Positions 1 through 64,000 of a DNA stretch of 64,000 bases are shown piece after piece. Location of the stretch: contig NZ_WLZY01000002.1 in assembly GCF_010122465.1 (NCBI RefSeq), positions 199,076 to 263,075 of the forward strand. Direction: 5' to 3'. The notes beneath the pieces were generated by a model. The model saw only the letters and a program-made list of their open reading frames with translations. It searched no databases and was not told the DNA's origin. Positions within the stretch are counted from its first letter, which is position 1; each line of letters begins with the position of its first letter. The translations under genes were made by a program, and so were the position numbers. The stretch is from Phytoactinopolyspora mesophila. GTDB lineage: Bacteria; Actinomycetota; Actinomycetes; Jiangellales; Jiangellaceae.

Positions 1-401
1 TCGTCGACCAGCGCGTATGAGGACGGGTTGATGATCGCGTAGTCCGGTGCCAGCGTGGCGATGTCCTCGAGGATGCGGTCCATACCCTCATGGTCCTCGG
101 CGCCGGCAGGAGCGGCCGTGCTCAGTGTGTAGGTGAAACCGGCCCGTTCGAACGCGGCTTCGAGACCGATCAGCTGCTGGCCGGCCATCTCGGTGATGTC
201 CTGGGTGAACGAGACGAAGGTGACCAGCGGCCCGTCACCGTCGGCCTCCAGATCCGTATCGACCTCGTCGGAGTCTTCGTTGTCGCCGTCCTGGGCGGTG
301 GGGACTTCGTCGGCGTCGTCGTCGATCTCGGCGCCACACGCGGCGACGATGAACAGAGCGGCGGCAGCGGTGAGCGCCCCTAGCCTTCTGCGGTATCGCA
401 T
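1..401 (-). CDS. Sugar ABC transporter substrate-binding lipoprotein (partial, cut by window edge)
   Basis: The reading frame starts at an ATG at 401 and runs leftwards off the window, so only about 133 N-terminal residues are visible. It opens with an Arg-rich n-region, a hydrophobic stretch and a lipobox VAAC with Cys22, then an acidic Asp/Glu-rich linker, the usual form of a lipid-anchored extracytoplasmic binding protein. The mature part begins VTFVSFTQDITEMAGQQL, resembling type-I periplasmic sugar-binding proteins (RbsB/XylF class). It lies just downstream of an RbsC-type permease on the same strand, so it is likely the solute receptor of that importer. The substrate cannot be told from this fragment. 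Confidence 0.75.
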   Translation of the reverse strand, partial: MRYRRRLGALTAAAALFIVAACGAEIDDDADEVPTAQDGDNEDSDEVDTDLEADGDGPLVTFVSFTQDITEMAGQQLIGLEAAFERAGFTYTLSTAAPAGAEDHEGMDRILEDIATLAPDYAIINPSSYALVD

Positions 402-499
402 GATTGTCTCCTGGTGTCAGTGATCTTGGTGCGTTCGTTCAGCACGAGTGGATGTGAAACGAATTCGAGTGAAACCTGTGCGATGCCACCCAACGGCGG

Positions 500-1522
500 T
501 CAATATCGGCCCTGAAGGCGGACCCGCAACATCTGTGAGGCGACGGCCAGCACGATGAGGATGCCGAGGAAGATCTGTTGCCAGTAGAAGCCGGCGCCGG
601 CCAACAGCAACCCGTTCTCCAGCGTGCCGATGAACAGCATGCCGAGCACGGTTCCGAGAATGGTCCCGATCCCGCCGAACAGCAAGGTGCCGCCGAGCAC
701 CACGCCGGCGATGACGTGCAGCTCGTTCATCTCACCCATGTTCGGGTTGGCCGCGTTCATGCGGCCCATGAGCACCAGAGCGGCGATGCCCACCATGGCT
801 CCCTGGAAGGCGAACACGGCGATCTTCCAGCGATCGACCCGGATTCCGGCCCGTCGCGCCGCTTCCTCGTTGGAGCCGATGGCGATGGTGTAGCGGCCGA
901 ACCGGGTGTATTTGAACAGCAGCCAGCCGAGCAGCGCACAGACGGCGGCGATGGCCACCGGGACCGGAACCGGGCCCCAGGATCCGCGTCCCATGATGAG
1001 GATCTCCTCGGGGAAGCCGCGGTACTGCCCGCCGTACATGAACTCCTGTACGGCGCCTCTGTAGGCGATCAGGCCGCCGAGCGTGGCCAGTAGGGCCGGC
1101 ACCTTGAGCTTGGTGACGACGACGCCGTTGAGGACCCCGAGCGCAGAGCCCATCAACATGGCGAACGGCAGTGCCAGCATGACCGGCATCCCGTGCAACA
1201 TGATCAGCTCGGCCGTTACGCACATGACCAGCGCCATCATCGAGCCGATGGACAGGTCGATGTTCTTGGACGTGATAACGAAGGTCTGCCCCACTCCGAG
1301 GATCACGAAGATCGCCGCGGTGCGGAGGATGTTCGTCAGGTTGTTGCCGGTGAGAAACGCGTCGCTGAAGAACGACAGCCCGATGACGAGCACAATGGTG
1401 GGCAAGATCAGCAGGTTTGCTTCCCGGAAGAAACGTCCGACCAGGCTGCTCGCCGAGCTCATTCGAGACTTGCCAGGCGGGGCATTGGTGCTGGGTGAGC
1501 GTTGTACCTCAGTTGTCGACAC
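500..1522 (-). CDS. Sugar ABC transporter permease, RbsC/XylH type
   Basis: Inner-membrane permease of the BPD_transp_2 family, about 340 residues with around ten hydrophobic segments. Family signatures are clear: a GQTFVITSKNIDLSIGSMMA block near residue 90 and AGVVLGGTLLFGGIGTILGT near residue 290. The start is set at the GTG at 1522 because AGGAGG lies five bases upstream; an in-frame GTG at 1537 lacks such a site. It sits between the DeoR-type regulator and the binding lipoprotein on the same strand. No ATP-binding subunit is seen in the window; it may lie beyond the left edge. Sugar import is family knowledge, the substrate unknown. Confidence 0.85.
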   Translation of the reverse strand: MSTTEVQRSPSTNAPPGKSRMSSASSLVGRFFREANLLILPTIVLVIGLSFFSDAFLTGNNLTNILRTAAIFVILGVGQTFVITSKNIDLSIGSMMALVMCVTAELIMLHGMPVMLALPFAMLMGSALGVLNGVVVTKLKVPALLATLGGLIAYRGAVQEFMYGGQYRGFPEEILIMGRGSWGPVPVPVAIAAVCALLGWLLFKYTRFGRYTIAIGSNEEAARRAGIRVDRWKIAVFAFQGAMVGIAALVLMGRMNAANPNMGEMNELHVIAGVVLGGTLLFGGIGTILGTVLGMLFIGTLENGLLLAGAGFYWQQIFLGILIVLAVASQMLRVRLQGRY

Positions 1523-1659
1523 TGCGCCTCCTGTCACGGATGTCGGGCTCGCGCCCGTGCGATCTCACCCGCACCGCTCACTCTGACGCGCGTGGCGCGG
1601 GTGGATGTTACCGCTCACATTCACGAGCGTGGTTGTTCGGTTGGTGGTCTGCTGATGGT

Positions 1660-2421
1660 TTATGCGAGGACGATCTCTACGCCGTGTTCGGCCACCTTGC
1701 AGAGCGTCGGATCGCGGGGGTCGGCTGTGGTTACGAGGGTGTCGATGGCATTGAAGTCGGCGAGTGAAGAGAAGGCCACAACGCCGAGTTTGGAGGCGTC
1801 GGCCACGGCGATGACGTGGCGGACGCTGGAGATCATCGCTTGCTTGACGGCGATCTCGTCGATGTTGAAATCGGTCAGGCCCCGGTCGGCGTCGATGCCA
1901 CCGCTGCCGATGATGGCTTTGTCGACGAAATGCCGCTCGAAGGTGCGCTCGGTGTCGCGTCCGGTGAGCATCAGCTCGCCGGGCCGGAGCACTCCGCCGG
2001 TGACGATCACCTTGACTGTCGGGCTCTCGACGAGTTCGAGGGCAACGTGGATGTCCGGCGTGAGCACGGTGAGGCCGGGGGTGCTGGTCAGGTGCCGCGC
2101 CGCCTCGATGGCCGTGGTTCCGTAGTCGATGGCGAGTGTCTCGCCTGGTGAGATGAGCCGTGCCGCGGCGGCGCCGATCCGGCGCTTCTCAGCGCTGTTC
2201 CGGGCTTTGCGCTGGGCGTATGGCGGGACGAGATTTCGCTGCCGGTCCCACACGGCGCCGCCACGATAGCGGCGCAGCATGCCCTGGTCTTCAAGGTCGG
2301 CGAGGTCCCGGCGGATGGTCATTTCCGATACCTCGAAGAGAGACACGAGCTCGGGCACCGATACCGATCCCGCGCGTTCGAGTTGCTCGATGATGCGGGC
2401 TCGGCGGTTCGTCAGCGACAT
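1660..2421 (-). CDS. DeoR/GlpR family transcriptional regulator
   Basis: About 253 residues. The N-terminal winged HTH (residues about 5-55) contains VSVPELVSLFEVSEMTIRRD, the classical DeoR recognition block. The C-terminal DeoRC sensor domain has IDYGTTAIEAARHL and the IIGSGGIDADRGLTDFN loop that binds a phosphorylated sugar in this family. The start is the ATG at 2421, preceded by GGAGGGAGG; a longer frame to 2466 has no better site. It is the first gene of a unit with the RbsC-like permease and the binding protein, so it probably represses the sugar transporter and itself. Confidence 0.88.
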   Translation of the reverse strand: MSLTNRRARIIEQLERAGSVSVPELVSLFEVSEMTIRRDLADLEDQGMLRRYRGGAVWDRQRNLVPPYAQRKARNSAEKRRIGAAAARLISPGETLAIDYGTTAIEAARHLTSTPGLTVLTPDIHVALELVESPTVKVIVTGGVLRPGELMLTGRDTERTFERHFVDKAIIGSGGIDADRGLTDFNIDEIAVKQAMISSVRHVIAVADASKLGVVAFSSLADFNAIDTLVTTADPRDPTLCKVAEHGVEIVLA

Positions 2422-2500
2422 CGTGCACCTCCCTCCGCGGGTCGGACCGGCCATGTGCTGGGCCATGACGGTAGGGGAGGGGCATGATCGAAGTCAATAG

Positions 2501-2541
2501 TTTCAAACAGGTGAATCTTTCGTAATGTTCGGTTTCAAACA
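2501..2541. promoter_or_regulatory. Candidate DeoR operator: two TTTCAAACA direct repeats
   Basis: TTTCAAACA occurs at 2501-2509 and again at 2533-2541, 32 bp apart (about three helical turns), immediately upstream of the DeoR-type gene. DeoR-family repressors often bind repeated TTTC-containing half sites. The second copy overlaps the stop codon of the neighbouring TetR-type gene. Function is inferred. Confidence 0.45.
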
Positions 2542-3176
2542 CTGACGTCGGCGCAGAGATGGGCGCGCAGCGTCAGATAGCTCCATTGTTCCCACTGGTC
2601 CGCGGTCCAGTGGCGGATATGAACCAGCAGTAAGAACATTTCCGTGCTCAGGACGGCGAACAGGATGTCGGCCGCGTGTTCGGCAGTGATATCCGGACGT
2701 GCGCCGGGTTTTGTGACCAGCGCCTGGGCCGCGGCGTCCTGGACCTCGTATCTCGGACGCTGGTCGGCGGGCCACATCTCGGCCACGTCCGCGTCGGTGG
2801 CCGCCGCGGTGTCGACCATCTGGACCAGGGGGGCCACTCGCTCGAGTACCTCCCGGGAGCCGTGAACGTGGATCCGTAGCTGTTCATCGGCGGTTTCGGC
2901 ATCGAGGACACTGTGAAACCACGGTCGCTCGGTGGTGGCGGTCGGCTCATGATCTCCGGCGACCGTGACGTCCACCAGTTCCTTCAGCAGGGTTCGTTTG
3001 TTGCCGAAGACGAAGTAGATGGTCTGCACGGCAACCCCGGCCCGGTCCGCGATTTCTTGCAGCGGCGTCGCGCCGTAGCCACGTTCGAGGAAGAGCTCAC
3101 GTGCGGCTTCGATGATGCGAGCCCGGGTCGCCTTGGCCTTCTCCGAGCGTTTGTTGGAGCGCTTGACGGTGGTCAT
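2535..3176 (-). CDS. TetR family transcriptional regulator
   Basis: 213 residues. The N-terminal HTH spans about residues 15-60 (ARIIEAARELFLERGYGATP, then IADRAGVAVQTIYFVFGNK), a textbook TetR DNA-binding domain; the C-terminal part is a ligand-binding helical domain of no recognised subclass. It is divergent from an ABM-DrrA-DrrB unit whose start is only about 60 bp away, with inverted repeats between them, so it most likely represses that exporter unit and itself and is relieved by the exported compound. The inducer is unknown. Confidence 0.88.
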   Translation of the reverse strand: MTTVKRSNKRSEKAKATRARIIEAARELFLERGYGATPLQEIADRAGVAVQTIYFVFGNKRTLLKELVDVTVAGDHEPTATTERPWFHSVLDAETADEQLRIHVHGSREVLERVAPLVQMVDTAAATDADVAEMWPADQRPRYEVQDAAAQALVTKPGARPDITAEHAADILFAVLSTEMFLLLVHIRHWTADQWEQWSYLTLRAHLCADVSV

Positions 3177-3189
3177 TGCCTTAGTGTAT

Positions 3190-3221
3190 CTCTAGAGCCC
3201 AACACTAGAGTACAACTCTAG
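3190..3221. promoter_or_regulatory. TetR operator between divergent genes
   Basis: CTAGAGT-ACA-ACTCTAG (3205-3221) is a perfect 7-3-7 inverted repeat, and the palindrome CTCTAGAG (3190-3197) repeats the same core just upstream. The block lies in the 60-bp gap between the TetR gene and the divergent ABM/ABC exporter operon, where both promoters must be. Confidence 0.65.
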
Positions 3222-3236
3222 AGAAAGGATCTAGTG

Positions 3237-3527
3237 ATGGCTGTTGTCAGAACCACGCGATTCCAGGTCGATCCAGAGGTGGTCGATGAGTTCCTCCGGC
3301 GACGAGCGGTGATGATCGATACTCTTCGGCAGGCCTTCCCAGGTCTCGTCCAGGCACGTCTGGCCAGGGTCGACGAACGCACCTGGGTCGACACCTGGCT
3401 GTGGGAATCCGCCGAGCACGTTCAGGCTGCCTTGGGTGGCGCGGCCACGATCCCCGCGGTGCCTGCGGCCTTCGAGCTGGTCTCGGACGCCGAGGCCGAA
3501 CAGGCCGAGGTGGTGGACGCGCGATGA
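3237..3527 (+). CDS. Small ABM-like (ferredoxin-fold) protein
   Basis: 96 residues. The sequence has the pattern of dimeric alpha/beta-barrel ABM-like proteins: a first strand, an amphipathic helix, then [20 protein letters not shown] and a W-E-S-A-E-H turn like the WESTE turn of monooxygenase-fold proteins. The start is the ATG at 3237, with AAAGGA upstream. It overlaps the next gene by ATGA, so it is translationally coupled to a DrrA-type ATPase and divergent from TetR. A role in modifying or sensing the exported compound is inference; no catalytic residue can be assigned. Confidence 0.6.
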
Positions 3528-4489
3528 GTCCGGCGGTGGAGGCCAGCGGCCTCACCAGAGCGTTCGGCGCAACACGGGCGGTGGATGGCGTGGACTTGAC
3601 GGTGCCGGCGGGGACGGTTTACGGGTTCCTCGGCCCGAACGGCGCCGGAAAGACCACCACCATCCGGATGCTGGCTACTCTTCTGCGCCCCGACGGAGGC
3701 CAGGCGCGAGTGTTCGGCCACGACGTGGTCCGGGAGGCAGAAGCGGTGAGGTCGCGGGTCAGCCTCACCGGCCAGTTCGCCTCCGTCGATGACGACCTGA
3801 CCGGCGCGGAGAACCTCACCATCCTGGCCCGCCTGCTCGGCTTCCCCCGGCCGGCTGCCCGCGCGCGATCGAGCGAGTTGCTCCTCGCGTTCGGTTTGGA
3901 GGACGCGGCCGGCCGGGTCGTCAAGACATACTCCGGCGGCATGCGACGACGGCTCGACATCGCAGCCAGCCTGGTGGTCCGTCCTGATCTGCTGTTTCTC
4001 GACGAGCCCACCACCGGGCTCGACCCGCGCAGCCGAAATCAGGTGTGGGACGTGGTGCGCGAGCTTGTCAGCCACGGCACCACGGTGCTGTTGACCACTC
4101 AGTATCTCGACGAAGCCGACCGGCTGGCCGACCGGATCGCCGTCATCGACCACGGACGCGTCATCGCCGACGGAACACCGGGTGAACTCAAAGCCTCGGC
4201 CGGCTCGGGCAGGCTGAGTGTGCGGCTGCTCGATCCGGACCGGCGCCTCGAGGCGCAACAGCTGCTGACCACAGCTCTCAACAGCCCGGTTCGAGCCGAA
4301 GCCGACGAGTCGGCGCTCGTCGGGCGCGTGGAGGATCCGGGCCGGGTGTCCCACGCCCTGGCCGAACTGCTCAGGGCGGAAATCGAGGTCACCACGTTCG
4401 CGCTTGCCGAGCCGAGCCTCGACGAGGTGTTCCTGGCACTGACCGGGCACCGCGCGGAGACGGACTCTGACACCAAGGAGGCCGCGTGA
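3524..4489 (+). CDS. DrrA-like ABC exporter ATP-binding protein
   Basis: 321 residues. Walker A is GPNGAGKTT near residue 38, the signature [14 protein letters not shown] near 140, Walker [17 protein letters not shown] near 160, and the C-terminal extension ends with [20 protein letters not shown], a hallmark of the DrrA/daunorubicin-resistance class. The start ATG overlaps the upstream stop by four bases and the frame overlaps the permease by GTGA. It energises export by the ABC-2 permease encoded next. The substrate is unknown. Confidence 0.92.
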
Positions 4490-5331
4490 GCAGCCCACCA
4501 CTCACCACCGATCACCCCGGACTGGCAAGCGGGTCCATTTCAGCGGCGATCTCGGCACCCGCCCGCCCGCGACGTCCCGGTGCGCTCGCGGTGTCATTGG
4601 TCTTCGCCGATCGAGCCCTGCTCAAGATCAAACACGTGCCAGAGCAAATGGCGGACGCGATCATGATTCCGATCATGTTCACGGTGATGTTCACCTACCT
4701 GTTCGGCGGCGCGCTGGCCGGCTCGCCGAGCGACTACGTTCAGTTCCTGCTCCCCGGCACCATGGTCTTCGCCGTGCTGCTCATCACCGTCTATGCCGGT
4801 GTCAATATCAACACCGACATCTCCAAGGGTGTGCTCGACCGGTTCCGTTCGATGCCGATCTGGCGCCCGGGCCTGATCGTCGGGGGACTGGTCAGCGACG
4901 CCGCGCGCAACGTGCTGGCCGCGACTCTGGTGATCGGTCTCGGCCTCGTGATCGGCTTCCGGCCCGACGGCGGGCCGGCCGGGGTGGCCGCGGCGGTCGG
5001 CGTACTGCTGGTCTTCGCCTTCGGGCTGTCCTGGGTCTGGGCCACCCTCGGGCTGCTGCTGCGCACGCCTGCCTCGGTGACGATGATCAGCTTCCTGGTC
5101 CAGTTCCCGTTGACCTTCGCCAGCAACGTGTTCGTCGACCCCGCGACGATGCCCGGCTGGCTACGCGCGTTCGTCGAGGTCAACCCGGTCAGCCTGCTGG
5201 TTGATACGGTCCGTGGCCTGATGCACGGAACGGCCACCACCGCTCAGGTCGGTGGTGTCTTGTTGGTCTCGCTGGCCGTCGTGGCTGTCTTCGGACCGCT
5301 CACCATGCGGCTCTACCGGAACAGGACGTGA
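4486..5331 (+). CDS. DrrB-like ABC-2 type exporter permease
   Basis: 281 residues, GTG start overlapping the DrrA-like stop. After a cytoplasmic N-terminal segment of about 55 residues come six predicted membrane spans. The ABC-2 signature region [20 protein letters not shown] near residue 110 and [17 protein letters not shown] near 240 are typical of DrrB. It forms the membrane part of a TetR-controlled exporter with the preceding ATPase. A terminator-like inverted repeat follows. Confidence 0.9.
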
Positions 5332-5340
5332 CCCCCTCGC

Positions 5341-5399
5341 CCGGGTACGCGTCGCGCGAGCATCCTGAGTGAGGAGTGCTTCAGGACGTTGTACCCGGG
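5341..5399. terminator. Nested inverted repeat at convergent gene ends
   Basis: CCGGGTAC (5341-5348) is inverted as GTACCCGG (5391-5398), with an inner CCTGA/TCAGG pair at 5364-5368 and 5381-5385. It sits where the DrrB-like gene and the M20 gene converge and overlaps the last codons of the latter, so it could terminate transcription both ways. Confidence 0.45.
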
Positions 5400-6577
5400 C
5401 GGAGCCGGTCCAGGGCCACGGCCGCGTACATAGCCACCCCGTTGGCCAGTGCCGCCTCGTCGAACACCACCAGGTTGGAGTGGTTCGGGGCGACCCGTTC
5501 GGGATCGACGTCTGGTGGGCAGGCGCCCAGGAACGCCATCGCGCCCGGATACCGTGCCAGCACATAGGAGAAATCCTCGGCACCCATCAAGGGGTTCTCG
5601 ATGCGTGCGACGTTCGCCTCGCCGAGCAGATCTTGCGCTGTTGCCTCCACGGAATCGGCGAAGGCGGGGTCGTTGACCGTCACCGGGTAGCCGGGAGTGA
5701 TCTCGACCTCGGCCGTGAGCTCGTGAGCTGCCGCGATTCCGTTGGCAACCGTGCGTAGGCGCTCATGGACATCGGCCCTGGTCTCTTCGGACAACGCCCG
5801 GATGGTCCCGTGGAGTTCAGCGCTGGCCGGGATGACATTACTCGTGGTACCTGCCGTGATCTGACCCACGGTCAGCACGGCAGGATCGAACGTATCGGTC
5901 CGGCGACTCAGCACTACCTGCAACGACGTGACGATTTCACAGGCCGCGGGGATGGGGTCGTTGGCTTTGTGCGGGGCCGAGGCGTGCCCGCCGCGGCCGG
6001 TGAGCACCACCCTGAAGTCGTCCGCCGAGGCGAGGGTTGGTCCCGGGCGCACGTGGATGGTCCCGGAGGCGAAGGTGCTGATGATGTGCAGCGCGAAGGC
6101 GCCGGCGACGTCCGGGTCGTCGAGCAGTCCCTCGTCCAGTGCGTGCCGGGCACCGTGGTGGCCCTCCTCGCCCGGCTGGAAGAACAACAGGACACGCCCG
6201 GCGATCTCGTCGCGTCGGCCGGCCAGCAGCCGAGCCGCACCCGCGAGCATCGCGACGTGGGTGTCATGTCCGCAGGCATGCATGGTTCCGGGGATCTGAG
6301 AGGCGAACGGCAGGCCGGTGTCTTCCTGGAGGGGAAGTGCGTCCATGTCACCCCGCAGGATCAGCGTGGGTCCGTCATGGGCGCCGTCCAACTCGGCGAC
6401 CACTGCCGATGTGGACTCCGACAATCGAAGCTTCAGACCAAGATCCGCGATCTCGTCGAGTACCGCCTGCTTGGTGATGGGGAGGTCCAGGCCGAGCTCT
6501 GGATGCTGGTGGAGTCTACGGCGGAAGGCAATGGTGCGGTCGGCAAGAGTGTGAGCCGCGTCGAGGATAGACGTCAT
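5381..6577 (-). CDS. M20 family amidohydrolase (IAA-amino acid/hippurate hydrolase type)
   Basis: 398 residues, full length for the M20D group. Metal-binding motifs are visible: GDMDALPLQE near residue 76, HACGHDTH (100-107) and PGEEGHHGA (135-143), followed by a dimerisation domain (about 180-290) and a C-terminal GAEDFSYVLARYPGA metal-site block. Such enzymes cleave N-acyl amino acids in the cytoplasm. It is convergent with the DrrAB unit and lies downstream of a secreted peptidase on the same strand with a 47-bp gap, so a joint role in peptide or amide breakdown is possible but not shown. Confidence 0.88.
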   Translation of the reverse strand: MTSILDAAHTLADRTIAFRRRLHQHPELGLDLPITKQAVLDEIADLGLKLRLSESTSAVVAELDGAHDGPTLILRGDMDALPLQEDTGLPFASQIPGTMHACGHDTHVAMLAGAARLLAGRRDEIAGRVLLFFQPGEEGHHGARHALDEGLLDDPDVAGAFALHIISTFASGTIHVRPGPTLASADDFRVVLTGRGGHASAPHKANDPIPAACEIVTSLQVVLSRRTDTFDPAVLTVGQITAGTTSNVIPASAELHGTIRALSEETRADVHERLRTVANGIAAAHELTAEVEITPGYPVTVNDPAFADSVEATAQDLLGEANVARIENPLMGAEDFSYVLARYPGAMAFLGACPPDVDPERVAPNHSNLVVFDEAALANGVAMYAAVALDRLRPGTTS

Positions 6578-6624
6578 CCCCGCAGTATGCCGAAGAGTTC
6601 ATACCAAGGGGCGTTGCCGTGCGG

Positions 6625-8394
6625 TCATTGCCCGGTGGCGGGCGGCGAGTCGTGAGCCGGGCCGTGCCAGCCGTCCCGTGATGAGAGCCAGCCGTCGTCG
6701 GGGCCATGCCAGCCGTCGTCGTAGGTGGATTTCATGCCGAACGGCTGGACGTCCTGATGGCAGGTGGCCCCGTGATCGGGCACGGTGAGATCGACGAGAT
6801 AACGGGCGAGCACGCCGTCGGCACAGCTGCTCTTACCCAGCGTGGTGTGTCCCCAGCCCTCGACGGTCAGCACCCGGGAGTTGCGGAAATGGTCGGCGTA
6901 CGGCTGGGTGCCGGCGTAAGGCGTCGCGGGATCGAACCGGGTGCCGATCACCAGCACCGGCGCCTCGACCTGTTGATCCCACGGTCCGAGGTAGGCGTCG
7001 TCGTCGGTCACCCGCAGGTATTCACATGCCAGGGCGAGCCAGGCCCGGTAGCGGCCGAAGTGGGGGGCTTCCTCATCGGCGGCGTCGGCTCGCTCGGCGA
7101 AGCCGCGCGGATCGCCGGTGGTGCCGGTGTCGACGCAGCCAGAGGCGAGGGTGCCGCCTACTGACGGGTAGTCCTCGCCGCGCCGCTGCCGCTGCGGTGC
7201 GCCGTGCGTCGACTGTTCGACCAGCGAAGCGGCCTCGCCGGTCAGCTCGGTGTCGCCTGCGGCCAGCTGAGCGATGAGATCGGCCAGCTGCGACCACGAG
7301 CCGGGGTGGTAAAGACTGGTATAGGTCTGGGCCACGACAGCCGGATAAGTGAATTCGACGGGGCCGACGCCGGGCAGTTCCATGTCGATCGGCGTGGACT
7401 TGAGCCGTGTGAATGTGTCCTCGACGACGGTCTCCGGATCGCCGAGACCCGCTAGGGCGCAGTTCTGCGAGCCGGCTTCGGTGCACAGCCGGAGGAATTC
7501 CGCGAACGCCTCGGCCGCCCCCGCGCCCTGCCCCATCCGCTCAGGGGTGGATCTGTCTTCAGCGCCGGGGCGTCCGGCATAGTCCTCGGGAACGATGGTG
7601 CCGTCGACCGCAAGTGCCCGGACGCGTTCGGGGAAAAGCCGGGCGTATGTCGCGCCGAGATACGACCCGTAGGAATAGCCCACATACGTGAGCTGGTCTT
7701 CGCCGAGAGCCTGGCGCAGCAGGTCCATGTCGCGGGCGACGTTGGCGGTCGACGAGTGCTCGAACCGCTCGCGGGATGTCATCCGGCACAGCGTGGCCAT
7801 CCGGATCGTGTCGCGGACATAGGTCCGCTCGTCGGCGTCGTTGGCGGGGAAGTGCAGCTGGGTTGCCAGAGCCGCGGCTTCGTCGTCCTGGGTTGGATAA
7901 CACGTTGCCGGGTCCGAGCGGCCCACGGCTCGGGGATCGAAGCCGAGGATGTCGAAGTGCGCACGCACGTCCTCGGTGTAGACGTTGCGCCCAACCTGGT
8001 GAACGAAATCGACGCCGGAGTCTCCCGGACCACCCGGGTTGGTGAACAGGGTGCCGATCCGAGTCTTGGCGCCTGTGGCAGGCAGCTTGGTGAGGTGGAT
8101 GGTGGTGGTTGATCCGTGCGGATCGTTGTAGTCCGTAGGGACCTCGGCGGTGGCGCACAGGAAGCCGGCGAGCTCGCCCGAATCGGTCTCGTCCTCATCG
8201 TCGTCGCAGGTGTCCCAATCCAGCTCGGGTACCGGCGCGTCGACCTGCGTGGTGGTAGCGACCGGGCTGAACGACGGTGGCGGTGCAATGCCGGGGACCG
8301 GCGCGGCGAAGGAAGCCGGGGTCGCGGAAGCGACGGCGAGGCCGGTGACAGCGGTACACGCGAGAATACGCGCGCCGAGACGGCTGGCGGGCAT
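6625..8394 (-). CDS. Secreted alpha/beta hydrolase, tripeptidyl aminopeptidase-like (S33)
   Basis: 589 residues. A Sec-type signal peptide covers about residues 1-31. The alpha/beta-hydrolase core has the oxyanion block TNPGGPGDSGVDFV, the nucleophile elbow YVGYSYGSYLG, and a C-terminal TAP-like domain with the acid and base in GTRFDPATPYAGTQPY and VEGWGHTTLGK. This layout matches Streptomyces Tap/Slp mycelial proteases. The start at 8394 has GAGGAG upstream. The last 30 or so residues are unusual, with DGWHGPDDGW and DGWHGPAHD repeated, giving an aromatic, polar tail outside the catalytic fold. Confidence 0.88.
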   Translation of the reverse strand: MPASRLGARILACTAVTGLAVASATPASFAAPVPGIAPPPSFSPVATTTQVDAPVPELDWDTCDDDEDETDSGELAGFLCATAEVPTDYNDPHGSTTTIHLTKLPATGAKTRIGTLFTNPGGPGDSGVDFVHQVGRNVYTEDVRAHFDILGFDPRAVGRSDPATCYPTQDDEAAALATQLHFPANDADERTYVRDTIRMATLCRMTSRERFEHSSTANVARDMDLLRQALGEDQLTYVGYSYGSYLGATYARLFPERVRALAVDGTIVPEDYAGRPGAEDRSTPERMGQGAGAAEAFAEFLRLCTEAGSQNCALAGLGDPETVVEDTFTRLKSTPIDMELPGVGPVEFTYPAVVAQTYTSLYHPGSWSQLADLIAQLAAGDTELTGEAASLVEQSTHGAPQRQRRGEDYPSVGGTLASGCVDTGTTGDPRGFAERADAADEEAPHFGRYRAWLALACEYLRVTDDDAYLGPWDQQVEAPVLVIGTRFDPATPYAGTQPYADHFRNSRVLTVEGWGHTTLGKSSCADGVLARYLVDLTVPDHGATCHQDVQPFGMKSTYDDGWHGPDDGWLSSRDGWHGPAHDSPPATGQ

Positions 8395-8505
8395 CGGTGC
8401 TCCTCATGGCCGGTACATCCCAGAGACATGATGACACTATCGACGCGAACCCGCGCGGGGATCATCCACAGAGACCATCATGGCGTCAGTCTTTGTGATG
8501 ACAAC

Positions 8506-8529
8506 GATCACGGACACGGGCTCGTGATC
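8506..8529. repeat. Small inverted repeat in divergent intergenic region
   Basis: GATCACG (8506-8512) and CGTGATC (8523-8529) form a 7-bp arm hairpin between the divergent peptidase and methyltransferase genes. It may be an operator; no regulator is adjacent. Confidence 0.35.
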
Positions 8530-8557
8530 GGCGCGGGTCCTTGATAAATTGCGGCCG

Positions 8558-9352
8558 ATGGGCGGTGCTACAGAGCGATTGACGTTGTTGGCGCGAGCGT
8601 GGGATGAGGCTGCGGAGGAGTACGAGCGTTACTTCGTGCCCCGTTTCGCGCCGTGGGTGGACCAGGCCGTTGGGGCCGTGACCGGGCAGCCGTTGCCTCC
8701 GGGGCAGATCCTGGTGCCGTGTTGCGGTACTTTTCCGGAGCTACCTGCCCTGCAGGCGGGTTTCCCTGACCGGGAGATATTCGGCGTAGACCTGTCAGCC
8801 GGGATGGTTCAGATTGCGCGTGCGCGCGCCGCTGGGTCGTGGAACGTCTGGGTGGTGGAGGGCAACGCTGCCACCCTCGGGCCGGAATGGACCGACGCGT
8901 GCGCGGGCGTCGTCTCGGTCTTCGGGCTGCAGCAGCTTCCCGATCCCGCTGCCGCCCTGGCCGACTGGGCCCAGGCGTTGCGCCCGGGAGGGTGCCTTTC
9001 AGTGGTCTTCTGGCCCACCGAGGTGGAAAGCGACGGGCCCTTCGCGCTGCTCAGCCAAGTGCTGGCGGCTCATCGTCCGTTAGCCGACGATGCTTGGCAA
9101 GCTCAGCTCGGCAACGTCCTGGCCGGGGCCGGGGTGACAATAGAGCGAGACGAGTACCTGTCGTTCCCGATGAGCCACGAGCATGCCGAGGCGTTCTGGA
9201 CGGCGATGACCAGCGGAGGTCCCCTCCGCTCGGTTGCGCTCGCCGAAGGAGATGAGTTCATGGGCGCCATGCGCGAGACATTCCTCGCCGCAGCTCCCGC
9301 GGGGCAGTGGAACCACATGCCAAGGGCGCGGTGGATCGTCGCGCGTCGTTAG
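8558..9352 (+). CDS. Class I SAM-dependent methyltransferase
   Basis: 264 residues. The Rossmann core is seen in GQILVPCCGTFPELPAL (motif I, about 50-65), IFGVDLSAGMVQIARARAAG (motif II, about 75-95) and the post-III LRPGGCLSVVFWP. Motif I has Pro-Cys-Cys where most relatives have D-x-G-C-G, an unusual variant. The ATG at 8558 has no ribosome site but GATAAAT ends about nine bases upstream, so the message may be leaderless. It is a single gene between the divergent peptidase and a hairpin-rich gap. The substrate is unknown. Confidence 0.75.
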   Translation: MGGATERLTLLARAWDEAAEEYERYFVPRFAPWVDQAVGAVTGQPLPPGQILVPCCGTFPELPALQAGFPDREIFGVDLSAGMVQIARARAAGSWNVWVVEGNAATLGPEWTDACAGVVSVFGLQQLPDPAAALADWAQALRPGGCLSVVFWPTEVESDGPFALLSQVLAAHRPLADDAWQAQLGNVLAGAGVTIERDEYLSFPMSHEHAEAFWTAMTSGGPLRSVALAEGDEFMGAMRETFLAAAPAGQWNHMPRARWIVARR

Positions 9353-9603
9353 CGCGGGCCGAGACCACGTCCTCGAAGCGCCGTCGATGTGCGGCGCCCC
9401 GCCTTGGCGAGAAAAAGGCTGGCCTCGTCGCGCGTCGCCCGGTATGGTCCTCGACGTGCCTAAAGCGGTTAGAACACGCCGTCGCTAGCGGCGGCGTGTC
9501 CCTTCTCTGATCACGCTTCGCCGCATCAGGGTCCCTGATGATTCGGGGCCGGTGCGGCCTGACTGAGCTGCCCCGGCTCCGCCTGTGAACCGCGGAGCAC
9601 TTC
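9353..9603. other. Gene-free gap with two hairpins
   Basis: No convincing gene. It contains the hairpin ACACGCCG...CGGCGTGT (9474-9499), with an inner CGCTAGCG palindrome, and the tight perfect hairpin CATCAGGG-T-CCCTGATG (9524-9540). The first probably ends the methyltransferase transcript; the second lies ahead of the MFS gene. Confidence 0.5.
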
Positions 9604-11028
9604 TTGCCTAACCTCATTGACTCCGGCCGGCCTGCATCCGGCTCCGGAGTATCCCACCGACCTGTCCTTGTTCTTCTCATCGTTTTGCTGTCGTCGTTGA
9701 CGTTTCCGTTGACGATCACCGGCGCGTCGGTCGCCCTGCCCGGTATCCAGACCGATCTTGGATCCGGGCTGGGGTCCGTCCAGTGGGTCGTCAACGGCTA
9801 CAACGCGTGTTTTGCCAGCTTCCTGGTGCTCGCCGGCTCGCTGGCCGATGTACACGGCCGGCGCCGGGTCTTCTCCTGGGGAGTGACCCTCTTCTTCGCC
9901 GGCAGCGTGATCAGCGCGTTGGCCGGCGACATCCTCGTGTTGAACATCGCCCGTGCCGTTGCCGGGATCGGCGCGGCCGCCGCCGTCACTTGTGGGGCGC
10001 CGATCTTGACGGCGACGTTCCACGGCCCGGCGCGGGCCCGCGCGTTCGGCTTGCTGGGCACCATGCTCGGCGGCGGGCTGGCCTTCGGGCCGACCCTCGG
10101 TGGCTTGCTGGTCGACACCTGGGGGTGGCGATCGGTATTTGCCCTGCCCGCCGTGGTCGCGGGCGTCGTGCTGGTGCTGACGCCGGTGCTTCCCCGCGCC
10201 GCCGGTGCTCGCGGCAGGAGAGTGGACTGGCTGGGCGCCGTGCTGTTCACGCCGTCGTTGTTGCTGCTCATCTTCATGGTGGTCAGAGCGGGAGACCTGG
10301 GGGTCACCAGCCCTGCCGTGCTGGGCGGCGTCGCTGTAGTGATCGTCATGGGGGTGGCATTCGTCAGCGTCGAACGTCGTTGCGCGGACCCGATGTTCGA
10401 TCTCGGCCTGCTGGCCAATGCCCGTTTCGGATCGGTTGCGGTGGCAGCCGGGACCCTCATGGCCATTCTGGTGCCCCTCTTGGTCTATCTTCCGTCGTAC
10501 TTGATCTCGGTGATCGGGCTCGACGCCGGGCAGGCAGGCATCTGGATGCTCATGCTCACCGCGCCGACGGTGCTCTTCCCGCCGGTGGGGGCGGCCATTG
10601 CGAGGCGTAGGCCAGCGGTTCTGGTCGCCGGGTCCGTGGCGGTGAGCGGAGCCGGCACGCTGCTGTTGAGCACGATCGGCGAGGACAGTTCCGCCTGGCA
10701 GGTGCTCGTACCGTTGGTGCTGACCGGTGTCGGGGTCGGGCTCTCGACAGGTGTCCTCGATGGGCTGGCGGTCTCGAGCGTCCGATCCGAACAGGTGGGC
10801 TCGGCCGCGGGTCTGTTCAACACGGCTCGGCTGGCTACAGAGACCGTCGTGCTGGCAGCGGTCGGCGCGATACTGGCGGGGCTGAGCGGCGGCCGCCTCG
10901 CCGGGGCAGCGTTCACCGATGCCTTACAGGTGGTCTGCCTGGCCCTGGGTGGGTTTGCCGCGGCGGCGACAGTGGCCGTCGTGATCCTCGCGCGGCGCGC
11001 TGATCGGGTCGGTGCTGCCACCGCGTAA
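9604..11028 (+). CDS. MFS drug exporter (DHA2-type)
   Basis: 474 residues with about 14 hydrophobic segments. The N-terminal half carries the DHA motifs: SVALPGIQTDLGSGLGSVQW, a loop 2-3 LADVHGRRRVF block (motif A) and FGPTLGGLLVDTWGWRSVF (motif C). It is likely a proton-driven exporter of small drugs. The start is uncertain: I chose TTG at 9604, which has GCGGAG eight bases upstream, and no better in-frame ATG precedes the first span. It stands alone and ends just before a 56-bp palindrome. Confidence 0.85.
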   Translation: MPNLIDSGRPASGSGVSHRPVLVLLIVLLSSLTFPLTITGASVALPGIQTDLGSGLGSVQWVVNGYNACFASFLVLAGSLADVHGRRRVFSWGVTLFFAGSVISALAGDILVLNIARAVAGIGAAAAVTCGAPILTATFHGPARARAFGLLGTMLGGGLAFGPTLGGLLVDTWGWRSVFALPAVVAGVVLVLTPVLPRAAGARGRRVDWLGAVLFTPSLLLLIFMVVRAGDLGVTSPAVLGGVAVVIVMGVAFVSVERRCADPMFDLGLLANARFGSVAVAAGTLMAILVPLLVYLPSYLISVIGLDAGQAGIWMLMLTAPTVLFPPVGAAIARRRPAVLVAGSVAVSGAGTLLLSTIGEDSSAWQVLVPLVLTGVGVGLSTGVLDGLAVSSVRSEQVGSAAGLFNTARLATETVVLAAVGAILAGLSGGRLAGAAFTDALQVVCLALGGFAAAATVAVVILARRADRVGAATA

Positions 11029-11043
11029 CGGTGCGCCGGCCGA

Positions 11044-11099
11044 CTTGATCATTGTGCTCGTTTAGGTGCCAGGGCACCTAAACGAGCACAATGATCAAG
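11044..11099. repeat. Perfect 27-bp-arm palindrome
   Basis: Arms at 11044-11070 and 11073-11099 are perfect reverse complements separated by AG. The arm begins CTTGATCATTGTGCTCG and ends TTTAGGTGCC. It could terminate the upstream MFS transcript, though there is no T-run on the + strand. It lies 70 bp before the ArsR-type gene. Confidence 0.8.
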
Positions 11100-11131
11100 A
11101 GATGTAACACACTGAGGAAACACCAACGACT

Positions 11132-11160
11132 CTTTGCAAAGAAGTGTTTGCGGTTTAGGG
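11132..11160 (+). promoter_or_regulatory. Putative promoter and operator of the ArsR-like gene
   Basis: The perfect palindrome CTTTGCAAAG (11132-11141) contains a -35-like TTTGCA, with TAGGGT (11155-11160) as a possible -10 about 16 bp on. The ATG at 11169 would then be at or very near the transcript start, i.e. leaderless. The palindrome is a plausible autoregulatory site. Confidence 0.4.
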
Positions 11161-11168
11161 TGTCTTCT

Positions 11169-11843
11169 ATGCCTGAAGATCCGCCGGCGCCATGGCCGGC
11201 CGCACCCGATCCCGACCGCGACGTCGTCCTCGATTCCCGCTCCCTGCGTGCCGTCGCGCATCCGGTGCGATTGCGGATTCTCGGTCTTCTCCGCCTGCAC
11301 GGTCCGTCGACGGCTACTGCGCTGGCCGCACAGCTTGGGCTCAACTCAGGCGCGACGAGTTATCACCTGCGTCAACTGGCCGCCGGTGGGCTCATCGTCG
11401 AAGACGTCGAACGCGGGACGGCCAGGGATCGCTGGTGGCGCGCCGTGCACCGCTCGAGCTTCTTCCAGGTCTCGGATCTGACCGACGACGAGAAGGACGT
11501 GGGCGTCGAGTACCTGCGGGCCATCGCACAGATTTATGCGGAGAAGATGCACCGGGCGGCCGAAGAGCGGCCGATGCTCCCGCCAGAATGGCAGGACGCT
11601 GCCAGCTTTGCCGACTATCCGCTGTTACTGACGTCGGACGAGGCCAAACAACTGCTCGCCGATGTGCGAGAGGTAGTCACGCGGTACCGGGCGATGAGTA
11701 TCCCGCACGAGGACGCCTCCGCCGACGCACCGCCTGGAGCTGAGCCATATCACCTGCAGATTCAGGGCTTCCTGAGTCCTGGTCTGGAACTGGGCGGAGC
11801 CCCAGACCCCGGTGTGGCCGTCGAGACTGATGAAGGGCCATGA
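11169..11843 (+). CDS. ArsR/HTH_20 family transcriptional regulator
   Basis: 224 residues. The N-terminal winged helix (about residues 20-95) reads LRAVAHPVRLRILGLLRLHG then LNSGATSYHLRQLAAGGLIV, typical of ArsR-like HTH_20 proteins; the remaining 120 residues are a helical region of unknown function. The start is ATG 11169, which begins shortly after a promoter-like block. It overlaps the following MFS exporter by ATGA, so regulator and exporter are co-translated, and the exporter is the likely target. Confidence 0.85.
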   Translation: MPEDPPAPWPAAPDPDRDVVLDSRSLRAVAHPVRLRILGLLRLHGPSTATALAAQLGLNSGATSYHLRQLAAGGLIVEDVERGTARDRWWRAVHRSSFFQVSDLTDDEKDVGVEYLRAIAQIYAEKMHRAAEERPMLPPEWQDAASFADYPLLLTSDEAKQLLADVREVVTRYRAMSIPHEDASADAPPGAEPYHLQIQGFLSPGLELGGAPDPGVAVETDEGP

Positions 11844-13099
11844 TGACCGCTGAGCGCAGGTGGAGCGGACTCGTCGGTGTCCTGGCGGCGCAGGCGGTCT
11901 CGTGGACCGGCACCCGGGTGTCCGCCATCGCGCTGCCATGGTTCGTTCTCTCCACAACCGGCAGCGCGGCGAAGACCGGACTGGTGGTCTTCGTCGAGAT
12001 GATGCCGTACGTCCTCGCCCAGGTGTTGTCGGGGCCGATCATCGATCGGGTCGGACCACGGCGGATCAGCATCACCGGAGATCTGGTGAGTATGGCGGTC
12101 GTGGGGCTGATCCCGTTGCTGTACGCCGTGGACATGCTGCACTTCGGCGTGTTGCTGGGGCTCGTCGCCGTCGTCGGGGCGTTTCGAGGGCCGGCCGACG
12201 CGTCCAAGGGCGTGTTCATCCCGCATGTCACCAAGCAGGCGCGGGTGCCCCTCGAACGCGGCACCGGGTTGACCGGCACCATCGAGCGGCTGGCCTCGAC
12301 CATCGGCCCGGCGATGGCCGGACTCATCGTCGCCGCGCTCGGTGGACCATACGCGCTGGTGATCACGGCAGGGCTCTTCGGCCTCGGGGCGGTGATCATC
12401 GCCGTCACCATGCGTGGGTACCAGGTGGTGGCCGACGATCAACCAGCGGAGCCCTACCTGGCCAGACTTCGAGCCGGCGCGGGATTCCTGCGCCGAGAAC
12501 GGCTCCTGCGCTCGATCGCCGGCATGGTGGCGGTCACCAATCTGCTGGATGCCGCCTGGATGTCGGTCCTGTTGCCGGTCTGGGCGCAGAGCAGTGGGCA
12601 TGGCCCGGAGGTCGTCGGCCTGGTGGTCGGAGTATTGAGCGCGACATCCATCCTGTCGAGCCTGGTCGCCGCCGTGGTGGCGCACCGCCTGCGACGCCGC
12701 CCGGTATACCTGCTCGGGTTCCTCATCGCGGGTGGGCCGAAATTCCTGGTGCTCGCGTTCGGTGCGCCCCTGTGGGTGGTGGTGGTCGTCTACGGTATAG
12801 CCGGGCTCGGTGGCGGGTTCCTCAATCCGATCATCGGTGCGATCCAGTTCGAACGGGTGCCGCCGGAGATGTACGGGCGGGTGCGAACCATGGTGGTGGC
12901 GGTCGCGTGGTCCGGCGTCCCGTTCGGCGGCCTCGTCGGTGGCGGGCTGATCGCCCTGGCGGGGCTGTCGCCCGCGCTCGTGGTGTGCGGCATCACGTAC
13001 CTGATCACCACGACGCTGCCCGGACTGCAGAAGGAATGGACCGAGATGGATCAGGAACGACGGTTGGCACGCCAGCGTGAGACTACGGCAAGCCACTAA
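11840..13099 (+). CDS. MFS transporter (enterobactin-exporter-like MFS_3)
   Basis: 419 residues, about 12 membrane spans. It opens with VSWTGTRVSAIALPWFVL, the typical first span of the MFS_3 group, with an IDRVGPRRISITGD loop (motif A-like). ATG 11840 overlaps the stop of the ArsR-type gene. Likely an efflux carrier controlled by that regulator. An APH-like remnant follows immediately on the same strand. Confidence 0.85.
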   Translation: MMTAERRWSGLVGVLAAQAVSWTGTRVSAIALPWFVLSTTGSAAKTGLVVFVEMMPYVLAQVLSGPIIDRVGPRRISITGDLVSMAVVGLIPLLYAVDMLHFGVLLGLVAVVGAFRGPADASKGVFIPHVTKQARVPLERGTGLTGTIERLASTIGPAMAGLIVAALGGPYALVITAGLFGLGAVIIAVTMRGYQVVADDQPAEPYLARLRAGAGFLRRERLLRSIAGMVAVTNLLDAAWMSVLLPVWAQSSGHGPEVVGLVVGVLSATSILSSLVAAVVAHRLRRRPVYLLGFLIAGGPKFLVLAFGAPLWVVVVVYGIAGLGGGFLNPIIGAIQFERVPPEMYGRVRTMVVAVAWSGVPFGGLVGGGLIALAGLSPALVVCGITYLITTTLPGLQKEWTEMDQERRLARQRETTASH

Positions 13100-13100
13100 G

Positions 13101-13377
13101 AACCCGCGCGAATAGGGAGTCGCCGGGCTCGCGTGCCCGGGCATCCTGGAGGCCCGACATCGTCGCGACCGGCACCGTGGCACGTGCGGTCCGGCGACGT
13201 TTCGATCTGATGACGGAGATGCTGGGTCTCGACCGCGAGCGCGCGACGGGTTGGACACTCGCTCGAGTCCTGCAGGACTCCCTCTGGGAGATCGAGGACG
13301 GTGCGACGAGGTTGGAGAGCGCACGCGTGGAGATCGCCCGTGCGCTCATCGGTGCTCCGTTGCACGCGCCCTCGTGA
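13101..13377 (+). pseudogene. C-terminal remnant of an aminoglycoside phosphotransferase-like kinase
   Basis: The + strand frame ending at 13377 encodes LGLDRERATGWTLARVLQDS followed by LWEIEDGATRLE and an IARALIG end, which resembles the C-terminal helices of actinobacterial APH/hydroxyurea-phosphotransferase-like proteins. Only about 65-90 residues are present: no ATP-binding loop or catalytic HGD motif lies upstream, because the MFS gene occupies that DNA. It is therefore best read as a truncated leftover. The exact left edge is a guess; the frame is open from about 13101. Confidence 0.5.
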
Positions 13378-13422
13378 TCGACGATCAAACCGGCTCGGCG
13401 CACCAGGCCTCTCGCGGCGTCG

Positions 13423-13866
13423 TCACACCAGCCACTGGCCGTCGCGCATGAGGTCGCGTCCCTCGATTTCGTTCTCCTCCCGCCAGGCCTGGATGCGCCG
13501 CGGGACGATCCGGAACATCTGGTGGTTCGGCGACTGCCGCGCATCCCATTCGTAGATCGGCACGATGGCATCGTCCAGGCTCGTCCGCTCGTCGTCGCTC
13601 AGCAGTTCGGCGTGGCCTTCGATGATGGTTACGTCGCGAGTGGGGCCGACCCCGGCCCGGACGCGGCCGCCGCGGCGGAGGTTGCGGGCGGTGATGCTCT
13701 TGGTGGGGGAGTAGATGATCAGCGCCGATCCGTCCCAGTACGACGAGAGCGGTACGAGATGGGCGTTGCCGTTCTCGTCGCCGGTCGCAATCCAGGCGTC
13801 TCCGCCCTTCTCGAGGCGTCGCAACGTGTCGGCTTTGCGTTGCTGGGCCGCTCGGGGTGCTGCCAT
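13423..13866 (-). CDS. Pyridoxamine 5'-phosphate oxidase-fold protein (F420/FMN type)
   Basis: 147 residues of split-barrel fold. Visible elements are DAWIATGDENGNAHLVPLSS, WDGSALIIYSP and the strand VRAGVGPTRDVTIIEGHAEL, as in the PPOX family of FMN or F420 binding proteins of actinobacteria. The start is ATG 13866 because AAAGGA lies just upstream; a longer frame to 13923 has no site. A redox role is family-level inference. It is divergent from a small secreted protein. Confidence 0.8.
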   Translation of the reverse strand: MAAPRAAQQRKADTLRRLEKGGDAWIATGDENGNAHLVPLSSYWDGSALIIYSPTKSITARNLRRGGRVRAGVGPTRDVTIIEGHAELLSDDERTSLDDAIVPIYEWDARQSPNHQMFRIVPRRIQAWREENEIEGRDLMRDGQWLV

Positions 13867-14040
13867 GGTGAGTCCTTTTCGTGAGGTGGCGGGGTGAAAC
13901 CGGGAGGAAGTTTGCTGCCTCAACCGTGGTTGAGGTCAAACTCGATCCCGGCGACAATAGCGGGCTCCGGGCCGAGCCGACCGTGAAAGCACCCGCCCAT
14001 GCGGGCGAAACCGGCCCGTACGCGGGGGCGTCGAAGCCAT

Positions 14041-14775
14041 ATGAGTGACGCGGTGGGCAGACGCGGGGTAGTGCGGCGCGGCGCTGCCGGTGTGCTGGTG
14101 GTTGTCGCCATAGCAGCCGGCGGCCTGGGTTGCACCTCTGAAGATGGTGATCTGCGCGGTGGGCTCGCCCGGGCGCTGACAACGGCCGGTGAGGCGCCGG
14201 CCGCCGGTCTGGTGGACGACGAGGAAGCGGAGCTGACCTTGCGGGAGGTGTCCTTCCTCACGGAGTGGGAGCTGGTGAATGTGCTCGCCTGGCAGGTGTC
14301 GCATCCGCCACATCTGTACATCGGACACCGGAACGGGACGGACGCGGCGGTTGTGAGCCGGTCAACGGAGGCCTTCGATGCGCTGGTGGCCGCCGACGGT
14401 TCGGGCGTTCCGGACGAGGGCAGCGTCATCGACCTGGTGACCACCCGCGCCGAGGTGGTCCGGCCCCAGGATCGGCTGGTGTACGTGGTTCATGCCGCGG
14501 AGGACATCGAATTCCGTGCCGATCTAGACGGCGACGACGAGCGTCGGCGGCAGCAAATTCTGCAGCAGTTCGGCACCGAGATCACGCCGCCACGGGCCGT
14601 GACCGCGCCGGAGGAAAACTGGCTGGTGACGCTCTACGTCGTGGATGCCGCCGTCGAAGGGGACGAGCACCGGCTGGAGCTGCGCGAGATAGAGGTGGGT
14701 CGGGACGGTTCCGTCATCGGCGAGCGGGCCGACGTGATCGCTGAGGATCTTCCGCTGCCCTACTACATGAGATAG
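14041..14775 (+). CDS. Secreted protein of unknown function, possible lipoprotein
   Basis: 244 residues. The N-terminus has several arginines, a hydrophobic stretch (VLVVVAIAAGGLGC) and then a charged mature part. The Cys follows G-L-G, so lipidation is possible but the lipobox is weak. I do not recognise the domain; the mature part alternates acidic strands and includes LVTLYVVDAAVEGDEH and a C-terminal VIAEDLPLPYYMR. An ATG at 13999 in the same frame would add 14 Arg-rich residues and has a GTGAAAG upstream, so the start is uncertain. A repeat-family palindrome follows the stop. Confidence 0.6.
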   Translation: MSDAVGRRGVVRRGAAGVLVVVAIAAGGLGCTSEDGDLRGGLARALTTAGEAPAAGLVDDEEAELTLREVSFLTEWELVNVLAWQVSHPPHLYIGHRNGTDAAVVSRSTEAFDALVAADGSGVPDEGSVIDLVTTRAEVVRPQDRLVYVVHAAEDIEFRADLDGDDERRRQQILQQFGTEITPPRAVTAPEENWLVTLYVVDAAVEGDEHRLELREIEVGRDGSVIGERADVIAEDLPLPYYMR

Positions 14776-14789
14776 CCGCCGGCCGCGTC

Positions 14790-14835
14790 GTGTCCTGCGG
14801 ACTGAGGCTCAGAGCGCTCGGGGCGCAGGACACAA
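14790..14835. repeat. Dispersed palindromic repeat, family B copy 1
   Basis: The 46-bp element starts GTGTCCTGC, has AGCGCTCG at offset 23 and ends GCAGGACACAA. The same three blocks at identical spacing recur at 28214-28259. Both copies lie between the 3' ends of convergent genes, so they may be bidirectional terminators. Confidence 0.7.
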
Positions 14836-14855
14836 GGCGCGAGCGGACGCCGCGA

Positions 14856-15542
14856 TCAGAAGTACTCGACGAGCGCGGTGAACGGCGTGACTTCGCGGAA
14901 GCGTTCGTGGGTGCGCGGGACGTCGGCGAATTCGAGTGCCCACGTCATCGGGTGGGGGACCAGCACGGCGCCCAGGCCGGCTTGAAGGGCGGGCTGGATG
15001 TCGGACTTCGGTGAATTGCCGATCATCCAGGTGTCGGTTGCGTCCAGACTTCGTTCGCTGACGAAGCCGTGATATACGGCCGTTTCCTTCTCCGGGACGA
15101 CGACGGCATCGGCGAACAGATCCGCCAGCCCGGACGCCTCGATCTTTGCGGCCTGGTGTGTGTGATCACCTTTGGTCAGCAAGAACAACTGGTGCCGGGT
15201 TGAGAGTTCTTGCAGCGTCTCGACCACACCCTCGATGAGTTCCACGGCGTGGGCGCGGATCGGGTCGCATACCGTGCCAAGGGTGGCCAGGTCAGCAGCG
15301 CTCGGTGGCTCGCCGGGACGCAGCGCGGTCAGGCAATCGGTCAAGCTGCGCTGGAACGCGTCGACTCCGTAGCCGTAGCGGGGAACGTTCGCGCGTTCGA
15401 TCTCCTCCAGGCGATGGCGTATCTCATCGCGGGCAAGGCTCGGATGCGCGAGAAAGTCGATGAAAGCGTCGGTCGCCTTCTCGAACAGGACGTTGTTCTC
15501 CCACAATGTGTCGTCGGCATCGAAGATCAGGTTCTTCTTCAT
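14856..15542 (-). CDS. HAD family hydrolase
   Basis: 228 residues. HAD motif I is FDADDTLWENN (nucleophile Asp8, acid Asp10), motif II is LFLLTKGDH near residue 115, motif III a lysine in VVPEKETAVYHG and motif IV IGNSPKSDIQPALQAG. The helical cap lies between motifs I and II. It is a cytosolic phosphatase or dehalogenase-type enzyme of unknown substrate. It is divergent from the PHP protein and convergent with the secreted protein. Confidence 0.85.
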   Translation of the reverse strand: MKKNLIFDADDTLWENNVLFEKATDAFIDFLAHPSLARDEIRHRLEEIERANVPRYGYGVDAFQRSLTDCLTALRPGEPPSAADLATLGTVCDPIRAHAVELIEGVVETLQELSTRHQLFLLTKGDHTHQAAKIEASGLADLFADAVVVPEKETAVYHGFVSERSLDATDTWMIGNSPKSDIQPALQAGLGAVLVPHPMTWALEFADVPRTHERFREVTPFTALVEYF

Positions 15543-15626
15543 CTCCCGCGAGTACCTTCCTTGACCAATAGGTGGATCAGCTAGCGTATGTCAGCCCTGC
15601 TGAACGGCGAGCCCGAGGGATGTCGC

Positions 15627-15695
15627 TCTTTGATACCGGGAGGTTGTTCAACCCGGGTTCCGGGCCGGTTTCCGCCACCTGGCGGTATTGAAGTG
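15627..15695. repeat. Dispersed imperfect palindrome, family A copy 1
   Basis: A block running from CTTTGATACCGGGAGG to CCACCTGGCGGTATTGAAG, whose tips GATACC and GGTATT(GAAG) are inverted. It matches 30862-30930 in tips, inner AGGT/ACCT pair and a central run of G/C. It lies between the divergent HAD and PHP genes, outside coding sequence. Confidence 0.65.
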
Positions 15696-15743
15696 GAGCT
15701 CGATCATGGACCATCCCTTGCGACCCGCTGGTTCAATGGGACT

Positions 15744-16775
15744 GTGACTGGCCAGGCACGCGTGGTTGAGGCTCTGCAACGCATCGCGTACTTGCTGGAG
15801 CGCGCCCGGGAGCCGACGTACCGCGTGCGCGCGTTCCGCAACGCCGCTGCGACCATCAGCGCTCTCGGCGACGACGAACTCCGTGGGCGCGTGCAAGCAG
15901 GCACGCTGACCGAGCTTCGGGGCATCGGCAAGGTCACCGCCGAAGTCGTCACCGAGGCACTCAGTGGCGAAACTCCGGTGTATCTACGACGGCTCGAGGC
16001 GACCGGCGGTCAGCCCGTGGCGGAGGGTGGCGCCGAGATCCGTGCTGCTCTGCGTGGCGATCTGCACACACACTCCGACTGGTCCGACGGCGGCAGCCCG
16101 ATCGCGGACATGGTGGCCGCGGCTCAGGCGCTCGGACATGAGTACATCGCGTTGACCGACCACTCGCCCCGGCTCACCGTGGCGAACGGATTGTCCGCGG
16201 AGCGGCTACGCCGGCAGCTCGACGCGCTGGCCGAGCTGAACGCGGGGTCGGGTGGCATCAGAGTCCTCACCGGCATCGAGGTCGATATCAATGAGGACGG
16301 CAGTCTCGATCAGTCCGACGACCTTCTGGGGCGGCTCGACGTCGTCGTCGCGAGTGTGCATTCCAAACTGCGGATGCCGCAGGAGGAGATGACTCGCCGA
16401 ATGGTGACGGCGATCGCGAATCCGCACGTGGACGTCCTGGGGCACTGCACCGGCCGGCTGGTCACCGGCGGACGTGGCACCCGGCCGGAGTCGGCGTTCG
16501 ACGCGGAGGTGGTGTTCGCCGCCTGCGCGCGGTTCGGTGTTGCCGTGGAGATCAATTCCCGGCCGGAACGGCTAGACCCGCCGAAGCGGCTGCTGCGCCT
16601 GGCCGTGGAGGCAGGCTGCCAGTTTGCCGTCAACACCGACGCACACGCACCCGGTCAGCTCGACTGGCAGCCCTACGGATGCGAACGGGCTGCTGCGTGC
16701 GGTGTCCCGCTGGAGAACATCGTCAACACCTGGGCGGTCCAGGACCTCTTGAGCTGGACCGCCCAGCAGAGTTGA
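15744..16775 (+). CDS. PHP domain phosphoesterase with N-terminal helix-hairpin-helix
   Basis: 343 residues. The N-terminal part (about 1-80) contains a helix-hairpin-helix unit, TELRGIGKVTAEVVTEAL, like the polymerase X family. The C-terminal PHP domain has metal-site motifs DLHTHSDWSDGG, ALTDHSPRLTVANG, EVDINEDGS, VDVLGHCTGRL and NTDAHAPGQL. This is the layout of bacterial PolX-like PHP proteins without the polymerase core. I start at GTG 15744, because a longer frame back to 15588 would translate the dispersed repeat at 15627-15695. DNA-repair or phosphoesterase activity is inferred from family. Confidence 0.85.
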   Translation: MTGQARVVEALQRIAYLLERAREPTYRVRAFRNAAATISALGDDELRGRVQAGTLTELRGIGKVTAEVVTEALSGETPVYLRRLEATGGQPVAEGGAEIRAALRGDLHTHSDWSDGGSPIADMVAAAQALGHEYIALTDHSPRLTVANGLSAERLRRQLDALAELNAGSGGIRVLTGIEVDINEDGSLDQSDDLLGRLDVVVASVHSKLRMPQEEMTRRMVTAIANPHVDVLGHCTGRLVTGGRGTRPESAFDAEVVFAACARFGVAVEINSRPERLDPPKRLLRLAVEAGCQFAVNTDAHAPGQLDWQPYGCERAAACGVPLENIVNTWAVQDLLSWTAQQS

Positions 16776-16833
16776 CGGGCGAGTGATCGGTCAGCATGTG
16801 AAAGAGCGGAACTCGAGGCCCTCCGGCCGTATC

Positions 16834-18150
16834 TCAGCGGGGCGCGGCCGGCGCGGAAACGCCGGACGGTCGCTCCGGCGGACGGACACCCAACACCGCG
16901 ACCAAGCCCAGGATCAGCACCAGCAGGATGCCAACCATGCCGGCACGCTGCGTCCCGAACAGCGCGATGAAGCCGCTGAAGGCGAGTGGTCCGGTGAAAC
17001 TCACCGCGCGTCCCATGGTCGCGTACAGCCCGAAGGCCTCGCCCTCCAGCCCGCTTGGGGTGATCCGGGCCAGGAACGTGCGGCTCGCGGACTGGATGGG
17101 GCCCACCAGCGACGCGAGGACGAGCCCACCCACCCAGAACATTGGTGGCTCCGGCACCGCGACGATGGCGATGCCGGCGATCACCAGCGTCGTCAGCCCG
17201 CCGACAATGACCGTCTTCGGGCCGAGACGATCATCCACCCGGCCCCCGATCAAGGCGCCGAGGCCAGCCGCGAGGTTGGCCGCCACCGCGAACACGATGA
17301 CTTCTGTCGAGGTAAAACCGAACGTGCCCGCGGCGATCACACCGGCGAAGGTGAAGATCGCGGCGAGGCCGTCGCGGTAGATAGCGCTAGCGCCGAGGAA
17401 CCACAGGGTGCGTCGCTCGGTGCGCCACATCCGTGCGATCCGCTTGCCGAGCAAGGCATAGCTGGCCAGGATGTTGCGCCGCGTGGGATCTCCTGATGGC
17501 GGTGCTTCCGGCACGAAGAGGAACAGTGGAATGGCGAACACCGCGAACCAGGTTGCGCAGAAGACTGCCACGGCGCGAATGTCCATGCCGTCGTCGGAGG
17601 TCACGCCGAATATGCCGACCTCGGGTTGGACGAACGCGAACAACACGACGACGAGTCCGGCTAATCCACCGAAATAGCCCATCGCCCAACCGAAGCCGGA
17701 GACCCGGCCGATGGTCTCCCGGGTGGACACCTGTACCAGCATGGCGTTGTAGTTGACGCCGGCGAACTCGGAGAAGATGCTGGCCAAGCCAACGAGTACC
17801 AGCCCGAGCAGCAGATACGACGGGTCGGGCCGCACGAAGAACATGGCTGCCATGCAGCCGATGACCAACGCACTATGCACCCCCAGCCACAGCTTTCGCC
17901 GCCCACTGGCGTCGCTGCGCTGTCCGGTGACTGGAGCGAGTACCGCCACGATGGCCCCGGCTACGGTCAAGGCGATACCCAGGTCTCGTGAACCGGTGTC
18001 CGCATCCGCCGCTACCGCCTCGGTGAGGTAAACGGTGAAGACGAAGGTCAGGATGATGGAGTTGAACGACTGGGAGCCCCAGTCCCAGAACGCCCATGCG
18101 ACGCGGGCACGCCGGTTGGCGTGCTTGAGCCGGGAACTGAGCGGCGACAT
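16834..18150 (-). CDS. MFS transporter, UMF1/Atg22-like
   Basis: 438 residues with about 12 spans. The N-terminus RVAWAFWDWGSQSFNSII is diagnostic of the UMF1/Atg22 branch, in which a W-A-x-x-D-W/F motif precedes the first span. VTGQRSDASGRRKLWLGVHS is the loop 2-3 motif. Yeast Atg22 exports amino acids from the vacuole; the bacterial substrates are unknown. It is divergent from the subtilase lipoprotein, with a TGATCA-tipped palindrome between them, and convergent with the PHP gene. Confidence 0.85.
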   Translation of the reverse strand: MSPLSSRLKHANRRARVAWAFWDWGSQSFNSIILTFVFTVYLTEAVAADADTGSRDLGIALTVAGAIVAVLAPVTGQRSDASGRRKLWLGVHSALVIGCMAAMFFVRPDPSYLLLGLVLVGLASIFSEFAGVNYNAMLVQVSTRETIGRVSGFGWAMGYFGGLAGLVVVLFAFVQPEVGIFGVTSDDGMDIRAVAVFCATWFAVFAIPLFLFVPEAPPSGDPTRRNILASYALLGKRIARMWRTERRTLWFLGASAIYRDGLAAIFTFAGVIAAGTFGFTSTEVIVFAVAANLAAGLGALIGGRVDDRLGPKTVIVGGLTTLVIAGIAIVAVPEPPMFWVGGLVLASLVGPIQSASRTFLARITPSGLEGEAFGLYATMGRAVSFTGPLAFSGFIALFGTQRAGMVGILLVLILGLVAVLGVRPPERPSGVSAPAAPR

Positions 18151-18189
18151 CACCCCAGGATGAAATCACATGTGGGAGAGGGCAATCCT

Positions 18190-18243
18190 TTGATCATGTG
18201 CGTCTTACACCCCCTATTAGGCGAGTCGGGCGCACTTGATCAA
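18190..18243. repeat. TGATCA-tipped imperfect palindrome in divergent gap
   Basis: TTGATCATGTGCG (18190-18202) is inverted as CGCACTTGATCAA (18231-18243) with 12 of 13 positions matching and a 28-base centre. It lies between two divergent genes, so it is more likely an operator or dispersed element than a terminator. Confidence 0.55.
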
Positions 18244-18380
18244 CGGGCTGATGGCGGCCGATAGGGGCATCTGCGTCGTGCCGCGAATCGAGGCGTTGAC
18301 CGCACCGCACCGGGAGTAGGCGCACGATCGTCCTGCCGTAGGCTCTTCTCCCTCTGTTAGGGACAAACGGGACGAGGATT

Positions 18381-20741
18381 GTGCGAGTTTCGGCTGACCG
18401 GCGCATTCGGGCCGGCGTGGTGGGTGTTTTCTGTTCGCTGTTCGTCTTGACGTCGTGTACCGGCGGCGGCGACGCTTCGTCGAGCGGTGGTGACGACTCG
18501 TCGGTTCGGCCAGCCGTCGCGGACCCGTCCATCGAGATGACGGAGGTGACCGCGGAACTCGTAGACGGCGCGGTGAGCCTGGCGTGGGACCCGGTGACCG
18601 ATGCCACCCGATATGTCATCGGTGGTGCGGACGACGACGTCGAGGTGCCAGCGGAGGTCTGCGCGGACAGATGTGCGCTGACGGTTCTGCCCGAACACGT
18701 CGGCCCTGATGGGGCGATCTCGGTCAGCGCTGCCATGGACGACGGAGCGTTCTCCGAACCGTTCGTCGTGGTTGTGGACATGCCTGACGAGCCTGACGAG
18801 GAGAGCGTGCTGAGTGAGGAGGATCTCGAGGTCGTGCTTGTCTACGACTGGGATCCAACGACGGAGGATTCGTCACCCGAGGTGGAGGTGGTGCCGGTCG
18901 AGTCGCTTGAGGAGGCCGAGCGGATCATCGAGGAGGCGATGGAGCCGGGCTCGGGCGTCATATCGGCGTCGTTGAACCTGCCGGTCGACGCGTCGGCGGG
19001 CAACGCGTCTGGGGCGTCGGAGTCCGCGCTTGCCACGTGGTACGCCGATGCGATGAGGTATGACGTGTTGCCCGGGGCGCCGCGCGGGTCCGGCGTCCTA
19101 GTCGGAACCATCGAGGCCATCGGGGTGGACGCGGGGCATCCATCGCTGGCGGGCGCGGTGCGGGACGGACGCCATGTGGACTACTGGCTCCTGGCCGGTG
19201 CTTCGGCAGACGATGAGCCGGCCGATAGCGCCTCCGACGGAGTGCACAACGGCGTCTCCGATCCGGGGATTCACGCGACTGCCGTGGCGTCCCTTGTCGT
19301 CGGCCAGCCGGCCGGCGCTGTACCGGGGATCGCACCTGGCGCCGAGATCTACCCGGTCAACATCGGCGATGGACGTGAATCCGACATGGTGCGGGGCATC
19401 ATCGCGGCCGTGGACGCCGGCGTCGACATCATCAACATCTCGATGGTGCTCGAATGCAAGTCACTCCTGTGGCTGACGAACTGCCCCAACGGCGTGGCGG
19501 CGGCGACGGACTACGCCGAGAGCAAAGGTGTGATCGTGGTCGCCGGCGCCGGGAACAACGGCGGCGGTGAAGGCTGCGGCGGGTCGACCGACGCGGACCT
19601 GTGGCCCGCGGTACTCGACACGGTGATCTCCGTCGGCGGCTATGGACCGTCCGGTGAGGTGTACAGATGTTCGCCCGATCGGCCCGACGTGGATGTGCTT
19701 GCCCCAGCGGTCCAGATGCTGATCGCCGACGTAGATCGTCAGGACACGAGCAGCAAATACGCGGTGGGAAGCGGCACGTCGTTCGCGGCGCCACTCATCA
19801 GCGGATTGCTGGCCATCGTCCTCGCCGAGCGTCCGGATCTGACCCCCGCGCACATCCGTTCGCTGCTGCCGCAGTGGCGGGACGAGATGGGCAGGATCGA
19901 TGTCATCGCGGTGCTGGCGTGGCTGGGTCTGATCGACGATCCAACCGAACTGGGCCTCGACGACGTCGCCGCGGTGACGCCGTACACGGTGCGCCTGGAT
20001 TTCGACGGCGTCGAGCCGATCACCGACATGCTCGACCAGGTGGCTCATCTCCCAGAGATCATCACGACCCACGGCTGGCGCGGCAACGGGGAAGGGGCGT
20101 GGAACTACACCAGCCACAGCGTGTGGGAGATCACTGGCACCATCTTCCTGCTGAATGACGGGAGCGTCGAGGCTACGGGCGCGTGGCGAGGCACCTGGCC
20201 GGGCCGCGACGGCAAGCCTCGTACTCCGGGGCTGATGGTGCTCGACGGGTATCAGGCCTGGTGCCACGTGCCGATGATGCAGGGCGTCCATGCGCCGACC
20301 AAGGCGGTGCGCTGGGACATCCCCGTACTGGTGGACGCGGAACTGGTCTCCGGGACCAACCAGCCTGGACGGCCCCCGGAGTTCGAGGTGAGCTTCTCGC
20401 TAGGTGCGGGCGCTACCGTTGACCAGGCCGGCGAGCTGCCCTCGTTGAATCTGCTCCACAACAATCTGGATCGGTGTAAAGAGTTCATCGGGCTGCATAC
20501 ATCCGCGGCCCTGGACAGCCCATGGCCCGAGATCTTCCCTGTGTATGCGGAGTACTTCGACACGGTGAAACAGATCAACGAGGATCTGGTCGCGGCCAGT
20601 CCCTTCACTCTGGATTCGCCGCTCGTGTTCAGCGGTGATGGAACGGCGGCTGTCGTCGAGAACGCGGGCATCAGCGTCGAATACAACACGGATCCCGCCT
20701 GTCAGGCGATGGGATACCGAGGGGGCCGCTGGTCTTGTTGA
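18381..20741 (+). CDS. Subtilisin-like (S8) serine protease, lipoprotein, degenerate Asp site
   Basis: 786 residues. Signal peptide with lipobox LTSC near residue 26 and a Ser/Gly/Asp-rich linker, then an N-terminal region of about 200 residues. The S8 core shows His298 (DPGIHATAVASLVVG), the oxyanion Asn392 (VVAGAGNNGGG) and Ser467 (GSGTSFAAPLISG). The segment expected to hold the catalytic Asp reads VGTIEAIGVDAGHPSL (241-256), with Glu245 and an extra residue in place of the usual I-D-T/S-G, so the triad may be altered. A C-terminal domain of about 270 residues has no recognised family. Extracellular, membrane-anchored. Confidence 0.82.
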   Translation: MRVSADRRIRAGVVGVFCSLFVLTSCTGGGDASSSGGDDSSVRPAVADPSIEMTEVTAELVDGAVSLAWDPVTDATRYVIGGADDDVEVPAEVCADRCALTVLPEHVGPDGAISVSAAMDDGAFSEPFVVVVDMPDEPDEESVLSEEDLEVVLVYDWDPTTEDSSPEVEVVPVESLEEAERIIEEAMEPGSGVISASLNLPVDASAGNASGASESALATWYADAMRYDVLPGAPRGSGVLVGTIEAIGVDAGHPSLAGAVRDGRHVDYWLLAGASADDEPADSASDGVHNGVSDPGIHATAVASLVVGQPAGAVPGIAPGAEIYPVNIGDGRESDMVRGIIAAVDAGVDIINISMVLECKSLLWLTNCPNGVAAATDYAESKGVIVVAGAGNNGGGEGCGGSTDADLWPAVLDTVISVGGYGPSGEVYRCSPDRPDVDVLAPAVQMLIADVDRQDTSSKYAVGSGTSFAAPLISGLLAIVLAERPDLTPAHIRSLLPQWRDEMGRIDVIAVLAWLGLIDDPTELGLDDVAAVTPYTVRLDFDGVEPITDMLDQVAHLPEIITTHGWRGNGEGAWNYTSHSVWEITGTIFLLNDGSVEATGAWRGTWPGRDGKPRTPGLMVLDGYQAWCHVPMMQGVHAPTKAVRWDIPVLVDAELVSGTNQPGRPPEFEVSFSLGAGATVDQAGELPSLNLLHNNLDRCKEFIGLHTSAALDSPWPEIFPVYAEYFDTVKQINEDLVAASPFTLDSPLVFSGDGTAAVVENAGISVEYNTDPACQAMGYRGGRWSC

Positions 20742-20755
20742 GCAGTCGGCGCTGG

Positions 20756-20832
<77 letters not shown>

Positions 20833-20910
20833 ATCAGCGCCATAACTGTACCGTCCAGATGACGTGATTGACTCGCGGGGCTGGCGGAGGATATGTCCTC
20901 ACGTCGACGC

Positions 20911-20958
20911 GTGGTTGAGGGATTGGTGTAGCCCTGGCTACACCAATCCCTCAACCAC
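20911..20958. repeat. Perfect 23-bp-arm palindrome
   Basis: Arms at 20911-20933 (GTGGTTGAGGGATTGGTGTA plus GCC) and 20936-20958 are perfect reverse complements separated by CT. It lies between the tRNA (minus) and the aldo/keto reductase (plus), in a divergent gap. Confidence 0.8.
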
Positions 20959-21002
20959 CCGCGCAGTACCGATAGATCCAACAACGGAAGAGGACGTAGC
21001 GA

Positions 21003-22007
21003 ATGACTGCTCCACGCAGGCCGCAACCCTGGCCGGCAGTTGCCCACGCGCCGGGCACCACGCCTGAACCAACGGCTCTCGCCGTACTCGGCCGGACTGG
21101 AGTCCCCGTCACACGGCTGTGCCTGGGCACATCCAAGCTCGGGAAGACGACGGTTGCCGACGACGCCGCCTCGGCCACGCTCGACGAGGCGTTCCGGATC
21201 GGCTTGACCATCGACACGAGCAACGAGTACGGCGACGGCGGGCGGAGCGAGGAGCGGGTCGGCGCTGCCTGGCGGCGGCATGAAGGAACCGAACGGCCCC
21301 TGGTTGCCACCAAGGTCGATCCCCGACCCGGCAACCCGGACTTCTCGGGAGAGCGGGTCCGCGCGTCCGCGCGCGAATCGCTGGAACGCCTCGGCCTCCA
21401 GCGGTTGCCGTTGCTGAGTCTGCACGACCCCGAGCGCATCGCCTTCGACGAGGCGATCAGCGACGGCGGACCCCTCCAGGCGCTGCTGGCCCTGCACGAG
21501 GAGGGGGTTGCCGGGCCGCTCGGGGTGGCCGGCGGACCCGTAGCACTCCTCGAGCGATTCGTCGAAACCGGGCACTTCGACTACGTGGTGACGCACAACC
21601 GGTTCACGCTCCTGGACCGCAGTGCCGAGTCACTGCTGGACCTGTGCCACGAGAACGGCGTCGGGGTGTTCAACGCGGCGCCCTTCGGCGGGGGCCTGCT
21701 GGCCCGTTCTACCCGTGACGCCGCGGACGCGAAGTACGCCTACCAGCCCGCACCGACGCCACTGGTCGAGGCGGCGCGGCAGATGGAGCAGGCATGCGCA
21801 CGGCACGGCGTCGAGCTGGCCGCGGCAGCGCTGCAAATGAGCATGCGTGATCCGCGGGTCCATTCCACGATCGTCGGTGTCTCCGGCCCGGAGCAGCTGC
21901 GGCAATCGTTGGCGCTGGCCAGCCGGGAGATACCCGCCACACTCTTCGATGAGCTCCACGCTTTGACGCCCGACCGTGCGCACTGGATCGGCCCCCAAGG
22001 GCCGTGA
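21003..22007 (+). CDS. Aldo/keto reductase
   Basis: 334 residues of the AKR (beta/alpha)8-barrel family. DTSNEYGDGGRSEERVG carries the catalytic Asp and Tyr of the family, ATKVDP the catalytic Lys, and SLHDPERIAFDEA the region near the usual catalytic His. The C-terminal part (VHSTIVGVSGPEQLRQSLAL) is the NADPH-binding region. It resembles the L-fucose dehydrogenase/pyridoxal 4-dehydrogenase-like AKR group. It is a single gene before the iron-box operon, and its substrate is unknown. Confidence 0.85.
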   Translation: MTAPRRPQPWPAVAHAPGTTPEPTALAVLGRTGVPVTRLCLGTSKLGKTTVADDAASATLDEAFRIGLTIDTSNEYGDGGRSEERVGAAWRRHEGTERPLVATKVDPRPGNPDFSGERVRASARESLERLGLQRLPLLSLHDPERIAFDEAISDGGPLQALLALHEEGVAGPLGVAGGPVALLERFVETGHFDYVVTHNRFTLLDRSAESLLDLCHENGVGVFNAAPFGGGLLARSTRDAADAKYAYQPAPTPLVEAARQMEQACARHGVELAAAALQMSMRDPRVHSTIVGVSGPEQLRQSLALASREIPATLFDELHALTPDRAHWIGPQGP

Positions 22008-22084
22008 CCGTCGTGCCCGAAAACGCTCGGGCCAAGAACGCTGGAGCAGCTCACGCTTGGCAGCGCCGACCGCGTAGATTCGAC

Positions 22085-22103
22085 TAAGGTTAGGCAATGC
22101 TAA
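22085..22103 (+). promoter_or_regulatory. IdeR/DmdR-type iron box
   Basis: TAAGGTTAGGCAATGCTAA matches the actinobacterial iron-box consensus TTAGGTTAGGCTAACCTAA at 15 of 19 positions by eye. A -10-like TAATGT overlaps its right end, so Fe-loaded IdeR/DmdR1 would block the promoter. It lies 43 bp before the start of the siderophore uptake operon. Confidence 0.8.
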
Positions 22104-22146
22104 TGTAGGCTCGCCTTGGTTCATGGTGCGGCGAGTGAGGGAGCGG

Positions 22147-23256
22147 ATGAGCGGTCAGCAGACGGCTGACGAGCACGACGTCTCCGCCGGCCCGGCCCGC
22201 ACCCGTGTCCCGGACGGGGACACGTCACCTCAAGGCGCTCCGGCCCGGGCTTCACGTCGAGCGGTCGCCATAGTCGCCGGCGTGGTTCTGCTCCTGATCA
22301 CCGTGCTCGCGAGCCTGCGTTTCGGCAGCGTCGCCACTGATTGGCCGACGGTGATCCGCTCGCTCACCATGCGCGACGTCGTTCCTGGAGAGCTCACGGA
22401 CCAGGAGATCATCGTCCGTGACCTCCGCCTGCCGAGGACGCTGCTCGGGGTCGGGGTGGGCGTAGCGCTGGCGCTGGCCGGTGCCCTGATGCAGGCGGTG
22501 ACCCGAAACCCGCTCGCCGATCCCGGCATCCTGGGGGTGAACGCCGGGGCCGCGCTCGCCATCATCATGGCGATCTCGTTCCTCGGACTCAGCGCCCCCA
22601 CTTCTTATGTCTGGTTCGGCCTGGCCGGCGCGGCAGTCGCGGCGATGATCGTCTACGGGCTCGGCTCGGGTGGGCGGGGCACGATGACGCCGGTGAAAGT
22701 GACGCTGGCCGGCGCTGTGCTGGCCGCGTTGCTTTCGTCATTCACCTCGGCGATCCTCTTGCTCGACGAACGCAGCCTCGATCAGTTCAGGTTCTGGATG
22801 GTGGGGTCCATCGCGGGGCGGGACATGTCCGTTGTCTCCGCGGTGGCCCCGTTCATGCTGACCGGGCTGATCCTCGCGCTGGCTGTGGCGCCGGCCGTCA
22901 ACGTCCTGGTACTGGGCGACGACGTCGCGCGCTCGCTCGGGCAGCGCGTAGTGCTGATCCGGGTGGTGGTGGCGGCCGCGGTGGTCCTGCTGGCCGGAAG
23001 CGCCGTAGCCGCGGCTGGGCCGATCGCGTTCATGGGGCTCGCCGTGCCGCACATCGTCCGTCTGGTGGCCGGACCGGACTATCGCTGGATCCTCGTGTAC
23101 TCCCTGCTCTACGCACCAGTTCTGCTGCTCGGCGCGGACATTCTGGGCCGGTATCTGATCAGCCCGAACGAGCTGGAGGTGGGCGTCGCGACCGCCCTGG
23201 TCGGTGCTCCACTGTTCGTCGCACTGGCCCGCCGGCGACGGCTGGCGGCGACATGA
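22147..23256 (+). CDS. Iron-siderophore ABC transporter permease (FecCD family)
   Basis: 369 residues, about ten spans. FecCD hallmarks are RDLRLPRTLLGVGVGVALAL, AGALMQAVTRNPLADPGILG and the C-terminal GPIAFMGLAVPHIVRLVAG, where the EAA-like loop contacts the ATPase. I place the start at ATG 22147 because GAGGGAG lies just upstream; ATG 22123 in frame has no site. It is the first gene of an iron-box operon and overlaps the second permease by ATGA. It imports a ferric siderophore with its partner. Confidence 0.92.
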   Translation: MSGQQTADEHDVSAGPARTRVPDGDTSPQGAPARASRRAVAIVAGVVLLLITVLASLRFGSVATDWPTVIRSLTMRDVVPGELTDQEIIVRDLRLPRTLLGVGVGVALALAGALMQAVTRNPLADPGILGVNAGAALAIIMAISFLGLSAPTSYVWFGLAGAAVAAMIVYGLGSGGRGTMTPVKVTLAGAVLAALLSSFTSAILLLDERSLDQFRFWMVGSIAGRDMSVVSAVAPFMLTGLILALAVAPAVNVLVLGDDVARSLGQRVVLIRVVVAAAVVLLAGSAVAAAGPIAFMGLAVPHIVRLVAGPDYRWILVYSLLYAPVLLLGADILGRYLISPNELEVGVATALVGAPLFVALARRRRLAAT

Positions 23257-24326
23257 GACGGCCCACGACGACGAACGACGGCGCCCGGCGCCGAGTCACG
23301 ATCCGCTCCGGCAGCCCTGCCTTCTCGCGCCGCATCGACGTGCGGGTGGCGACGGTTCTCGGGGTGTCGACGGTGCTGGTGGTCGTGCTCGGTGCCTACA
23401 GCATGAGCCTCGGCGCCGTGCCGGTCCCGCTTCCGGAGATCGCCAAGACGCTCGTGGGGCAGGGGAGTGGCCAGTACGACCTCGTCGTGCTGGAGCTCAG
23501 GCTCCCGCGAGTGGCGGTGGCGATCCTCGCCGGTGCGGCACTGGGTCTGTCGGGTGCGCTGTTCCAGAGCTTCGCCCGGAACCCGCTGGTGGCCCCGGAC
23601 ATCATCGGTGTCAATGCCGGCGCCGGTCTCGTCGCGGTGGCCATCCTGACCGTCTACACCGGGCATCGGGCCATGATTCCGGCCGGTGCCTTCGCGGGGG
23701 CGATCGCCGCCGCGGCCGTCGTCTACTTCGCTGCCCGCACCGGCCACCTTTCGCCCTACCGGCTCGTGCTGATCGGCATCGGGGTCGATGTGTTCTGCCG
23801 CGCGGGTATCTCGTACTTCCTCGTCCAGGGTGAGAGCGCGAATGCCCAGGCGGCGGTGCGCTGGATGGTCGGCTCGCTGAGCGACGTGGACCGGAGTTCG
23901 ATGTGGTTCCTGCTGGTCGCCGTCGCGGTGCTGGCGCCGGCCGCTATGGCTCTTCGCCGGCCGATGGAGGTCATGACACTGGGCGACGACAGCGCGCGCT
24001 CGCTCGGCACCCGCACCGAGCTGGCTCGGGCCGGTGTGCTGCTGACCGGCGTACTGCTGGCCGCGAGCGCGGTCGCGGTGTGCGGGCCGGTGGCCTTTGT
24101 CGCGTTCATCGCTCCGCACCTGGCCCGCCGCATCGCCAAGGCCCCCGGCACTGCGGTGTTTCCGGTCGCCGCCGCGGTGGGTGCGGTGATCCTGCTTTCC
24201 GCGGACCATGTCGCTCTACACGTGGTCCCCGTGTCACTGCCGGTTGGTGTGATCACGCCGCTGATCGGTGGCCCGTATTTCCTCTACCTGCTGCGGCGGG
24301 CGAGCCGACGAGAGGAGTTCGGCTGA
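23253..24326 (+). CDS. Iron-siderophore ABC transporter permease, second subunit (FecCD family)
   Basis: 357 residues. It has the same signatures as its neighbour: LELRLPRVAVAILAGAALGL, SGALFQSFARNPLVAPDIIG and GPVAFVAFIAPHLARRIAKA. A heterodimer of two FecCD proteins forms the channel in siderophore importers such as FepDG. The start overlaps the upstream stop and its TGA shares a base with the next ATG, so the operon is tightly coupled. Confidence 0.92.
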   Translation: MRRPTTTNDGARRRVTIRSGSPAFSRRIDVRVATVLGVSTVLVVVLGAYSMSLGAVPVPLPEIAKTLVGQGSGQYDLVVLELRLPRVAVAILAGAALGLSGALFQSFARNPLVAPDIIGVNAGAGLVAVAILTVYTGHRAMIPAGAFAGAIAAAAVVYFAARTGHLSPYRLVLIGIGVDVFCRAGISYFLVQGESANAQAAVRWMVGSLSDVDRSSMWFLLVAVAVLAPAAMALRRPMEVMTLGDDSARSLGTRTELARAGVLLTGVLLAASAVAVCGPVAFVAFIAPHLARRIAKAPGTAVFPVAAAVGAVILLSADHVALHVVPVSLPVGVITPLIGGPYFLYLLRRASRREEFG

Positions 24327-25144
24327 TGGCCACAATCGACGTCCGGGGCCTCGGGCTGGCCTACGAGCGGCGGCAGGTGATCGACGACCTCTCGGTGACC
24401 CTGGAGGATCACACGATCACCGCCCTCGTAGGGCCCAACGGGTGCGGCAAGTCGACCCTGCTGCGCGGACTGGCGCGGCTGTTCTCACCACAAGCCGGAG
24501 CGATCGCGCTGGACGGTGCGGACATCGCTCGGCTGCCGAGCAAGCAGCTGGCCCGCCAGCTCGGACTGCTGCCGCAGTCGCCGGTGGCGCCGGAAGGCTT
24601 GCTGGTGGCCGACCTGGTGGCCCGCGGCCGGTACCCGCATCAGAGCTGGTTGTCGCAGTGGAGCAAGGCCGACGAAATCGCCGTCGAACATGCTCTGGAG
24701 CTGGCTGGTGCGCTGGAGCTGCGCGACCGCTTCGTCGACGAGCTCTCCGGCGGCCAGCGTCAGCGGGTCTGGATCGCCATGGCGCTGGCTCAAGCAACCG
24801 GCACGCTGCTGCTCGACGAGCCGACCACCTTCCTCGACATCGCCTACCAGCTCGAGGTCATGGAGCTGTTGCAGCGGCTACATCACGAGCAGCGGCGGAC
24901 CATCGTGGTGGTCCTGCACGACCTCAATCAGGCATGCCGCTACGCGCACCGGCTGGTCGCACTCAAGGCCGGCCGGATCGTCGCCCACGGGCGGCCCACC
25001 GACATCGTCGACGAATCATTGGTCCGGGACGTGTTCGGCATCGAATCCCGGATACTCGACGACCCGATCAGCGGCACGCCGCTGGTGGTGCCACTCGGGC
25101 ACCGCATCCTTCAACCCGCAACCGAACAGGAAGGCCCGTCATGA
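24326..25144 (+). CDS. Iron-siderophore ABC transporter ATP-binding protein
   Basis: 272 residues. Walker A GPNGCGKSTLLRGLARLF near residue 37, Q-loop in LGLLPQSPVAPEG, signature LSGGQRQRVWIAMALAQ near 145, Walker B GTLLLDEPTTFLDIAYQLEV near 160 and the H-loop VVVLHDLNQACRYAH. This is the FepC/FhuC type. Its ATG at 24326 shares a base with the upstream TGA and its end overlaps the binding protein by ATGA. Confidence 0.94.
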   Translation: MATIDVRGLGLAYERRQVIDDLSVTLEDHTITALVGPNGCGKSTLLRGLARLFSPQAGAIALDGADIARLPSKQLARQLGLLPQSPVAPEGLLVADLVARGRYPHQSWLSQWSKADEIAVEHALELAGALELRDRFVDELSGGQRQRVWIAMALAQATGTLLLDEPTTFLDIAYQLEVMELLQRLHHEQRRTIVVVLHDLNQACRYAHRLVALKAGRIVAHGRPTDIVDESLVRDVFGIESRILDDPISGTPLVVPLGHRILQPATEQEGPS

Positions 25145-26181
25145 ATATGAGCGTCCCGCGCCGCACGAGGAGTTTGGCGCTGGGTGTCGTGCTCGCCAGC
25201 TTGGTACTCGCTGCCTGCGGCTCCGACGACTCCGGTAGCGACGACGCCGGACCGGACGCCGCCACCGGTGACGCCGGCGCGGATGGCGCCGATGCCGGCG
25301 AAGAAGCGGACGGGCAGCCACGCGTCGTCGTCCACGAGCTCGGCGAAGCCGAGGTCCCCGCCGCGCCGGAGCGGGTGGTGGCCCTGGATCCCTACTACTC
25401 GCTGCCTACCGCGCTGGCCGCCGGCGCGAACGTCGTCGGTGCCTCACACCAGCCGTTCGGGGAGTCGTTCCCGCCGTACCTGGATTCCGCCGCCACGGCC
25501 GACATCGAGGACGTCGGCTGGTTCACCGAACTGGACGTGGAACAGATCATCCAGCTGGAGCCGGACGTGATCGTCGGGCTGACGTCGTTCGTAGAGGCGG
25601 ACTACGCTCAGTTGTCGCAGATCGCTCCGACGGTGGCGCTGTCCATGGATGCGATGGAATGGAAGCAGACCGCTGCGCTGGTCGGACATGCGATCGGCCG
25701 CCCGGACCAGGTTGGCCAGAACCTGGCCGCATACGAGGACCGCGCCGAGGAGCTTGCGGCGGACTTGTCCGATGCCGGCCTGACCGACGAGCCGGTCTCG
25801 CTGCTGAACATCCGGGCGCTGGACGACCTGCGGGTCTACACGAGGTCCTGCGCGGCTGCCGTACTCGGCGACGTCGGCCTGACGATGCACCTGGACGACG
25901 AGACCGACGACGGAGCGAACTCGGTCAACCTCAGCATCGAGCGCCTGACCGACGCCGACGCGGCCAACCTCTTCTACTTCGTCGGCTCCGTCGGCACCAA
26001 TCCTGAAGAGGCGCAGGCCGCCTACGACCAGGTCGCAGACCATCCACTCTGGGACCAGCTCGCCGCTGTGCAAGACGACCAGGCGCACCCGGTCAACGCG
26101 GAGTGGTGGTTCAACTGCGGCTCCACTCAAGCCGCGCACCAGATCCTGGACGACGTCGCGAGCTCGCTTCTGACCAGCTGA
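25141..26181 (+). CDS. Iron-siderophore substrate-binding lipoprotein
   Basis: 346 residues. Signal peptide with lipobox LAAC (Cys26) followed by a Gly/Asp/Ser-rich linker to about residue 60. The mature protein is a type III periplasmic binding protein: PERVVALDPYYSLPTALAAG, a DVEQIIQLEPDVIVGL strand and a C-terminal HPVNAEWWFNCGSTQAAHQI. It captures the ferric siderophore outside the membrane and hands it to the FecCD pair. ATGA overlap upstream and a one-base overlap downstream. Confidence 0.92.
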   Translation: MNMSVPRRTRSLALGVVLASLVLAACGSDDSGSDDAGPDAATGDAGADGADAGEEADGQPRVVVHELGEAEVPAAPERVVALDPYYSLPTALAAGANVVGASHQPFGESFPPYLDSAATADIEDVGWFTELDVEQIIQLEPDVIVGLTSFVEADYAQLSQIAPTVALSMDAMEWKQTAALVGHAIGRPDQVGQNLAAYEDRAEELAADLSDAGLTDEPVSLLNIRALDDLRVYTRSCAAAVLGDVGLTMHLDDETDDGANSVNLSIERLTDADAANLFYFVGSVGTNPEEAQAAYDQVADHPLWDQLAAVQDDQAHPVNAEWWFNCGSTQAAHQILDDVASSLLTS

Positions 26182-28196
26182 TGACCACCGGAGCGACGCA
26201 CACGGGTGTTCGGCCACGCCTAGATCAACATCCGCTGGAGTGGGAACAGCGGGGTGGCACGGACCAGGGTCGGGTCTGGCCGTCGCCGGTCTCCGCCGCT
26301 GACCTCGCCGGCATCGTGGAGCTGGCACGGCCGGTCTTCTCGCCCGACGGGCAGTGGGTGGCCGTGATCCGCCGCGACCCGGCGGAGCCGGCGCCGGACC
26401 TGTTCCTGACTCCCGTCGAAACGGATCCGGTCAGTGGTCCGGCTACCGGCCGGAACCGCTCGAAGACGTGGGCAGTGCACGGGTACGATGCCGGGCCATG
26501 CTGGAGCGCGGACAGCGGTGTGGTCGTCGTGGCGGTGCGCAGCCGAAGCGCCGCCGGCTCGACTCTGCTCTGCCGGCGGGTTCCGGACGGCGAGTCATGG
26601 CAGGTCGAGTTGTCCGGATCAATGGGACGGGTGCGGCAGGTGATCGGCCATCCGCTGCGGGCCGACGTCGTGCTGGTCTTGGGTGATGAGCCTTGCGGGG
26701 TAATCAGCGCACAGCGGAACGGGTCACCCGCGATCCGGCAACCGGGACGCCTGTTTCTGGTCGACGTCAACAGCGGCATCGCCATGCCGGCGCCGTCCGC
26801 CGGTGTCCCGCGTGGGCCGGGCGCCGATGAGACCCCGCTGGATATCCTGGCCGCCGCAGTGGCGCCGGACGGTGAACAGGCGGCTGTCCTCGTCGCCGGT
26901 GAGGACGGACACGACGGCGCGTCGCTGGCGCTGCTCGATCTCACCTCCGGCCGGGTGCGCACTCTCTGTGCCTCCGCATGCCGGCCGACCACCCGGGACC
27001 AGACACTCGAGGTCTCACCCGACGGCCGGCACGTCTTGTTCAGCTACGGCAGTGATGCGCTCGGCCACCGCGCGGCGGTGATGCCGGTGAGCGGTGGTCC
27101 GGTGCGTACGCTGTTCGCCGACGACGCCGGGACCGTGCTGGCGGCGACCTGGGCCTCTGAACGCAGCGTCCTCGCTCAGGTGTTCGCGCGGACCAGCTCG
27201 TGGCTGATCGAGGCGGATATCCATGACGAGAGCCGGCGACGGCTGGAGGAAATCGGCACCGGTCAGCCCCGGTTCTCGTATAGCCGTGTCTCGGGCGGAT
27301 GGGCCACGGTGGCCGGCACGGCTCACGACGGCGAGGAACTGCGCATCCGGCAGCTAGGACAGCCGCCGCGGCGGCTCAGCCACACCAACCCGTGGCTGCA
27401 CCGGCGCCGGACCGGCGCCGTGCGTGAAGTGTCGTGGACGAGCATGCACGACGGCGTCGAGGTGTCCGGACTGCTGGTCAGCCCGCCGGGGCGGCGGGGT
27501 GAACCCGGCCGGTTGGTGGTCAACGTCCACGGTGGGCCGCACTTTCACTGGAGCTCGGGCTGGCTCGGATCCTGGGTGGACTGGGCGCAGTTGCTGGCCG
27601 GGCGCGGCTTCGAGGTGTTCCTGCCGAATCCACGTGGCTCCACCGGGCGTGGCTGGGACTTCGCGCACGCGGTGCGCGGCCGGCTGGGCACGCTGCCGCT
27701 GGGTGACATCCTGGACGGCGTGAATGCGATGGTTGATCGCGGCGTCGCCGATCCACACGCCGTTGGCATCGGCGGATGGAGCTACGGCGGCTATCTCACG
27801 GCGTGGGCGATCACCCAGACGCAACGGTTCGCGGCGGCCGTCGTCGGCGCCGGAATCAGCGACTACTACAGCTTCCTCGGCACCTCACCGATGGGGCCGG
27901 CGTGGGAGCGCTTCGTGCCGGACGGGCGCTACCCCGAGCGGACGGCGTTCGATGCCGTCTCACCGGTGAGCCACCTTTCCCAGTGTGTGACCCCGACCCT
28001 CGTGATTCACGGGGAGCAGGACCGCAAGATCCCAGCCGAACAGGGGCGGCTGCTGCATCGTGGGCTGAGGGCGCTTGGTGTGCCGACCGAGCTGCAGCTC
28101 TTGCCGGGTGAGGGGCATGTGATCGAGGCGCCGGCCGCGCGGGAACGGCTGCTCGACGCCATGCTCACCTGGTTCGACCACCACCTGCCCACGTAG
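26181..28196 (+). CDS. S9 family (prolyl oligopeptidase-type) hydrolase in the siderophore operon
   Basis: 671 residues. The N-terminal two-thirds (to about 410) is a WD40-like beta-propeller, with repeats such as LEVSPDGRHVLFSYG. The C-terminal alpha/beta-hydrolase domain has GGWSYGGYLTAW with nucleophile Ser534, acid Asp614 in HGEQDRKIPAEQG and His646 in LPGEGHVIEAP. No signal peptide, so cytoplasmic. The ATG shares a base with the stop of the binding protein, so it is the fifth gene of the iron-box operon. By analogy with Fes/IroE esterases it might hydrolyse an imported peptide or ester siderophore to free the iron; this is inference. Confidence 0.88.
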   Translation: MTTGATHTGVRPRLDQHPLEWEQRGGTDQGRVWPSPVSAADLAGIVELARPVFSPDGQWVAVIRRDPAEPAPDLFLTPVETDPVSGPATGRNRSKTWAVHGYDAGPCWSADSGVVVVAVRSRSAAGSTLLCRRVPDGESWQVELSGSMGRVRQVIGHPLRADVVLVLGDEPCGVISAQRNGSPAIRQPGRLFLVDVNSGIAMPAPSAGVPRGPGADETPLDILAAAVAPDGEQAAVLVAGEDGHDGASLALLDLTSGRVRTLCASACRPTTRDQTLEVSPDGRHVLFSYGSDALGHRAAVMPVSGGPVRTLFADDAGTVLAATWASERSVLAQVFARTSSWLIEADIHDESRRRLEEIGTGQPRFSYSRVSGGWATVAGTAHDGEELRIRQLGQPPRRLSHTNPWLHRRRTGAVREVSWTSMHDGVEVSGLLVSPPGRRGEPGRLVVNVHGGPHFHWSSGWLGSWVDWAQLLAGRGFEVFLPNPRGSTGRGWDFAHAVRGRLGTLPLGDILDGVNAMVDRGVADPHAVGIGGWSYGGYLTAWAITQTQRFAAAVVGAGISDYYSFLGTSPMGPAWERFVPDGRYPERTAFDAVSPVSHLSQCVTPTLVIHGEQDRKIPAEQGRLLHRGLRALGVPTELQLLPGEGHVIEAPAARERLLDAMLTWFDHHLPT

Positions 28197-28213
28197 CACC
28201 GGCGCATCGGTTT

Positions 28214-28259
28214 GTGTCCTGCAGAGCGTGGCCCCTAGCGCTCGTTTGGCAGGACGTAA
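28214..28259. repeat. Dispersed palindromic repeat, family B copy 2
   Basis: GTGTCCTGC, AGCGCTCG at offset 23 and GCAGGACGTAA at the end, the same length (46 bp) and block spacing as 14790-14835. It also sits at a convergent junction, here between the S9 hydrolase and a HAD gene. Confidence 0.7.
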
Positions 28260-28274
28260 GGGCCGCGACTCAGC

Positions 28275-28949
28275 TCATCCGGCAGGCAGGTCGAGCAGGC
28301 GCTGGACTACGTCCGGCAGGGTGTCGCCCGTGACGTCGGGCGCGGCGAAGATCTCCGGGTAGCGCTTTTCGAGCCGGGCAACCCACCCAGTGGTCAGCCC
28401 AGCCTGGTGGGCGCCGTGTGTGTCCCAGGCGTGTGCGGCGACGAGGGCGACCTGGCCGGGAGAAACGCCGGTGCTGTCGGCGGCATGCCGGTATATCTCC
28501 GGTGCCGGTTTCCAGCGGCGTACGTCATCCACCGACAGCACCTGTTCGATGTCGTTGTCTAGACCGGCGCGGCGGAGCAGGGCACTGGTGTTCTGGGCCG
28601 AGCCGTTGGTCAAGGTCACCATCCGCACCCCCGCCTCCCGCGTGAGTTGTACCGCGGGTGCGACGTCCGGGTGGGGATCCAGCTCGGTGAATCCGGAAAG
28701 CACTGTGCGCAGCGCGTCGTCACTCAGCTCTTCTCCCGCCGTGGAGCGCAGCGCGGAGGTCGCGATCTCGCCGAACGGGCGGTAGCCGCCGCTGGCCACC
28801 AGAGCGAAGGCATCTCTGAGCAACCGGGAGAACCAGAGCTCCAGGACGTGGCCGGGCTGCCCGGCGTCCACCAGCCGTTGGCGGATCGGTTCCAGCGGGA
28901 ACAGTGTCTCGATCACGTCGAAGGCGATGACCGACGGACGGGTGACCAT
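28275..28949 (-). CDS. Haloacid dehalogenase type II-like HAD hydrolase
   Basis: 224 residues. It begins MVTRPSVIAFDVIETLFPLE with nucleophile Asp10, continues with VRMVTLTNGSAQNTSALLRR (motif II Thr/Ser-Asn) and Lys in DDVRRWKPAPEIYRHAA, and ends with VALVAAHAWDTHGAHQAGL (AHxWD), the signature of (S)-2-haloacid dehalogenases. The first motif is D-V-I-E-T rather than D-x-D-x-T, as expected for this subgroup. The natural substrate is unknown. Confidence 0.85.
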   Translation of the reverse strand: MVTRPSVIAFDVIETLFPLEPIRQRLVDAGQPGHVLELWFSRLLRDAFALVASGGYRPFGEIATSALRSTAGEELSDDALRTVLSGFTELDPHPDVAPAVQLTREAGVRMVTLTNGSAQNTSALLRRAGLDNDIEQVLSVDDVRRWKPAPEIYRHAADSTGVSPGQVALVAAHAWDTHGAHQAGLTTGWVARLEKRYPEIFAAPDVTGDTLPDVVQRLLDLPAG

Positions 28950-28962
28950 AAACCGATCCTCC

Positions 28963-29015
28963 CATGATCATGAGCACTTCGTGACCGTCTCGGGCGTTGA
29001 GTGTTCATGATCGTG
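28963..29015. repeat. TGATCA-tipped imperfect palindrome in divergent gap
   Basis: CATGATCATGAGCACTT (28963-28979) is inverted as GAGTGTTCATGATCGTG (28999-29015) with 14 of 17 positions matching. It lies upstream of both the HAD gene (minus) and the CcdA unit (plus). Confidence 0.5.
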
Positions 29016-29136
29016 AGCGACGCGGTTGTCGCTTCAGGTGGAGATTAAGGATTCCTTACGAGCAGCCGGCGCGGGATCAAGCCGGCGCCCGGTGTCGTTG
29101 ACTGGGCACAATGGCGCGAAGACGAAGGAGTTTGTT

Positions 29137-29250
29137 GTGAGGGTGCGATCGAAGCTGCTCACGTTGGCGGATGGCGAGGGCAACGTCACCCACCGCGGAT
29201 CATTGAGCCGGGACCAGCTCAATGATCATGTGGCTGAGCTGGCAGGCTGA
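29137..29250 (+). CDS. Small protein preceding CcdA-like gene (37 aa)
   Basis: Predicted 37 residues from GTG 29137, with GAAGGAG eight bases upstream; the frame is open further but has no better start. It is rich in charged residues (LLTLADGEGNVTHRGSLSRD) with no membrane segment. The stop lies six bases before the GTG of the CcdA-like gene, so it could be a translationally coupled leader or a real small protein. I do not recognise it. Confidence 0.4.
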   Translation: MRVRSKLLTLADGEGNVTHRGSLSRDQLNDHVAELAG

Positions 29251-29256
29251 GCGGCT

Positions 29257-30129
29257 GTGGAGGGTCTGCCGATCGCACTGGCAGTAGCCGCCGGCATGCT
29301 GGCGGTGGTGAATCCGTGTGGATTCGCGCTCCTGCCGGCGTACGCGTCGTTCCTGGTCATCGGCGACGATTCACCCGACCGGATCGCGGCGATCCGGCGC
29401 GCACTCGGATTCGCCTTGGCCATGACAGCCGGGTTCGCGGCGGTGTTCGGCGTGTTCGGTGTGCTGCTGTCGCTGGTCTCCAACACCAGCGGCGTCCAGC
29501 GATTCCTGCCCTGGTTCACGGTGGTTCTGGGGATCGGTCTCCTGGGCTTGGGCGGGTGGCTGATCGCCGGGAAGAACATCCCGGGGATGCGTTTCGGCGT
29601 CAAAGGCCCGGAGCTGACCCGCTCCATGGGGTCGATGGCCGCGTTCGGCATCACTTACGCGATCGCTTCGCTCAGCTGTACGTTCGTGCCGTTCCTGATC
29701 ACGGTGGTGGCGAGCTTCCGCTCCGGCTCGTTCGCCGGTGGCCTGGCCGTGTTCGGCGCGTATGCGCTCGGCATGGGGCTCGTCGTCGTGTCGGTTTCGC
29801 TGGCCGTTGCGCTGGCGCAGACCACCGTGGTCACGTGGCTGCGCAAGGCCGGGCGGCTGGTTCCCCGTATCGGCGGCGGGCTCTTGCTGGTCGCGGGCGC
29901 CTATGTGGCGTACTACGGCTGGTACGAGATCAGAGTGTTCCGCGGCGACGCGGTCGATGATCCGGTGATCGGTGTCGGCGAAGGAATCCAGAGCTGGCTG
30001 TCCAACATGATCAACAGCGCAGGTGTGGGTGTATTCCTCGGGGCCGCTGCTGCGCTTCTCGGCGCTGCCCTGGGGTTGGCCTGGTGGTTGCGGCGCAGGA
30101 GCAGCGCGTCGAGCGAACTCTCTCCATGA
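29257..30129 (+). CDS. CcdA/DsbD-like thiol-disulfide transporter
   Basis: 290 residues with about seven spans. The first span carries NPCGFALLPAYASFL with Cys21, and the second half has ASLSCTFVPFLITVVASF with the partner Cys. These two cysteines in membrane helices define CcdA/DsbD proteins, which move electrons from cytoplasmic thioredoxin to extracytoplasmic thiols for cytochrome c maturation. The GTG start has only a weak site and may depend on coupling to the upstream small frame. No thioredoxin-like partner is adjacent. Confidence 0.85.
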   Translation: MEGLPIALAVAAGMLAVVNPCGFALLPAYASFLVIGDDSPDRIAAIRRALGFALAMTAGFAAVFGVFGVLLSLVSNTSGVQRFLPWFTVVLGIGLLGLGGWLIAGKNIPGMRFGVKGPELTRSMGSMAAFGITYAIASLSCTFVPFLITVVASFRSGSFAGGLAVFGAYALGMGLVVVSVSLAVALAQTTVVTWLRKAGRLVPRIGGGLLLVAGAYVAYYGWYEIRVFRGDAVDDPVIGVGEGIQSWLSNMINSAGVGVFLGAAAALLGAALGLAWWLRRRSSASSELSP

Positions 30130-30173
30130 TCACGGTCAGATAGATGGTCGGTACGGTCACTTGGTGATCATGG
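30124..30173. terminator. Convergent palindrome containing both stop codons
   Basis: CCATGATCAC (30124-30133) is inverted perfectly as GTGATCATGG (30164-30173). The TGA of the CcdA-like gene (30127-30129) and the TGA of the opposite membrane protein gene (30168-30170 as TCA) both lie inside the TGATCA core of the arms. Likely a bidirectional terminator. Confidence 0.55.
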
Positions 30174-30836
30174 GTGAGGTGGCTCCGTATCGTCGTGCGG
30201 TTTGGCATCGCGTTCGACTTCGGGGAGCGACTCGGCTAGACGGCGTTGCTCCGCGCGGCGTTTGACGCGGGCCATACGGAAGAGCACGAGCGGGGGCACC
30301 GTCCCGACGACGAACAGCACCAGACCCCAGACCAGCTCCTTCTCGATGAACAGCACTGGTGATGCCAGCATCAGGCAGATGAAACTCACGCCGAAGATCA
30401 GCATCGGCAGGCAACCGTCGCGCCAGGGCCGCTCGTCCGGCCCAACGTCGGCGAAGACGAGGATCACGTTGGCCAGCGCGGTGAAGAACCGGCGTGTCCG
30501 GGATGGATTGTCGACCTGCTTCGGCGCCGGCCGGCCCAGCAATAGGAGCACGGTCGGCAGCAATGTCGACGCCGTATACACCGTACGCCAAACGTCGAAG
30601 GGGCCGATGATCGCGATCAGCCCGAGCAACAGCAGTATCCCGGCCGCCACGACGGCCAGCCAGTAGTAACGCCTGCCACTGATCAGACTGGCCGCACCGG
30701 CCAGCATCAGCGCAGCCAGCACGATGTGGACCACATCGAGATCCTGGAGGCTGCCCAGCGCGATCAGTAGTGGGTAGAGCAGGGCGTGAGCTGCGAGCAG
30801 GAGGGCAGCGAGGCGGCGGGCCAGGAGTGGGGTCAC
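30168..30836 (-). CDS. Multi-span membrane protein of unknown function
   Basis: 222 residues from GTG 30836. Four hydrophobic segments occupy residues about 5-110 (LAALLLAAHALLYPLLIALG, then VLAALMLAGAASLISG), a polar loop follows (PKQVDNPSRTRRFF), then two more spans and a charged C-terminal tail of about 35 residues (ARVKRRAEQRRLAESLPEVE). No recognised family motif. The 3' end is shared with the CcdA-like gene through a palindrome; a family A repeat lies directly upstream. Confidence 0.65.
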   Translation of the reverse strand: MTPLLARRLAALLLAAHALLYPLLIALGSLQDLDVVHIVLAALMLAGAASLISGRRYYWLAVVAAGILLLLGLIAIIGPFDVWRTVYTASTLLPTVLLLLGRPAPKQVDNPSRTRRFFTALANVILVFADVGPDERPWRDGCLPMLIFGVSFICLMLASPVLFIEKELVWGLVLFVVGTVPPLVLFRMARVKRRAEQRRLAESLPEVERDAKPHDDTEPPHP

Positions 30837-30861
30837 GAGCAGGATTATTGACCACCTGGCA

Positions 30862-30930
30862 CTTCGATACCGTCAGGTGGTGCCGGAACGGGATTTCCGG
30901 CCCGAATGGCACCTGGTGGTATTGAAGTCG
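30862..30930. repeat. Dispersed imperfect palindrome, family A copy 2
   Basis: Runs from CTTCGATACCGTCAGGTGG to GGCACCTGGTGGTATTGAAG. Tips CTTCGATACC/GGTATTGAAG and inner CAGGTG/CACCTG are inverted. It aligns along its whole length with 15627-15695. It is upstream of the membrane protein gene and about 80 bp left of the insertion sequence. Confidence 0.65.
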
Positions 30931-31008
30931 CGCCTCGGTGGCTGTCGAGGTTGGATGGGGAACCGGGTGATAGGCAACCTCGGTGCAACGTAGTGCCTCA
31001 TGTCAAAC

Positions 31009-32421
31009 TGCCCGCGAAATCTGGTCGGTGCCTCAGTTAGGAATGCCCGCGAAAAAAGGGGGGTCAGCTGGCGGCCTTGATTCGGATGCCTTTGTGGACG
31101 TTGGGTAGGGCGGTGGGGAAGCTGGCGAGGTCGAGCTGTTCGGTCTTCTCCTTGGCCAGTACCAGTAGCCGGTTCTGTAGGTCGGCGATCTGGCGGGCGA
31201 TGGCGGCTGGGTTGAGACTGTCGCGGTAGGCGATCAACTCGGCCTGTTGAGTCGGGGCGAGGACATTCGCTGCGAGCAGGCGGTCCAGCGGCGTGGCCGG
31301 CGTGTCGTAGAGGCGCGTGCGGCGGCCTGCGGCGTCGGCGCCGAACCCGACCGGTTTCTTGGTCGGCGTCAGGTAGTTCAACCGGTCGTTGGTCAGCTGC
31401 CAGAGCCGGTTGAGCACGACGCGTTCGGCTTCGGTGTCGTAGCGGTAGTAGAAGCTGTACTTGCGGACCAGGTGGTTGTTCTTCGACTCCACGGTTGCTT
31501 GATCGTTCTTCTTGTACGGCCGGGACCGGGTGAAGAAGATCTCCCGGTCAGCGGCCCACTTGATCACAGCCTTGTTCAAGAACTCCGAACCATTGTCAAA
31601 GTCCAGCCTGACCACCTCGAACGGGACCTTCTCGGTGGCAGCCTTAAGCGCGGCGAGGATGTGAGTGTGGGCGTTGTTGCGCACGGTGCGGGTGAACACC
31701 CAGCCGGTATGCACGCAGGTGAGGTTGACCGTGCGGGCGAACTCGCCCTTCAACGTCGGCCCGCAATGCGCGACGGTATCGCCTTCGAAGAACCCAGGCT
31801 CGGCCTCGACCTCATCCCCTGCCTTGCGGATCTTGATCGACGAGCGCAGCAACGGCGACGGTTTCGTCGTCGCCACACCCTTGATCTGATCGCTGGCCTT
31901 GGCCGGCTTCAGATACCGATCGATCGTCGCCGCGCTCATCGCGAGCAACTCTTCTCGCACCACCGGGGTAAAGCGGGCCTTGCCGTCGATGACCCTGCCA
32001 TCGAACAGCTCGCCGTGGCGCTGCAGCGGTGTCGAGCAGGACCCGCATCGACGCCGCCAGATACTTCCCACACTGCCCGCCTGAGGCCGCCCAGACCCAC
32101 TGCAGGACCTTGATCGCGTCGTAGGAATACTTCGGCGAACGCGGCTTGCGTGGCCGCACCGCGACACTCTGACCGGAGCCAGGCTTGGCCTTCGCGGCCG
32201 CGGTCAGTCGACGCCGGGCGTTATCCCGCGACCACCCAGTCACGCCCACCACCTGGTCCAGGACCTGGCCCTTGTCCATCTTCGACGCCTTCGCATACGC
32301 CCTCGCGTACCTGCTAGTGACCTCGGCACGAGACGTCATCGACAACCCACTCCTCATGCCCCGACAGCATCACCGTTACGCGGGCATTCCCACCTGAGGC
32401 ACGGAGAGCATTTCGCGGGCA
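31009..32421 (-). mobile_element. Insertion sequence with 43-bp inverted ends
   Basis: The left end (31009-31051) starts TGCCCGCGAAAT, contains GTGCCTCAG and finishes GGAATGCCCGCG. The right end (32379-32421) read in reverse gives the same three blocks at the same spacing, with differences only between them. Each end thus holds two TGCCCGCG copies. The element is about 1.4 kb with one transposase on the minus strand. No target-site duplication is obvious by eye. Confidence 0.85.
31064..32342 (-). pseudogene. DDE/rve transposase, frameshifted
   Basis: The N-terminal part starts near 32342-32357 (MTSRAEVTSRYARAYAKASK, then a GVTGWSRDNARRRLT HTH) and reads to KYLAASMRVLLDT near 32040; the rest continues in another frame (LQRHGELFDGRVIDG onwards) to 31064. 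Joining the frames gives one protein of about 425 residues. The catalytic rve core is intact downstream: Asp in FFEGDTVAHCG, Asp in RLDFDNGSEFLNK and Glu in NDQATVESKNNHLVRKY. Either a point deletion inactivated the gene or programmed frameshifting is used; I see no classic slippery run at the join. Confidence 0.75.
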
Positions 32422-32769
32422 TCTTTCATGAGTCTCGTCGGCCTATTGACTCCAGTGTGGCGGGGTGTCACACTTTTTTCAGCGGACAAGGTTTGTCCAA
32501 CTCCAGCCGCAGCTACGACGCAGGCCAGTCTCGCCTGCGTCGTTTTTCTTGTTGCCAGTCCAGCCTTTGGTGTGGCTCCGGGCCTCATGGCGTGAATTCA
32601 ACCCTTCGGTACCAATCCCAGCGCTCGCGCCGCGCCGAGGCTGTGCCGCGCCTGGCGCGGTTCTTGTGAGCGAGCAACCATCTTCGCCAGTCAGCATCAC
32701 CCGGCTCAGCCCTGTCCGGCTTCGTCATCGACGGCGCCGATGAGCTGAGTCTGTCTCACGGAGGTCAGC
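32422..32769. other. Gene-free strip between IS and cluster
   Basis: No coding frame here is convincing. It contains GGACAAGGTTTGTCC (a small hairpin) and an intrinsic terminator at 32516-32549. The remaining 200 bases before the antiporter start must contain its promoter, but no clear -35/-10 pair is visible. Confidence 0.5.
32516..32549 (+). terminator. Intrinsic terminator upstream of the cluster
   Basis: CGACGCAGGC (32516-32525), a seven-base loop and GCCTGCGTCG (32533-32542) followed by TTTTTC: a textbook rho-independent terminator reading on the + strand. No + strand gene ends just before it, so it either ends an interrupted gene's transcript or acts as an attenuator for the cluster's first gene. 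Confidence 0.85.
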
Positions 32770-34134
32770 ATGGCCGTTCACGGCGTGCCTGTGGAAGTCG
32801 TGGTTACGGCGAACATCGCGATCGTTTTGATCGTCGGCGTCGTGATGGTGCAAGTGTTCAGAAGGATCTACCAACCTCCGGTGATCGCCGAGATAGCAGC
32901 CGGACTGATGCTCGGACCGAGTCTGCTCGGTTTGCTCCCGGGTGACATCCCTGAGGTGATCTTCCCGCTCGAGGCGCGGCCGATGCTTTCGGCTGTCGCA
33001 GAGGTGGGATTGCTGCTATTCATGTTCTTGATCGGCTGGGAGCTGGACCTCACCAAGCTTCGTCGACGGAAACGGGCCCTGTTTCCCATCGCGGGTCTGT
33101 CGATGGCTGTGCCCTTCGCTTTGGGGGCTGCCGCCGCAGCGCTGCTGCTGACCAAGTACAAAGGCGCGAACGCCAGCACCGGGGTCTTCGTCTTCTATCT
33201 GGCCACTGCGTTTTCGATCACTGCTTTCCCGGTGCTCGCCCGGATCATCCGGGACAGCCGGATATCGAAGACTACTGTGGGCGTCACCGCGATCGCGTGT
33301 GCCGCGATCGGCGACGTGGTCGCCTGGTGTGTGCTCGTGCTGCTGCTTGCCGTAGTTGATGCGAACGACGTCGGGCAGTTTTTCGTAACCGTGGGGCTGA
33401 CCGTTGCCTTCGGGCTGGTCGTCGGTTGTGTGGTTCGCCCGCTGCTGCGAGCCGTCCTGCGCCGCGCGGACCGTCCCGCGATGGCGGGGACGCTGAGCGC
33501 GCTGGTGGCATCTGGTGTGTTCCTTTCCGCCTACGCGACCTCGTGGATCGGAGTCCACGCCATCTTCGGGGCGTTCGCCGTCGGACTGGCGATGCCGCGA
33601 GACGGTGGGCGGGGCCTGGAGCAGGCTGTCGGGGTTCCGCTGGAGAAAGTCGCCGCGTTGTTGTTGCCGGTCTTCTTCATCGTCACCGGCCTATCGGTGG
33701 ATATCAGCGCCCTGGGGTGGTCCGGCCTGCTGGCACTGACACTCGTCATCGGTTTGGCGATTGTCGGAAAATTCGCCGGCGCGGCCGTCCCTGCTCGATT
33801 GTCGGGGATGAACTGGAGGGACTCCGCCGCTCTCGGGACGCTGATGAACACGCGAGGTCTGACCGAGATCGTCGTGCTGAACATCGGTCTTCAGCGGGGA
33901 ATCATCGATTCGGAGATGTTCACCATGATGATCGCCATGGCTCTGATGACTACCGCGATGGCCGGCCCACTGCTCAGGTGGCTTAGGGTGACGCCGCCCG
34001 TGATGCCCGATCCGATGGTGCCCCCTACTCCCGTGCTTACTCGGCATCACTCCGGGCGCCGGCACCCGCCTCGCGCGGATCTGAATGTACGGAAGGAACC
34101 CACCCACGAGGTCCGTCCCGTTGTGCGTGACTGA
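32770..34134 (+). CDS. Cation/proton antiporter (CPA2, KefB-like)
   Basis: 454 residues with about 12-13 spans. Typical Na_H_Exchanger sequence: AEIAAGLMLGPSLLGLLPG near the N-terminus, then TAFSITAFPVLARIIRDSR and GDVVAWCVLVLL, where the conserved Asp binds the ion. The C-terminal tail is short and polar, with no TrkA-N domain. GGAGG precedes the start. Antiporters of this class occur in several aromatic polyketide clusters, perhaps for pH homeostasis or export; here it precedes the cyclase/KS genes on the same strand. Confidence 0.88.
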   Translation: MAVHGVPVEVVVTANIAIVLIVGVVMVQVFRRIYQPPVIAEIAAGLMLGPSLLGLLPGDIPEVIFPLEARPMLSAVAEVGLLLFMFLIGWELDLTKLRRRKRALFPIAGLSMAVPFALGAAAAALLLTKYKGANASTGVFVFYLATAFSITAFPVLARIIRDSRISKTTVGVTAIACAAIGDVVAWCVLVLLLAVVDANDVGQFFVTVGLTVAFGLVVGCVVRPLLRAVLRRADRPAMAGTLSALVASGVFLSAYATSWIGVHAIFGAFAVGLAMPRDGGRGLEQAVGVPLEKVAALLLPVFFIVTGLSVDISALGWSGLLALTLVIGLAIVGKFAGAAVPARLSGMNWRDSAALGTLMNTRGLTEIVVLNIGLQRGIIDSEMFTMMIAMALMTTAMAGPLLRWLRVTPPVMPDPMVPPTPVLTRHHSGRRHPPRADLNVRKEPTHEVRPVVRD

Positions 34135-34203
34135 CCAGGTCCTTTCCAGACCTCGGTGTGGTTCTCCCGTGCTCGTTCGACATTCGTTCGAGAGAGGAAC
34201 TCC

Positions 34204-34533
34204 ATGTACAGCACGCTGATCGTAGCCCGGATGCGCCCGGGGGCCGATGACGAAGTGGGCCGGCTGTTCGACGAGTTTGACCACACCGAGATGCCGCACA
34301 TCATGGGCACCCGTCGGCGCCAGCTCTTCCGATTTCACGGCCTGTATTTCCATCTTCAGGACTTCGACATCGACGACGGCGGAGCGGCGATCGAGAAAGC
34401 GAGGACCGACCCGCGATTCATCCAGATCAGTACCGATCTCAGGCCGCACATTACCGCCTATGACCCGGCCACGTGGCGCTCGCCGAAAGATGCGATGGCC
34501 ACGCGTTTCTATCACTGGGCAAGACCGTCCTGA
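34204..34533 (+). CDS. Angucycline-type polyketide cyclase (JadI/UrdF-like, TcmI family)
   Basis: 109 residues. The sequence begins MYSTLIVARMRPGADDEVGR and contains HTEMPHIMGTRRRQLFRFHG and LYFHLQDFDIDDGGAAIEKA, closely resembling JadI, UrdF and related 109-residue cyclases that close the fourth ring of the angular benz[a]anthracene skeleton. The ATG has GAGAGGA upstream. Its position directly before KS-alpha is that of urdF/pgaF. This gene is the main reason for calling the product an angucycline. Confidence 0.92.
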   Translation: MYSTLIVARMRPGADDEVGRLFDEFDHTEMPHIMGTRRRQLFRFHGLYFHLQDFDIDDGGAAIEKARTDPRFIQISTDLRPHITAYDPATWRSPKDAMATRFYHWARPS

Positions 34534-34571
34534 ACAGCGCTTGAGGACGTTCGGAGCCGAAGGAGTAGCCC

Positions 34572-35828
34572 ATGCGACGGCGAGTAGTGATCACCGGTAT
34601 CGGGGTCATAGCACCGGGTGGTCCGAGTACGAAGGAGTTCTGGGAATTGCTCAGTGCGGGCAGAACGGCAACCAGAACGATCACCTTTTTCGACCCGGCG
34701 CCGTTCCGCTCTCGCGTCGCGGCCGAGGCCGACTTCGACCCGGAAATGAGTGGCCTCGGCCCACAGGAGATCCGGCGTATGGACCGGGCCGCGCAGTTCG
34801 CGGTGGTCACCGGTAACCAAGCGATAGCGGACGCGGGCCTCCAGGTGAGCGGCATGAACCCGTACCGCACCGGTGTGACGGTGGGCACCGCGGTGGGCGC
34901 CACGATGGGCCTGGACCGGGAGTATCGCGTGGTCAGCAATGGCGGGCGTCTGGACGCCGTCGATCATGCCTACGCCGTGCCACACCTGTACGGCTATTTC
35001 GTCCCCAGCTCTTTCGCGGCCGAGGTGGCGCACTCGGTGCGGGCCGAAGGTCCGGTCGGCGTGGTGTCCACCGGGTGCACGTCCGGGTTGGATGCTGTGG
35101 CGCACGCGGTTGAGCAGATCCGAGAGGGTGAGGCCGACGTGATGGTGGCAGGAGCCACCGACGCACCGATCTCGCCGATCACCGTGGCCTGTTTCGACGC
35201 GATCAAGGCGACCACGGCGCGCAACGACGATCCAGAGCATGCGTCGAGGCCGTTTGACCGCACTCGCGACGGGTTCGTGCTGGGAGAAGGCGCGGCGATG
35301 TTCGTCCTCGAAGAATACGAGGGCGCCCGCGCTCGTGGAGCCAAGATGTACGCGGAGATCACCGGATATGCCAACCGTTGTAACGCCTTTCACATGACCG
35401 GCCTGCGTCCTGACGGGCGAGAGATGGCAGAGGCGATCCGCCTGGCCTTGGCTGAGGCCGGGCTCGCTCCCGTTGATATCGACTACATCAACGCGCATGG
35501 TTCGGGTACCAAACAGAACGACCGGCACGAGACGGCAGCGTTCAAACGGAGTTTGGGAAAACACGCCTACCGGGTGCCTGTCAGCTCGATCAAGTCGATG
35601 ATCGGACACTCACTCGGCGCCATCGGATCGCTGGAGATCGCCGCTTCCGCGCTGGCCATCGAACACAACATGGTTCCACCGACGGCCAATTTGAATGAGG
35701 CGGATCCTGAATGCGACCTGGACTACGTGCCGCATGAGGCCAGAGCGTGGCCGACGGACGCGGTGCTGACCGTCGGGAGCGGTTTCGGCGGTTTCCAGAG
35801 CGCGATGGTGCTGCGGAGGGCCACATGA
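34572..35828 (+). CDS. Type II PKS ketosynthase alpha (KS-alpha)
   Basis: 418 residues. The active-site Cys169 is in [12 protein letters not shown], the family His residues in [15 protein letters not shown] and [15 protein letters not shown]. It performs decarboxylative Claisen condensations of malonyl-ACP as a heterodimer with the chain-length factor encoded next, which overlaps by ATGA. AAGGAG precedes the start. Full length and no missing residues. Confidence 0.97.
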
Positions 35829-37078
35829 GCGCGCCGGTCGTGGTCACCGGCATGGGGGTTGTGGCGCCGACGGGTCTCGGTGCGGCTGAGCACTGGGCCG
35901 CCACTCGTGCCGGAACCACCCGCATCCGGCAAGTCCAGCGTTTCGATCCAGAGGGTTACCCGTCCCGACTAGCCGGGGAGGTGAGCTCCTTCGTTGCGGA
36001 GGAGCACATACCGAGCCGGTTGATCCCTCAGACGGATCACATGACCCGGATGGCACTGACCGCGGCGGATTGGGCACTCGACGACGCCGGGGTAAGTCCG
36101 GAGGAGTGGCCCGAGTTCGACATCGGCGTGGTCACCGCCAGTTCGTCGGGCGGCTTCGAATTCGGCCAGGGAGAGCTGCGGAACCTGTGGCGCAGAGGTG
36201 GCGCGTTCGTCAGCGCCTACCAGTCCTTTGCCTGGTTCTACGCGGTGAATACCGGACAGATCTCGATCCGGCACGGCCTGCGTGGACCCAGCGGCGTGCT
36301 CGTCGCCGACCAGGCAGGAGGGCTGGATGCGATCGCTCAAGCCCGTCGGCTGGTGCGTCGCGGGTGCCGGATCAGCATCGCCGGTGGCGTGGACGGCTCG
36401 ATCTGCCCGTGGGGATGGGTGGCTCAACTGGCTGGGGGCCGGATGAGCACTGTCGCCGACCCGGCGCAGGCCTATCGGCCCTTCGCTGCCGACGCGTCGG
36501 GCCACGTGCCCGGCGAGGGAGGGGCGCTGCTGGTCGTGGAGGATGCCGAATCAGCTCGGCGCCGCCAGGTCCCGGTTTATGGAGAGATCGCGGGGTATGC
36601 CGCGACGTTCGACTCGCCCGCGCACAGCGGTCACGAACCCGGGTTGCGGCGGGCGATTGAGCAGGCCTTGGAGAACGCCGGCGAAGCTCCACACGCCGTC
36701 GACGTCGTGTTCGCAGACGCGGCCGCGGTCCCGGACCTGGACAGGGCGGAAGCCAACGCGATCAGGAAGGTCTTCGGCGCGCGAGGTGTGCCGGTCACCG
36801 CGCCGAAGACCATGACCGGCCGGCTGCTTTCTGGCGCCGGGTCGCTCGACGTGGCCACTGCGCTGCTGGCTATCAGGGACCAGGTGGTGCCGCCGACGGT
36901 GAATACCGTGCCGCGGCCCGAGCACCAACTCGATCTCATACTCGGTGCCTCGAGGGAGATGCCCGTCAGCACGGCGCTCGTGCTGGCCCGGGGATATGGC
37001 GGATTCAACAGCGCAATGGTTGTGCGGAGGGCCGGGTGGGCCGGACCACCGGAGGAGAGCGAGAGGAGCGAACGATGA
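35825..37078 (+). CDS. Type II PKS chain-length factor (KS-beta/CLF)
   Basis: 417 residues, homologous to KS-alpha, but the active-site Cys is replaced by Gln163 in [13 protein letters not shown], the diagnostic CLF change. The second His block is altered ([16 protein letters not shown]). It partners KS-alpha and sets chain length, which is decaketide in known angucyclines. Four-base overlaps with both KS-alpha and the ACP. Confidence 0.97.
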
Positions 37079-37347
37079 GTGAGCAGGAAGCGACGATCGA
37101 TGGTCTCAAGCAGATCCTGCGGGAGGTCGCCGGGCAGGCGGACGGTGTCGACCTGGAGGGAGACATCCTTGACCGCACCTTCGAGGAGCTGGGTTACGAC
37201 TCACTGGCGTTGCTGGAGACCGGTTCGCGGCTGGAGCGGGCGGTCGGCGTCAAGTTGGACGACTCCACCCTCAACGAGGTCCAGACGCCGCGCGAGCTGC
37301 TCGCCGCGGTCAACGAGAACCGTCCGGTCCGCTTTGACGCGGCCTGA
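37075..37347 (+). CDS. Type II PKS acyl carrier protein
   Basis: 90 residues. The phosphopantetheine site is Ser43 in EELGYDSLALLETGSRLE, followed by GVKLDDSTLNEVQTPRELL as in aromatic PKS ACPs. ATG overlaps the CLF stop. No phosphopantetheinyl transferase is found in the window, so activation must come from a gene elsewhere. Confidence 0.97.
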   Translation: MSEQEATIDGLKQILREVAGQADGVDLEGDILDRTFEELGYDSLALLETGSRLERAVGVKLDDSTLNEVQTPRELLAAVNENRPVRFDAA

Positions 37348-37360
37348 TCTGGGAGGACAC

Positions 37361-38146
37361 ATGCCAGCCACAACACCGCGGACCGCCCTGGTCACCGGTG
37401 CCACCAGTGGCATCGGACTGGCCGTGGCTGAGACCCTGGCCGCCGAAGGACACAGGGTCGTCATCTGCGCGCGCACCGCGTCGGCCGTGGAACTCACCGT
37501 GAAGCGACTACGGGACGACGATCTGGAGGTCTTCGGCACGACGGGCGACGTCGCCGATGCCGCCGATGTCCGCCGGATCGTGCAGGCGGCGGCGGACCAG
37601 GCCGGCCCCATCGACATCCTCGTCAACAATGCCGGGCGTAGCGGCGGCGGCGTGACGGCCGACATTGACGACGAACTCTGGTTCGACGTCATCGACACTA
37701 ATCTCAACAGCGTCTTTCGTATGACCAGAGAAGTTCTGAATACCGGCGGCATGCGGCATCTCGGCTGGGGCCGGATCGTGAACATTGCCTCAACCGCAGG
37801 CAAGCAAGGTGTTGTGCTCGGTGCCCCGTACTCGGCGTCGAAACACGGCGTCGTCGGATTCACCAAAGCCCTCGGAAACGAGCTGGCTCCGACCGGGATC
37901 ACGGTAAACGCGGTCTGCCCCGGGTACGTGGAGACACCGATGGCGCAGCGGGTCCGGCAAGGTTACGCGCGCGTCTGGGACACCTCGGAGGACGAGGTGC
38001 TGACCAAGTTCCAAGCAAAGATCCCGCTGGGCCGGTACACGGTCCCCGCCGAGGTTGCGGGTCTCGTCGGCTATCTGGTCACCGACAGTGCCGCGCCGGT
38101 CACCGCGCAGGCGATCAACGTCTGTGGCGGCCTGGGCAACTTCTGA
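37361..38146 (+). CDS. Polyketide C9 ketoreductase (ActIII-type SDR)
   Basis: 261 residues. The NADPH loop is TGATSGIGLAVAETLA near residue 12. The catalytic residues Tyr157 and Lys161 (APYSASKHGVVGF) fall at the same numbers as in ActIII KR, and the family substrate-binding PGYVETPMAQRVR segment is present. It reduces the C9 carbonyl of the nascent chain with NADPH. GGGAGGA precedes the start; it lies 13 bp after the ACP gene. Confidence 0.95.
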   Translation: MPATTPRTALVTGATSGIGLAVAETLAAEGHRVVICARTASAVELTVKRLRDDDLEVFGTTGDVADAADVRRIVQAAADQAGPIDILVNNAGRSGGGVTADIDDELWFDVIDTNLNSVFRMTREVLNTGGMRHLGWGRIVNIASTAGKQGVVLGAPYSASKHGVVGFTKALGNELAPTGITVNAVCPGYVETPMAQRVRQGYARVWDTSEDEVLTKFQAKIPLGRYTVPAEVAGLVGYLVTDSAAPVTAQAINVCGGLGNF

Positions 38147-38157
38147 AGGAGGCATAC

Positions 38158-39105
38158 ATGAACTCGCCGGACCGTCGTGAGGTCGAGCACGAGATCACCG
38201 TGGCTGCGCCGGCTGCCGCGGTCTATGGGGTCATCGCGGATGTCCGGCATTGGCCGGAGATGTTTCCGCCGACAGTCCACGCAGAATATGTGGAACGCAA
38301 CGGACGCGAAGAGCGGATACGCATCTGGGCCACTGCCAACGGGGAAGCGAAGAGCTGGACGTCGCGACGCATGCTTGACGGCGAACAGTTCCGGATCGAC
38401 TTCCGGCAGGAGGTGTCCACTGCGCCGGTGGCCGAGATGGGCGGAACCTGGCTGGTGGAGCCGTTGTCTCCGCGGGAGTCAAGGGTCCGTCTGCTGCATT
38501 ACTTCCGCGCGGTCGATGACGATCCGGCCAGCCTGAGCTGGATCGACCGGGCGGTGGACACCAACAGCCACGCCGAGCTGGCCGCGTTGAAGAACAGTGT
38601 CGAACTCGCGGCCGACGACCAGGGCGGATGCAAGCTGTCCTTCGAGGACACGATCCGGGCTGAAGCTACCGCGAAAGACATGTACGACTTCATCAACGAG
38701 GCACAACTGTGGGACGAGCGGTTGCCCCACGTGTCCTGGGTCTCCCTTTCCGAGTCGGCTCCTGGTCTGCAGACGCTGACGATGGATACACGCACCAAGG
38801 ACGGCGACACGCACCGCACGGAGTCGGTGCGGGTGTGCCTTCCGAATCACACCATCGTCTACAAGCAGATCACGCTCCCGGCCCTGCTCGCGCTGCACAC
38901 CGGAAGCTGGCGCTTCGTCGAGACGGAGTCCGGGGTGATCGCGACCTCGCGGCACACCGTTGTGATCGATCCGGAGAAGGTGACCGACGTGCTGGGCGCC
39001 GACGCCGACGTGGCGAAAGCACGGGAATTCATTCGCAACGCACTCGGCGCCAATAGCCGGGCGACTCTCGGCCACGCCCGGGAGTATGCCGAGAGCCGAC
39101 GGTAG
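38158..39105 (+). CDS. Didomain polyketide aromatase/cyclase
   Basis: 315 residues made of two SRPBCC (START-like) domains of about 150 residues each: the first begins VEHEITVAAPAAAVYGVIAD, the second FEDTIRAEATAKDMYDFINE. This is the ActVII/UrdL/JadD-type enzyme that aromatises the first ring of C9-reduced chains. AAGGAGG precedes the ATG. It is 11 bp after the ketoreductase and two bases before the oxygenase, clearly one operon. Confidence 0.94.
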   Translation: MNSPDRREVEHEITVAAPAAAVYGVIADVRHWPEMFPPTVHAEYVERNGREERIRIWATANGEAKSWTSRRMLDGEQFRIDFRQEVSTAPVAEMGGTWLVEPLSPRESRVRLLHYFRAVDDDPASLSWIDRAVDTNSHAELAALKNSVELAADDQGGCKLSFEDTIRAEATAKDMYDFINEAQLWDERLPHVSWVSLSESAPGLQTLTMDTRTKDGDTHRTESVRVCLPNHTIVYKQITLPALLALHTGSWRFVETESGVIATSRHTVVIDPEKVTDVLGADADVAKAREFIRNALGANSRATLGHAREYAESRR

Positions 39106-39107
39106 CC

Positions 39108-40607
39108 ATGGACGCCGACGTCATCGTTGTCGGCGCCGGGCCCGTCGGCTTGCTGCTCGCCGGTGAGTTACGCCTCGGCGGCGCCGAGGTGACGGTCGTG
39201 GAGCGGCTGACCACACCGATGACCGAGTCCCGCGCGTCCACACTGCACGCCCGGAGCATGGAGATCCTGGAGCAGCGCGGACTATTCGACGGGCTGGAAA
39301 CCCCGCCGAACCTGCCGGCCGGTCATTTCGGCGGGATCCGGCTAGACCTGAGTCAGCAGCCGAGCCGATTTCCCGGGCAGTGGAAACTCGCCCAGGCCGA
39401 CCTCGAGCGCCTGCTCGCGGACTGGGCCCGGGGAATGGGCACACGAATACTGCGCGGCTACGACGTACGCACGGTCACGAGCAGCGAGGACGCCGTCGAG
39501 ATCGGTGTTCACACTGCACGGGGACCGAAGCGGCTTCGTGCGGCACACGTCGTCGGTTGTGACGGTGACCAAAGCTCTGTTCGGCGGTTGGCGTCGTTCG
39601 ACTTCCCGGGCTTGCCGGCAACCCGCGAGTTGTTCCGTTGCGACCTGACCGGCGTCGACATTCCGGACCGGCGGTTCGAACGGTTCGAGGACGGCCTGGC
39701 GATCGCAGCCACTCGGGATGGCGTGACCCGGGTGATGGTTCACGAGTTCGGCCGCTGGCCGGTGCGGCGGACCTCGGCTCCAGAGTTCACCGAGGTCGCT
39801 TCCGCATGGAAACGGGTCACCGGTGAGGACATCACCGGCGGCGCCGCGACTTGGGTCGACGCTTTCGACAACGCCAGCCGGCAGGTGTCGCGGTATCAGC
39901 AGGGACGGATGCTTCTGGCCGGTGACGCCGCTCATCGGCAGATGCCGGTCGGCGGGATGCCGCTCAACGTGGGACTGCAGGATGCGATGAATCTGGGGTG
40001 GAAGCTGGCCGCCGTCGTTCAGGGCTGGGCTCCGGTCGGGCTTCTCGGAACGTACGACGCCGAACGTCGCCCGGCCGGCCGGCAGGCATTGCACATGATC
40101 GATGCCCAGGCACACCTTCTACTCGGTGGTCCCGAGGTCGACGCGGTACGTGCGGTGCTGACCCGGTTGATCGAGTTGCCCGCTGTCCGCGACGAACTCG
40201 CCGCGATGGTCGGTGGGCTGGACGTGCGATACGAGCAGGGCGATCGTCTCGACGGAGCTCGGTTGCCATACGCCGTTCTGGAGACGGCTTCCCGGTCGAC
40301 CACTACGACGGAGTTACTGCGAGCAGGCAGGGGGGTGCTGCTCGACCTCTCCGGGGACCAAACCCGAGGCGATGGGCTGGAGCAGCTGATACAGGACGTG
40401 CCGGGTGCGGTGAAGACGGAACGGGCGACGGTTCCCGACGGCTCGCCGCTGGCCGGGATCGACACCATTCTGGTGCGTCCGGACGGCCATGTGGCCTGGA
40501 CCGGTGATTGTGACAGCGACCCGACGGCGGCCCTGTGCCGCTGGTTCGGTGCGGTGAAGGAGGGCAGGTACTCGCCGGCTCGATCGGGGTCGGCGCATGA
40601 CACGTGA
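39108..40607 (+). CDS. FAD-dependent aromatic polyketide hydroxylase (PgaE/UrdE/JadH-like)
   Basis: 499 residues of the class A flavoprotein hydroxylase family. FAD motifs are VIVVGAGPVGLLLAGELRLG at the N-terminus, the D-G motif AAHVVGCDGDQSSVRRLA, and GDAAHRQMPVGGMPLNVGL near residue 270; a C-terminal thioredoxin-like domain follows. In angucycline pathways the homologue hydroxylates C12/C12b of the tetracycle with NADPH and O2. Two TTA codons are in frame (codons 21 and 403). Confidence 0.92.
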   Translation: MDADVIVVGAGPVGLLLAGELRLGGAEVTVVERLTTPMTESRASTLHARSMEILEQRGLFDGLETPPNLPAGHFGGIRLDLSQQPSRFPGQWKLAQADLERLLADWARGMGTRILRGYDVRTVTSSEDAVEIGVHTARGPKRLRAAHVVGCDGDQSSVRRLASFDFPGLPATRELFRCDLTGVDIPDRRFERFEDGLAIAATRDGVTRVMVHEFGRWPVRRTSAPEFTEVASAWKRVTGEDITGGAATWVDAFDNASRQVSRYQQGRMLLAGDAAHRQMPVGGMPLNVGLQDAMNLGWKLAAVVQGWAPVGLLGTYDAERRPAGRQALHMIDAQAHLLLGGPEVDAVRAVLTRLIELPAVRDELAAMVGGLDVRYEQGDRLDGARLPYAVLETASRSTTTTELLRAGRGVLLDLSGDQTRGDGLEQLIQDVPGAVKTERATVPDGSPLAGIDTILVRPDGHVAWTGDCDSDPTAALCRWFGAVKEGRYSPARSGSAHDT

Positions 40608-40645
40608 CAGGTATGAAGTTCGTCCTTTGAAAGGGGTCGTCGGTC

Positions 40646-42340
40646 ATGGCTACTAAGGTCCGTTCGATTGAGAAAGCTGGAGAGACCGGCAACGTCCGCC
40701 AGTGTGATGTGATGATTCTGGGATCCGGGCTGGCGGGCTCCATCAGTGCGATGTGCCTGGCCAGTCAGGGGTTCAAAGTCGCCCTGGTGGACGCCGGGCA
40801 ACATCCGCGCTTCGCCATCGGTGAGTCGATGACGCCACAGCTGATCGAGTGGTTGCAGATCCTCCGGGCGCGGTTCGACGTGCCCGAACTGGAGCACCTG
40901 TTCGACATCAAGGCGACGACGAAACACATCGGCCCGCACCACGGCAAGAAGCAGAGTTTCGGATTCATCCGCCAGGTTCCCGGCAAGGAGCCGGACCCGC
41001 GCGAGGCGACCATGTTCGTCATACCCAAGGTGCTGACCGAAGCGAGTCACCTGTTCCGGCAGGAGACCGATCAGTACTACTTCCACGTAGCGGCGAAGTA
41101 CGGATGCATCACCCGGCAGAACTGGCGGGCTACCGATCTTGATTTCGACGACGACGGTGTGACCGTCACCGGGCACAACGGTGAGGTCTTCCGGGCGCGG
41201 TATCTGATCGATGCCAGCGGGTTCCGTTCGCCGCTGGCCGAGAAGTTCGGTCTGCGCGAGGAGCCGGCCAGGTTCAAGCATCATTCGCGGTCGTTGTTCA
41301 CGCATTACGTGGGGGTCAAACCGTTCGACGATGTGTGTCATCACCCTCGCAGCCTGCGTCCGCCGGCGCCGTGGAACGGCGGGACGCTGCATCACATGAT
41401 CGACCGGGGCTGGTTCTGGATCATTCCGTTCAACAACACAAAGGAGTCCACGAACCCGGTCTGCAGTGTCGGTCTGACCTTCGATCCGCGCAAGTATCCG
41501 AAACCGGACAACATGACACCGGAGGAGGAGTTCCACCACTACCTGGACATGTATCCGTCGGTGAAGCGACAGTTCGTGGGTGCCCGCCGGGTCCGGGAGT
41601 GGGTCTCCACCGATCGGCTGCAGTACTCGTCGTCGCGGTCCATCGGGTACCGCTGGTGCCTGATGTCCCATGCGGCGGGATTCCTCGATCCGTTGTTCTC
41701 GCGTGGGCTGTCGAACACCTTCGAGGTCATGTACGCACTGCTCTCCCGCCTGGTCAAAGCACTGGACGACGACGACTTCTCGGTGGATCGATTCGAGTAC
41801 GTGGACACGGTCGAACGTGGACTGCTGCAGTACAACGACGACCTGGTGAACAGTTCCTTCATCGCCTTCAACCACTTCCGGCTGTGGAACGCGGTGTTCC
41901 GGGTGTGGGCGGCGTTCCTGACACCAGGGGTGATGCGCCTGACTCGTGCCCGGCTGGACTACGCCCTGGATCAGGACGAGCGGCATTTCGAGGCGCTGGA
42001 GAACACCGCGTATCCCGGGCTGTGGTGGCCGGAGAGTTCGGAATTCAAGAACATTCTGGAGATCACCGCGGAGACATGTGAGAAGTACGAGGTGGGTGAA
42101 CTCGACGGCGACGCGGCCGCCGACATCATCTTCAAGATGCTCAACGAGTGCGATCTGGTCAATCCGGTCTTCGGTTGGAAAGACCCGGAAGACACCCGTT
42201 TCGTGCTTCCGACCACCGCGATGATGGCCAAGTTCATGTACTGGGCCAACCGCAAGGCGCCGGCGGAAATGCAGCAACTCGGCCGGGCCTTCGTCGGCGG
42301 TCTCGTCAGATCGGGTGTCCGCGGCAAGAAGGTTCTGTAG
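40646..42340 (+). CDS. Flavin-dependent halogenase
   Basis: 564 residues. Motifs: the GxGxxG FAD site in VMILGSGLAGSISAMCLAS, the IGESMTPQLIEWLQ block, and the halogenase signature WxWxIP seen as GWFWIIPFNNT near residue 255. A long C-terminal helical region follows. Length and motifs fit halogenases acting on phenolic rings, such as the tetracycline chlorinase type. It needs FADH2, which the flavin reductase at 56373-56972 could supply. Chloride or bromide use cannot be decided from sequence. Confidence 0.9.
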   Translation: MATKVRSIEKAGETGNVRQCDVMILGSGLAGSISAMCLASQGFKVALVDAGQHPRFAIGESMTPQLIEWLQILRARFDVPELEHLFDIKATTKHIGPHHGKKQSFGFIRQVPGKEPDPREATMFVIPKVLTEASHLFRQETDQYYFHVAAKYGCITRQNWRATDLDFDDDGVTVTGHNGEVFRARYLIDASGFRSPLAEKFGLREEPARFKHHSRSLFTHYVGVKPFDDVCHHPRSLRPPAPWNGGTLHHMIDRGWFWIIPFNNTKESTNPVCSVGLTFDPRKYPKPDNMTPEEEFHHYLDMYPSVKRQFVGARRVREWVSTDRLQYSSSRSIGYRWCLMSHAAGFLDPLFSRGLSNTFEVMYALLSRLVKALDDDDFSVDRFEYVDTVERGLLQYNDDLVNSSFIAFNHFRLWNAVFRVWAAFLTPGVMRLTRARLDYALDQDERHFEALENTAYPGLWWPESSEFKNILEITAETCEKYEVGELDGDAAADIIFKMLNECDLVNPVFGWKDPEDTRFVLPTTAMMAKFMYWANRKAPAEMQQLGRAFVGGLVRSGVRGKKVL

Positions 42341-42414
42341 CGACTCGCCGCTTGCATCGACGACGCCCCGAACGGGCCGTCGCACGCCCGAACACGGTCA
42401 GAAAGGACATACCC

Positions 42415-43218
42415 ATGGCGAAGACAGCCACGCAGACCACCAAGAAGAAGGCCGAATCGGCGCCCGCGCCCGAACCGGAATCCTCGATGCCGCAGGAGCG
42501 CCCGGCGGATCCCGAACCGTCCGTAGCGTCGCAGCCTGCCACGTCCGAGGCTCCCATGCCGGAGCAGGAACCCGTAGCGATGGAGGCATCGGGAGCCGCC
42601 ATGGTGCCTGCATCGATGCAGGCGCCGGCACCGGCCATGGAGGAAACCCAGGCGTTGAGCTCGTGGGCCACGACCAGGCCGGAGCTGAACGCCGGCAGGC
42701 TCATGCGGGCGTTCGTCCGCATCAACGTCTACTTCTATTCGAAGCCACCGTCGAAGCTCAGCAAGACGATCAACAAGCTGGGAATCAAGCTCAACGTCTT
42801 TCTCTATCAGCGTTCGCAGGGGCGGATCATGGGGCGCTTCGGAGATCTGGAGGCGTTGCTCATCACCACCACCGGCCGTAAGAGCGGGCAGCCGCGAACG
42901 GTGCCTCTTGGATACCTGTACGACCAGGGCCGGTTCATTGTCATCGCTGTGCCCGGGCATTTCGACATTCCCGGAGGCCCGAAGGCACTCGATCCGGCCT
43001 GGTATCTGAACCTGCAGGCGCATCCGCAGGCCAAGATAAACATCGGTCGGGAAATCATCGACGTCACCGCCACGACGGCCACAGGCGCCGAGCACGACAA
43101 ATACTGGAATCAGTTCACCACGGCCTACCCGTTCATCAGCGAGTTCTTCAAGCGAGCCAATCGGCCGCCGCCGGTGGTCGTCCTCACCCCGAACGACCTG
43201 CACCCTGACTCGCTGTGA
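42415..43218 (+). CDS. DDN/DUF385 deazaflavin (F420)-fold protein with disordered N-terminus
   Basis: 267 residues. The first 80 or so are low-complexity, rich in Ala, Pro, Glu and Met (APAPEPESSMPQERPADPEP), likely unstructured. The C-terminal 150 residues form a split-barrel of the nitroreductase/DUF385 type: LEALLITTTGRKSGQPRTVP and PAWYLNLQAHPQAKINIGRE, with NQFTTAYPFISEFFK near the end. Such proteins bind F420H2 in mycobacteria (Ddn). A reductive tailoring step is plausible. GAAAGGA precedes the ATG; it ends the first long operon. Confidence 0.82.
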   Translation: MAKTATQTTKKKAESAPAPEPESSMPQERPADPEPSVASQPATSEAPMPEQEPVAMEASGAAMVPASMQAPAPAMEETQALSSWATTRPELNAGRLMRAFVRINVYFYSKPPSKLSKTINKLGIKLNVFLYQRSQGRIMGRFGDLEALLITTTGRKSGQPRTVPLGYLYDQGRFIVIAVPGHFDIPGGPKALDPAWYLNLQAHPQAKINIGREIIDVTATTATGAEHDKYWNQFTTAYPFISEFFKRANRPPPVVVLTPNDLHPDSL

Positions 43219-43239
43219 GGAACGGACCGGGGCCAAAGA

Positions 43240-43282
43240 GGTGGCGTGAAGGGGTGAGGTCGCCCCATTCACGCACCTTTTT
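43240..43282 (+). terminator. Intrinsic terminator after the core PKS operon
   Basis: GGTGGCGTGAAGGGG (43240-43254) pairs with CCCCATTCACGCACC (43263-43277) with one bulge, followed by TTTTT. It separates the core operon from the SDR/exporter unit. Confidence 0.8.
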
Positions 43283-43318
43283 GAGACTTCGACATCTCTT
43301 GACACGGAGGTACAGGCG

Positions 43319-44074
43319 ATGAAGACATTCGAAGGAAAGACCGCACTGGTGACCGGCTCCAGTCGGGGGATCGGTCGCAGCGTAGCGCTGCGACTCGGGC
43401 AGGAAGGCGCACGAGTCGCCGTGCACTACCGCAGCAACGAGGCCGCGGCCAAAGAGGTAGTGGCGGCGATCGACGCAGCAGGCGGCAGCGCCTTCACCAT
43501 CCAGGCCGAGCTCGGCGTGCCGGGTGACGCCGAGGCCCTGTTCGACCAGTTCGACCGAATCGCGGACGGGCTGGACATCCTCGTGAACAATGTCGGCGCC
43601 GAACCGGCCGAGATAGGCATCGGTGAGACCACCGAGGGGGGCTTCGACGCCGTCTTCGCTGTCAACGTCAAGGCACCGTTCTTCGTCACCAAGCAGGCCA
43701 TGTCCCGGCTGCGCGATGGTGGCCGGATCGTCAATATCTCCTCAGGCATCAGCCGGAGCGCGTCATCCCAACCTGAATACGTCACGTACGCGATGGCGAA
43801 GAGCGGGCTGGACACACTTACGGCTGCGCTGGCCAAGCAGCTCGGCCCACGTGGCATTACGGTCAACACGGTGGCTCCGGGGCTGGTGGAGACCGAGCCG
43901 ACTGCGGCGAAGCTGTTCAGTGAAGAGGCACGGCAGTTCGCCGCATCGCTGGCCTGCCTGGGCCGGCTCGGTCAGCCCGAGGACATCGCCGCCGTAGTGG
44001 CCTTCTTGGCGTCGGCGGACGGTGGCTGGGTGACCGGCCAGTGGCTGGACGCTTCTGGAGGAATGCTCCTCTAG
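43319..44074 (+). CDS. SDR family oxidoreductase (FabG-like)
   Basis: 251 residues. The NADP site is TGSSRGIGRSVALRLGQEGA, NNVGAEPAE is the NNAG-like motif, and the catalytic Tyr and Lys are in PEYVTYAMAKSGLDT. It is a classical SDR. GGAGG precedes the start. In angucycline clusters a second reductase often acts on the C6 position (UrdM/LanV type); that role is possible here but not shown. Confidence 0.88.
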   Translation: MKTFEGKTALVTGSSRGIGRSVALRLGQEGARVAVHYRSNEAAAKEVVAAIDAAGGSAFTIQAELGVPGDAEALFDQFDRIADGLDILVNNVGAEPAEIGIGETTEGGFDAVFAVNVKAPFFVTKQAMSRLRDGGRIVNISSGISRSASSQPEYVTYAMAKSGLDTLTAALAKQLGPRGITVNTVAPGLVETEPTAAKLFSEEARQFAASLACLGRLGQPEDIAAVVAFLASADGGWVTGQWLDASGGMLL

Positions 44075-44286
44075 CCCGCCTGCCGCATGCCGAAGCTATG
44101 TGGTGTGGGTCACATCAACCTCATGGCTGTCACGATCCGCCGATCATCAGCTCTCTTACGGGCAGACACCAATGATCGCGCGACAGCGGCGCAGAGACCG
44201 GAGCACGAAGTCGGTGTGGCGCCGGGTGGCCGGTTCGGCGGATCAAGCTGTGACCCACGGCGCGGTTCGTGGGGAGAGGAGTAACT

Positions 44287-45984
44287 GTGCTGAAAACGTG
44301 GCGCGGCAATCCATGGGCGATCATCGTCGTCCTCTGCCTTGGCTACTTCGCCACCCTGATGGACCTGACGATCGTCAACATCGCGGTCCCTCAGATGACC
44401 GACGACCTCAACGCCTCTCTGGACCAGATCCTTTGGGTGTTCAACTCCTACGCGCTGGGACTGGCCGTCCTGCTGATCACCGCGGGACGGCTGGGTGACC
44501 TGCTCGGCAAGAAGAACGTGTTCATCGCCGGTGTGGTGGTATTCACGCTGGCGAGTCTCGCCTGCGGTCTGGCCCAGGATCCCGCGCAGCTGATCGCCTT
44601 CCGCGCGGTGCAAGGGGTGGGCGGTGCGCTACTGGTACCCCAGACACTGTCCATCATCGCCGACGTATTCCCCGCCTCGAAACGCGGCGCGGCACTGGGT
44701 ATATGGGGTGCCGTCGCAGGCCTGTCGGCGATCGCCGGTCCGGTGGTGGGCGGCGCTCTGGTCACCTCATTCGACTGGAGATGGATCTTCCTGATCAACG
44801 TGCCTATAGGGGTCGCGGTGGTGGCGCTGGCAGGGCCGGTGATTCCCAGATCGATCCGCCAGGCCGGGCACAAGCTGGACATCACCGGTGTGCTGATCGT
44901 TTCGATGTCGCTGTTCTGCTTGGCCTTCGGGCTGATCCAAGGGGAACGGTACGGCTGGAACGCCTGGGTTTGGGGGCTACTCGCGCTGAGCGTCGTGCTT
45001 TTCCTGGCGTTTGTGGCGCAACAGAGCCGGGTCCAGGACGACGACCCACTCGTGCCGTTCTCGCTGTTCAAGGACCGGGCGTTCTCGATCGTCAACGCGA
45101 TATCGATCGTGGTGTCGTTCGGGGCCATAGGACTGTTCCTGCCGATGACGGTCTACCTGCAGTCGGTCCTCGGGTTCAGCGCTGTCAAGACCGGCGGAGT
45201 GCTCTTGCCGATGGCGATCGGCGGACTGATCGTCGCCGTCCCAGCCGGGGTGTTGTCCGAGCGGTACGGCGGCAAGTACGTCCTGATAGCCGGGCTGTCG
45301 ACCTTCGGTATCGGCTTGGCTTGGTTGGTGGCTGTCGCGCAGACGGATTCGACTTGGACGGCGTTCATCGCGCCGTTCTTCGTCGTCGGGCTCGGTTCGG
45401 GGTGCAGTTTCACACCGATGGCATCGGAGGTCATGCGTAAGGTACCGGCGCATCTCAACGGGGCCGCCTCAGGCGTGAATAACGCGATGCGGCACGTCGG
45501 CGCCGTACTGGCTGGAGCCGTGATCGGCGCGGTCCTGCAGAACCGGCTCGCTGCGTCGCTGACCAGTCAGGCCAATGAGCACGCGGCAGCGCTGCCGGAA
45601 GAGTACCGGGAAGGTTTCATCGCGGGGTTCGCCGAATCCGGCGCCGAAGGCCTCAACGTGGGCGCGAGTGGTGCCAGCAGTGTCGGCGTGCCCGAGGGGA
45701 TGCCGGATGCCGTCGCCGCGGAGATTCAGGCCGTCGCCGGTCAGGTCTTCGCCGAAGGGTACGTTGCGGCGCTGACGCCGACGCTGCTCGTAGCCGTCGC
45801 CGCGCTGGCCGCCGGTGTGCTGGGGTGCTTCGCGCTCAAGGCCTACACCGGCCCGGTGGCGAATCCCTACGGGCTGCCCGTGGTCGATGACGCCGAGCCG
45901 GGTTCCGCTGAACATGAGCTGGAGGAGACGGCTGAGCCGGCGCCAACGGTCTCCACGGCTGACAACACCGGCTCAGGACACTAG
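44287..45984 (+). CDS. MFS exporter, DHA2 (EmrB/QacA) family
   Basis: 565 residues, 14 predicted spans. DHA2 hallmarks are FATLMDLTIVNIAVPQMTDD, the LGDLLGKKNVF motif A and IAGPVVGGALVTSFDWRWIF motif C. The start is GTG 44287, with GGAGAGGAG upstream. A region of about 100 residues between the last two spans is extracytoplasmic and Ala/Gly-rich. It probably exports the final polyketide and gives self-resistance. A strong hairpin follows the stop. Confidence 0.92.
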   Translation: MLKTWRGNPWAIIVVLCLGYFATLMDLTIVNIAVPQMTDDLNASLDQILWVFNSYALGLAVLLITAGRLGDLLGKKNVFIAGVVVFTLASLACGLAQDPAQLIAFRAVQGVGGALLVPQTLSIIADVFPASKRGAALGIWGAVAGLSAIAGPVVGGALVTSFDWRWIFLINVPIGVAVVALAGPVIPRSIRQAGHKLDITGVLIVSMSLFCLAFGLIQGERYGWNAWVWGLLALSVVLFLAFVAQQSRVQDDDPLVPFSLFKDRAFSIVNAISIVVSFGAIGLFLPMTVYLQSVLGFSAVKTGGVLLPMAIGGLIVAVPAGVLSERYGGKYVLIAGLSTFGIGLAWLVAVAQTDSTWTAFIAPFFVVGLGSGCSFTPMASEVMRKVPAHLNGAASGVNNAMRHVGAVLAGAVIGAVLQNRLAASLTSQANEHAAALPEEYREGFIAGFAESGAEGLNVGASGASSVGVPEGMPDAVAAEIQAVAGQVFAEGYVAALTPTLLVAVAALAAGVLGCFALKAYTGPVANPYGLPVVDDAEPGSAEHELEETAEPAPTVSTADNTGSGH

Positions 45985-46030
45985 TTTCCGGCTTTCGGTG
46001 TTCAGCCATCCGGCTGGCTGCTTGCTCCGA

Positions 46031-46068
46031 AGATGCCCCGGGCGACGATCGCGTCGCCCGGGGCATCT
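46031..46068. terminator. Strong GC-rich hairpin after the DHA2 exporter
   Basis: AGATGCCCCGGGCGACG (46031-46047) and its perfect reverse complement (46052-46068) enclose ATCG. The 17-bp stem is followed by CCTTGTTG. It likely ends the exporter transcript. Confidence 0.8.
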
Positions 46069-46154
46069 CCTTGTTGTGCCGGCGAAACCCCGCTCACGTA
46101 CCGAAGTTCTCGTGGCCGTGCACGCGGGTCTCTCAAACCCTGGGGAGGGATCGT

Positions 46155-46376
46155 ATGAATCTTGTGGTTACCCGGGCCGAACCGGTGCCGGGATCCGACC
46201 CCTGGCTGGCGCTGGGACGAGTCGGCGTCACCGCGGCCGGCCTCTTCAGCAAGGCGAAACGAGCCAAGGACTCCAGCGACCTGCTGGATCACGCCGACGT
46301 GATCGTCGGGTTGGCCGCACTCGCCATCGTCTTCGCCAAGTGGCGGCGGCAACGCCGTGAACAGCAATTCCATTGA
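46155..46376 (+). CDS. Small membrane-associated protein of unknown function (73 aa)
   Basis: 73 residues from ATG 46155, with GGGAGGG upstream. A single hydrophobic segment near the C-terminus (ADVIVGLAALAIVFAKW) is followed by a basic tail (RRQRREQQFH), predicting one membrane helix with a cytoplasmic C-terminus. I do not recognise the family. It lies about 100 bp before the first ABM gene on the same strand, between two tailoring blocks. Confidence 0.6.
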   Translation: MNLVVTRAEPVPGSDPWLALGRVGVTAAGLFSKAKRAKDSSDLLDHADVIVGLAALAIVFAKWRRQRREQQFH

Positions 46377-46474
46377 CGGGCACCGCTACGGGGCACTCGT
46401 CCCGCGCTGTCCGGTCAACAGATTCACAGGCCCGGTGCCGAAAGGGCCGGCAATTCTGAGAAGGGAATCGTGCC

Positions 46475-46840
46475 ATGAAAATCGACGAAATGGACCCGTC
46501 GGTCCCGATGATCAGTCAGCTTCAGCAGGAAACCGGTCCGGTGACACTGATCAATACCGTATTCGTCCCGCGCGAGAATCGAGACGAATTCCTGGAGCTG
46601 TGGCGCGATGACGCGTCGTTCATGAAAGCGCAGCCGGGCTTCATCTCCACCCAGCTGCACCAGGGGACAGCCGACAGCCAGATGATGGTCAATGTCGCCG
46701 TCTGGGAGTCGACGGAGTCGCTGTTCCGGGCCTTCTCCAACCCCGAGTTTCAGCAGAAGAGCGCGAAGTATCCGGACGGGATAATCGCCTACCCACACGT
46801 ATACGAGAAAGTCGCAGTCGACGGCGTGTGTACCGCCTAG
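46475..46840 (+). CDS. ABM-type small oxygenase, paralogue 1
   Basis: 121 residues with the antibiotic biosynthesis monooxygenase fold: TGPVTLINTVFVPRENRDEF, then DDASFMKAQPGFISTQLHQG and VNVAVWESTESLFRAFSNPE. The cluster's other copy (58898-59266) shares the FMKAQPG, VWEST and YPH-(V/L)-(Y/F)-EKVAV blocks. Relatives in aromatic polyketide clusters act as cofactor-free or flavin-coupled oxygenases on anthrone- or quinol-type rings. Quinone formation or ring opening is possible here. GAAGGGAAT precedes the ATG. Confidence 0.85.
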   Translation: MKIDEMDPSVPMISQLQQETGPVTLINTVFVPRENRDEFLELWRDDASFMKAQPGFISTQLHQGTADSQMMVNVAVWESTESLFRAFSNPEFQQKSAKYPDGIIAYPHVYEKVAVDGVCTA

Positions 46841-47177
46841 TTGGCACCGGAACCGGCTGCACCATCTCGAGCCGGAAGCCGACGCGGAGAAGCATCGCCG
46901 GAGTCGCATCAGCCCGTGTTCCGGACAACGTCACGCGCAGGACCTTCTAGCGGCACCTCCGCATTCGTCCATGCGTGCCACGGGCAGGTTTGGCCACAAG
47001 CCGCGCCTGCCTGATGGTTCGGCGGCCGCCGGCGAACCTGGACGGCCGCATCTTTGGCGCCCGGGGCACGGGCTGGCTGCGAAGCATGCCCGGAACCGAG
47101 CCGGGCCGACGAAGCGCTGGAGGTACAGCTGGCGCCGAACACTCCTTCATTCATTTCTTCTATGACGGGGCCCTACC
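46841..47177. other. Gene-free gap
   Basis: About 340 bases without a credible gene: short frames exist but lack start sites and codon pattern. It must contain the leader of the acyltransferase gene. I see no clear hairpin or promoter. Confidence 0.4.
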
Positions 47178-48353
47178 ATGAGCAGCGTATCCAACCGCCC
47201 GAACCAACTACGGTCATTAACCGGCTACCGCTTCCTGCTGGCATCGGCTGTCGTTTTCGGTCATGTCATCTTCATGTCAGGCATCTTCACGTTCGACCAT
47301 CCGGTGATGGAGGCGAACCGGCTGTCCATCATGCTTGCTGCCGGGGCCGTCTCATCGTTCTTCATTCTCAGCGGTTTCGTCCTCACGTGGTCTAGACGCG
47401 ACAGTGACACAACACGTGGGTTCTACCGGCGACGGATCGTCAAAATCTTTCCGAACCACGTCGTCACTCTTGGCTTGATGCTGATCTTGTTATGGGTGAC
47501 GACCGCTCCCTCTCCATTGCCGGTGCAGGAACCGACACTGGGGGAAGGTGTGGCGAATCTCCTGCTCGTCCATACCTGGTACCCGGACCTCGGTTACGTC
47601 AGCGGAGGCACGAGTGTGACCTGGTCGCTCGCGTCCGAGATGTTCTTCTACCTGCTCTTTCCGCTGATCATCGGACCGTTGTGCGCCATCCGGGCGAGGA
47701 ACCTGTGGGCTGTGACTCTGGGAGTCGCAGCGCTGGTGGTCTCCGTTCCCGCACTGGCCACCTTCGTCACCTCCAATGAGGCCGACCCGATGCTGTTCGG
47801 GATGTCGATGTCGGTCGAATACTGGTGGCTGATCTACTTCTTCCCGCCGGTGCGGCTCCTGGAATTCGTTCTCGGCATCCTGCTGGCACGTGTGGTGCTC
47901 ACGGGCCAATGGCCGACGTCGCAGCTGCTCTGGCCGGTCCTGGGCCTCGTCGCAGTGCTCGCCGCCGAGCCCGTCATGCCGGACGGGTATCTGTGGGGAG
48001 CGGCGACCTGCCTGCCCGCCGCCGCAATGATCTGCACACTGGCTATGCGTGATCTGGACGGGCAGGGGACGCCGCTCGCCCGGCCACCGATGGTCCGGTT
48101 CGGAGAGGCGTCCTACGCCCTGTATGTGGTGCATATGCCGGTCATCTATGCGATCCGGCACCTGGCCGGACCGGAGGAGATTGTCGGTTCGTTCGAGGCG
48201 GTCTTGCTCGCCGTGGCCATGTTCGTGGCGTCGGTACTGGCAGCGCTCGTCCTCTGGCGCACCGTCGAAGTGCCGATGATGCGCCGCTTCGCGCGGCCGC
48301 GCACCCCCGAGCATCCCGAGCCCGTCGCCACCTTGCCGGTGCCGCCGCGCTGA
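47178..48353 (+). CDS. Membrane O-acyltransferase (acyltransferase 3 family)
   Basis: 391 residues, about ten spans. It begins with the family pattern QLRSLTGYRFLLASAVVFGH, whose His is the usual catalytic residue, and continues with FFILSGFVLTWSRR and a FYRRRIVKIFPNHVVTLGLM arginine motif, as in OafA/MdmB proteins that acylate sugars or macrolides. It sits ahead of the deoxysugar genes, so acylation of the sugar or aglycone is a reasonable guess. It has two in-frame TTA codons (14 and 105). The ribosome site is weak. Confidence 0.87.
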   Translation: MSSVSNRPNQLRSLTGYRFLLASAVVFGHVIFMSGIFTFDHPVMEANRLSIMLAAGAVSSFFILSGFVLTWSRRDSDTTRGFYRRRIVKIFPNHVVTLGLMLILLWVTTAPSPLPVQEPTLGEGVANLLLVHTWYPDLGYVSGGTSVTWSLASEMFFYLLFPLIIGPLCAIRARNLWAVTLGVAALVVSVPALATFVTSNEADPMLFGMSMSVEYWWLIYFFPPVRLLEFVLGILLARVVLTGQWPTSQLLWPVLGLVAVLAAEPVMPDGYLWGAATCLPAAAMICTLAMRDLDGQGTPLARPPMVRFGEASYALYVVHMPVIYAIRHLAGPEEIVGSFEAVLLAVAMFVASVLAALVLWRTVEVPMMRRFARPRTPEHPEPVATLPVPPR

Positions 48354-48408
48354 TGCGTCCCGTGCCGGCGCCCGAGCGAAAGGGCGGCCGGCGCCAGGAG
48401 GTTCAATC

Positions 48409-49830
48409 ATGAGTATGCCCAGCACGGCGCTGCGGGTGGGCGAGCCGCTCGAGCTTGAGGACTTCGAACTCGCCCTGAGCCACGCCCGCAGCCACATCTA
48501 TACCCGCACCGAACAGGTAGCGCTGGCTGATCTGGACGGATGGTACCGGGATTCGTACACGGGGTACTGGCATCATCGCAGTGGCCGGTTCTTCTCGATC
48601 GAAGGGGTGCGTTTCCGCACGGACCGCGGCCCGATCAGCGAATGGTGCCAGCCGATCGTCAATCAACCCGAGACCGGGATCTTGGGGCTCCTGATCAGCC
48701 GGCGGGCCGGCGTTACCTACTGCCTGATGCAGCTGAAGGCGGAGCCGGGCAACCGGGGAGGAATCCAGCTCTCACCTACCGTGCAGGCCACCCGGAGCAA
48801 CTACACGGGAGTGCACGGGGGATCGGCCGTTCCCTACTTGGAACATTTCCGGGACGCACCAGCGGCCCGGGTGCTGGCCGATGTCCGGCAATCCGAGCAA
48901 GGTGCCTGGTTCCTGCGTAAACGGAACCGCAACATGATCGTCCTCGCGGACGATCTGGTTCCAGCTCAGGAGGGATTCGTATGGCTGAGCACCGGACAGT
49001 TGCTCCGGCTGCTCAGCCGGCCTGACCTGGTCAACATGGACACCCGCACAGTCCTGTCCTTGCTGCCCATGGCGGCAGCCGCTCTCCGGGAAGGTGCGGA
49101 CGGGCTGCGCGCGGCAGAAAGCACCATGGAGAACTGGGAGGAAGCACTCGCGGACGCTTGCGCCGGGGGTGCCAGCCGTCACTCCGACCGTGAACTGCGG
49201 CATTGGATCACCGACGTGCGTGCACGGACCGCCGCGGTGACGACTGCCGCGCCGATGCGTGCGCTGACCGGCTGGCGACACGGCGACGGCAGCATCCGGC
49301 ACGAAACCCGAGCATTCTTCGAGGTGATCGGTGTGCGAGTGGAGGCTGCTGGCCGGGAGGTGGGGCAGTGGTGCCAGCCGATGCTGGCCACGAGGGAAGA
49401 CGGCATCGTCGCATTCCTCGTCACCCGGATCGGCGGGGTTCCGCATGTCCTGCTCCAGCTGCGTACGGAGCCAGGCCTGACCGACGTCGCTGAACTGGCA
49501 CCCACAGTGCAGTGCACACCGGGCAACTACGAGTTTCTTCCATCGGCAGCCCGTCCGCCGTTCCTCGATGACGTGCTGAACGCTCCTTCAGGGGCGATCC
49601 GGTTCGATACGACGCTGTCGGACGAAGGCGGGCGGTTCTACCGGATCAGCAATCGCCACCTGATCGTCGAGACCGGGAATGCCGGTGAGTATCCGGGCTT
49701 CCGCTGGGCGTCGGTGCGTCAGCTGATCGGGCTGCTGCGGCACTCGAATTACCTCAATATCCAGACGCGCAGCCTGGTCGCCTGCCTCTACAGCCTGCTC
49801 GCCACGTCCGCCGAAGGGAGCCGGACATGA
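48409..49830 (+). CDS. NDP-hexose 2,3-dehydratase
   Basis: 473 residues. The protein is an internal duplication: ISEWCQPIVNQPETGILGLL near residue 80 is repeated as VGQWCQPMLATREDGIVAFL near 320, and each is followed by an L-x-PTVQ-(A/C)-T block. This matches OleV/UrdS/DnmT enzymes that remove the C2 hydroxyl of NDP-4-keto-6-deoxyglucose to give the 3,4-diketo intermediate. CAGGAGG precedes ATG 48409. It overlaps the 4-ketoreductase gene by ATGA. Confidence 0.93.
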   Translation: MSMPSTALRVGEPLELEDFELALSHARSHIYTRTEQVALADLDGWYRDSYTGYWHHRSGRFFSIEGVRFRTDRGPISEWCQPIVNQPETGILGLLISRRAGVTYCLMQLKAEPGNRGGIQLSPTVQATRSNYTGVHGGSAVPYLEHFRDAPAARVLADVRQSEQGAWFLRKRNRNMIVLADDLVPAQEGFVWLSTGQLLRLLSRPDLVNMDTRTVLSLLPMAAAALREGADGLRAAESTMENWEEALADACAGGASRHSDRELRHWITDVRARTAAVTTAAPMRALTGWRHGDGSIRHETRAFFEVIGVRVEAAGREVGQWCQPMLATREDGIVAFLVTRIGGVPHVLLQLRTEPGLTDVAELAPTVQCTPGNYEFLPSAARPPFLDDVLNAPSGAIRFDTTLSDEGGRFYRISNRHLIVETGNAGEYPGFRWASVRQLIGLLRHSNYLNIQTRSLVACLYSLLATSAEGSRT

Positions 49831-50849
49831 CCACATCAATCCCGCATCCGGGTGACGCGACGCGGCCACTGGTCACCGTGCTCGGGGCCACCGGATTCGT
49901 CGGCTCAGCCGTCATGGCCCGGCTGAGTCGGCGCGACTTTCGTCTCCGGGCCGTGGCACGTCGTCCTCTGGAGCCGCCTATCGCCGGGTCCGCTGAGCTG
50001 GAGACGATCTCGGTCGACATCACCGAGGCAGGAGCACTGGCCTCCGCCGTCGAAGGTTCCGATGTGATCGTCCACCTGCTGTTGTGCGAGGGAGGCTGGC
50101 GAGCCGCCGGTGAGCCCGGCGGAGAGCGCGTCAATGTCGGTGTGATGCGCGAGCTCGTCGACATCTGCCGCTCCAGCCAAGGACCTGCTCCCGTGGTCGT
50201 GTACGCGGGCGCGGCGTCTCAGGTAGGGGTACCGCCCCGGGAGCCGCTGGACGGCACCGAAGCAGACCGCCCGGCCACCGTCTACGACCAGCAGAAGGTC
50301 GTCGCCGAAAGGCTGCTTCTGGACGCCACCGAAGCCGGCTGGATGCGTGGTGTGAGCCTGCGTCTGCCCACGATTTTCGGTGCCTCTCCAGGCGCCGCCG
50401 ACCGCGGTGTCGTCGCGGCCATGGTGCGACGGGCGCACGCGGGGGAGGCGCTGACGATGTGGCACGACGGTTCCGTCCGCCGCGACCTGGTGGACGTCTC
50501 GGACATCGCGGTCGCCTTCGAGGCAGCCGTGGACCACGCCGACCGGCTAGCCGGAGCGTCGTGGCTGGTGGGTGCCGGCGACGGGGTCCCCCTCGGGGAG
50601 GTCTTCGGGATGATCGCCAGGGCCGTCTCAGAGCGGACGGGAAGCCCACCTGTCCCGGTGGTATCCGTGGAACCGCCAGAACACGCCCCAGAAACCGACT
50701 TCCGCAGCGTCACCATCGATGCGACGGCGTTCCGGGCGGTGACCGGCTGGCAGCCGCGGATGGCGCTACGAGACGGGATCGACCGGCTGGCCGCGGACGA
50801 AGTGCGCCACGCATGTCGTGGATACCACGCGAAAAGAGGAGCAGCGTGA
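49827..50849 (+). CDS. NDP-hexose 4-ketoreductase (NAD-dependent epimerase/dehydratase family)
   Basis: 340 residues, extended SDR. The nucleotide site is [40 protein letters not shown] carries the Tyr and Lys of the active site, followed by [16 protein letters not shown]. It resembles DnmV/UrdR-type enzymes that reduce the C4 keto group late in deoxysugar synthesis. Flanked with four-base overlaps by the 2,3-dehydratase and 3-aminotransferase genes. Confidence 0.88.
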
Positions 50850-51955
50850 CTACCTACGTATGGGACTATCTGCCGGAGTACGAGGCCGAACGTTCCGACA
50901 TCCTGGATGCCGTCGACCAGGTCTTCTCGTCCGGTCGGCTGGTGCTGGCCGAGAGCGTGCGCAGTTTCGAGAACGAGTTCGCGACCTACCACGGCGTCGA
51001 GCACTGTGTGGGCGTCGACAACGGCACCAACGCGATCAAGCTGGCCTTGCAGGCTTTGGGCATCGGTCCCGGAGACGAAGTCATCACCGTCTCCAACACG
51101 GCCGCACCCACAGTGGTGGCGATCGACGCGACCGGTGCCACGCCGGTCTTCGTCGATGTGCGCGACGAGGACTTCCTGATGGACGTCACGCAGATTGAGT
51201 CCGTGATCACCAGTCGGACCAGGTGCGTGCTGCCGGTTCACCTCTACGGTCAGTGCGTCGATCTCGAGCCGATCCGCGAACTGTGCGATCGCCGCGGACT
51301 CGTATTGCTCGAAGACTGCGCCCAGGCGCACGGCGCACGGCGCAACGGCCGGCTGGCTGGAACGCTGGGGGAAGCCGCGGCCTTCTCCTTCTATCCCACC
51401 AAGGTGCTCGGTGCCTACGGCGACGGCGGCGCCGTACTCGCGTCGAGTGAGGAAGCCGACGCCGCTCTTCGCCGGCTTCGGTTCTACGGCATGGAGAAGG
51501 TGTACTACACCGTACAGACGCCGGCACACAACAGCCGGCTGGACGAGGTGCAGGCTGAGATCCTGCGGCGTAAGCTCACTAGGCTCGACAGCTACATAGC
51601 CGGCCGCCGACAGGTTGCTCGTGCATACGCGGAAGCGCTGGCGGACACCGAACTGGTCCTTCCACGAACGGCGCCGGGCAACGACCACGTCTACTACGTG
51701 TACGTAGTGCGTCATCCACGCAGGGACGAGATCGTCGAGCGGCTCAAGGACTACGACATCCACGTCAACATCAGCTATCCGTGGCCGATCCACACCATGA
51801 CTGGATTCGCCCGGCTCGGATACGAGAAGGGTTCGCTGCCGGTGACTGAACGGTTGGCCGAGGAGATCTTCTCGTTGCCGATGTATCCCTCGCTACCCGC
51901 CGGGTTGCAAGACAAGATCATCACCGCCGTCCGCGAAGTCCTGGCCACACTCTGA
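50846..51955 (+). CDS. NDP-hexose 3-aminotransferase (DegT/DnrJ/EryC1/StrS family)
   Basis: 369 residues. PLP-enzyme motifs: [35 protein letters not shown] (PLP-ring Asp) and the Schiff-base Lys in [19 protein letters not shown]. The closest types are DnmJ/TylB/DesV-class enzymes that aminate the C3 keto sugar with glutamate. GTG 50846 overlaps the ketoreductase stop. It shows the sugar is a 3-amino sugar. Confidence 0.92.
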
Positions 51956-52017
51956 CGGCAACCGTCCGGTCTGCCGTCAGCCGGATAGCGCTCCAGTCTG
52001 ACTGAGAGGTAACTATC

Positions 52018-52620
52018 ATGAAGGTACGTGCGCTCGAGGTGGATGGGGCAGTGGAATTCACGCCGCAGGTCTACCCCGACGAACGTGGCCTGTTCGTCGC
52101 ACCGTTCCAGGGTGCCGCGTTCTCAGAGGCCACTGGGCTGACGATGCTACTGGCACAGTCAAACCACAGCCGGTCCCGTCGCGGCGTCGTACGCGGGATC
52201 CACTTCACCAGAACCCCACCCGGCTGCGCCAAGTACGTGTACTGCGCACGGGGGGCGGCCCTGGACATCGTTGTCGACCTCAGGGTCGGCTCACCGACCT
52301 TCGGCCGGTGGGACTCGGTGCTGATGGATCAGCTCGATTTGCGCGCCATGTACTTCCCCGTTGGAGTCGGCCATGCGTTCGTGGCGCTGGAAGACGACAC
52401 GGTGATGTCCTACATGATCACCAGCGGCTATGTACCCGACGACGAGCTGGCCATCTCGGTCCTCGACCCCGAGCTGGCGCTGCCGATTCCGGACGATATC
52501 GATCCTGTTCTGTCCGAACGGGATAAGGACGCGATGAGTTTCTCGACGGCTGCTGAACAGGGCCTGTTGCCTGAGTACGCCCGCTCCCAGGAGATCGCAC
52601 ACCGGTGGAGCCTGCGATGA
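52018..52620 (+). CDS. dTDP-4-keto-6-deoxyhexose 3,5-epimerase
   Basis: 200 residues of the RmlC cupin family. Visible motifs are PQVYPDERGLFVAPFQ, NHSRSRRGVVRGIHFTRTPP with the active-site His, and YFPVGVGHAFVALEDDTVMS. It inverts C5 (and C3) and so points to an L-configured sugar, as DnmU does in daunosamine synthesis. GAGAGG lies upstream, and the RmlA gene overlaps its stop. Confidence 0.92.
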   Translation: MKVRALEVDGAVEFTPQVYPDERGLFVAPFQGAAFSEATGLTMLLAQSNHSRSRRGVVRGIHFTRTPPGCAKYVYCARGAALDIVVDLRVGSPTFGRWDSVLMDQLDLRAMYFPVGVGHAFVALEDDTVMSYMITSGYVPDDELAISVLDPELALPIPDDIDPVLSERDKDAMSFSTAAEQGLLPEYARSQEIAHRWSLR

Positions 52621-53504
52621 AGGGCATCCTGCTGGCCGGTGGCAGCGGCACGCGGTTGCGGCCCCTCACCGGTGCTCTCTCCAAGCACGTGCTGCCGGTC
52701 TACGACAAGCCGATGATCTACTACCCGCTGTCCGTTCTGATGCTGGCCGGTATCCGAGATATATTGCTGATCACCAACCCGGACGATACCGAGGTGTTTC
52801 AGTCCATTCTCGGCGACGGCAGGCGACTCGGGCTGCGTCTCGAGTACGCCGAGCAGCCGGAGCCCAAAGGTATCGCCGAGGCTCTGGTCATCGGCGCCGA
52901 CTTCACCGGTGACGACCAGGTCGCACTGGTGCTGGGTGACAACATGTTCCACGGCCCGCGATTCACCAAACTCCTTGACGACAGTGTTCGTGACCTGAAC
53001 GGATGTGCGCTGTTCGGTTATCGGGTACGTGACCCACGCCAGTACGCGGTGGGCGAGATCGACGAGTCCGGGCGGTTGCTCACCCTGGAGGAGAAGCCCG
53101 TTCGGCCCCGGTCTGATCTGGCGGTCACGGGCCTGTACATGTACGACGCCGACGTGGCCGGGATCGCCAAGAACCTGACTCCGTCGGCTCGCGGTGAACT
53201 GGAAATCACCGATGTGAACCGGGCCTACCTTGCGCAGGGCCGGGCGCATCTCACCGAACTGGGACGCGGGTTCGCGTGGCTCGACATGGGAACTCACGAG
53301 TCCCTGCTTCAAGCGGGTCAGTACGTCCACCTGCTCGAACAGCGACAGGGGGTGCGCATCGCGTGCCTGGAGGAGGTCGCCCTGAACCGCGGATTCATCG
53401 GAACCGCGCAATGCCGGCGGCTGGGCGAGCAGATGCCCGGTACCGCATACGGGACCTACGTGTGCGAAGTCGCCGAGCGCTATACCGCGGCGCCGGCAGC
53501 ATGA
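52617..53504 (+). CDS. rmlA: Glucose-1-phosphate thymidylyltransferase
   Basis: 295 residues. It begins MKGILLAGGSGTRLRPLTGA, the nucleotidyltransferase signature, with YYPLSVLMLAGIRDILLIT and the Asp-containing VLGDNMFHGPRF metal site. It makes dTDP-glucose from dTTP and glucose-1-phosphate, the entry step of the deoxysugar pathway (DnmL equivalent). ATG overlaps the epimerase stop. The gene for the next step, RmlB, starts 15 bp downstream. Confidence 0.96.
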   Translation: MKGILLAGGSGTRLRPLTGALSKHVLPVYDKPMIYYPLSVLMLAGIRDILLITNPDDTEVFQSILGDGRRLGLRLEYAEQPEPKGIAEALVIGADFTGDDQVALVLGDNMFHGPRFTKLLDDSVRDLNGCALFGYRVRDPRQYAVGEIDESGRLLTLEEKPVRPRSDLAVTGLYMYDADVAGIAKNLTPSARGELEITDVNRAYLAQGRAHLTELGRGFAWLDMGTHESLLQAGQYVHLLEQRQGVRIACLEEVALNRGFIGTAQCRRLGEQMPGTAYGTYVCEVAERYTAAPAA

Positions 53505-53519
53505 GCGAGGAGTCGTCCG

Positions 53520-54521
53520 ATGCGTATATTCGTCGCCGGGGGAGCCGGATTCGTAGGCTCTCACTTCGTCCGCCAGTTGCTCGCCGACGCGTACCCGGCA
53601 CTGGGCCGCGCGCACGTGCTGGTGCTGGACAAACTGACCTATGCCGGGAACCTCGCCAATCTGGAGGCTGTGGCTGACCACCCGCGCCTGGACTTCGTTC
53701 AGGGCGACGTTTGTGACTCTGCGCTGGTCACCAGTTTGATGCGGGACGTCGCGCTGACGGTGAACTTCGCCGCCGAGACCCATGTGGACCGTTCGATCCA
53801 CGACGCGGAGGCGTTCGTGCGGACCAATGTGCTGGGTGCGCAGACGTTGTTCCGGTGTGCCGTCGAGGCCGGCGTGCGCAGACTCGTCCATATCTCCACC
53901 GACGAGGTCTACGGATCGATCGAGGTGGGGTCCTGGCCGGAGGACCATCAGTTGGCGCCGAACTCGCCGTATGCGGCGTCGAAAGCCGCGGCCGACATGC
54001 TCGCGCTGGCCTACCACCGAACCCACGGTCTCGATGTCCGGGTCACGCGATGCTCCAACAACTACGGGCCGTATCAGTACCCCGAGAAGATCATCCCCCT
54101 GTTCGTGTCGAACCTCCTGGACGGACTGACCGTTCCGCTGTACGGGGACGGCCGGAACCTGCGTGACTGGGTACACGTCGACGACCATTGCCGGGCTATC
54201 GCGCTCGTCGCGGACCGGGGCCGGGCCGGGCATATCTACAACGTCGGAGGCGGGACCGAGCTGTCCAATGTCGATCTGGTCGAGCACTTGTTGGGGTTGC
54301 TCGGCCGGGACTGGTCGGCCGTACGACGGGTGGCGGACCGGCCCGGGCACGATCGACGCTATTCGGTGGACACCAAGAAGATCGCCGCGCTGGGTTTCCA
54401 CCCACACGTCGACTTCCGTGAAGGACTAGCGGCGACCGTGCGGTGGTATCGGGAGAATCGCGCCTGGTGGGAGCCGCTGAAAGCACTCGTCCAGCGCGAG
54501 CCTGCTCCGCTGCACTTCTGA
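53520..54521 (+). CDS. rmlB: dTDP-glucose 4,6-dehydratase
   Basis: 333 residues, extended SDR. NAD site FVAGGAGFVGSHFVRQLLAD, NFAAETHVDRSI with the family T-H-V-D-R-S motif, HISTDEVYGSIEVG (catalytic Asp-Glu pair) and SPYAASKAAADML with the Tyr-x3-Lys pair. It converts dTDP-glucose into dTDP-4-keto-6-deoxyglucose (DnmM equivalent). GAGGAG precedes ATG 53520. Confidence 0.96.
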   Translation: MRIFVAGGAGFVGSHFVRQLLADAYPALGRAHVLVLDKLTYAGNLANLEAVADHPRLDFVQGDVCDSALVTSLMRDVALTVNFAAETHVDRSIHDAEAFVRTNVLGAQTLFRCAVEAGVRRLVHISTDEVYGSIEVGSWPEDHQLAPNSPYAASKAAADMLALAYHRTHGLDVRVTRCSNNYGPYQYPEKIIPLFVSNLLDGLTVPLYGDGRNLRDWVHVDDHCRAIALVADRGRAGHIYNVGGGTELSNVDLVEHLLGLLGRDWSAVRRVADRPGHDRRYSVDTKKIAALGFHPHVDFREGLAATVRWYRENRAWWEPLKALVQREPAPLHF

Positions 54522-54600
54522 CACAGTCCCCGGCTCCGCAATCTGTTCGAACGAATCGCCACAGCCCCTGCCGGGACCACACCATCGACAAGGAGACGTC

Positions 54601-55770
54601 ATGCGTATTCTGTTCACCACCTCTCCCACGTTCTCCCACACCACACCCTTGATTCCGCTCGCGCAGGCGGCGCAACTGGCCGGTCATCAGGTCATTTTCG
54701 CTGGAGGCGAGATCACCAGGCGAACCGCGACCGGCGCGGGACTTGCGGTCTTGGACCCCGCGCCCGGCCAGGACGTGGCCGAGCCGCATCGTAGTTTTCT
54801 GGCCGATCCCGCCAACTTTGATCTGCCTCCGGACAAGGCGGTCGGCGCATTCGTCGGAATGTTGTCGCGGATCGGGCAGACGATGCTTCCGGGGCTCGTG
54901 TCCGCTGCCCGCGACTGGAAAGCCGACGTCGTCGTGACCCCGGCGTGGATGCCCTGGGGATTACTCGCCGCACGCGTCGCGGGCGCTCTCGGCGTCGTGC
55001 ATGGCATCGGTATGCGGTACCCGACCGTTCCCTGGATGACGGATGAGCTGCCGGATGCCGTCACACGGCACGGTGTCACCGAATTCCCGGAGCATGGTGA
55101 CGTTGAGGTCAGCCTCAGCCCGGAATCGCTCGACCAGCTCAGCCCGATCTCGCCCGGCGAGGTTCCGTATCCGGTGCTGAGCATGCGTCCTTGCACCTAC
55201 AACGGTTCTCAGGAGGTACAACCCTGGGTGCTGCGCAAAGAACGCGCCACGCGGATCGCGGTCACGATGGGCACCACGTCGGCCGACCGCGGTTGGCCAG
55301 AAGTCCTCGAGGCCGTAGTGCACGGAGCGGCCGATCTCGACGCAGAGGTTGTTCTCGCCACCGGCGGCGTCGATGTGTCGTCGATCATCGGCCCGGTGCC
55401 GGACTCGGTCCGCGTGGTCGACTTCGTTCCGCTGAACATCCTGCTCAGTGACTCCGACGCGATCGTCCATCACTCCGGTATGAGTTCCATGTTTTCGGCA
55501 TTCTGCGCGGGCGTTCCGCAGGTCGCGCTACCGCGGGCGGTGGGGGACGGGCCGATCAACGCTCACATCATCAACAGCCGAGGCGTAGGAACCGCGGTCA
55601 GCCGTCCGGAAGTGACTCCAGAGCTGATCAGCAAGGCACTGCGTGAAGTCGTCGATGTGCCGGACTACCGTGCAGCCGCGGCGGACCTGGTACAGGAGAT
55701 GGCCGCCATGCCCGCGCCGCAGGACGTTGTGGCACAGATCGCTGACCTGGTTGAGGCACGCGAGCGGTGA
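54601..55770 (+). CDS. Antibiotic glycosyltransferase (GT1, GT-B fold)
   Basis: 389 residues. It begins MRILFTTSPTFSHTTPLIPL, with acceptor-domain His in the P-T-F-S-H-T segment, and the donor-binding domain has DAIVHHSGMSSMFSAFCAGV and VALPRAVGDGPINAHII, variants of the HHGGxGT and DQ-x-x-NA motifs. It resembles macrolide and aromatic polyketide glycosyltransferases. It is the only glycosyltransferase in the window, and no DnmQ/DesVIII-type helper is seen. One TTA codon (121). CAAGGAG precedes the ATG. Confidence 0.92.
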   Translation: MRILFTTSPTFSHTTPLIPLAQAAQLAGHQVIFAGGEITRRTATGAGLAVLDPAPGQDVAEPHRSFLADPANFDLPPDKAVGAFVGMLSRIGQTMLPGLVSAARDWKADVVVTPAWMPWGLLAARVAGALGVVHGIGMRYPTVPWMTDELPDAVTRHGVTEFPEHGDVEVSLSPESLDQLSPISPGEVPYPVLSMRPCTYNGSQEVQPWVLRKERATRIAVTMGTTSADRGWPEVLEAVVHGAADLDAEVVLATGGVDVSSIIGPVPDSVRVVDFVPLNILLSDSDAIVHHSGMSSMFSAFCAGVPQVALPRAVGDGPINAHIINSRGVGTAVSRPEVTPELISKALREVVDVPDYRAAAADLVQEMAAMPAPQDVVAQIADLVEARER

Positions 55771-55830
55771 GAGGCGCCGGCCAACCGATTTCAGTGGCTC
55801 ACTGCCAGCCGACAAGGGAACGGAGGAACC

Positions 55831-56376
55831 GTGCCGACGACACGACAAGCCACGCCGGCTGATGCCGCGCGCATGACCGAGCTCATGGTGATCATGCACG
55901 ACACCATCGGCGGTCCGCATCGCCGCGGCCCGTGGATCCAGGCTTGTGAGGAAGTTACCCGAGACCGGCTGATGAACGACCCGGCCTTGGTGGCCTATGT
56001 GACCGAGATAGAGGACTCTGAGATCGTGGCATTCGCGACCGGCGAGTTACGTCGGCGATTCCCGGGGCCGACGGCGATCGCGCCGATCTACGGCTACGGA
56101 ATTACCGGCGGTACCGATCCGGATCATCGGCATCGGGGCTACTTCAAGGCATGTTGGGGTGCGGTGATCGATCACCTGGTGGCGCTCGGATGTGAACGCA
56201 TCAGCATCTTCTCCTCGGAGCAGGCCGAGCCGATCCATCGCAAGATGGGCTTTGAACGGCACGACGGCTGGCCGGTGCCGATGAATCTGTATGTCGATGC
56301 CCGGAATGGGGAGCCTGGCGGAGACTCAGTGGGGGCCGGCCCGCTGCGGGGCGTCGACGGGGAGGGCAGCCGATGA
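55831..56376 (+). CDS. GNAT family N-acetyltransferase
   Basis: 181 residues from GTG 55831, with CGGAGGA upstream. The acetyl-CoA loop is in GYGITGGTDPDHRHRGYFKA (R-H-R-G-Y-like Q/R-x-x-G-x-G/A motif) and the C-terminal EQAEPIHRKMGFERHDGWPV is typical GNAT. It follows the glycosyltransferase and overlaps the flavin reductase by ATGA. Acetylation of the amino sugar is one possibility, resistance by acetylation another. One TTA codon (73). Confidence 0.85.
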   Translation: MPTTRQATPADAARMTELMVIMHDTIGGPHRRGPWIQACEEVTRDRLMNDPALVAYVTEIEDSEIVAFATGELRRRFPGPTAIAPIYGYGITGGTDPDHRHRGYFKACWGAVIDHLVALGCERISIFSSEQAEPIHRKMGFERHDGWPVPMNLYVDARNGEPGGDSVGAGPLRGVDGEGSR

Positions 56377-56972
56377 AGGGCACGAAGGTCAGCACCAGAC
56401 CGAATACGAAGGGGACCTCCGGGGTGGGGGCGCCGGATCGGGTCTTGGGGCATCAGTCCGCACCCATCGACGGGAAGATACTTCGGGGTATCTGCGGGCT
56501 GTTCGTCACCGGAGTCACCGTTATCACGAGCGGGACCGGTGACGCCGTCGACGGGACAACGGTGAACTCGTTCACCTCGGTCTCCATCGACCCGCCGCTG
56601 GTCTTGTTCTGCCTGCATCGTGACTCCCGGCTACGTGCGGTGGTCAAAGAGACGGGAGCGTACGTGGTCAATTTCCTGACTGGCCCGCAGGAACGGGTGG
56701 CACGGGCCTTCGCCACCCGTGACACGGCGGCGATCCAGGATGTGGAGGCACACCCTTCGGTGTCGGGGGTGCCGGTGCTCAGCGACGCGCTGGCGTTCCT
56801 TTCCTGCCGGCTGGTGGACGAGCTCGAGGGTGGTGACCATGTCATCTTCCTTGCCGAGGTAGTGGACCTCGGCGCCCTTCGCCAGCACCATGATCCGCTG
56901 ATCTTCTTCCGTGGGGCGTTGGGAGCGCTCGCGGATGAGCCGGCGCCTGGTCATCCGATCTGGGACGGCTGA
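56373..56972 (+). CDS. Flavin reductase (probable partner of halogenase/oxygenases)
   Basis: 199 residues with a flavin-reductase-like split barrel: GKILRGICGLFVTGVTVITS, TTVNSFTSVSIDPPLVLFCL and YVVNFLTGPQERVARAFATR, ending with PLIFFRGALGALAD. The first 35 residues are a poorly ordered extension. It would use NAD(P)H to make free reduced flavin for the flavin-dependent halogenase and perhaps an ABM-type oxygenase. It overlaps the GNAT gene and is the last + strand gene before the sigma factor. Confidence 0.92.
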   Translation: MKGTKVSTRPNTKGTSGVGAPDRVLGHQSAPIDGKILRGICGLFVTGVTVITSGTGDAVDGTTVNSFTSVSIDPPLVLFCLHRDSRLRAVVKETGAYVVNFLTGPQERVARAFATRDTAAIQDVEAHPSVSGVPVLSDALAFLSCRLVDELEGGDHVIFLAEVVDLGALRQHHDPLIFFRGALGALADEPAPGHPIWDG

Positions 56973-57020
56973 TGACCTCGGCCTCTGGCGGTCCGGGACG
57001 TAAGCAGTGAGGCGAGGAGT

Positions 57021-57965
57021 TCACGACGACAACGATGCGATGTGAGCAAGTTTGTCCGGGTTCGTGATGCCATAGATCCCGCTGATCTTGTCGCCCTCCG
57101 GAGTCAGGTCCAGGACGAGAACCGCCCATAGGTCGTCCCCGTCGTACAGCAGGATGCTCGGGTCTCCGTTGGCGCGGCGGTAGTGCATGCTGATTCCCGC
57201 GAATGGACGACGGGCAAAGCCTGCCAGCAGCCGGGCAACCTTGTCCCGCCCGTGAATCGGCCGGCTGGCAGCCTGCCCCTTGCCGCCGCCGTCAACCCAT
57301 AGCGTCACCTCGGGCGCGAGGATGTTCACCAGGTTCGTGAGATCGCCGCCCAGAGCGGCGGCGATGAACTGCTGGGTGACCTTGTCCTGGGTGTCCGGAT
57401 TGGTCTCGTACCGGGGGCGCCGGGCCTGAATGTGCTTTCGTGCACGATGAGCGATCTGGCGGACCGACTCGGGCTTGCGATCGAGGATGGCCGCGATCTC
57501 GGTGTGGGCGTATCCGAACGCCTCGTGCAGGACGAAAACTGCGCGCTCGAGCGGGGCGAGGGTCTCCAGCACGACCAGCAAGGCCATCGAAACGGACTCG
57601 GTTTGCATTGCCGACTCGACGACGTCCGGTTCGGACTCGTGGTCGGAAACCAGAGGTTCGGGCAGCCAGGGACCCACGTAGGTCTCCTTTCGGCGACTGA
57701 TCAGTTCTTGCTGGGTCAGCGCCTGGTTGACCGCGATCCGCACGAGGTACGCGCGCGGATTGCCGATCTCCTGATTGTTCAGCCGCTTGTTCTGACGGCT
57801 CCACGCCACCCAGGTCTCCTGGAGTACTTCCTCGGTATCGGCGATGCTGCCCAGCAGATTGTGCACGACGGAGAAGAGCAGCCGCCGATGCTGGACGAAC
57901 ACCTCGGTGGCCACGTCCGCCTGGGTCGAGTCCTCTTGTTGCGAGCGTGCCCAACTCTCAGTCAT
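57021..57965 (-). CDS. ECF41-type sigma factor with SnoaL-like C-terminal domain
   Basis: 314 residues. Sigma2 (about 22-90) and sigma4 (about 125-180, with HTEIAAILDRKPESVRQIAH) are followed by a SnoaL-like domain (about 195-310). All three signature motifs I recall for ECF41 are present: WLPEPL (100-105) in the linker, DGGGK (225-229) and NPDKL (302-306). In this family the fused domain, not a separate anti-sigma factor, controls activity. It is divergent from the DUF385 gene at 58096, its likeliest target. Confidence 0.92.
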   Translation of the reverse strand: MTESWARSQQEDSTQADVATEVFVQHRRLLFSVVHNLLGSIADTEEVLQETWVAWSRQNKRLNNQEIGNPRAYLVRIAVNQALTQQELISRRKETYVGPWLPEPLVSDHESEPDVVESAMQTESVSMALLVVLETLAPLERAVFVLHEAFGYAHTEIAAILDRKPESVRQIAHRARKHIQARRPRYETNPDTQDKVTQQFIAAALGGDLTNLVNILAPEVTLWVDGGGKGQAASRPIHGRDKVARLLAGFARRPFAGISMHYRRANGDPSILLYDGDDLWAVLVLDLTPEGDKISGIYGITNPDKLAHIASLSS

Positions 57966-58095
57966 GCGATCTCCTCCTCGTGACCATGAGTCTGCCCGAA
58001 CATCACCGAACGTGACATCGCTGGTTGATATGTGACGTAGATCTCATCGATGGTCGGATGCCACGTACCTAGACAACCAAGACAGGAGCGAAGGG

Positions 58096-58503
58096 ATGTC
58101 GATTCGCCGACGGCTGGCGCGGTTCAACCGTGCCTTCGCCAACCGACTGGTCGGAGCGGTGATCACGCGACTACCGGGATTCGGCATGCTGCGCCACCGT
58201 GGCCGCCGATCCGGACTCGGGTACCGCACGCCGGTGAAGATTTTCCGGCGTGGAGCAAGCTATATCATCTCGCTGCCGTACGGTGCGGACTCGGACTGGG
58301 TGAAGAACGTGCTGGCAGCCGGAGAATGCGAGCTCGTGACGCGTGGCCGCAACGTTCGTCTAGCGGAGCCCGAAGTTTATGAAGCAGGATCGGAGCCGGC
58401 TATTCCGGCTCCGATTCGGATGATTCTCCGGTGGGTCAACGCCACCCAATACCTGGCCATGAAGCCGGTATCCGGGGCTTTGCCTGTGGGGGAGGGCGAG
58501 TGA
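58096..58503 (+). CDS. DUF385/nitroreductase-fold deazaflavin-type protein
   Basis: 135 residues. MLRHRGRRSGLGYRTPVKIF matches the [T/H]-x-GRxSGxxYxTPV strand of the family, followed by YIISLPYGADSDWVKNVLAAG and ECELVTRGRNVRLAEPEV. These short split-barrel proteins bind F420 or related cofactors. ACAGGAGCGAAGGG precedes the ATG. It is the divergent neighbour of the ECF41 sigma gene and overlaps the next gene by GTGA, so it may belong to the sigma regulon. Confidence 0.85.
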   Translation: MSIRRRLARFNRAFANRLVGAVITRLPGFGMLRHRGRRSGLGYRTPVKIFRRGASYIISLPYGADSDWVKNVLAAGECELVTRGRNVRLAEPEVYEAGSEPAIPAPIRMILRWVNATQYLAMKPVSGALPVGEGE

Positions 58504-58832
58504 CGAGCGGAGCCAGGGCAGAGATGACAGCGGTTCTGGTCCTGGGGCGTTCCCGGCAGATCGTCGACACCGTCGTGGCGATGATCGAGGATTCGGGGTT
58601 CGGTGCTTGTGGTGTGACGACCGTGGCTGCCGCCCGGGCCGCCTTGGAGAAGGGATCGGTGAGCACGCTCGTCATCGGCGCCGGTGTGGATCTGTTCTTC
58701 GGAACAAGATTGCGTCGGCGTGCCGAGGCCCTCGGGGTCCGAGTGATCCGGGCGAGGCCCGGGAACAGCTCTCCGCAGGCATATGTCCGAGAGGAGGTCA
58801 TTCCCACGCTCCTTCACGACGGCCAGCGCTGA
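58500..58832 (+). CDS. Small protein of unknown function, receiver-like alpha/beta pattern
   Basis: 110 residues from GTG 58500, coupled to the previous gene; ATG 58524 (MTAVLVLGRSRQIVDTVVAM) is an alternative start. Alternating strands and helices (VLVLGRSRQIVD, GACGVTTVAAARAALEKG, VSTLVIGAGVD, GVRVIRARPG) suggest a Rossmann or receiver-like fold, but no conserved Asp pair or Lys of response regulators is obvious. It sits between a deazaflavin-fold protein and an ABM oxygenase. Function unknown. Confidence 0.7.
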   Translation: MTSGARAEMTAVLVLGRSRQIVDTVVAMIEDSGFGACGVTTVAAARAALEKGSVSTLVIGAGVDLFFGTRLRRRAEALGVRVIRARPGNSSPQAYVREEVIPTLLHDGQR

Positions 58833-58897
58833 CGGCCGGCCGCAGCCGTGCCGCAGATGCGGCCGGTGTTCCTAGCGATAGAAAGGCGGGAACCAGA

Positions 58898-59266
58898 ATG
58901 GTCGAGGTTAAAGGTCTGGACTCGGCGGCACCGTTCGAGGCTCAGCTTCAGGAGACGACAGGGCCGGTGGTCCTCATCAACGTCTTCCGGGTGCCAGAGG
59001 GCACGATGGACGAGACGATGGCCAAGTGGCGTGAAGACGCCGAGTTCATGAAAGCTCAGCCGGGTTACATCTCGGCGCAACTTCACAAAGGGACCGGGGA
59101 CAGCCAGTTACTGGCCAACATCGCGGTGTGGGAGTCCACGGAGCACCTGGTGAAGGCGTTCTCCGACCCTGAGTTCCAAGCGAAACACGACGGCTGGCCG
59201 GAAGGCACCGTCATCTACCCACACCTGTTCGAGAAGGTCGCCGTCAGCGGTATCTGCCTGGACTGA
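58898..59266 (+). CDS. ABM-type small oxygenase, paralogue 2
   Basis: 122 residues: TGPVVLINVFRVPEGTMDET, REDAEFMKAQPGYISAQLHK, ANIAVWESTEHLVKAFSDPE and a YPHLFEKVAVSGICLD end. It is homologous along its length to the copy at 46475-46840. GAAAGGCGGGA precedes the ATG. One TTA codon (71). As with its paralogue, oxygenation of the polyketide ring is the likely role; the two may act at different positions or as a heteromer. Confidence 0.85.
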   Translation: MVEVKGLDSAAPFEAQLQETTGPVVLINVFRVPEGTMDETMAKWREDAEFMKAQPGYISAQLHKGTGDSQLLANIAVWESTEHLVKAFSDPEFQAKHDGWPEGTVIYPHLFEKVAVSGICLD

Positions 59267-59393
59267 GGTTCTGAGATTCATTTCAGTATTCAGGAACCGA
59301 AGAGGGGGCCAACCGGCCCCGGCCGGTGCGCGCGTTCCCGGACGCCCGAGCATGGCGTCCGGGAACGACGCCGACGAGGGAGGGTTGTCACTG
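59266..59393 (+). promoter_or_regulatory. Structured leader of the carboxylase genes
   Basis: GGTTCTGA...TCAGGAACC at about 59266-59298 forms a weak hairpin, probably ending the ABM message. A perfect 13-bp stem, GTTCCCGGACGCC (59334-59346) with GGCGTCCGGGAAC (59354-59366), has no U-run and lies just before the AccDA ribosome site AGGGAGGG. Confidence 0.5.
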
Positions 59394-61118
59394 ATGCCGC
59401 AGCTGAACACGGTGGAGTCGCCGGCGTGGGTTTTGTGTGCGAACTGCCAGGCGATCATTTATTCGAAGCGGTGGCGCAAATGCCATCGGGTATGCCCCGA
59501 GTGCGAGCACCACGGCATGGTGGACGCTCGGACTCGTTTGGAGCAGCTGGCCGATCCGGGGAACATTCGGCTGCTCGACGCTCCTGTGACGGGCACTCCG
59601 GACGCGTTGCGTTTCGTGGACACGATGCCGTACGGCCAGCGCCTGGCCGAGGCCCGCGCCCGCACCGGCTTGGACGAGACGATGCTCAGCGCACAGATCT
59701 CGATCGAGGGTGTTCCTGCGGTCGTGGTGGTGATGGACTTCCGCTTTCTGGGCGGCAGCCTTGGCGCGACGGCGGGCAATATCCTCGTCAACGCCGCCGA
59801 AGTGGCGCTCGAGCGTGGTCTGCCGCTCATCGCGGTCACGGCGTCGGGCGGAGCAAGGATGCAGGAGGGCGCCGTCGCGCTCATGCAGATGGCTCGGGCG
59901 AGCGCTGCATGGGCGCGGATGGACGAGGCCGGGCTGCTCACCGTCTCGGTGATCACCGATCCCACCTACGGCGGTGTCGCGGCGTCGTTCGCGACGCTGT
60001 CCGATGTTCTCATCGGTGAGAAAGGTGCTCGCCTCGGTTTCGCCGGACGGCGCGTCATCGAACAGACGATCCGGGCCGAGCTCCCGCGAGACTTTCAAAC
60101 GGTGGAGTCGTTTCTCCAACGCGGCTTCGTCGACATGGTCGTCTCACGTCGTTCATTACGCGGCGAGCTGGCTACGTTGCTGCGAGCGGGTCGTGGTGCT
60201 GTGGGGGCTGGTCGTGACCTCGACACGATGGGCGACCCGACGTGGGAGCACTCGGCTTGGGTGCCTGACGAGGAGCCGTGGGAGCAGGTACGGCTGGCCC
60301 GCGACCTTCGCCGCCCGACGATCCGTGACTACATCGCGCTGGTCTTCGATGACTTCATCGAGCTGCACGGAGACCGGTTGTTGGGTGACTGTCCGGCGAT
60401 GATCGCCGGGTTGGCCCGGTTGGGTGCGCAGCCGGTGGCGCTGGTCGGCCAGCGCAAGGGGCATACGCTGGCGGAGCTGGCCGAGCACAATTTCGCCATG
60501 CCGTTCCCCTCCGGATACCGCAAGGCCGCCCGGGTCATGCGGTTGGCCGCGAAGCTGGGGCTGCCGATTATCACGCTCGTCGACACTCCGGGAGCGTACC
60601 CGGGAGCAGAAGCCGAAGAGCAGGGTCAAGCCAGCGCTATCGCGGAGAACCTCCGGCTGATGATGTCGCTGCCGGTTCCGGTGATCAGCGTGATCACCGG
60701 TGAAGGAGGCAGCGGGGGAGCCCTGGGTATCGCGGCGGCCAATCGGGTCCTGATCTGGGAGCACGCCATCTATTCCGTGATCAGCCCTGAGGGTTGCGCG
60801 TCGATCCTCTGGAAGGACTCCGCGCGAAGCCCAGATGCGGCTGCCGCGCTGCGGCTGAGTGCGAGACACCTCCTGCGCCTCGGGGTGGTCGACGGCGTGC
60901 TACCTGAGCCGGAAGGTGGGGTCGGTGCGGATCCGCCGACTGCCGCGGCGAGGCTTCGCCGCGCGCTCCACGCAAGTCTGGCGATGTACTCCGAAATGGA
61001 TGGCGCGCAACTACGCAGCCAGCGTCATGGGCGGTTCGCCCGTTTCGGCCACCTCGACGCCACGGCGTTGTCCAACGGCCTCGTCGGCCAGGGGGTTCGT
61101 CATGCGCAGGCGACGTGA
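59394..61118 (+). CDS. Acetyl-CoA carboxylase carboxyltransferase, fused beta-alpha (AccD-AccA)
   Basis: 574 residues. The N-terminal half is AccD-like with a zinc ribbon (Cys15, Cys18, Cys34, Cys37; CANC...CPEC) and LIAVTASGGARMQEGAVALM; the C-terminal half is AccA-like, with FAMPFPSGYRKAARVMRLAA and ITGEGGSGGALGIAAANRVL. It transfers CO2 from carboxybiotin to acetyl-CoA. I start at ATG 59394, after AGGGAGGG; ATG 59352 lies in a hairpin with no ribosome site. It overlaps the BCCP gene by 17 bases. One TTA codon (255). Confidence 0.93.
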   Translation: MPQLNTVESPAWVLCANCQAIIYSKRWRKCHRVCPECEHHGMVDARTRLEQLADPGNIRLLDAPVTGTPDALRFVDTMPYGQRLAEARARTGLDETMLSAQISIEGVPAVVVVMDFRFLGGSLGATAGNILVNAAEVALERGLPLIAVTASGGARMQEGAVALMQMARASAAWARMDEAGLLTVSVITDPTYGGVAASFATLSDVLIGEKGARLGFAGRRVIEQTIRAELPRDFQTVESFLQRGFVDMVVSRRSLRGELATLLRAGRGAVGAGRDLDTMGDPTWEHSAWVPDEEPWEQVRLARDLRRPTIRDYIALVFDDFIELHGDRLLGDCPAMIAGLARLGAQPVALVGQRKGHTLAELAEHNFAMPFPSGYRKAARVMRLAAKLGLPIITLVDTPGAYPGAEAEEQGQASAIAENLRLMMSLPVPVISVITGEGGSGGALGIAAANRVLIWEHAIYSVISPEGCASILWKDSARSPDAAAALRLSARHLLRLGVVDGVLPEPEGGVGADPPTAAARLRRALHASLAMYSEMDGAQLRSQRHGRFARFGHLDATALSNGLVGQGVRHAQAT

Positions 61119-61665
61119 TCAGGTTCGGTCTGAACGGAGCGACCGTACTGATCGGGAAGTACACGCTGCTGGTCAGGCAACCCTCGAACTGCTCGCCTCG
61201 CTGGCCGATCGACCTGGACGGCTCTGTGTGCGGACCCGGGACGTGACGATCGAGCTCGACTGGCGGGCCTCGCCGGCTGAAGCCGGCTTATCGGTAGCGC
61301 ACGTGGCAGCGCCCCAAACAGCCACGCAAGCCTTGACGCCGCCTTCTCACCCGCTGGAAGGGGCTGAATCGGGGGCGGGTGAACCCGCTGCCGCACCGGC
61401 GGTGGATGCCGATGACCGGCAGTACCACGTCTGTGCTCCGAGCGTCGGCACCTTCTATCAATCACCGGAGCCGGGGGCGGCACCCTTCGTCTCGGTCGGC
61501 AACACGGTCACCGCCGGTCAGCAGGTAGGGATCGTAGAGGTGATGAAGCTGATGATCCCGGTCGAGGTGGAACGGGCCGGCCGAGTGATCGACGTATTGG
61601 TTGACGACGGGCATGCCGTGGAACACGGCCAGCGCCTCGTGGCGCTCGCCCCTCTCGACGACTAG
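61102..61665 (+). CDS. Biotin carboxyl carrier protein of acetyl-CoA carboxylase
   Basis: 187 residues. The C-terminal biotinyl domain has YHVCAPSVGTFYQSPEPGAA and the biotin Lys149 in VEVMKLMIPVEV (E-V-M-K-L-M instead of E-A-M-K-M), then VIDVLVDDGHAVEHGQRLVA. The middle is a Pro/Ala-rich linker, and the N-terminal 60 residues match the usual AccB N-domain only loosely. The ATG at 61102 lies inside the AccDA end. One TTA codon (63). It carries CO2 between the biotin carboxylase and AccDA. Confidence 0.93.
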   Translation: MRRRRDQVRSERSDRTDREVHAAGQATLELLASLADRPGRLCVRTRDVTIELDWRASPAEAGLSVAHVAAPQTATQALTPPSHPLEGAESGAGEPAAAPAVDADDRQYHVCAPSVGTFYQSPEPGAAPFVSVGNTVTAGQQVGIVEVMKLMIPVEVERAGRVIDVLVDDGHAVEHGQRLVALAPLDD

Positions 61666-61690
61666 ACACGAAATAGGAGTAGGGGATCGC

Positions 61691-63034
61691 ATGCTGAAGA
61701 AGGTGCTGGTTGCCAACCGGGGAGAGATCGCGTTGCGCATCGTGCGGGCTTGCCACGATGCTGGCATTGAGGTTGTAGTGGCACACTCCAGCCGAGACCG
61801 CGATTCCGAAGCTGTCCGCCTCGCCGACCGGTCGGTGCAAGTCGGCCCGGCTACCTCGATCAAGAGCTACCTGAATGCGGCGGCCGTGCTCGAAGCCGCG
61901 ACGCAAAGCGGTGCTGACGCCGTCCACCCCGGCTACGGATTCCTGTCCGAGAACGCCGACTTCGCTGAGGCGTGCCTGGCGGCGGGCTTGACTTTCGTGG
62001 GACCGCCGCCGGCCGCCCTGGAGTTGCTCGGTAGCAAGACATCGGCACGTGCCACGATGTCTGAAGCCGGTCTGCCGCTGTTGCCTGGGAGCCGGGAATA
62101 TCTGGATCCGGATTCAGCGCTGGACTTGGCCTGGAGCATCGGATTCCCGGTGATCGTGAAAGCCGCCGCTGGCGGCGGCGGGCTGGGCATGCATGTCGTC
62201 CACGAGCCTGAGCGGTTTATCGACGAGTATCTCTCGACGAGCTCTACGGCGGGGATGCTCTTCGGCGACCGCCAGGTCTATGTCGAGAAGTACCTGGAGC
62301 CGGCCCGGCATGTGGAGATCCAAGTCCTGTGTGACGCCTACGGCAACGCCGTTCACTTGGGTACGAGAGACTGTACCCTTCAGCGGCGGCATCAGAAGCT
62401 GGTCGAAGAGGCACCGGCTCCTCGGCTGCCGCTAGAGCTTCTCGAAGAGATGGGCGAGGCGGCATGCCGTGGCGCCGTGAAAGCCGGATTTCAGGGTGCA
62501 GGTACCTTTGAGTTCCTGGTGGGCGACGCTGGCCGCTTCTACTTCCTGGAAGTCAACTGCCGGATCCAAGTCGAGCATCCCGTGACCGAAATGGTGACGG
62601 GGATCGATCTTGTCCAGGAACAGATGCGTATCGCCGGCGGCGCTCCTCTGAGCATCCGCCAGTGTGATGTGAAGCTCGATGGAGTGGCGATCGAATGCAG
62701 AATCAATGCCGAGGACCCGAAGCGTGGATTCACCCCGGCACCCGGAACGATCCAGGAGTGGGTGCCATCGGCGGGCCCTTTCGTGCGGGTGGACAGCCAT
62801 GTTCGGCCCGGGTACACCGTGCCGCCGGAATACGATTCGCTCCTCGCCAAACTCATCGTCTGGGCCCCGGACCGCGCCGGCGCGATCGTTAGGATGAAGC
62901 GAGCCCTGAGCGAGTTTCATGTTGCCGGACCGGGGATCGAGACCACGCGAGAGTTCCTGATGGAACTGATTGAACACCCCTACTTCCACACCGCTGATCA
63001 CAGCACATCACTTGTGGAGGCGCTGACATCTTGA
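61691..63034 (+). CDS. accC: Biotin carboxylase subunit of acetyl-CoA carboxylase
   Basis: 447 residues. Standard AccC: MLKKVLVANRGEIALRIVRA, HPGYGFLSENADFAEACLAA, the ATP-grasp glycine loop VKAAAGGGGLGMHVVHEPER, and FYFLEVNCRIQVEHPVTEMV with the catalytic Glu and Arg (N-C-R-I in place of the usual N-T-R-L/I/V). It carboxylates biotin on BCCP with ATP and bicarbonate. GGAG lies 12 bases upstream of ATG 61691. It closes the cluster's + strand genes. Confidence 0.95.
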   Translation: MLKKVLVANRGEIALRIVRACHDAGIEVVVAHSSRDRDSEAVRLADRSVQVGPATSIKSYLNAAAVLEAATQSGADAVHPGYGFLSENADFAEACLAAGLTFVGPPPAALELLGSKTSARATMSEAGLPLLPGSREYLDPDSALDLAWSIGFPVIVKAAAGGGGLGMHVVHEPERFIDEYLSTSSTAGMLFGDRQVYVEKYLEPARHVEIQVLCDAYGNAVHLGTRDCTLQRRHQKLVEEAPAPRLPLELLEEMGEAACRGAVKAGFQGAGTFEFLVGDAGRFYFLEVNCRIQVEHPVTEMVTGIDLVQEQMRIAGGAPLSIRQCDVKLDGVAIECRINAEDPKRGFTPAPGTIQEWVPSAGPFVRVDSHVRPGYTVPPEYDSLLAKLIVWAPDRAGAIVRMKRALSEFHVAGPGIETTREFLMELIEHPYFHTADHSTSLVEALTS

Positions 63035-63126
63035 CGCATGCCCGGGACCCGGGCCGGATTTTCCCACCGTCAAAGGTCCCGAGCACATCAAGGCCGAGCG
63101 TCACACCCCCTCGGTACCGGCTGCGG

Positions 63127-63930
63127 TCACCCGTGGCGCTTGGTGACAAACTCGAGGAGTTCGCGCAGGTCGTACCGGACCTGGGCGGCGCGGCCGTAAC
63201 GGGTGAGTTTGCCGCGGCTAGCCCATTTGCGGATAGTGGCATTCGGAACTCCGGCGACCAAGGCGGCCATCTCCGTCGTCAGCAGCGGGCCCGCTCCCGG
63301 ATCGGCGTCCGGCCGGAGCAGCGGCGAGTTCAGCGCGGCACACCGGCCGTGCCGGACGCCCGCCGCGGGGCCGGCGACGTCGGCCAGGCGGCGCTCTTGG
63401 CTGTAGGTGCACCGCACCTGGTAGTCGGCGGGCATCTGGCTGCGCGTGGTCACATGCGCGGTACCGTCGCAGTCACGCTCGTGGCACGGCCCGATCTGGA
63501 GCCGGACGCTCGCATCCGGTTCCATGACGCGCTGTGCGGCCGTGGCCACTTCGTGTATCTCGCTCACCAGATCACCAGCGGCGGGATGGTCGGACAGCCA
63601 GTCGAGCTGTGTCAAGAGAAACTCGGAGAGCGAGCGTACGCTTCGTTCGGGCCGGGAACTCAACTCCCTTTCGTCGACGACGAGGCCGGCCCAGGACGCG
63701 AGAATGGACATGATGTCCTCGCGGGCGGACAGCGCGGCTTGGTTCAAGCCCGGAGAACCGCCGCGGGTGCCACCGCGAACCCGCTCCGAGATAGGTCGAT
63801 GTCGCTGGGCGAGCATGGCTTCGCACTGCTTGAACAGCGCGGGTAGGGCGCTGAGCTCTTGTGCGGTCTGGTCATAGCATGCCGGACAGATCCTGATCCC
63901 ACCGAAACCACAAGACGTTTCACATGTCAT
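63127..63930 (-). CDS. Zn-finger/helix-turn-helix protein (OvmZ-like)
   Basis: 267 residues. The N-terminus has four Cys (3, 7, 15, 18; C-x3-C...C-P-A-C), a likely zinc site; the middle is a long helical region of about 170 residues; the C-terminus (about 215-260) has an HTH of the MerR/excisionase type, TEMAALVAGVPNATIRKWAS followed by RGKLTRYGRAAQVRYDLREL. Proteins of this layout are called OvmZ-like in actinomycetes and occur in prophages and plasmids. GGAGGGG precedes ATG 63930. Whether it belongs to the cluster is unclear. Confidence 0.7.
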   Translation of the reverse strand: MTCETSCGFGGIRICPACYDQTAQELSALPALFKQCEAMLAQRHRPISERVRGGTRGGSPGLNQAALSAREDIMSILASWAGLVVDERELSSRPERSVRSLSEFLLTQLDWLSDHPAAGDLVSEIHEVATAAQRVMEPDASVRLQIGPCHERDCDGTAHVTTRSQMPADYQVRCTYSQERRLADVAGPAAGVRHGRCAALNSPLLRPDADPGAGPLLTTEMAALVAGVPNATIRKWASRGKLTRYGRAAQVRYDLRELLEFVTKRHG

Positions 63931-64000
63931 GGCCCCTCCAAACGAGCTTCGTTCTTAGCAAGGTTTTCTCGCTGCGTGCCCTCCCTCTCGGAACCTCGTT
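63931..64000. other. Right edge, no gene seen
   Basis: Seventy bases upstream of the HTH protein; they hold its ribosome site and presumably its promoter. No -35/-10 is obvious. Confidence 0.4.

Follow-up and report, generated by a model that had tools for sequence, protein, structure and literature searches.

The window (the whole 64,000-nucleotide stretch of DNA that was analysed) carries a flavin-dependent halogenase gene within a cluster comprising type II polyketide synthase (PKS) and sugar genes (Table 1). We regard the halogenase ORF as a real, coding gene, because its third-position GC is 0.82 and it possesses nine orthologues in other actinomycetes (from its own genus, four further named genera and one MAG), with 67-90% identity over nearly full-length alignments. 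As originally predicted, it directly follows the PgaE-like oxygenase gene, from which it is separated by 38 bp, and its product matches the Pfam family Trp_halogenase (PF04820) with 62.9 bits (cut-off 21).

Table 1. Genes of the halogenase cluster and motifs of the halogenase (positions are those of the window).
Feature	Position	Strand	Remarks
Polyketide cyclase PF04673	34156-34533	+	
Ketosynthase alpha	34572-35828	+	
Ketosynthase beta/chain length factor	35747-37078	+	true start probably further in
Acyl carrier protein PF00550	37075-37347	+	90 aa, DSL motif; between KS beta and ketoreductase
Ketoreductase (SDR)	37361-38146	+	
Two-domain aromatase/cyclase	38158-39105	+	
PgaE/CabE-like aromatic polyketide hydroxylase	39108-40607	+	CabE and PgaE are the best solved relatives
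CtcP-type flavin-dependent halogenase	40646-42340	+	564 aa, ATG start
Halogenase motif GxGxxG (codons)	40721-40738		
Halogenase catalytic Lys102 (codon)	40949-40951		
Halogenase motif WFWIIP (codons)	41411-41428		
F420H2-dependent reductase family protein (PF04075)	42415-43218	+	
SDR reductase	43319-44074	+	
DHA2-family MFS efflux protein	44269-45984	+	
ABM-type monooxygenase	46475-46840	+	
Membrane acyltransferase family 3	47178-48353	+	
NDP-hexose 2,3-dehydratase	48409-49830	+	
NAD-dependent epimerase/dehydratase family	49827-50849	+	presumed 4-ketoreductase
Sugar aminotransferase, DegT family	50813-51955	+	2oga transaminase among solved relatives
Sugar 3,5-epimerase	52018-52620	+	
Sugar nucleotidyltransferase	52605-53504	+	
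NDP-glucose 4,6-dehydratase	53520-54521	+	
Glycosyltransferase	54601-55770	+	best solved relative SnogD
GNAT acetyltransferase	55831-56376	+	
Flavin reductase PF01613	56373-56972	+	presumed FADH2 supplier for the halogenase
Sigma-70-type protein	57021-57965	-	weak SnoaL-like tail; homologues in many related clusters

The cluster contains a full angucycline-type set of genes, i.e., both ketosynthases (KS alpha and KS beta), the acyl carrier protein (ACP), the ketoreductase (KR), the two-domain aromatase/cyclase, the PF04673 cyclase, presumably of the JadI/UrdF type, and the PgaE-like oxygenase. Such PKS sets give angucyclines and, judging from the sequences of its genes, the cluster most likely makes an angucycline-type polyketide bearing an amino deoxysugar. 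An antiporter gene precedes the PF04673 cyclase in the cluster order, and the sigma-70-type protein is probably the cluster regulator. A second gene of the F420H2-dependent reductase family was noticed at 58096-58503; both it and the first one have homologues in many related clusters. The right end of the window (59352-63034) harbors carboxyltransferase and biotin carboxylase genes, also found in Phytoactinopolyspora limicola and Haloactinopolyspora alba, which presumably supply malonyl-CoA.

The original prediction had also stated that neither a carrier protein nor an amino-acid activating enzyme is encoded nearby. The first part did not hold, the PKS ACP being encoded 3.3 kb upstream of the halogenase, whereas the second part stood, in that a Pfam search of 46 proteins (two from the first 18 kb and, beyond 18 kb, the majority of the called genes) yielded no adenylation domain. 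In tetracycline clusters, an OxyD-like amidotransferase makes the malonamate starter; no amidotransferase family was found among the same 46 queries, which represent a part of the ORFs and were searched with models none of which is specific for OxyD.

Using a combination of sequence comparison, structure modelling and tree construction, we found that the ORF product is, by sequence and by model, a CtcP-type phenol halogenase, in line with the phenol-type activity initially assigned to it. First, the best solved structure for its sequence was CtcP, the tetracycline 7-halogenase (614 bits; E 3e-183), followed by PltM (304 bits), while every other match scored below 80 bits, with RadH, Mpy16, Bmp2, PltA, CmlS, CndH and FasV all under 70; in the aligned rows of the structure search, the identity was 49.6% over 530 positions with CtcP and 35.5% over 456 positions with PltM. 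Second, the structure model built with 44 sequences from the window and the fetched loci (mean pLDDT 90.0; an earlier model built with 10 close orthologues, mean pLDDT 48.9, was set aside) matched the CtcP structure with a Z-score of 52.6 and an rmsd of 1.3 over 527 residues, and PltM with a Z-score of 47.3, the remaining halogenases listed all being at 28.4 or below (28.4 for ChlB4, 28.1 for PltA, and 25.7-28.1 for the set of PltA, Mpy16, Bmp2 and CndH). Third, the model possesses two C-terminal helices (524-536 and 540-558) at the site of the CtcP hairpin, in an end of the protein where the model is weak (pLDDT 80 at 541-550, 63 at 551-560 and 50 at 561-564); the best alignments with CtcP extend to model residues 547-564, and those with PltM stop at 521-523. 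This hairpin was called unique to CtcP by its authors, PltM being devoid of it (PMC12400496). Fourth, the catalytic lysine is retained in the alignment, where Lys102 corresponds to Lys98 of CtcP and Lys87 of PltM and is present in 61 of the 64 family rows, and both halogenase motifs are intact (GSGLAG at 26 and WFWIIP at 256). Fifth, of the six residues named as forming the CtcP pocket (Ile59, Gln61, Phe101, Arg349, Ser421 and Trp456; PMC12400496), four are identical in the window enzyme (Gln65, Phe105, Arg353 and Trp460 for Gln61, Phe101, Arg349 and Trp456) and two differ (Thr63 for Ile59 and Leu425 for Ser421). Within the nearest clade, which has 16 rows, 14 keep the Thr63/Leu425 pair and two have Thr and Ala instead.

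Two other halogenase types were considered and rejected. In tryptophan halogenases the glutamate of the PLESTG motif is catalytic; that motif, present in the L077 protein, is replaced by DPLFSRGL in the window enzyme. Mpy16, Bmp2 and CndH use substrates attached to a carrier. PltA is likewise described as carrier-dependent (PMC12400496). A carrier-protein-dependent pyrrolyl or tyrosyl halogenase was rejected on the basis of the branch with 100/100 support that separates the window enzyme from CndH and Mpy16, and of the above-mentioned Z-scores (25.7-28.1 versus 52.6 for CtcP).

The quick tree, of 67 rows, places the window halogenase in a 30-row clade (SH-aLRT 99) and CtcP, together with three close relatives, in a separate one. 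In the careful tree, which was built from 34 rows without PltA and Bmp2, the window clade comprises 16 rows (support 100/99), and the 100/100 branch separates the side of CtcP and PltM (27 rows) from CmlS, CndH, 5buk (Mpy16), RadH and FasV. The halogenase thus stands on the CtcP side, apart from the pyrrolyl and tyrosyl carrier-protein halogenases, as the original prediction implied. Since long-branch warnings were obtained for both trees (in the careful one for PltM, RadH, Mpy16, 8zop and CmlS), we take from them no branching order for CtcP, PltM and the outer groups.

As a side observation, the catalytic lysine is lost in three CtcP-family proteins standing beside intact paralogues, namely those of L102 (~7 kb; Ala), L106 (~10 kb; Met) and L108 (~7 kb; Met). 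The WxWxIP motif is also missing in the L102 protein, as well as in those of L104 (~14 kb) and L112 (~10 kb), which have kept the lysine. Such motif-losing proteins may have taken on another role, or may serve as helper subunits in arrays of several halogenases.

A scan of genome contigs yielded 12 loci with halogenase relatives, the identities being 90% in P. limicola, 85% in H. alba and 82% in an Actinomadura; the other loci belong to streptomycete-family strains and MAGs. The halogenase occurs in four of the 22 genomes of the window's family, and in two of the five genomes of its genus, including the window's own. This patchy occurrence in the genus, together with an integrase core (rve) ORF noticed just left of the cluster (31067-32167, minus strand), hints at a gain by transfer. 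In another genus (g3), a CtcP-family match with an E-value no higher than 1e-60 was obtained for 52 of 343 genomes, 16 of which reach at least 60% identity, and a Trp_halogenase scan of 150 genomes of this genus at E 1e-15 found 63. With the cut-off set at 1e-30, the Trp_halogenase model gave 0 matches in 119 genomes of the phylum; this limit is so strict that it misses the window's own gene, and the zero carries no information on absence.

The 30-row clade corresponds to the window and 26 other clusters, for each of which 4 to 60 kb were read. KS alpha was found in 16 of these clusters and, for two more (L005 and L010), slightly beyond the limits of the stretch read, on what the coordinates indicate to be the same contig; in the other eight, no more than 14 kb separate the halogenase from a contig end, G475 having 4.4 kb of contig outside the stretch read. 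In 14 of the 26 clusters, the gene directly upstream of the halogenase, in the same orientation and at most 300 bp away, is PgaE-like, six of these oxygenases being a more distant paralogue (41-42% identity). For the other 12 clusters, the nearest matched upstream gene encodes an MFS protein (six cases), KS beta (three), a flavin reductase (one) or an acyltransferase (one), the last case being the contig edge in S. palmae, where the halogenase is preceded, at 71 bp, by a KS beta fragment. Three clusters (L005, L009 and L010) each possess two halogenases of the clade, which would fit a dichlorination. Each L009 copy pairs with an L010 copy, indicating a duplication older than the strains, and the position of one L005 copy in the clade is not resolved by the tree.

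The presumed partner of the halogenase had been placed 14 kb away, beside a GNAT gene, and this arrangement was verified: the flavin reductase gene starts 14,033 bp after the end of the halogenase gene, directly after the GNAT gene. The pairing of these distant genes is supported by the related clusters, 24 out of 26 of which contain a flavin reductase with an identity of 45% or more; of the two exceptions, one is a contig of 3.8 kb and the other is broken off 1.5 kb upstream of the halogenase. The two proteins would presumably work together. The best solved relative of the flavin reductase is the phenol 2-hydroxylase component B, and the label CtcQ is absent from all its 17 matches. In the stretches read, the GNAT gene was seen in only three of the 26 relatives, which also carry the DegT and glycosyltransferase genes; because of this restricted co-occurrence, GNAT probably acts on the amino sugar. 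The adjacency of the two genes can be explained in that GNAT goes with the amino sugar and the reductase with the halogenase.

From the family of the halogenase, its modelled fold, its catalytic residues and its genomic linkage to the PKS, oxygenase and reductase genes, we propose that it is probably a two-component FADH2-dependent phenol chlorinase acting on the angucycline-type aglycone, the sugar being added later; we infer chloride as the halide, the aglycone as the substrate, the order before glycosylation, and the ring and position attacked. The following observations bear on the substrate. First, DegT, glycosyltransferase and GNAT homologues with at least 40% identity occur in only three of the 26 related clusters (P. 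limicola, H. alba and the Actinomadura), and the 2,3-dehydratase occurs in these three and in G734, which also carries further sugar genes of lower identity. Second, PF03559 (NDP-hexose 2,3-dehydratase) is absent genome-wide from six of ten relatives (draft genomes), namely five Streptomyces and Actinacidiphila alni, the halogenases of which are 71-78% identical to the window enzyme; the substrate in these relatives would therefore be devoid of such a sugar. Third, the KR, aromatase/cyclase and PgaE-like genes stand beside the halogenase in three of these sugar-less relatives (L005, L009 and L010). L007 and L008 have only the PF04673 cyclase and both ketosynthases in the stretch read (G673, which groups with them, has the ACP, KR, aromatase/cyclase and oxygenase further off), and the halogenase of the sixth, S. 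palmae, lies on a 3.8 kb contig. As the sugar-less relatives keep the halogenase beside type II PKS genes, the clade is most simply understood as acting on the aglycone, rather than on a side group, as had been predicted; this comparison, the strongest evidence for the aglycone, is drawn from the relatives.

Following the flavin halogenase chemistry reported in the literature (FADH2, C4a-peroxide, HOCl, lysine and attack of the ring; PMC12400496, PMC9469721), the flavin reductase would make FADH2, which the halogenase would bind and react with O2 and chloride, generating a C4a-peroxide and then HOCl, which would pass from the flavin to Lys102. There, a phenol ring rich in electrons, with the FAD domain on one side and the C-terminal helices on the other, would undergo electrophilic chlorination. 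If the enzyme works like CtcP, this ring would most likely be ring D, the first to form, and the chlorine would enter at C-11, para to the phenol hydroxyl, or at C-9, ortho to it. The C-7 position of tetracycline is para to the phenol hydroxyl, and the rings D of tetracyclines and angucyclines derive from the same part of the chain, through related KR and aromatase/cyclase enzymes. CtcP is reported to chlorinate C-7 of tetracycline (PMC12400496). From this reported position and the shared origin of ring D, C-11 is our leading guess, to which we attribute somewhat less than an even chance, and C-9 comes second.

Alternatively, the enzyme might chlorinate an early intermediate, either ACP-bound or partly cyclised with the first ring alone aromatic, instead of the finished angucyclinone, in which case CtcP and the window enzyme would recognise a first-ring unit common to the tetracycline and angucycline pathways. 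The CtcP structure report (PMC12400496) states that tetracycline chlorination by CtcP was not seen, an earlier study having described a weak and incomplete activity, and that the pocket looked too small for tetracycline; its authors doubted a free, fully cyclised substrate and, from the small closed pocket, suggested an early or not fully cyclised intermediate. The identity of four of the six pocket residues in the window enzyme, the position of the halogenase directly after KS beta in three of the 26 clusters (a fourth being S. palmae, with its fragment 71 bp upstream) and the proximity of the PKS ACP, 3.3 kb upstream, point in the same direction. However, the carrier-dependent types compared stand behind the 100/100 branch (CndH and Mpy16) or at Z-scores of 25.7-28.1, PltM is reported to use free phloroglucinol (PMC12400496) and OrfA to chlorinate finished albofungin (PMC9469721). 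We regard it as unlikely that, in the tetracycline and angucycline pathways alike, the CtcP-type enzymes recognise one common early intermediate, at the first-ring stage, and not the finished four-ring product. If they did, chlorination would be fixed while cyclisation proceeds or immediately after it, at the position para to the phenol of ring D (C-7 in tetracyclines, C-11 in angucyclines), and the recurrent oxygenase-halogenase pair would act in sequence on that intermediate.

The halogenation of a side group, i.e., a sugar-linked aryl or acyl unit like the simocyclinone coumarin, could be invoked from the acyltransferase 3 gene and the sugar genes of the cluster, but we rejected it as highly improbable in view of the sugar-less relatives (PF03559 is absent from six of the ten halogenase-bearing draft genomes), the rarity of the sugar genes in related clusters (DegT, glycosyltransferase and GNAT homologues of at least 40% identity in three of 26) and the above-mentioned lack of an adenylation domain among the 46 Pfam queries. 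Still less credible is a protein that has lost its halogenase activity, to become a flavin hydroxylase or to decay, as happened to the lysine in three of 64 family relatives, since Lys102, GxGxxG and WFWIIP are intact in the window enzyme and its nine orthologues are conserved at 67-90% identity across the same genus, four other genera and a MAG.

Returning to the chlorination of the aglycone, the closest known system is CtcP/CtcQ of Kitasatospora aureofaciens, with which the window shares the fold, the catalytic lysine, four of the six pocket residues, the two C-terminal helices (in the model), a flavin reductase in the cluster and the type II PKS setting. It differs from it by the identity of 49.6%, the separate supported clade, the replacement of Ile59 and Ser421 by Thr and Leu, the angucycline-type cluster with an amino sugar and the lack of a direct link between the reductase and CtcQ in the 17 matches. 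The phloroglucinol halogenase PltM belongs to the same structural subgroup (Z-score 47.3) and has the catalytic lysine, whereas it is 35.5% identical, uses a monoaryl substrate and is reported to have no C-terminal hairpin (PMC12400496). OrfA is described as a two-component enzyme acting on a finished, free aromatic polyketide, albofungin (PMC9469721).

Chlorine on an angucycline-type framework from actinomycetes has been reported for allocyclinones and chlorocyclinones (PMC11766693, PMC6023020, PMC7765855), marmycin B (PMC6627970), and maduralactomycin A and actinospirol A (PMC10951976), and bromine for nocardiopsistin D (PMC11766693). The comparison with these cases is drawn on the compounds, and the window cluster differs in also encoding an amino deoxysugar. 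Because chlorinated angucyclines are already known, the window halogenase is a fresh example of an established enzyme type. Among the titles and abstract openings listed, from literature outside subscription, none described a CtcP-type halogenase of an angucycline cluster, and an earlier publication is possible. As for FasV (8zop), which we take to be the flavin-dependent halogenase of the aromatic polyketide fasamycin, it would resemble the window enzyme in this respect, but falls with CmlS, CndH, Mpy16 and RadH, and not with CtcP.

The window halogenase marks a CtcP-type clade that is separate from the CtcP branch and is linked to angucycline-type clusters of several actinomycete families. 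The conservation of this clade, the doubt on the true substrate of CtcP and the three two-copy clusters (L005, L009 and L010) give it added interest; since this sister clade has a similar pocket in a different pathway, it makes the question of the CtcP substrate testable. Our findings predict chlorinated, amino-glycosylated angucyclines in the window's strain, P. limicola, H. alba and the Actinomadura, and perhaps dichlorinated angucyclines in the three streptomycete-family strains that possess two copies of the halogenase.
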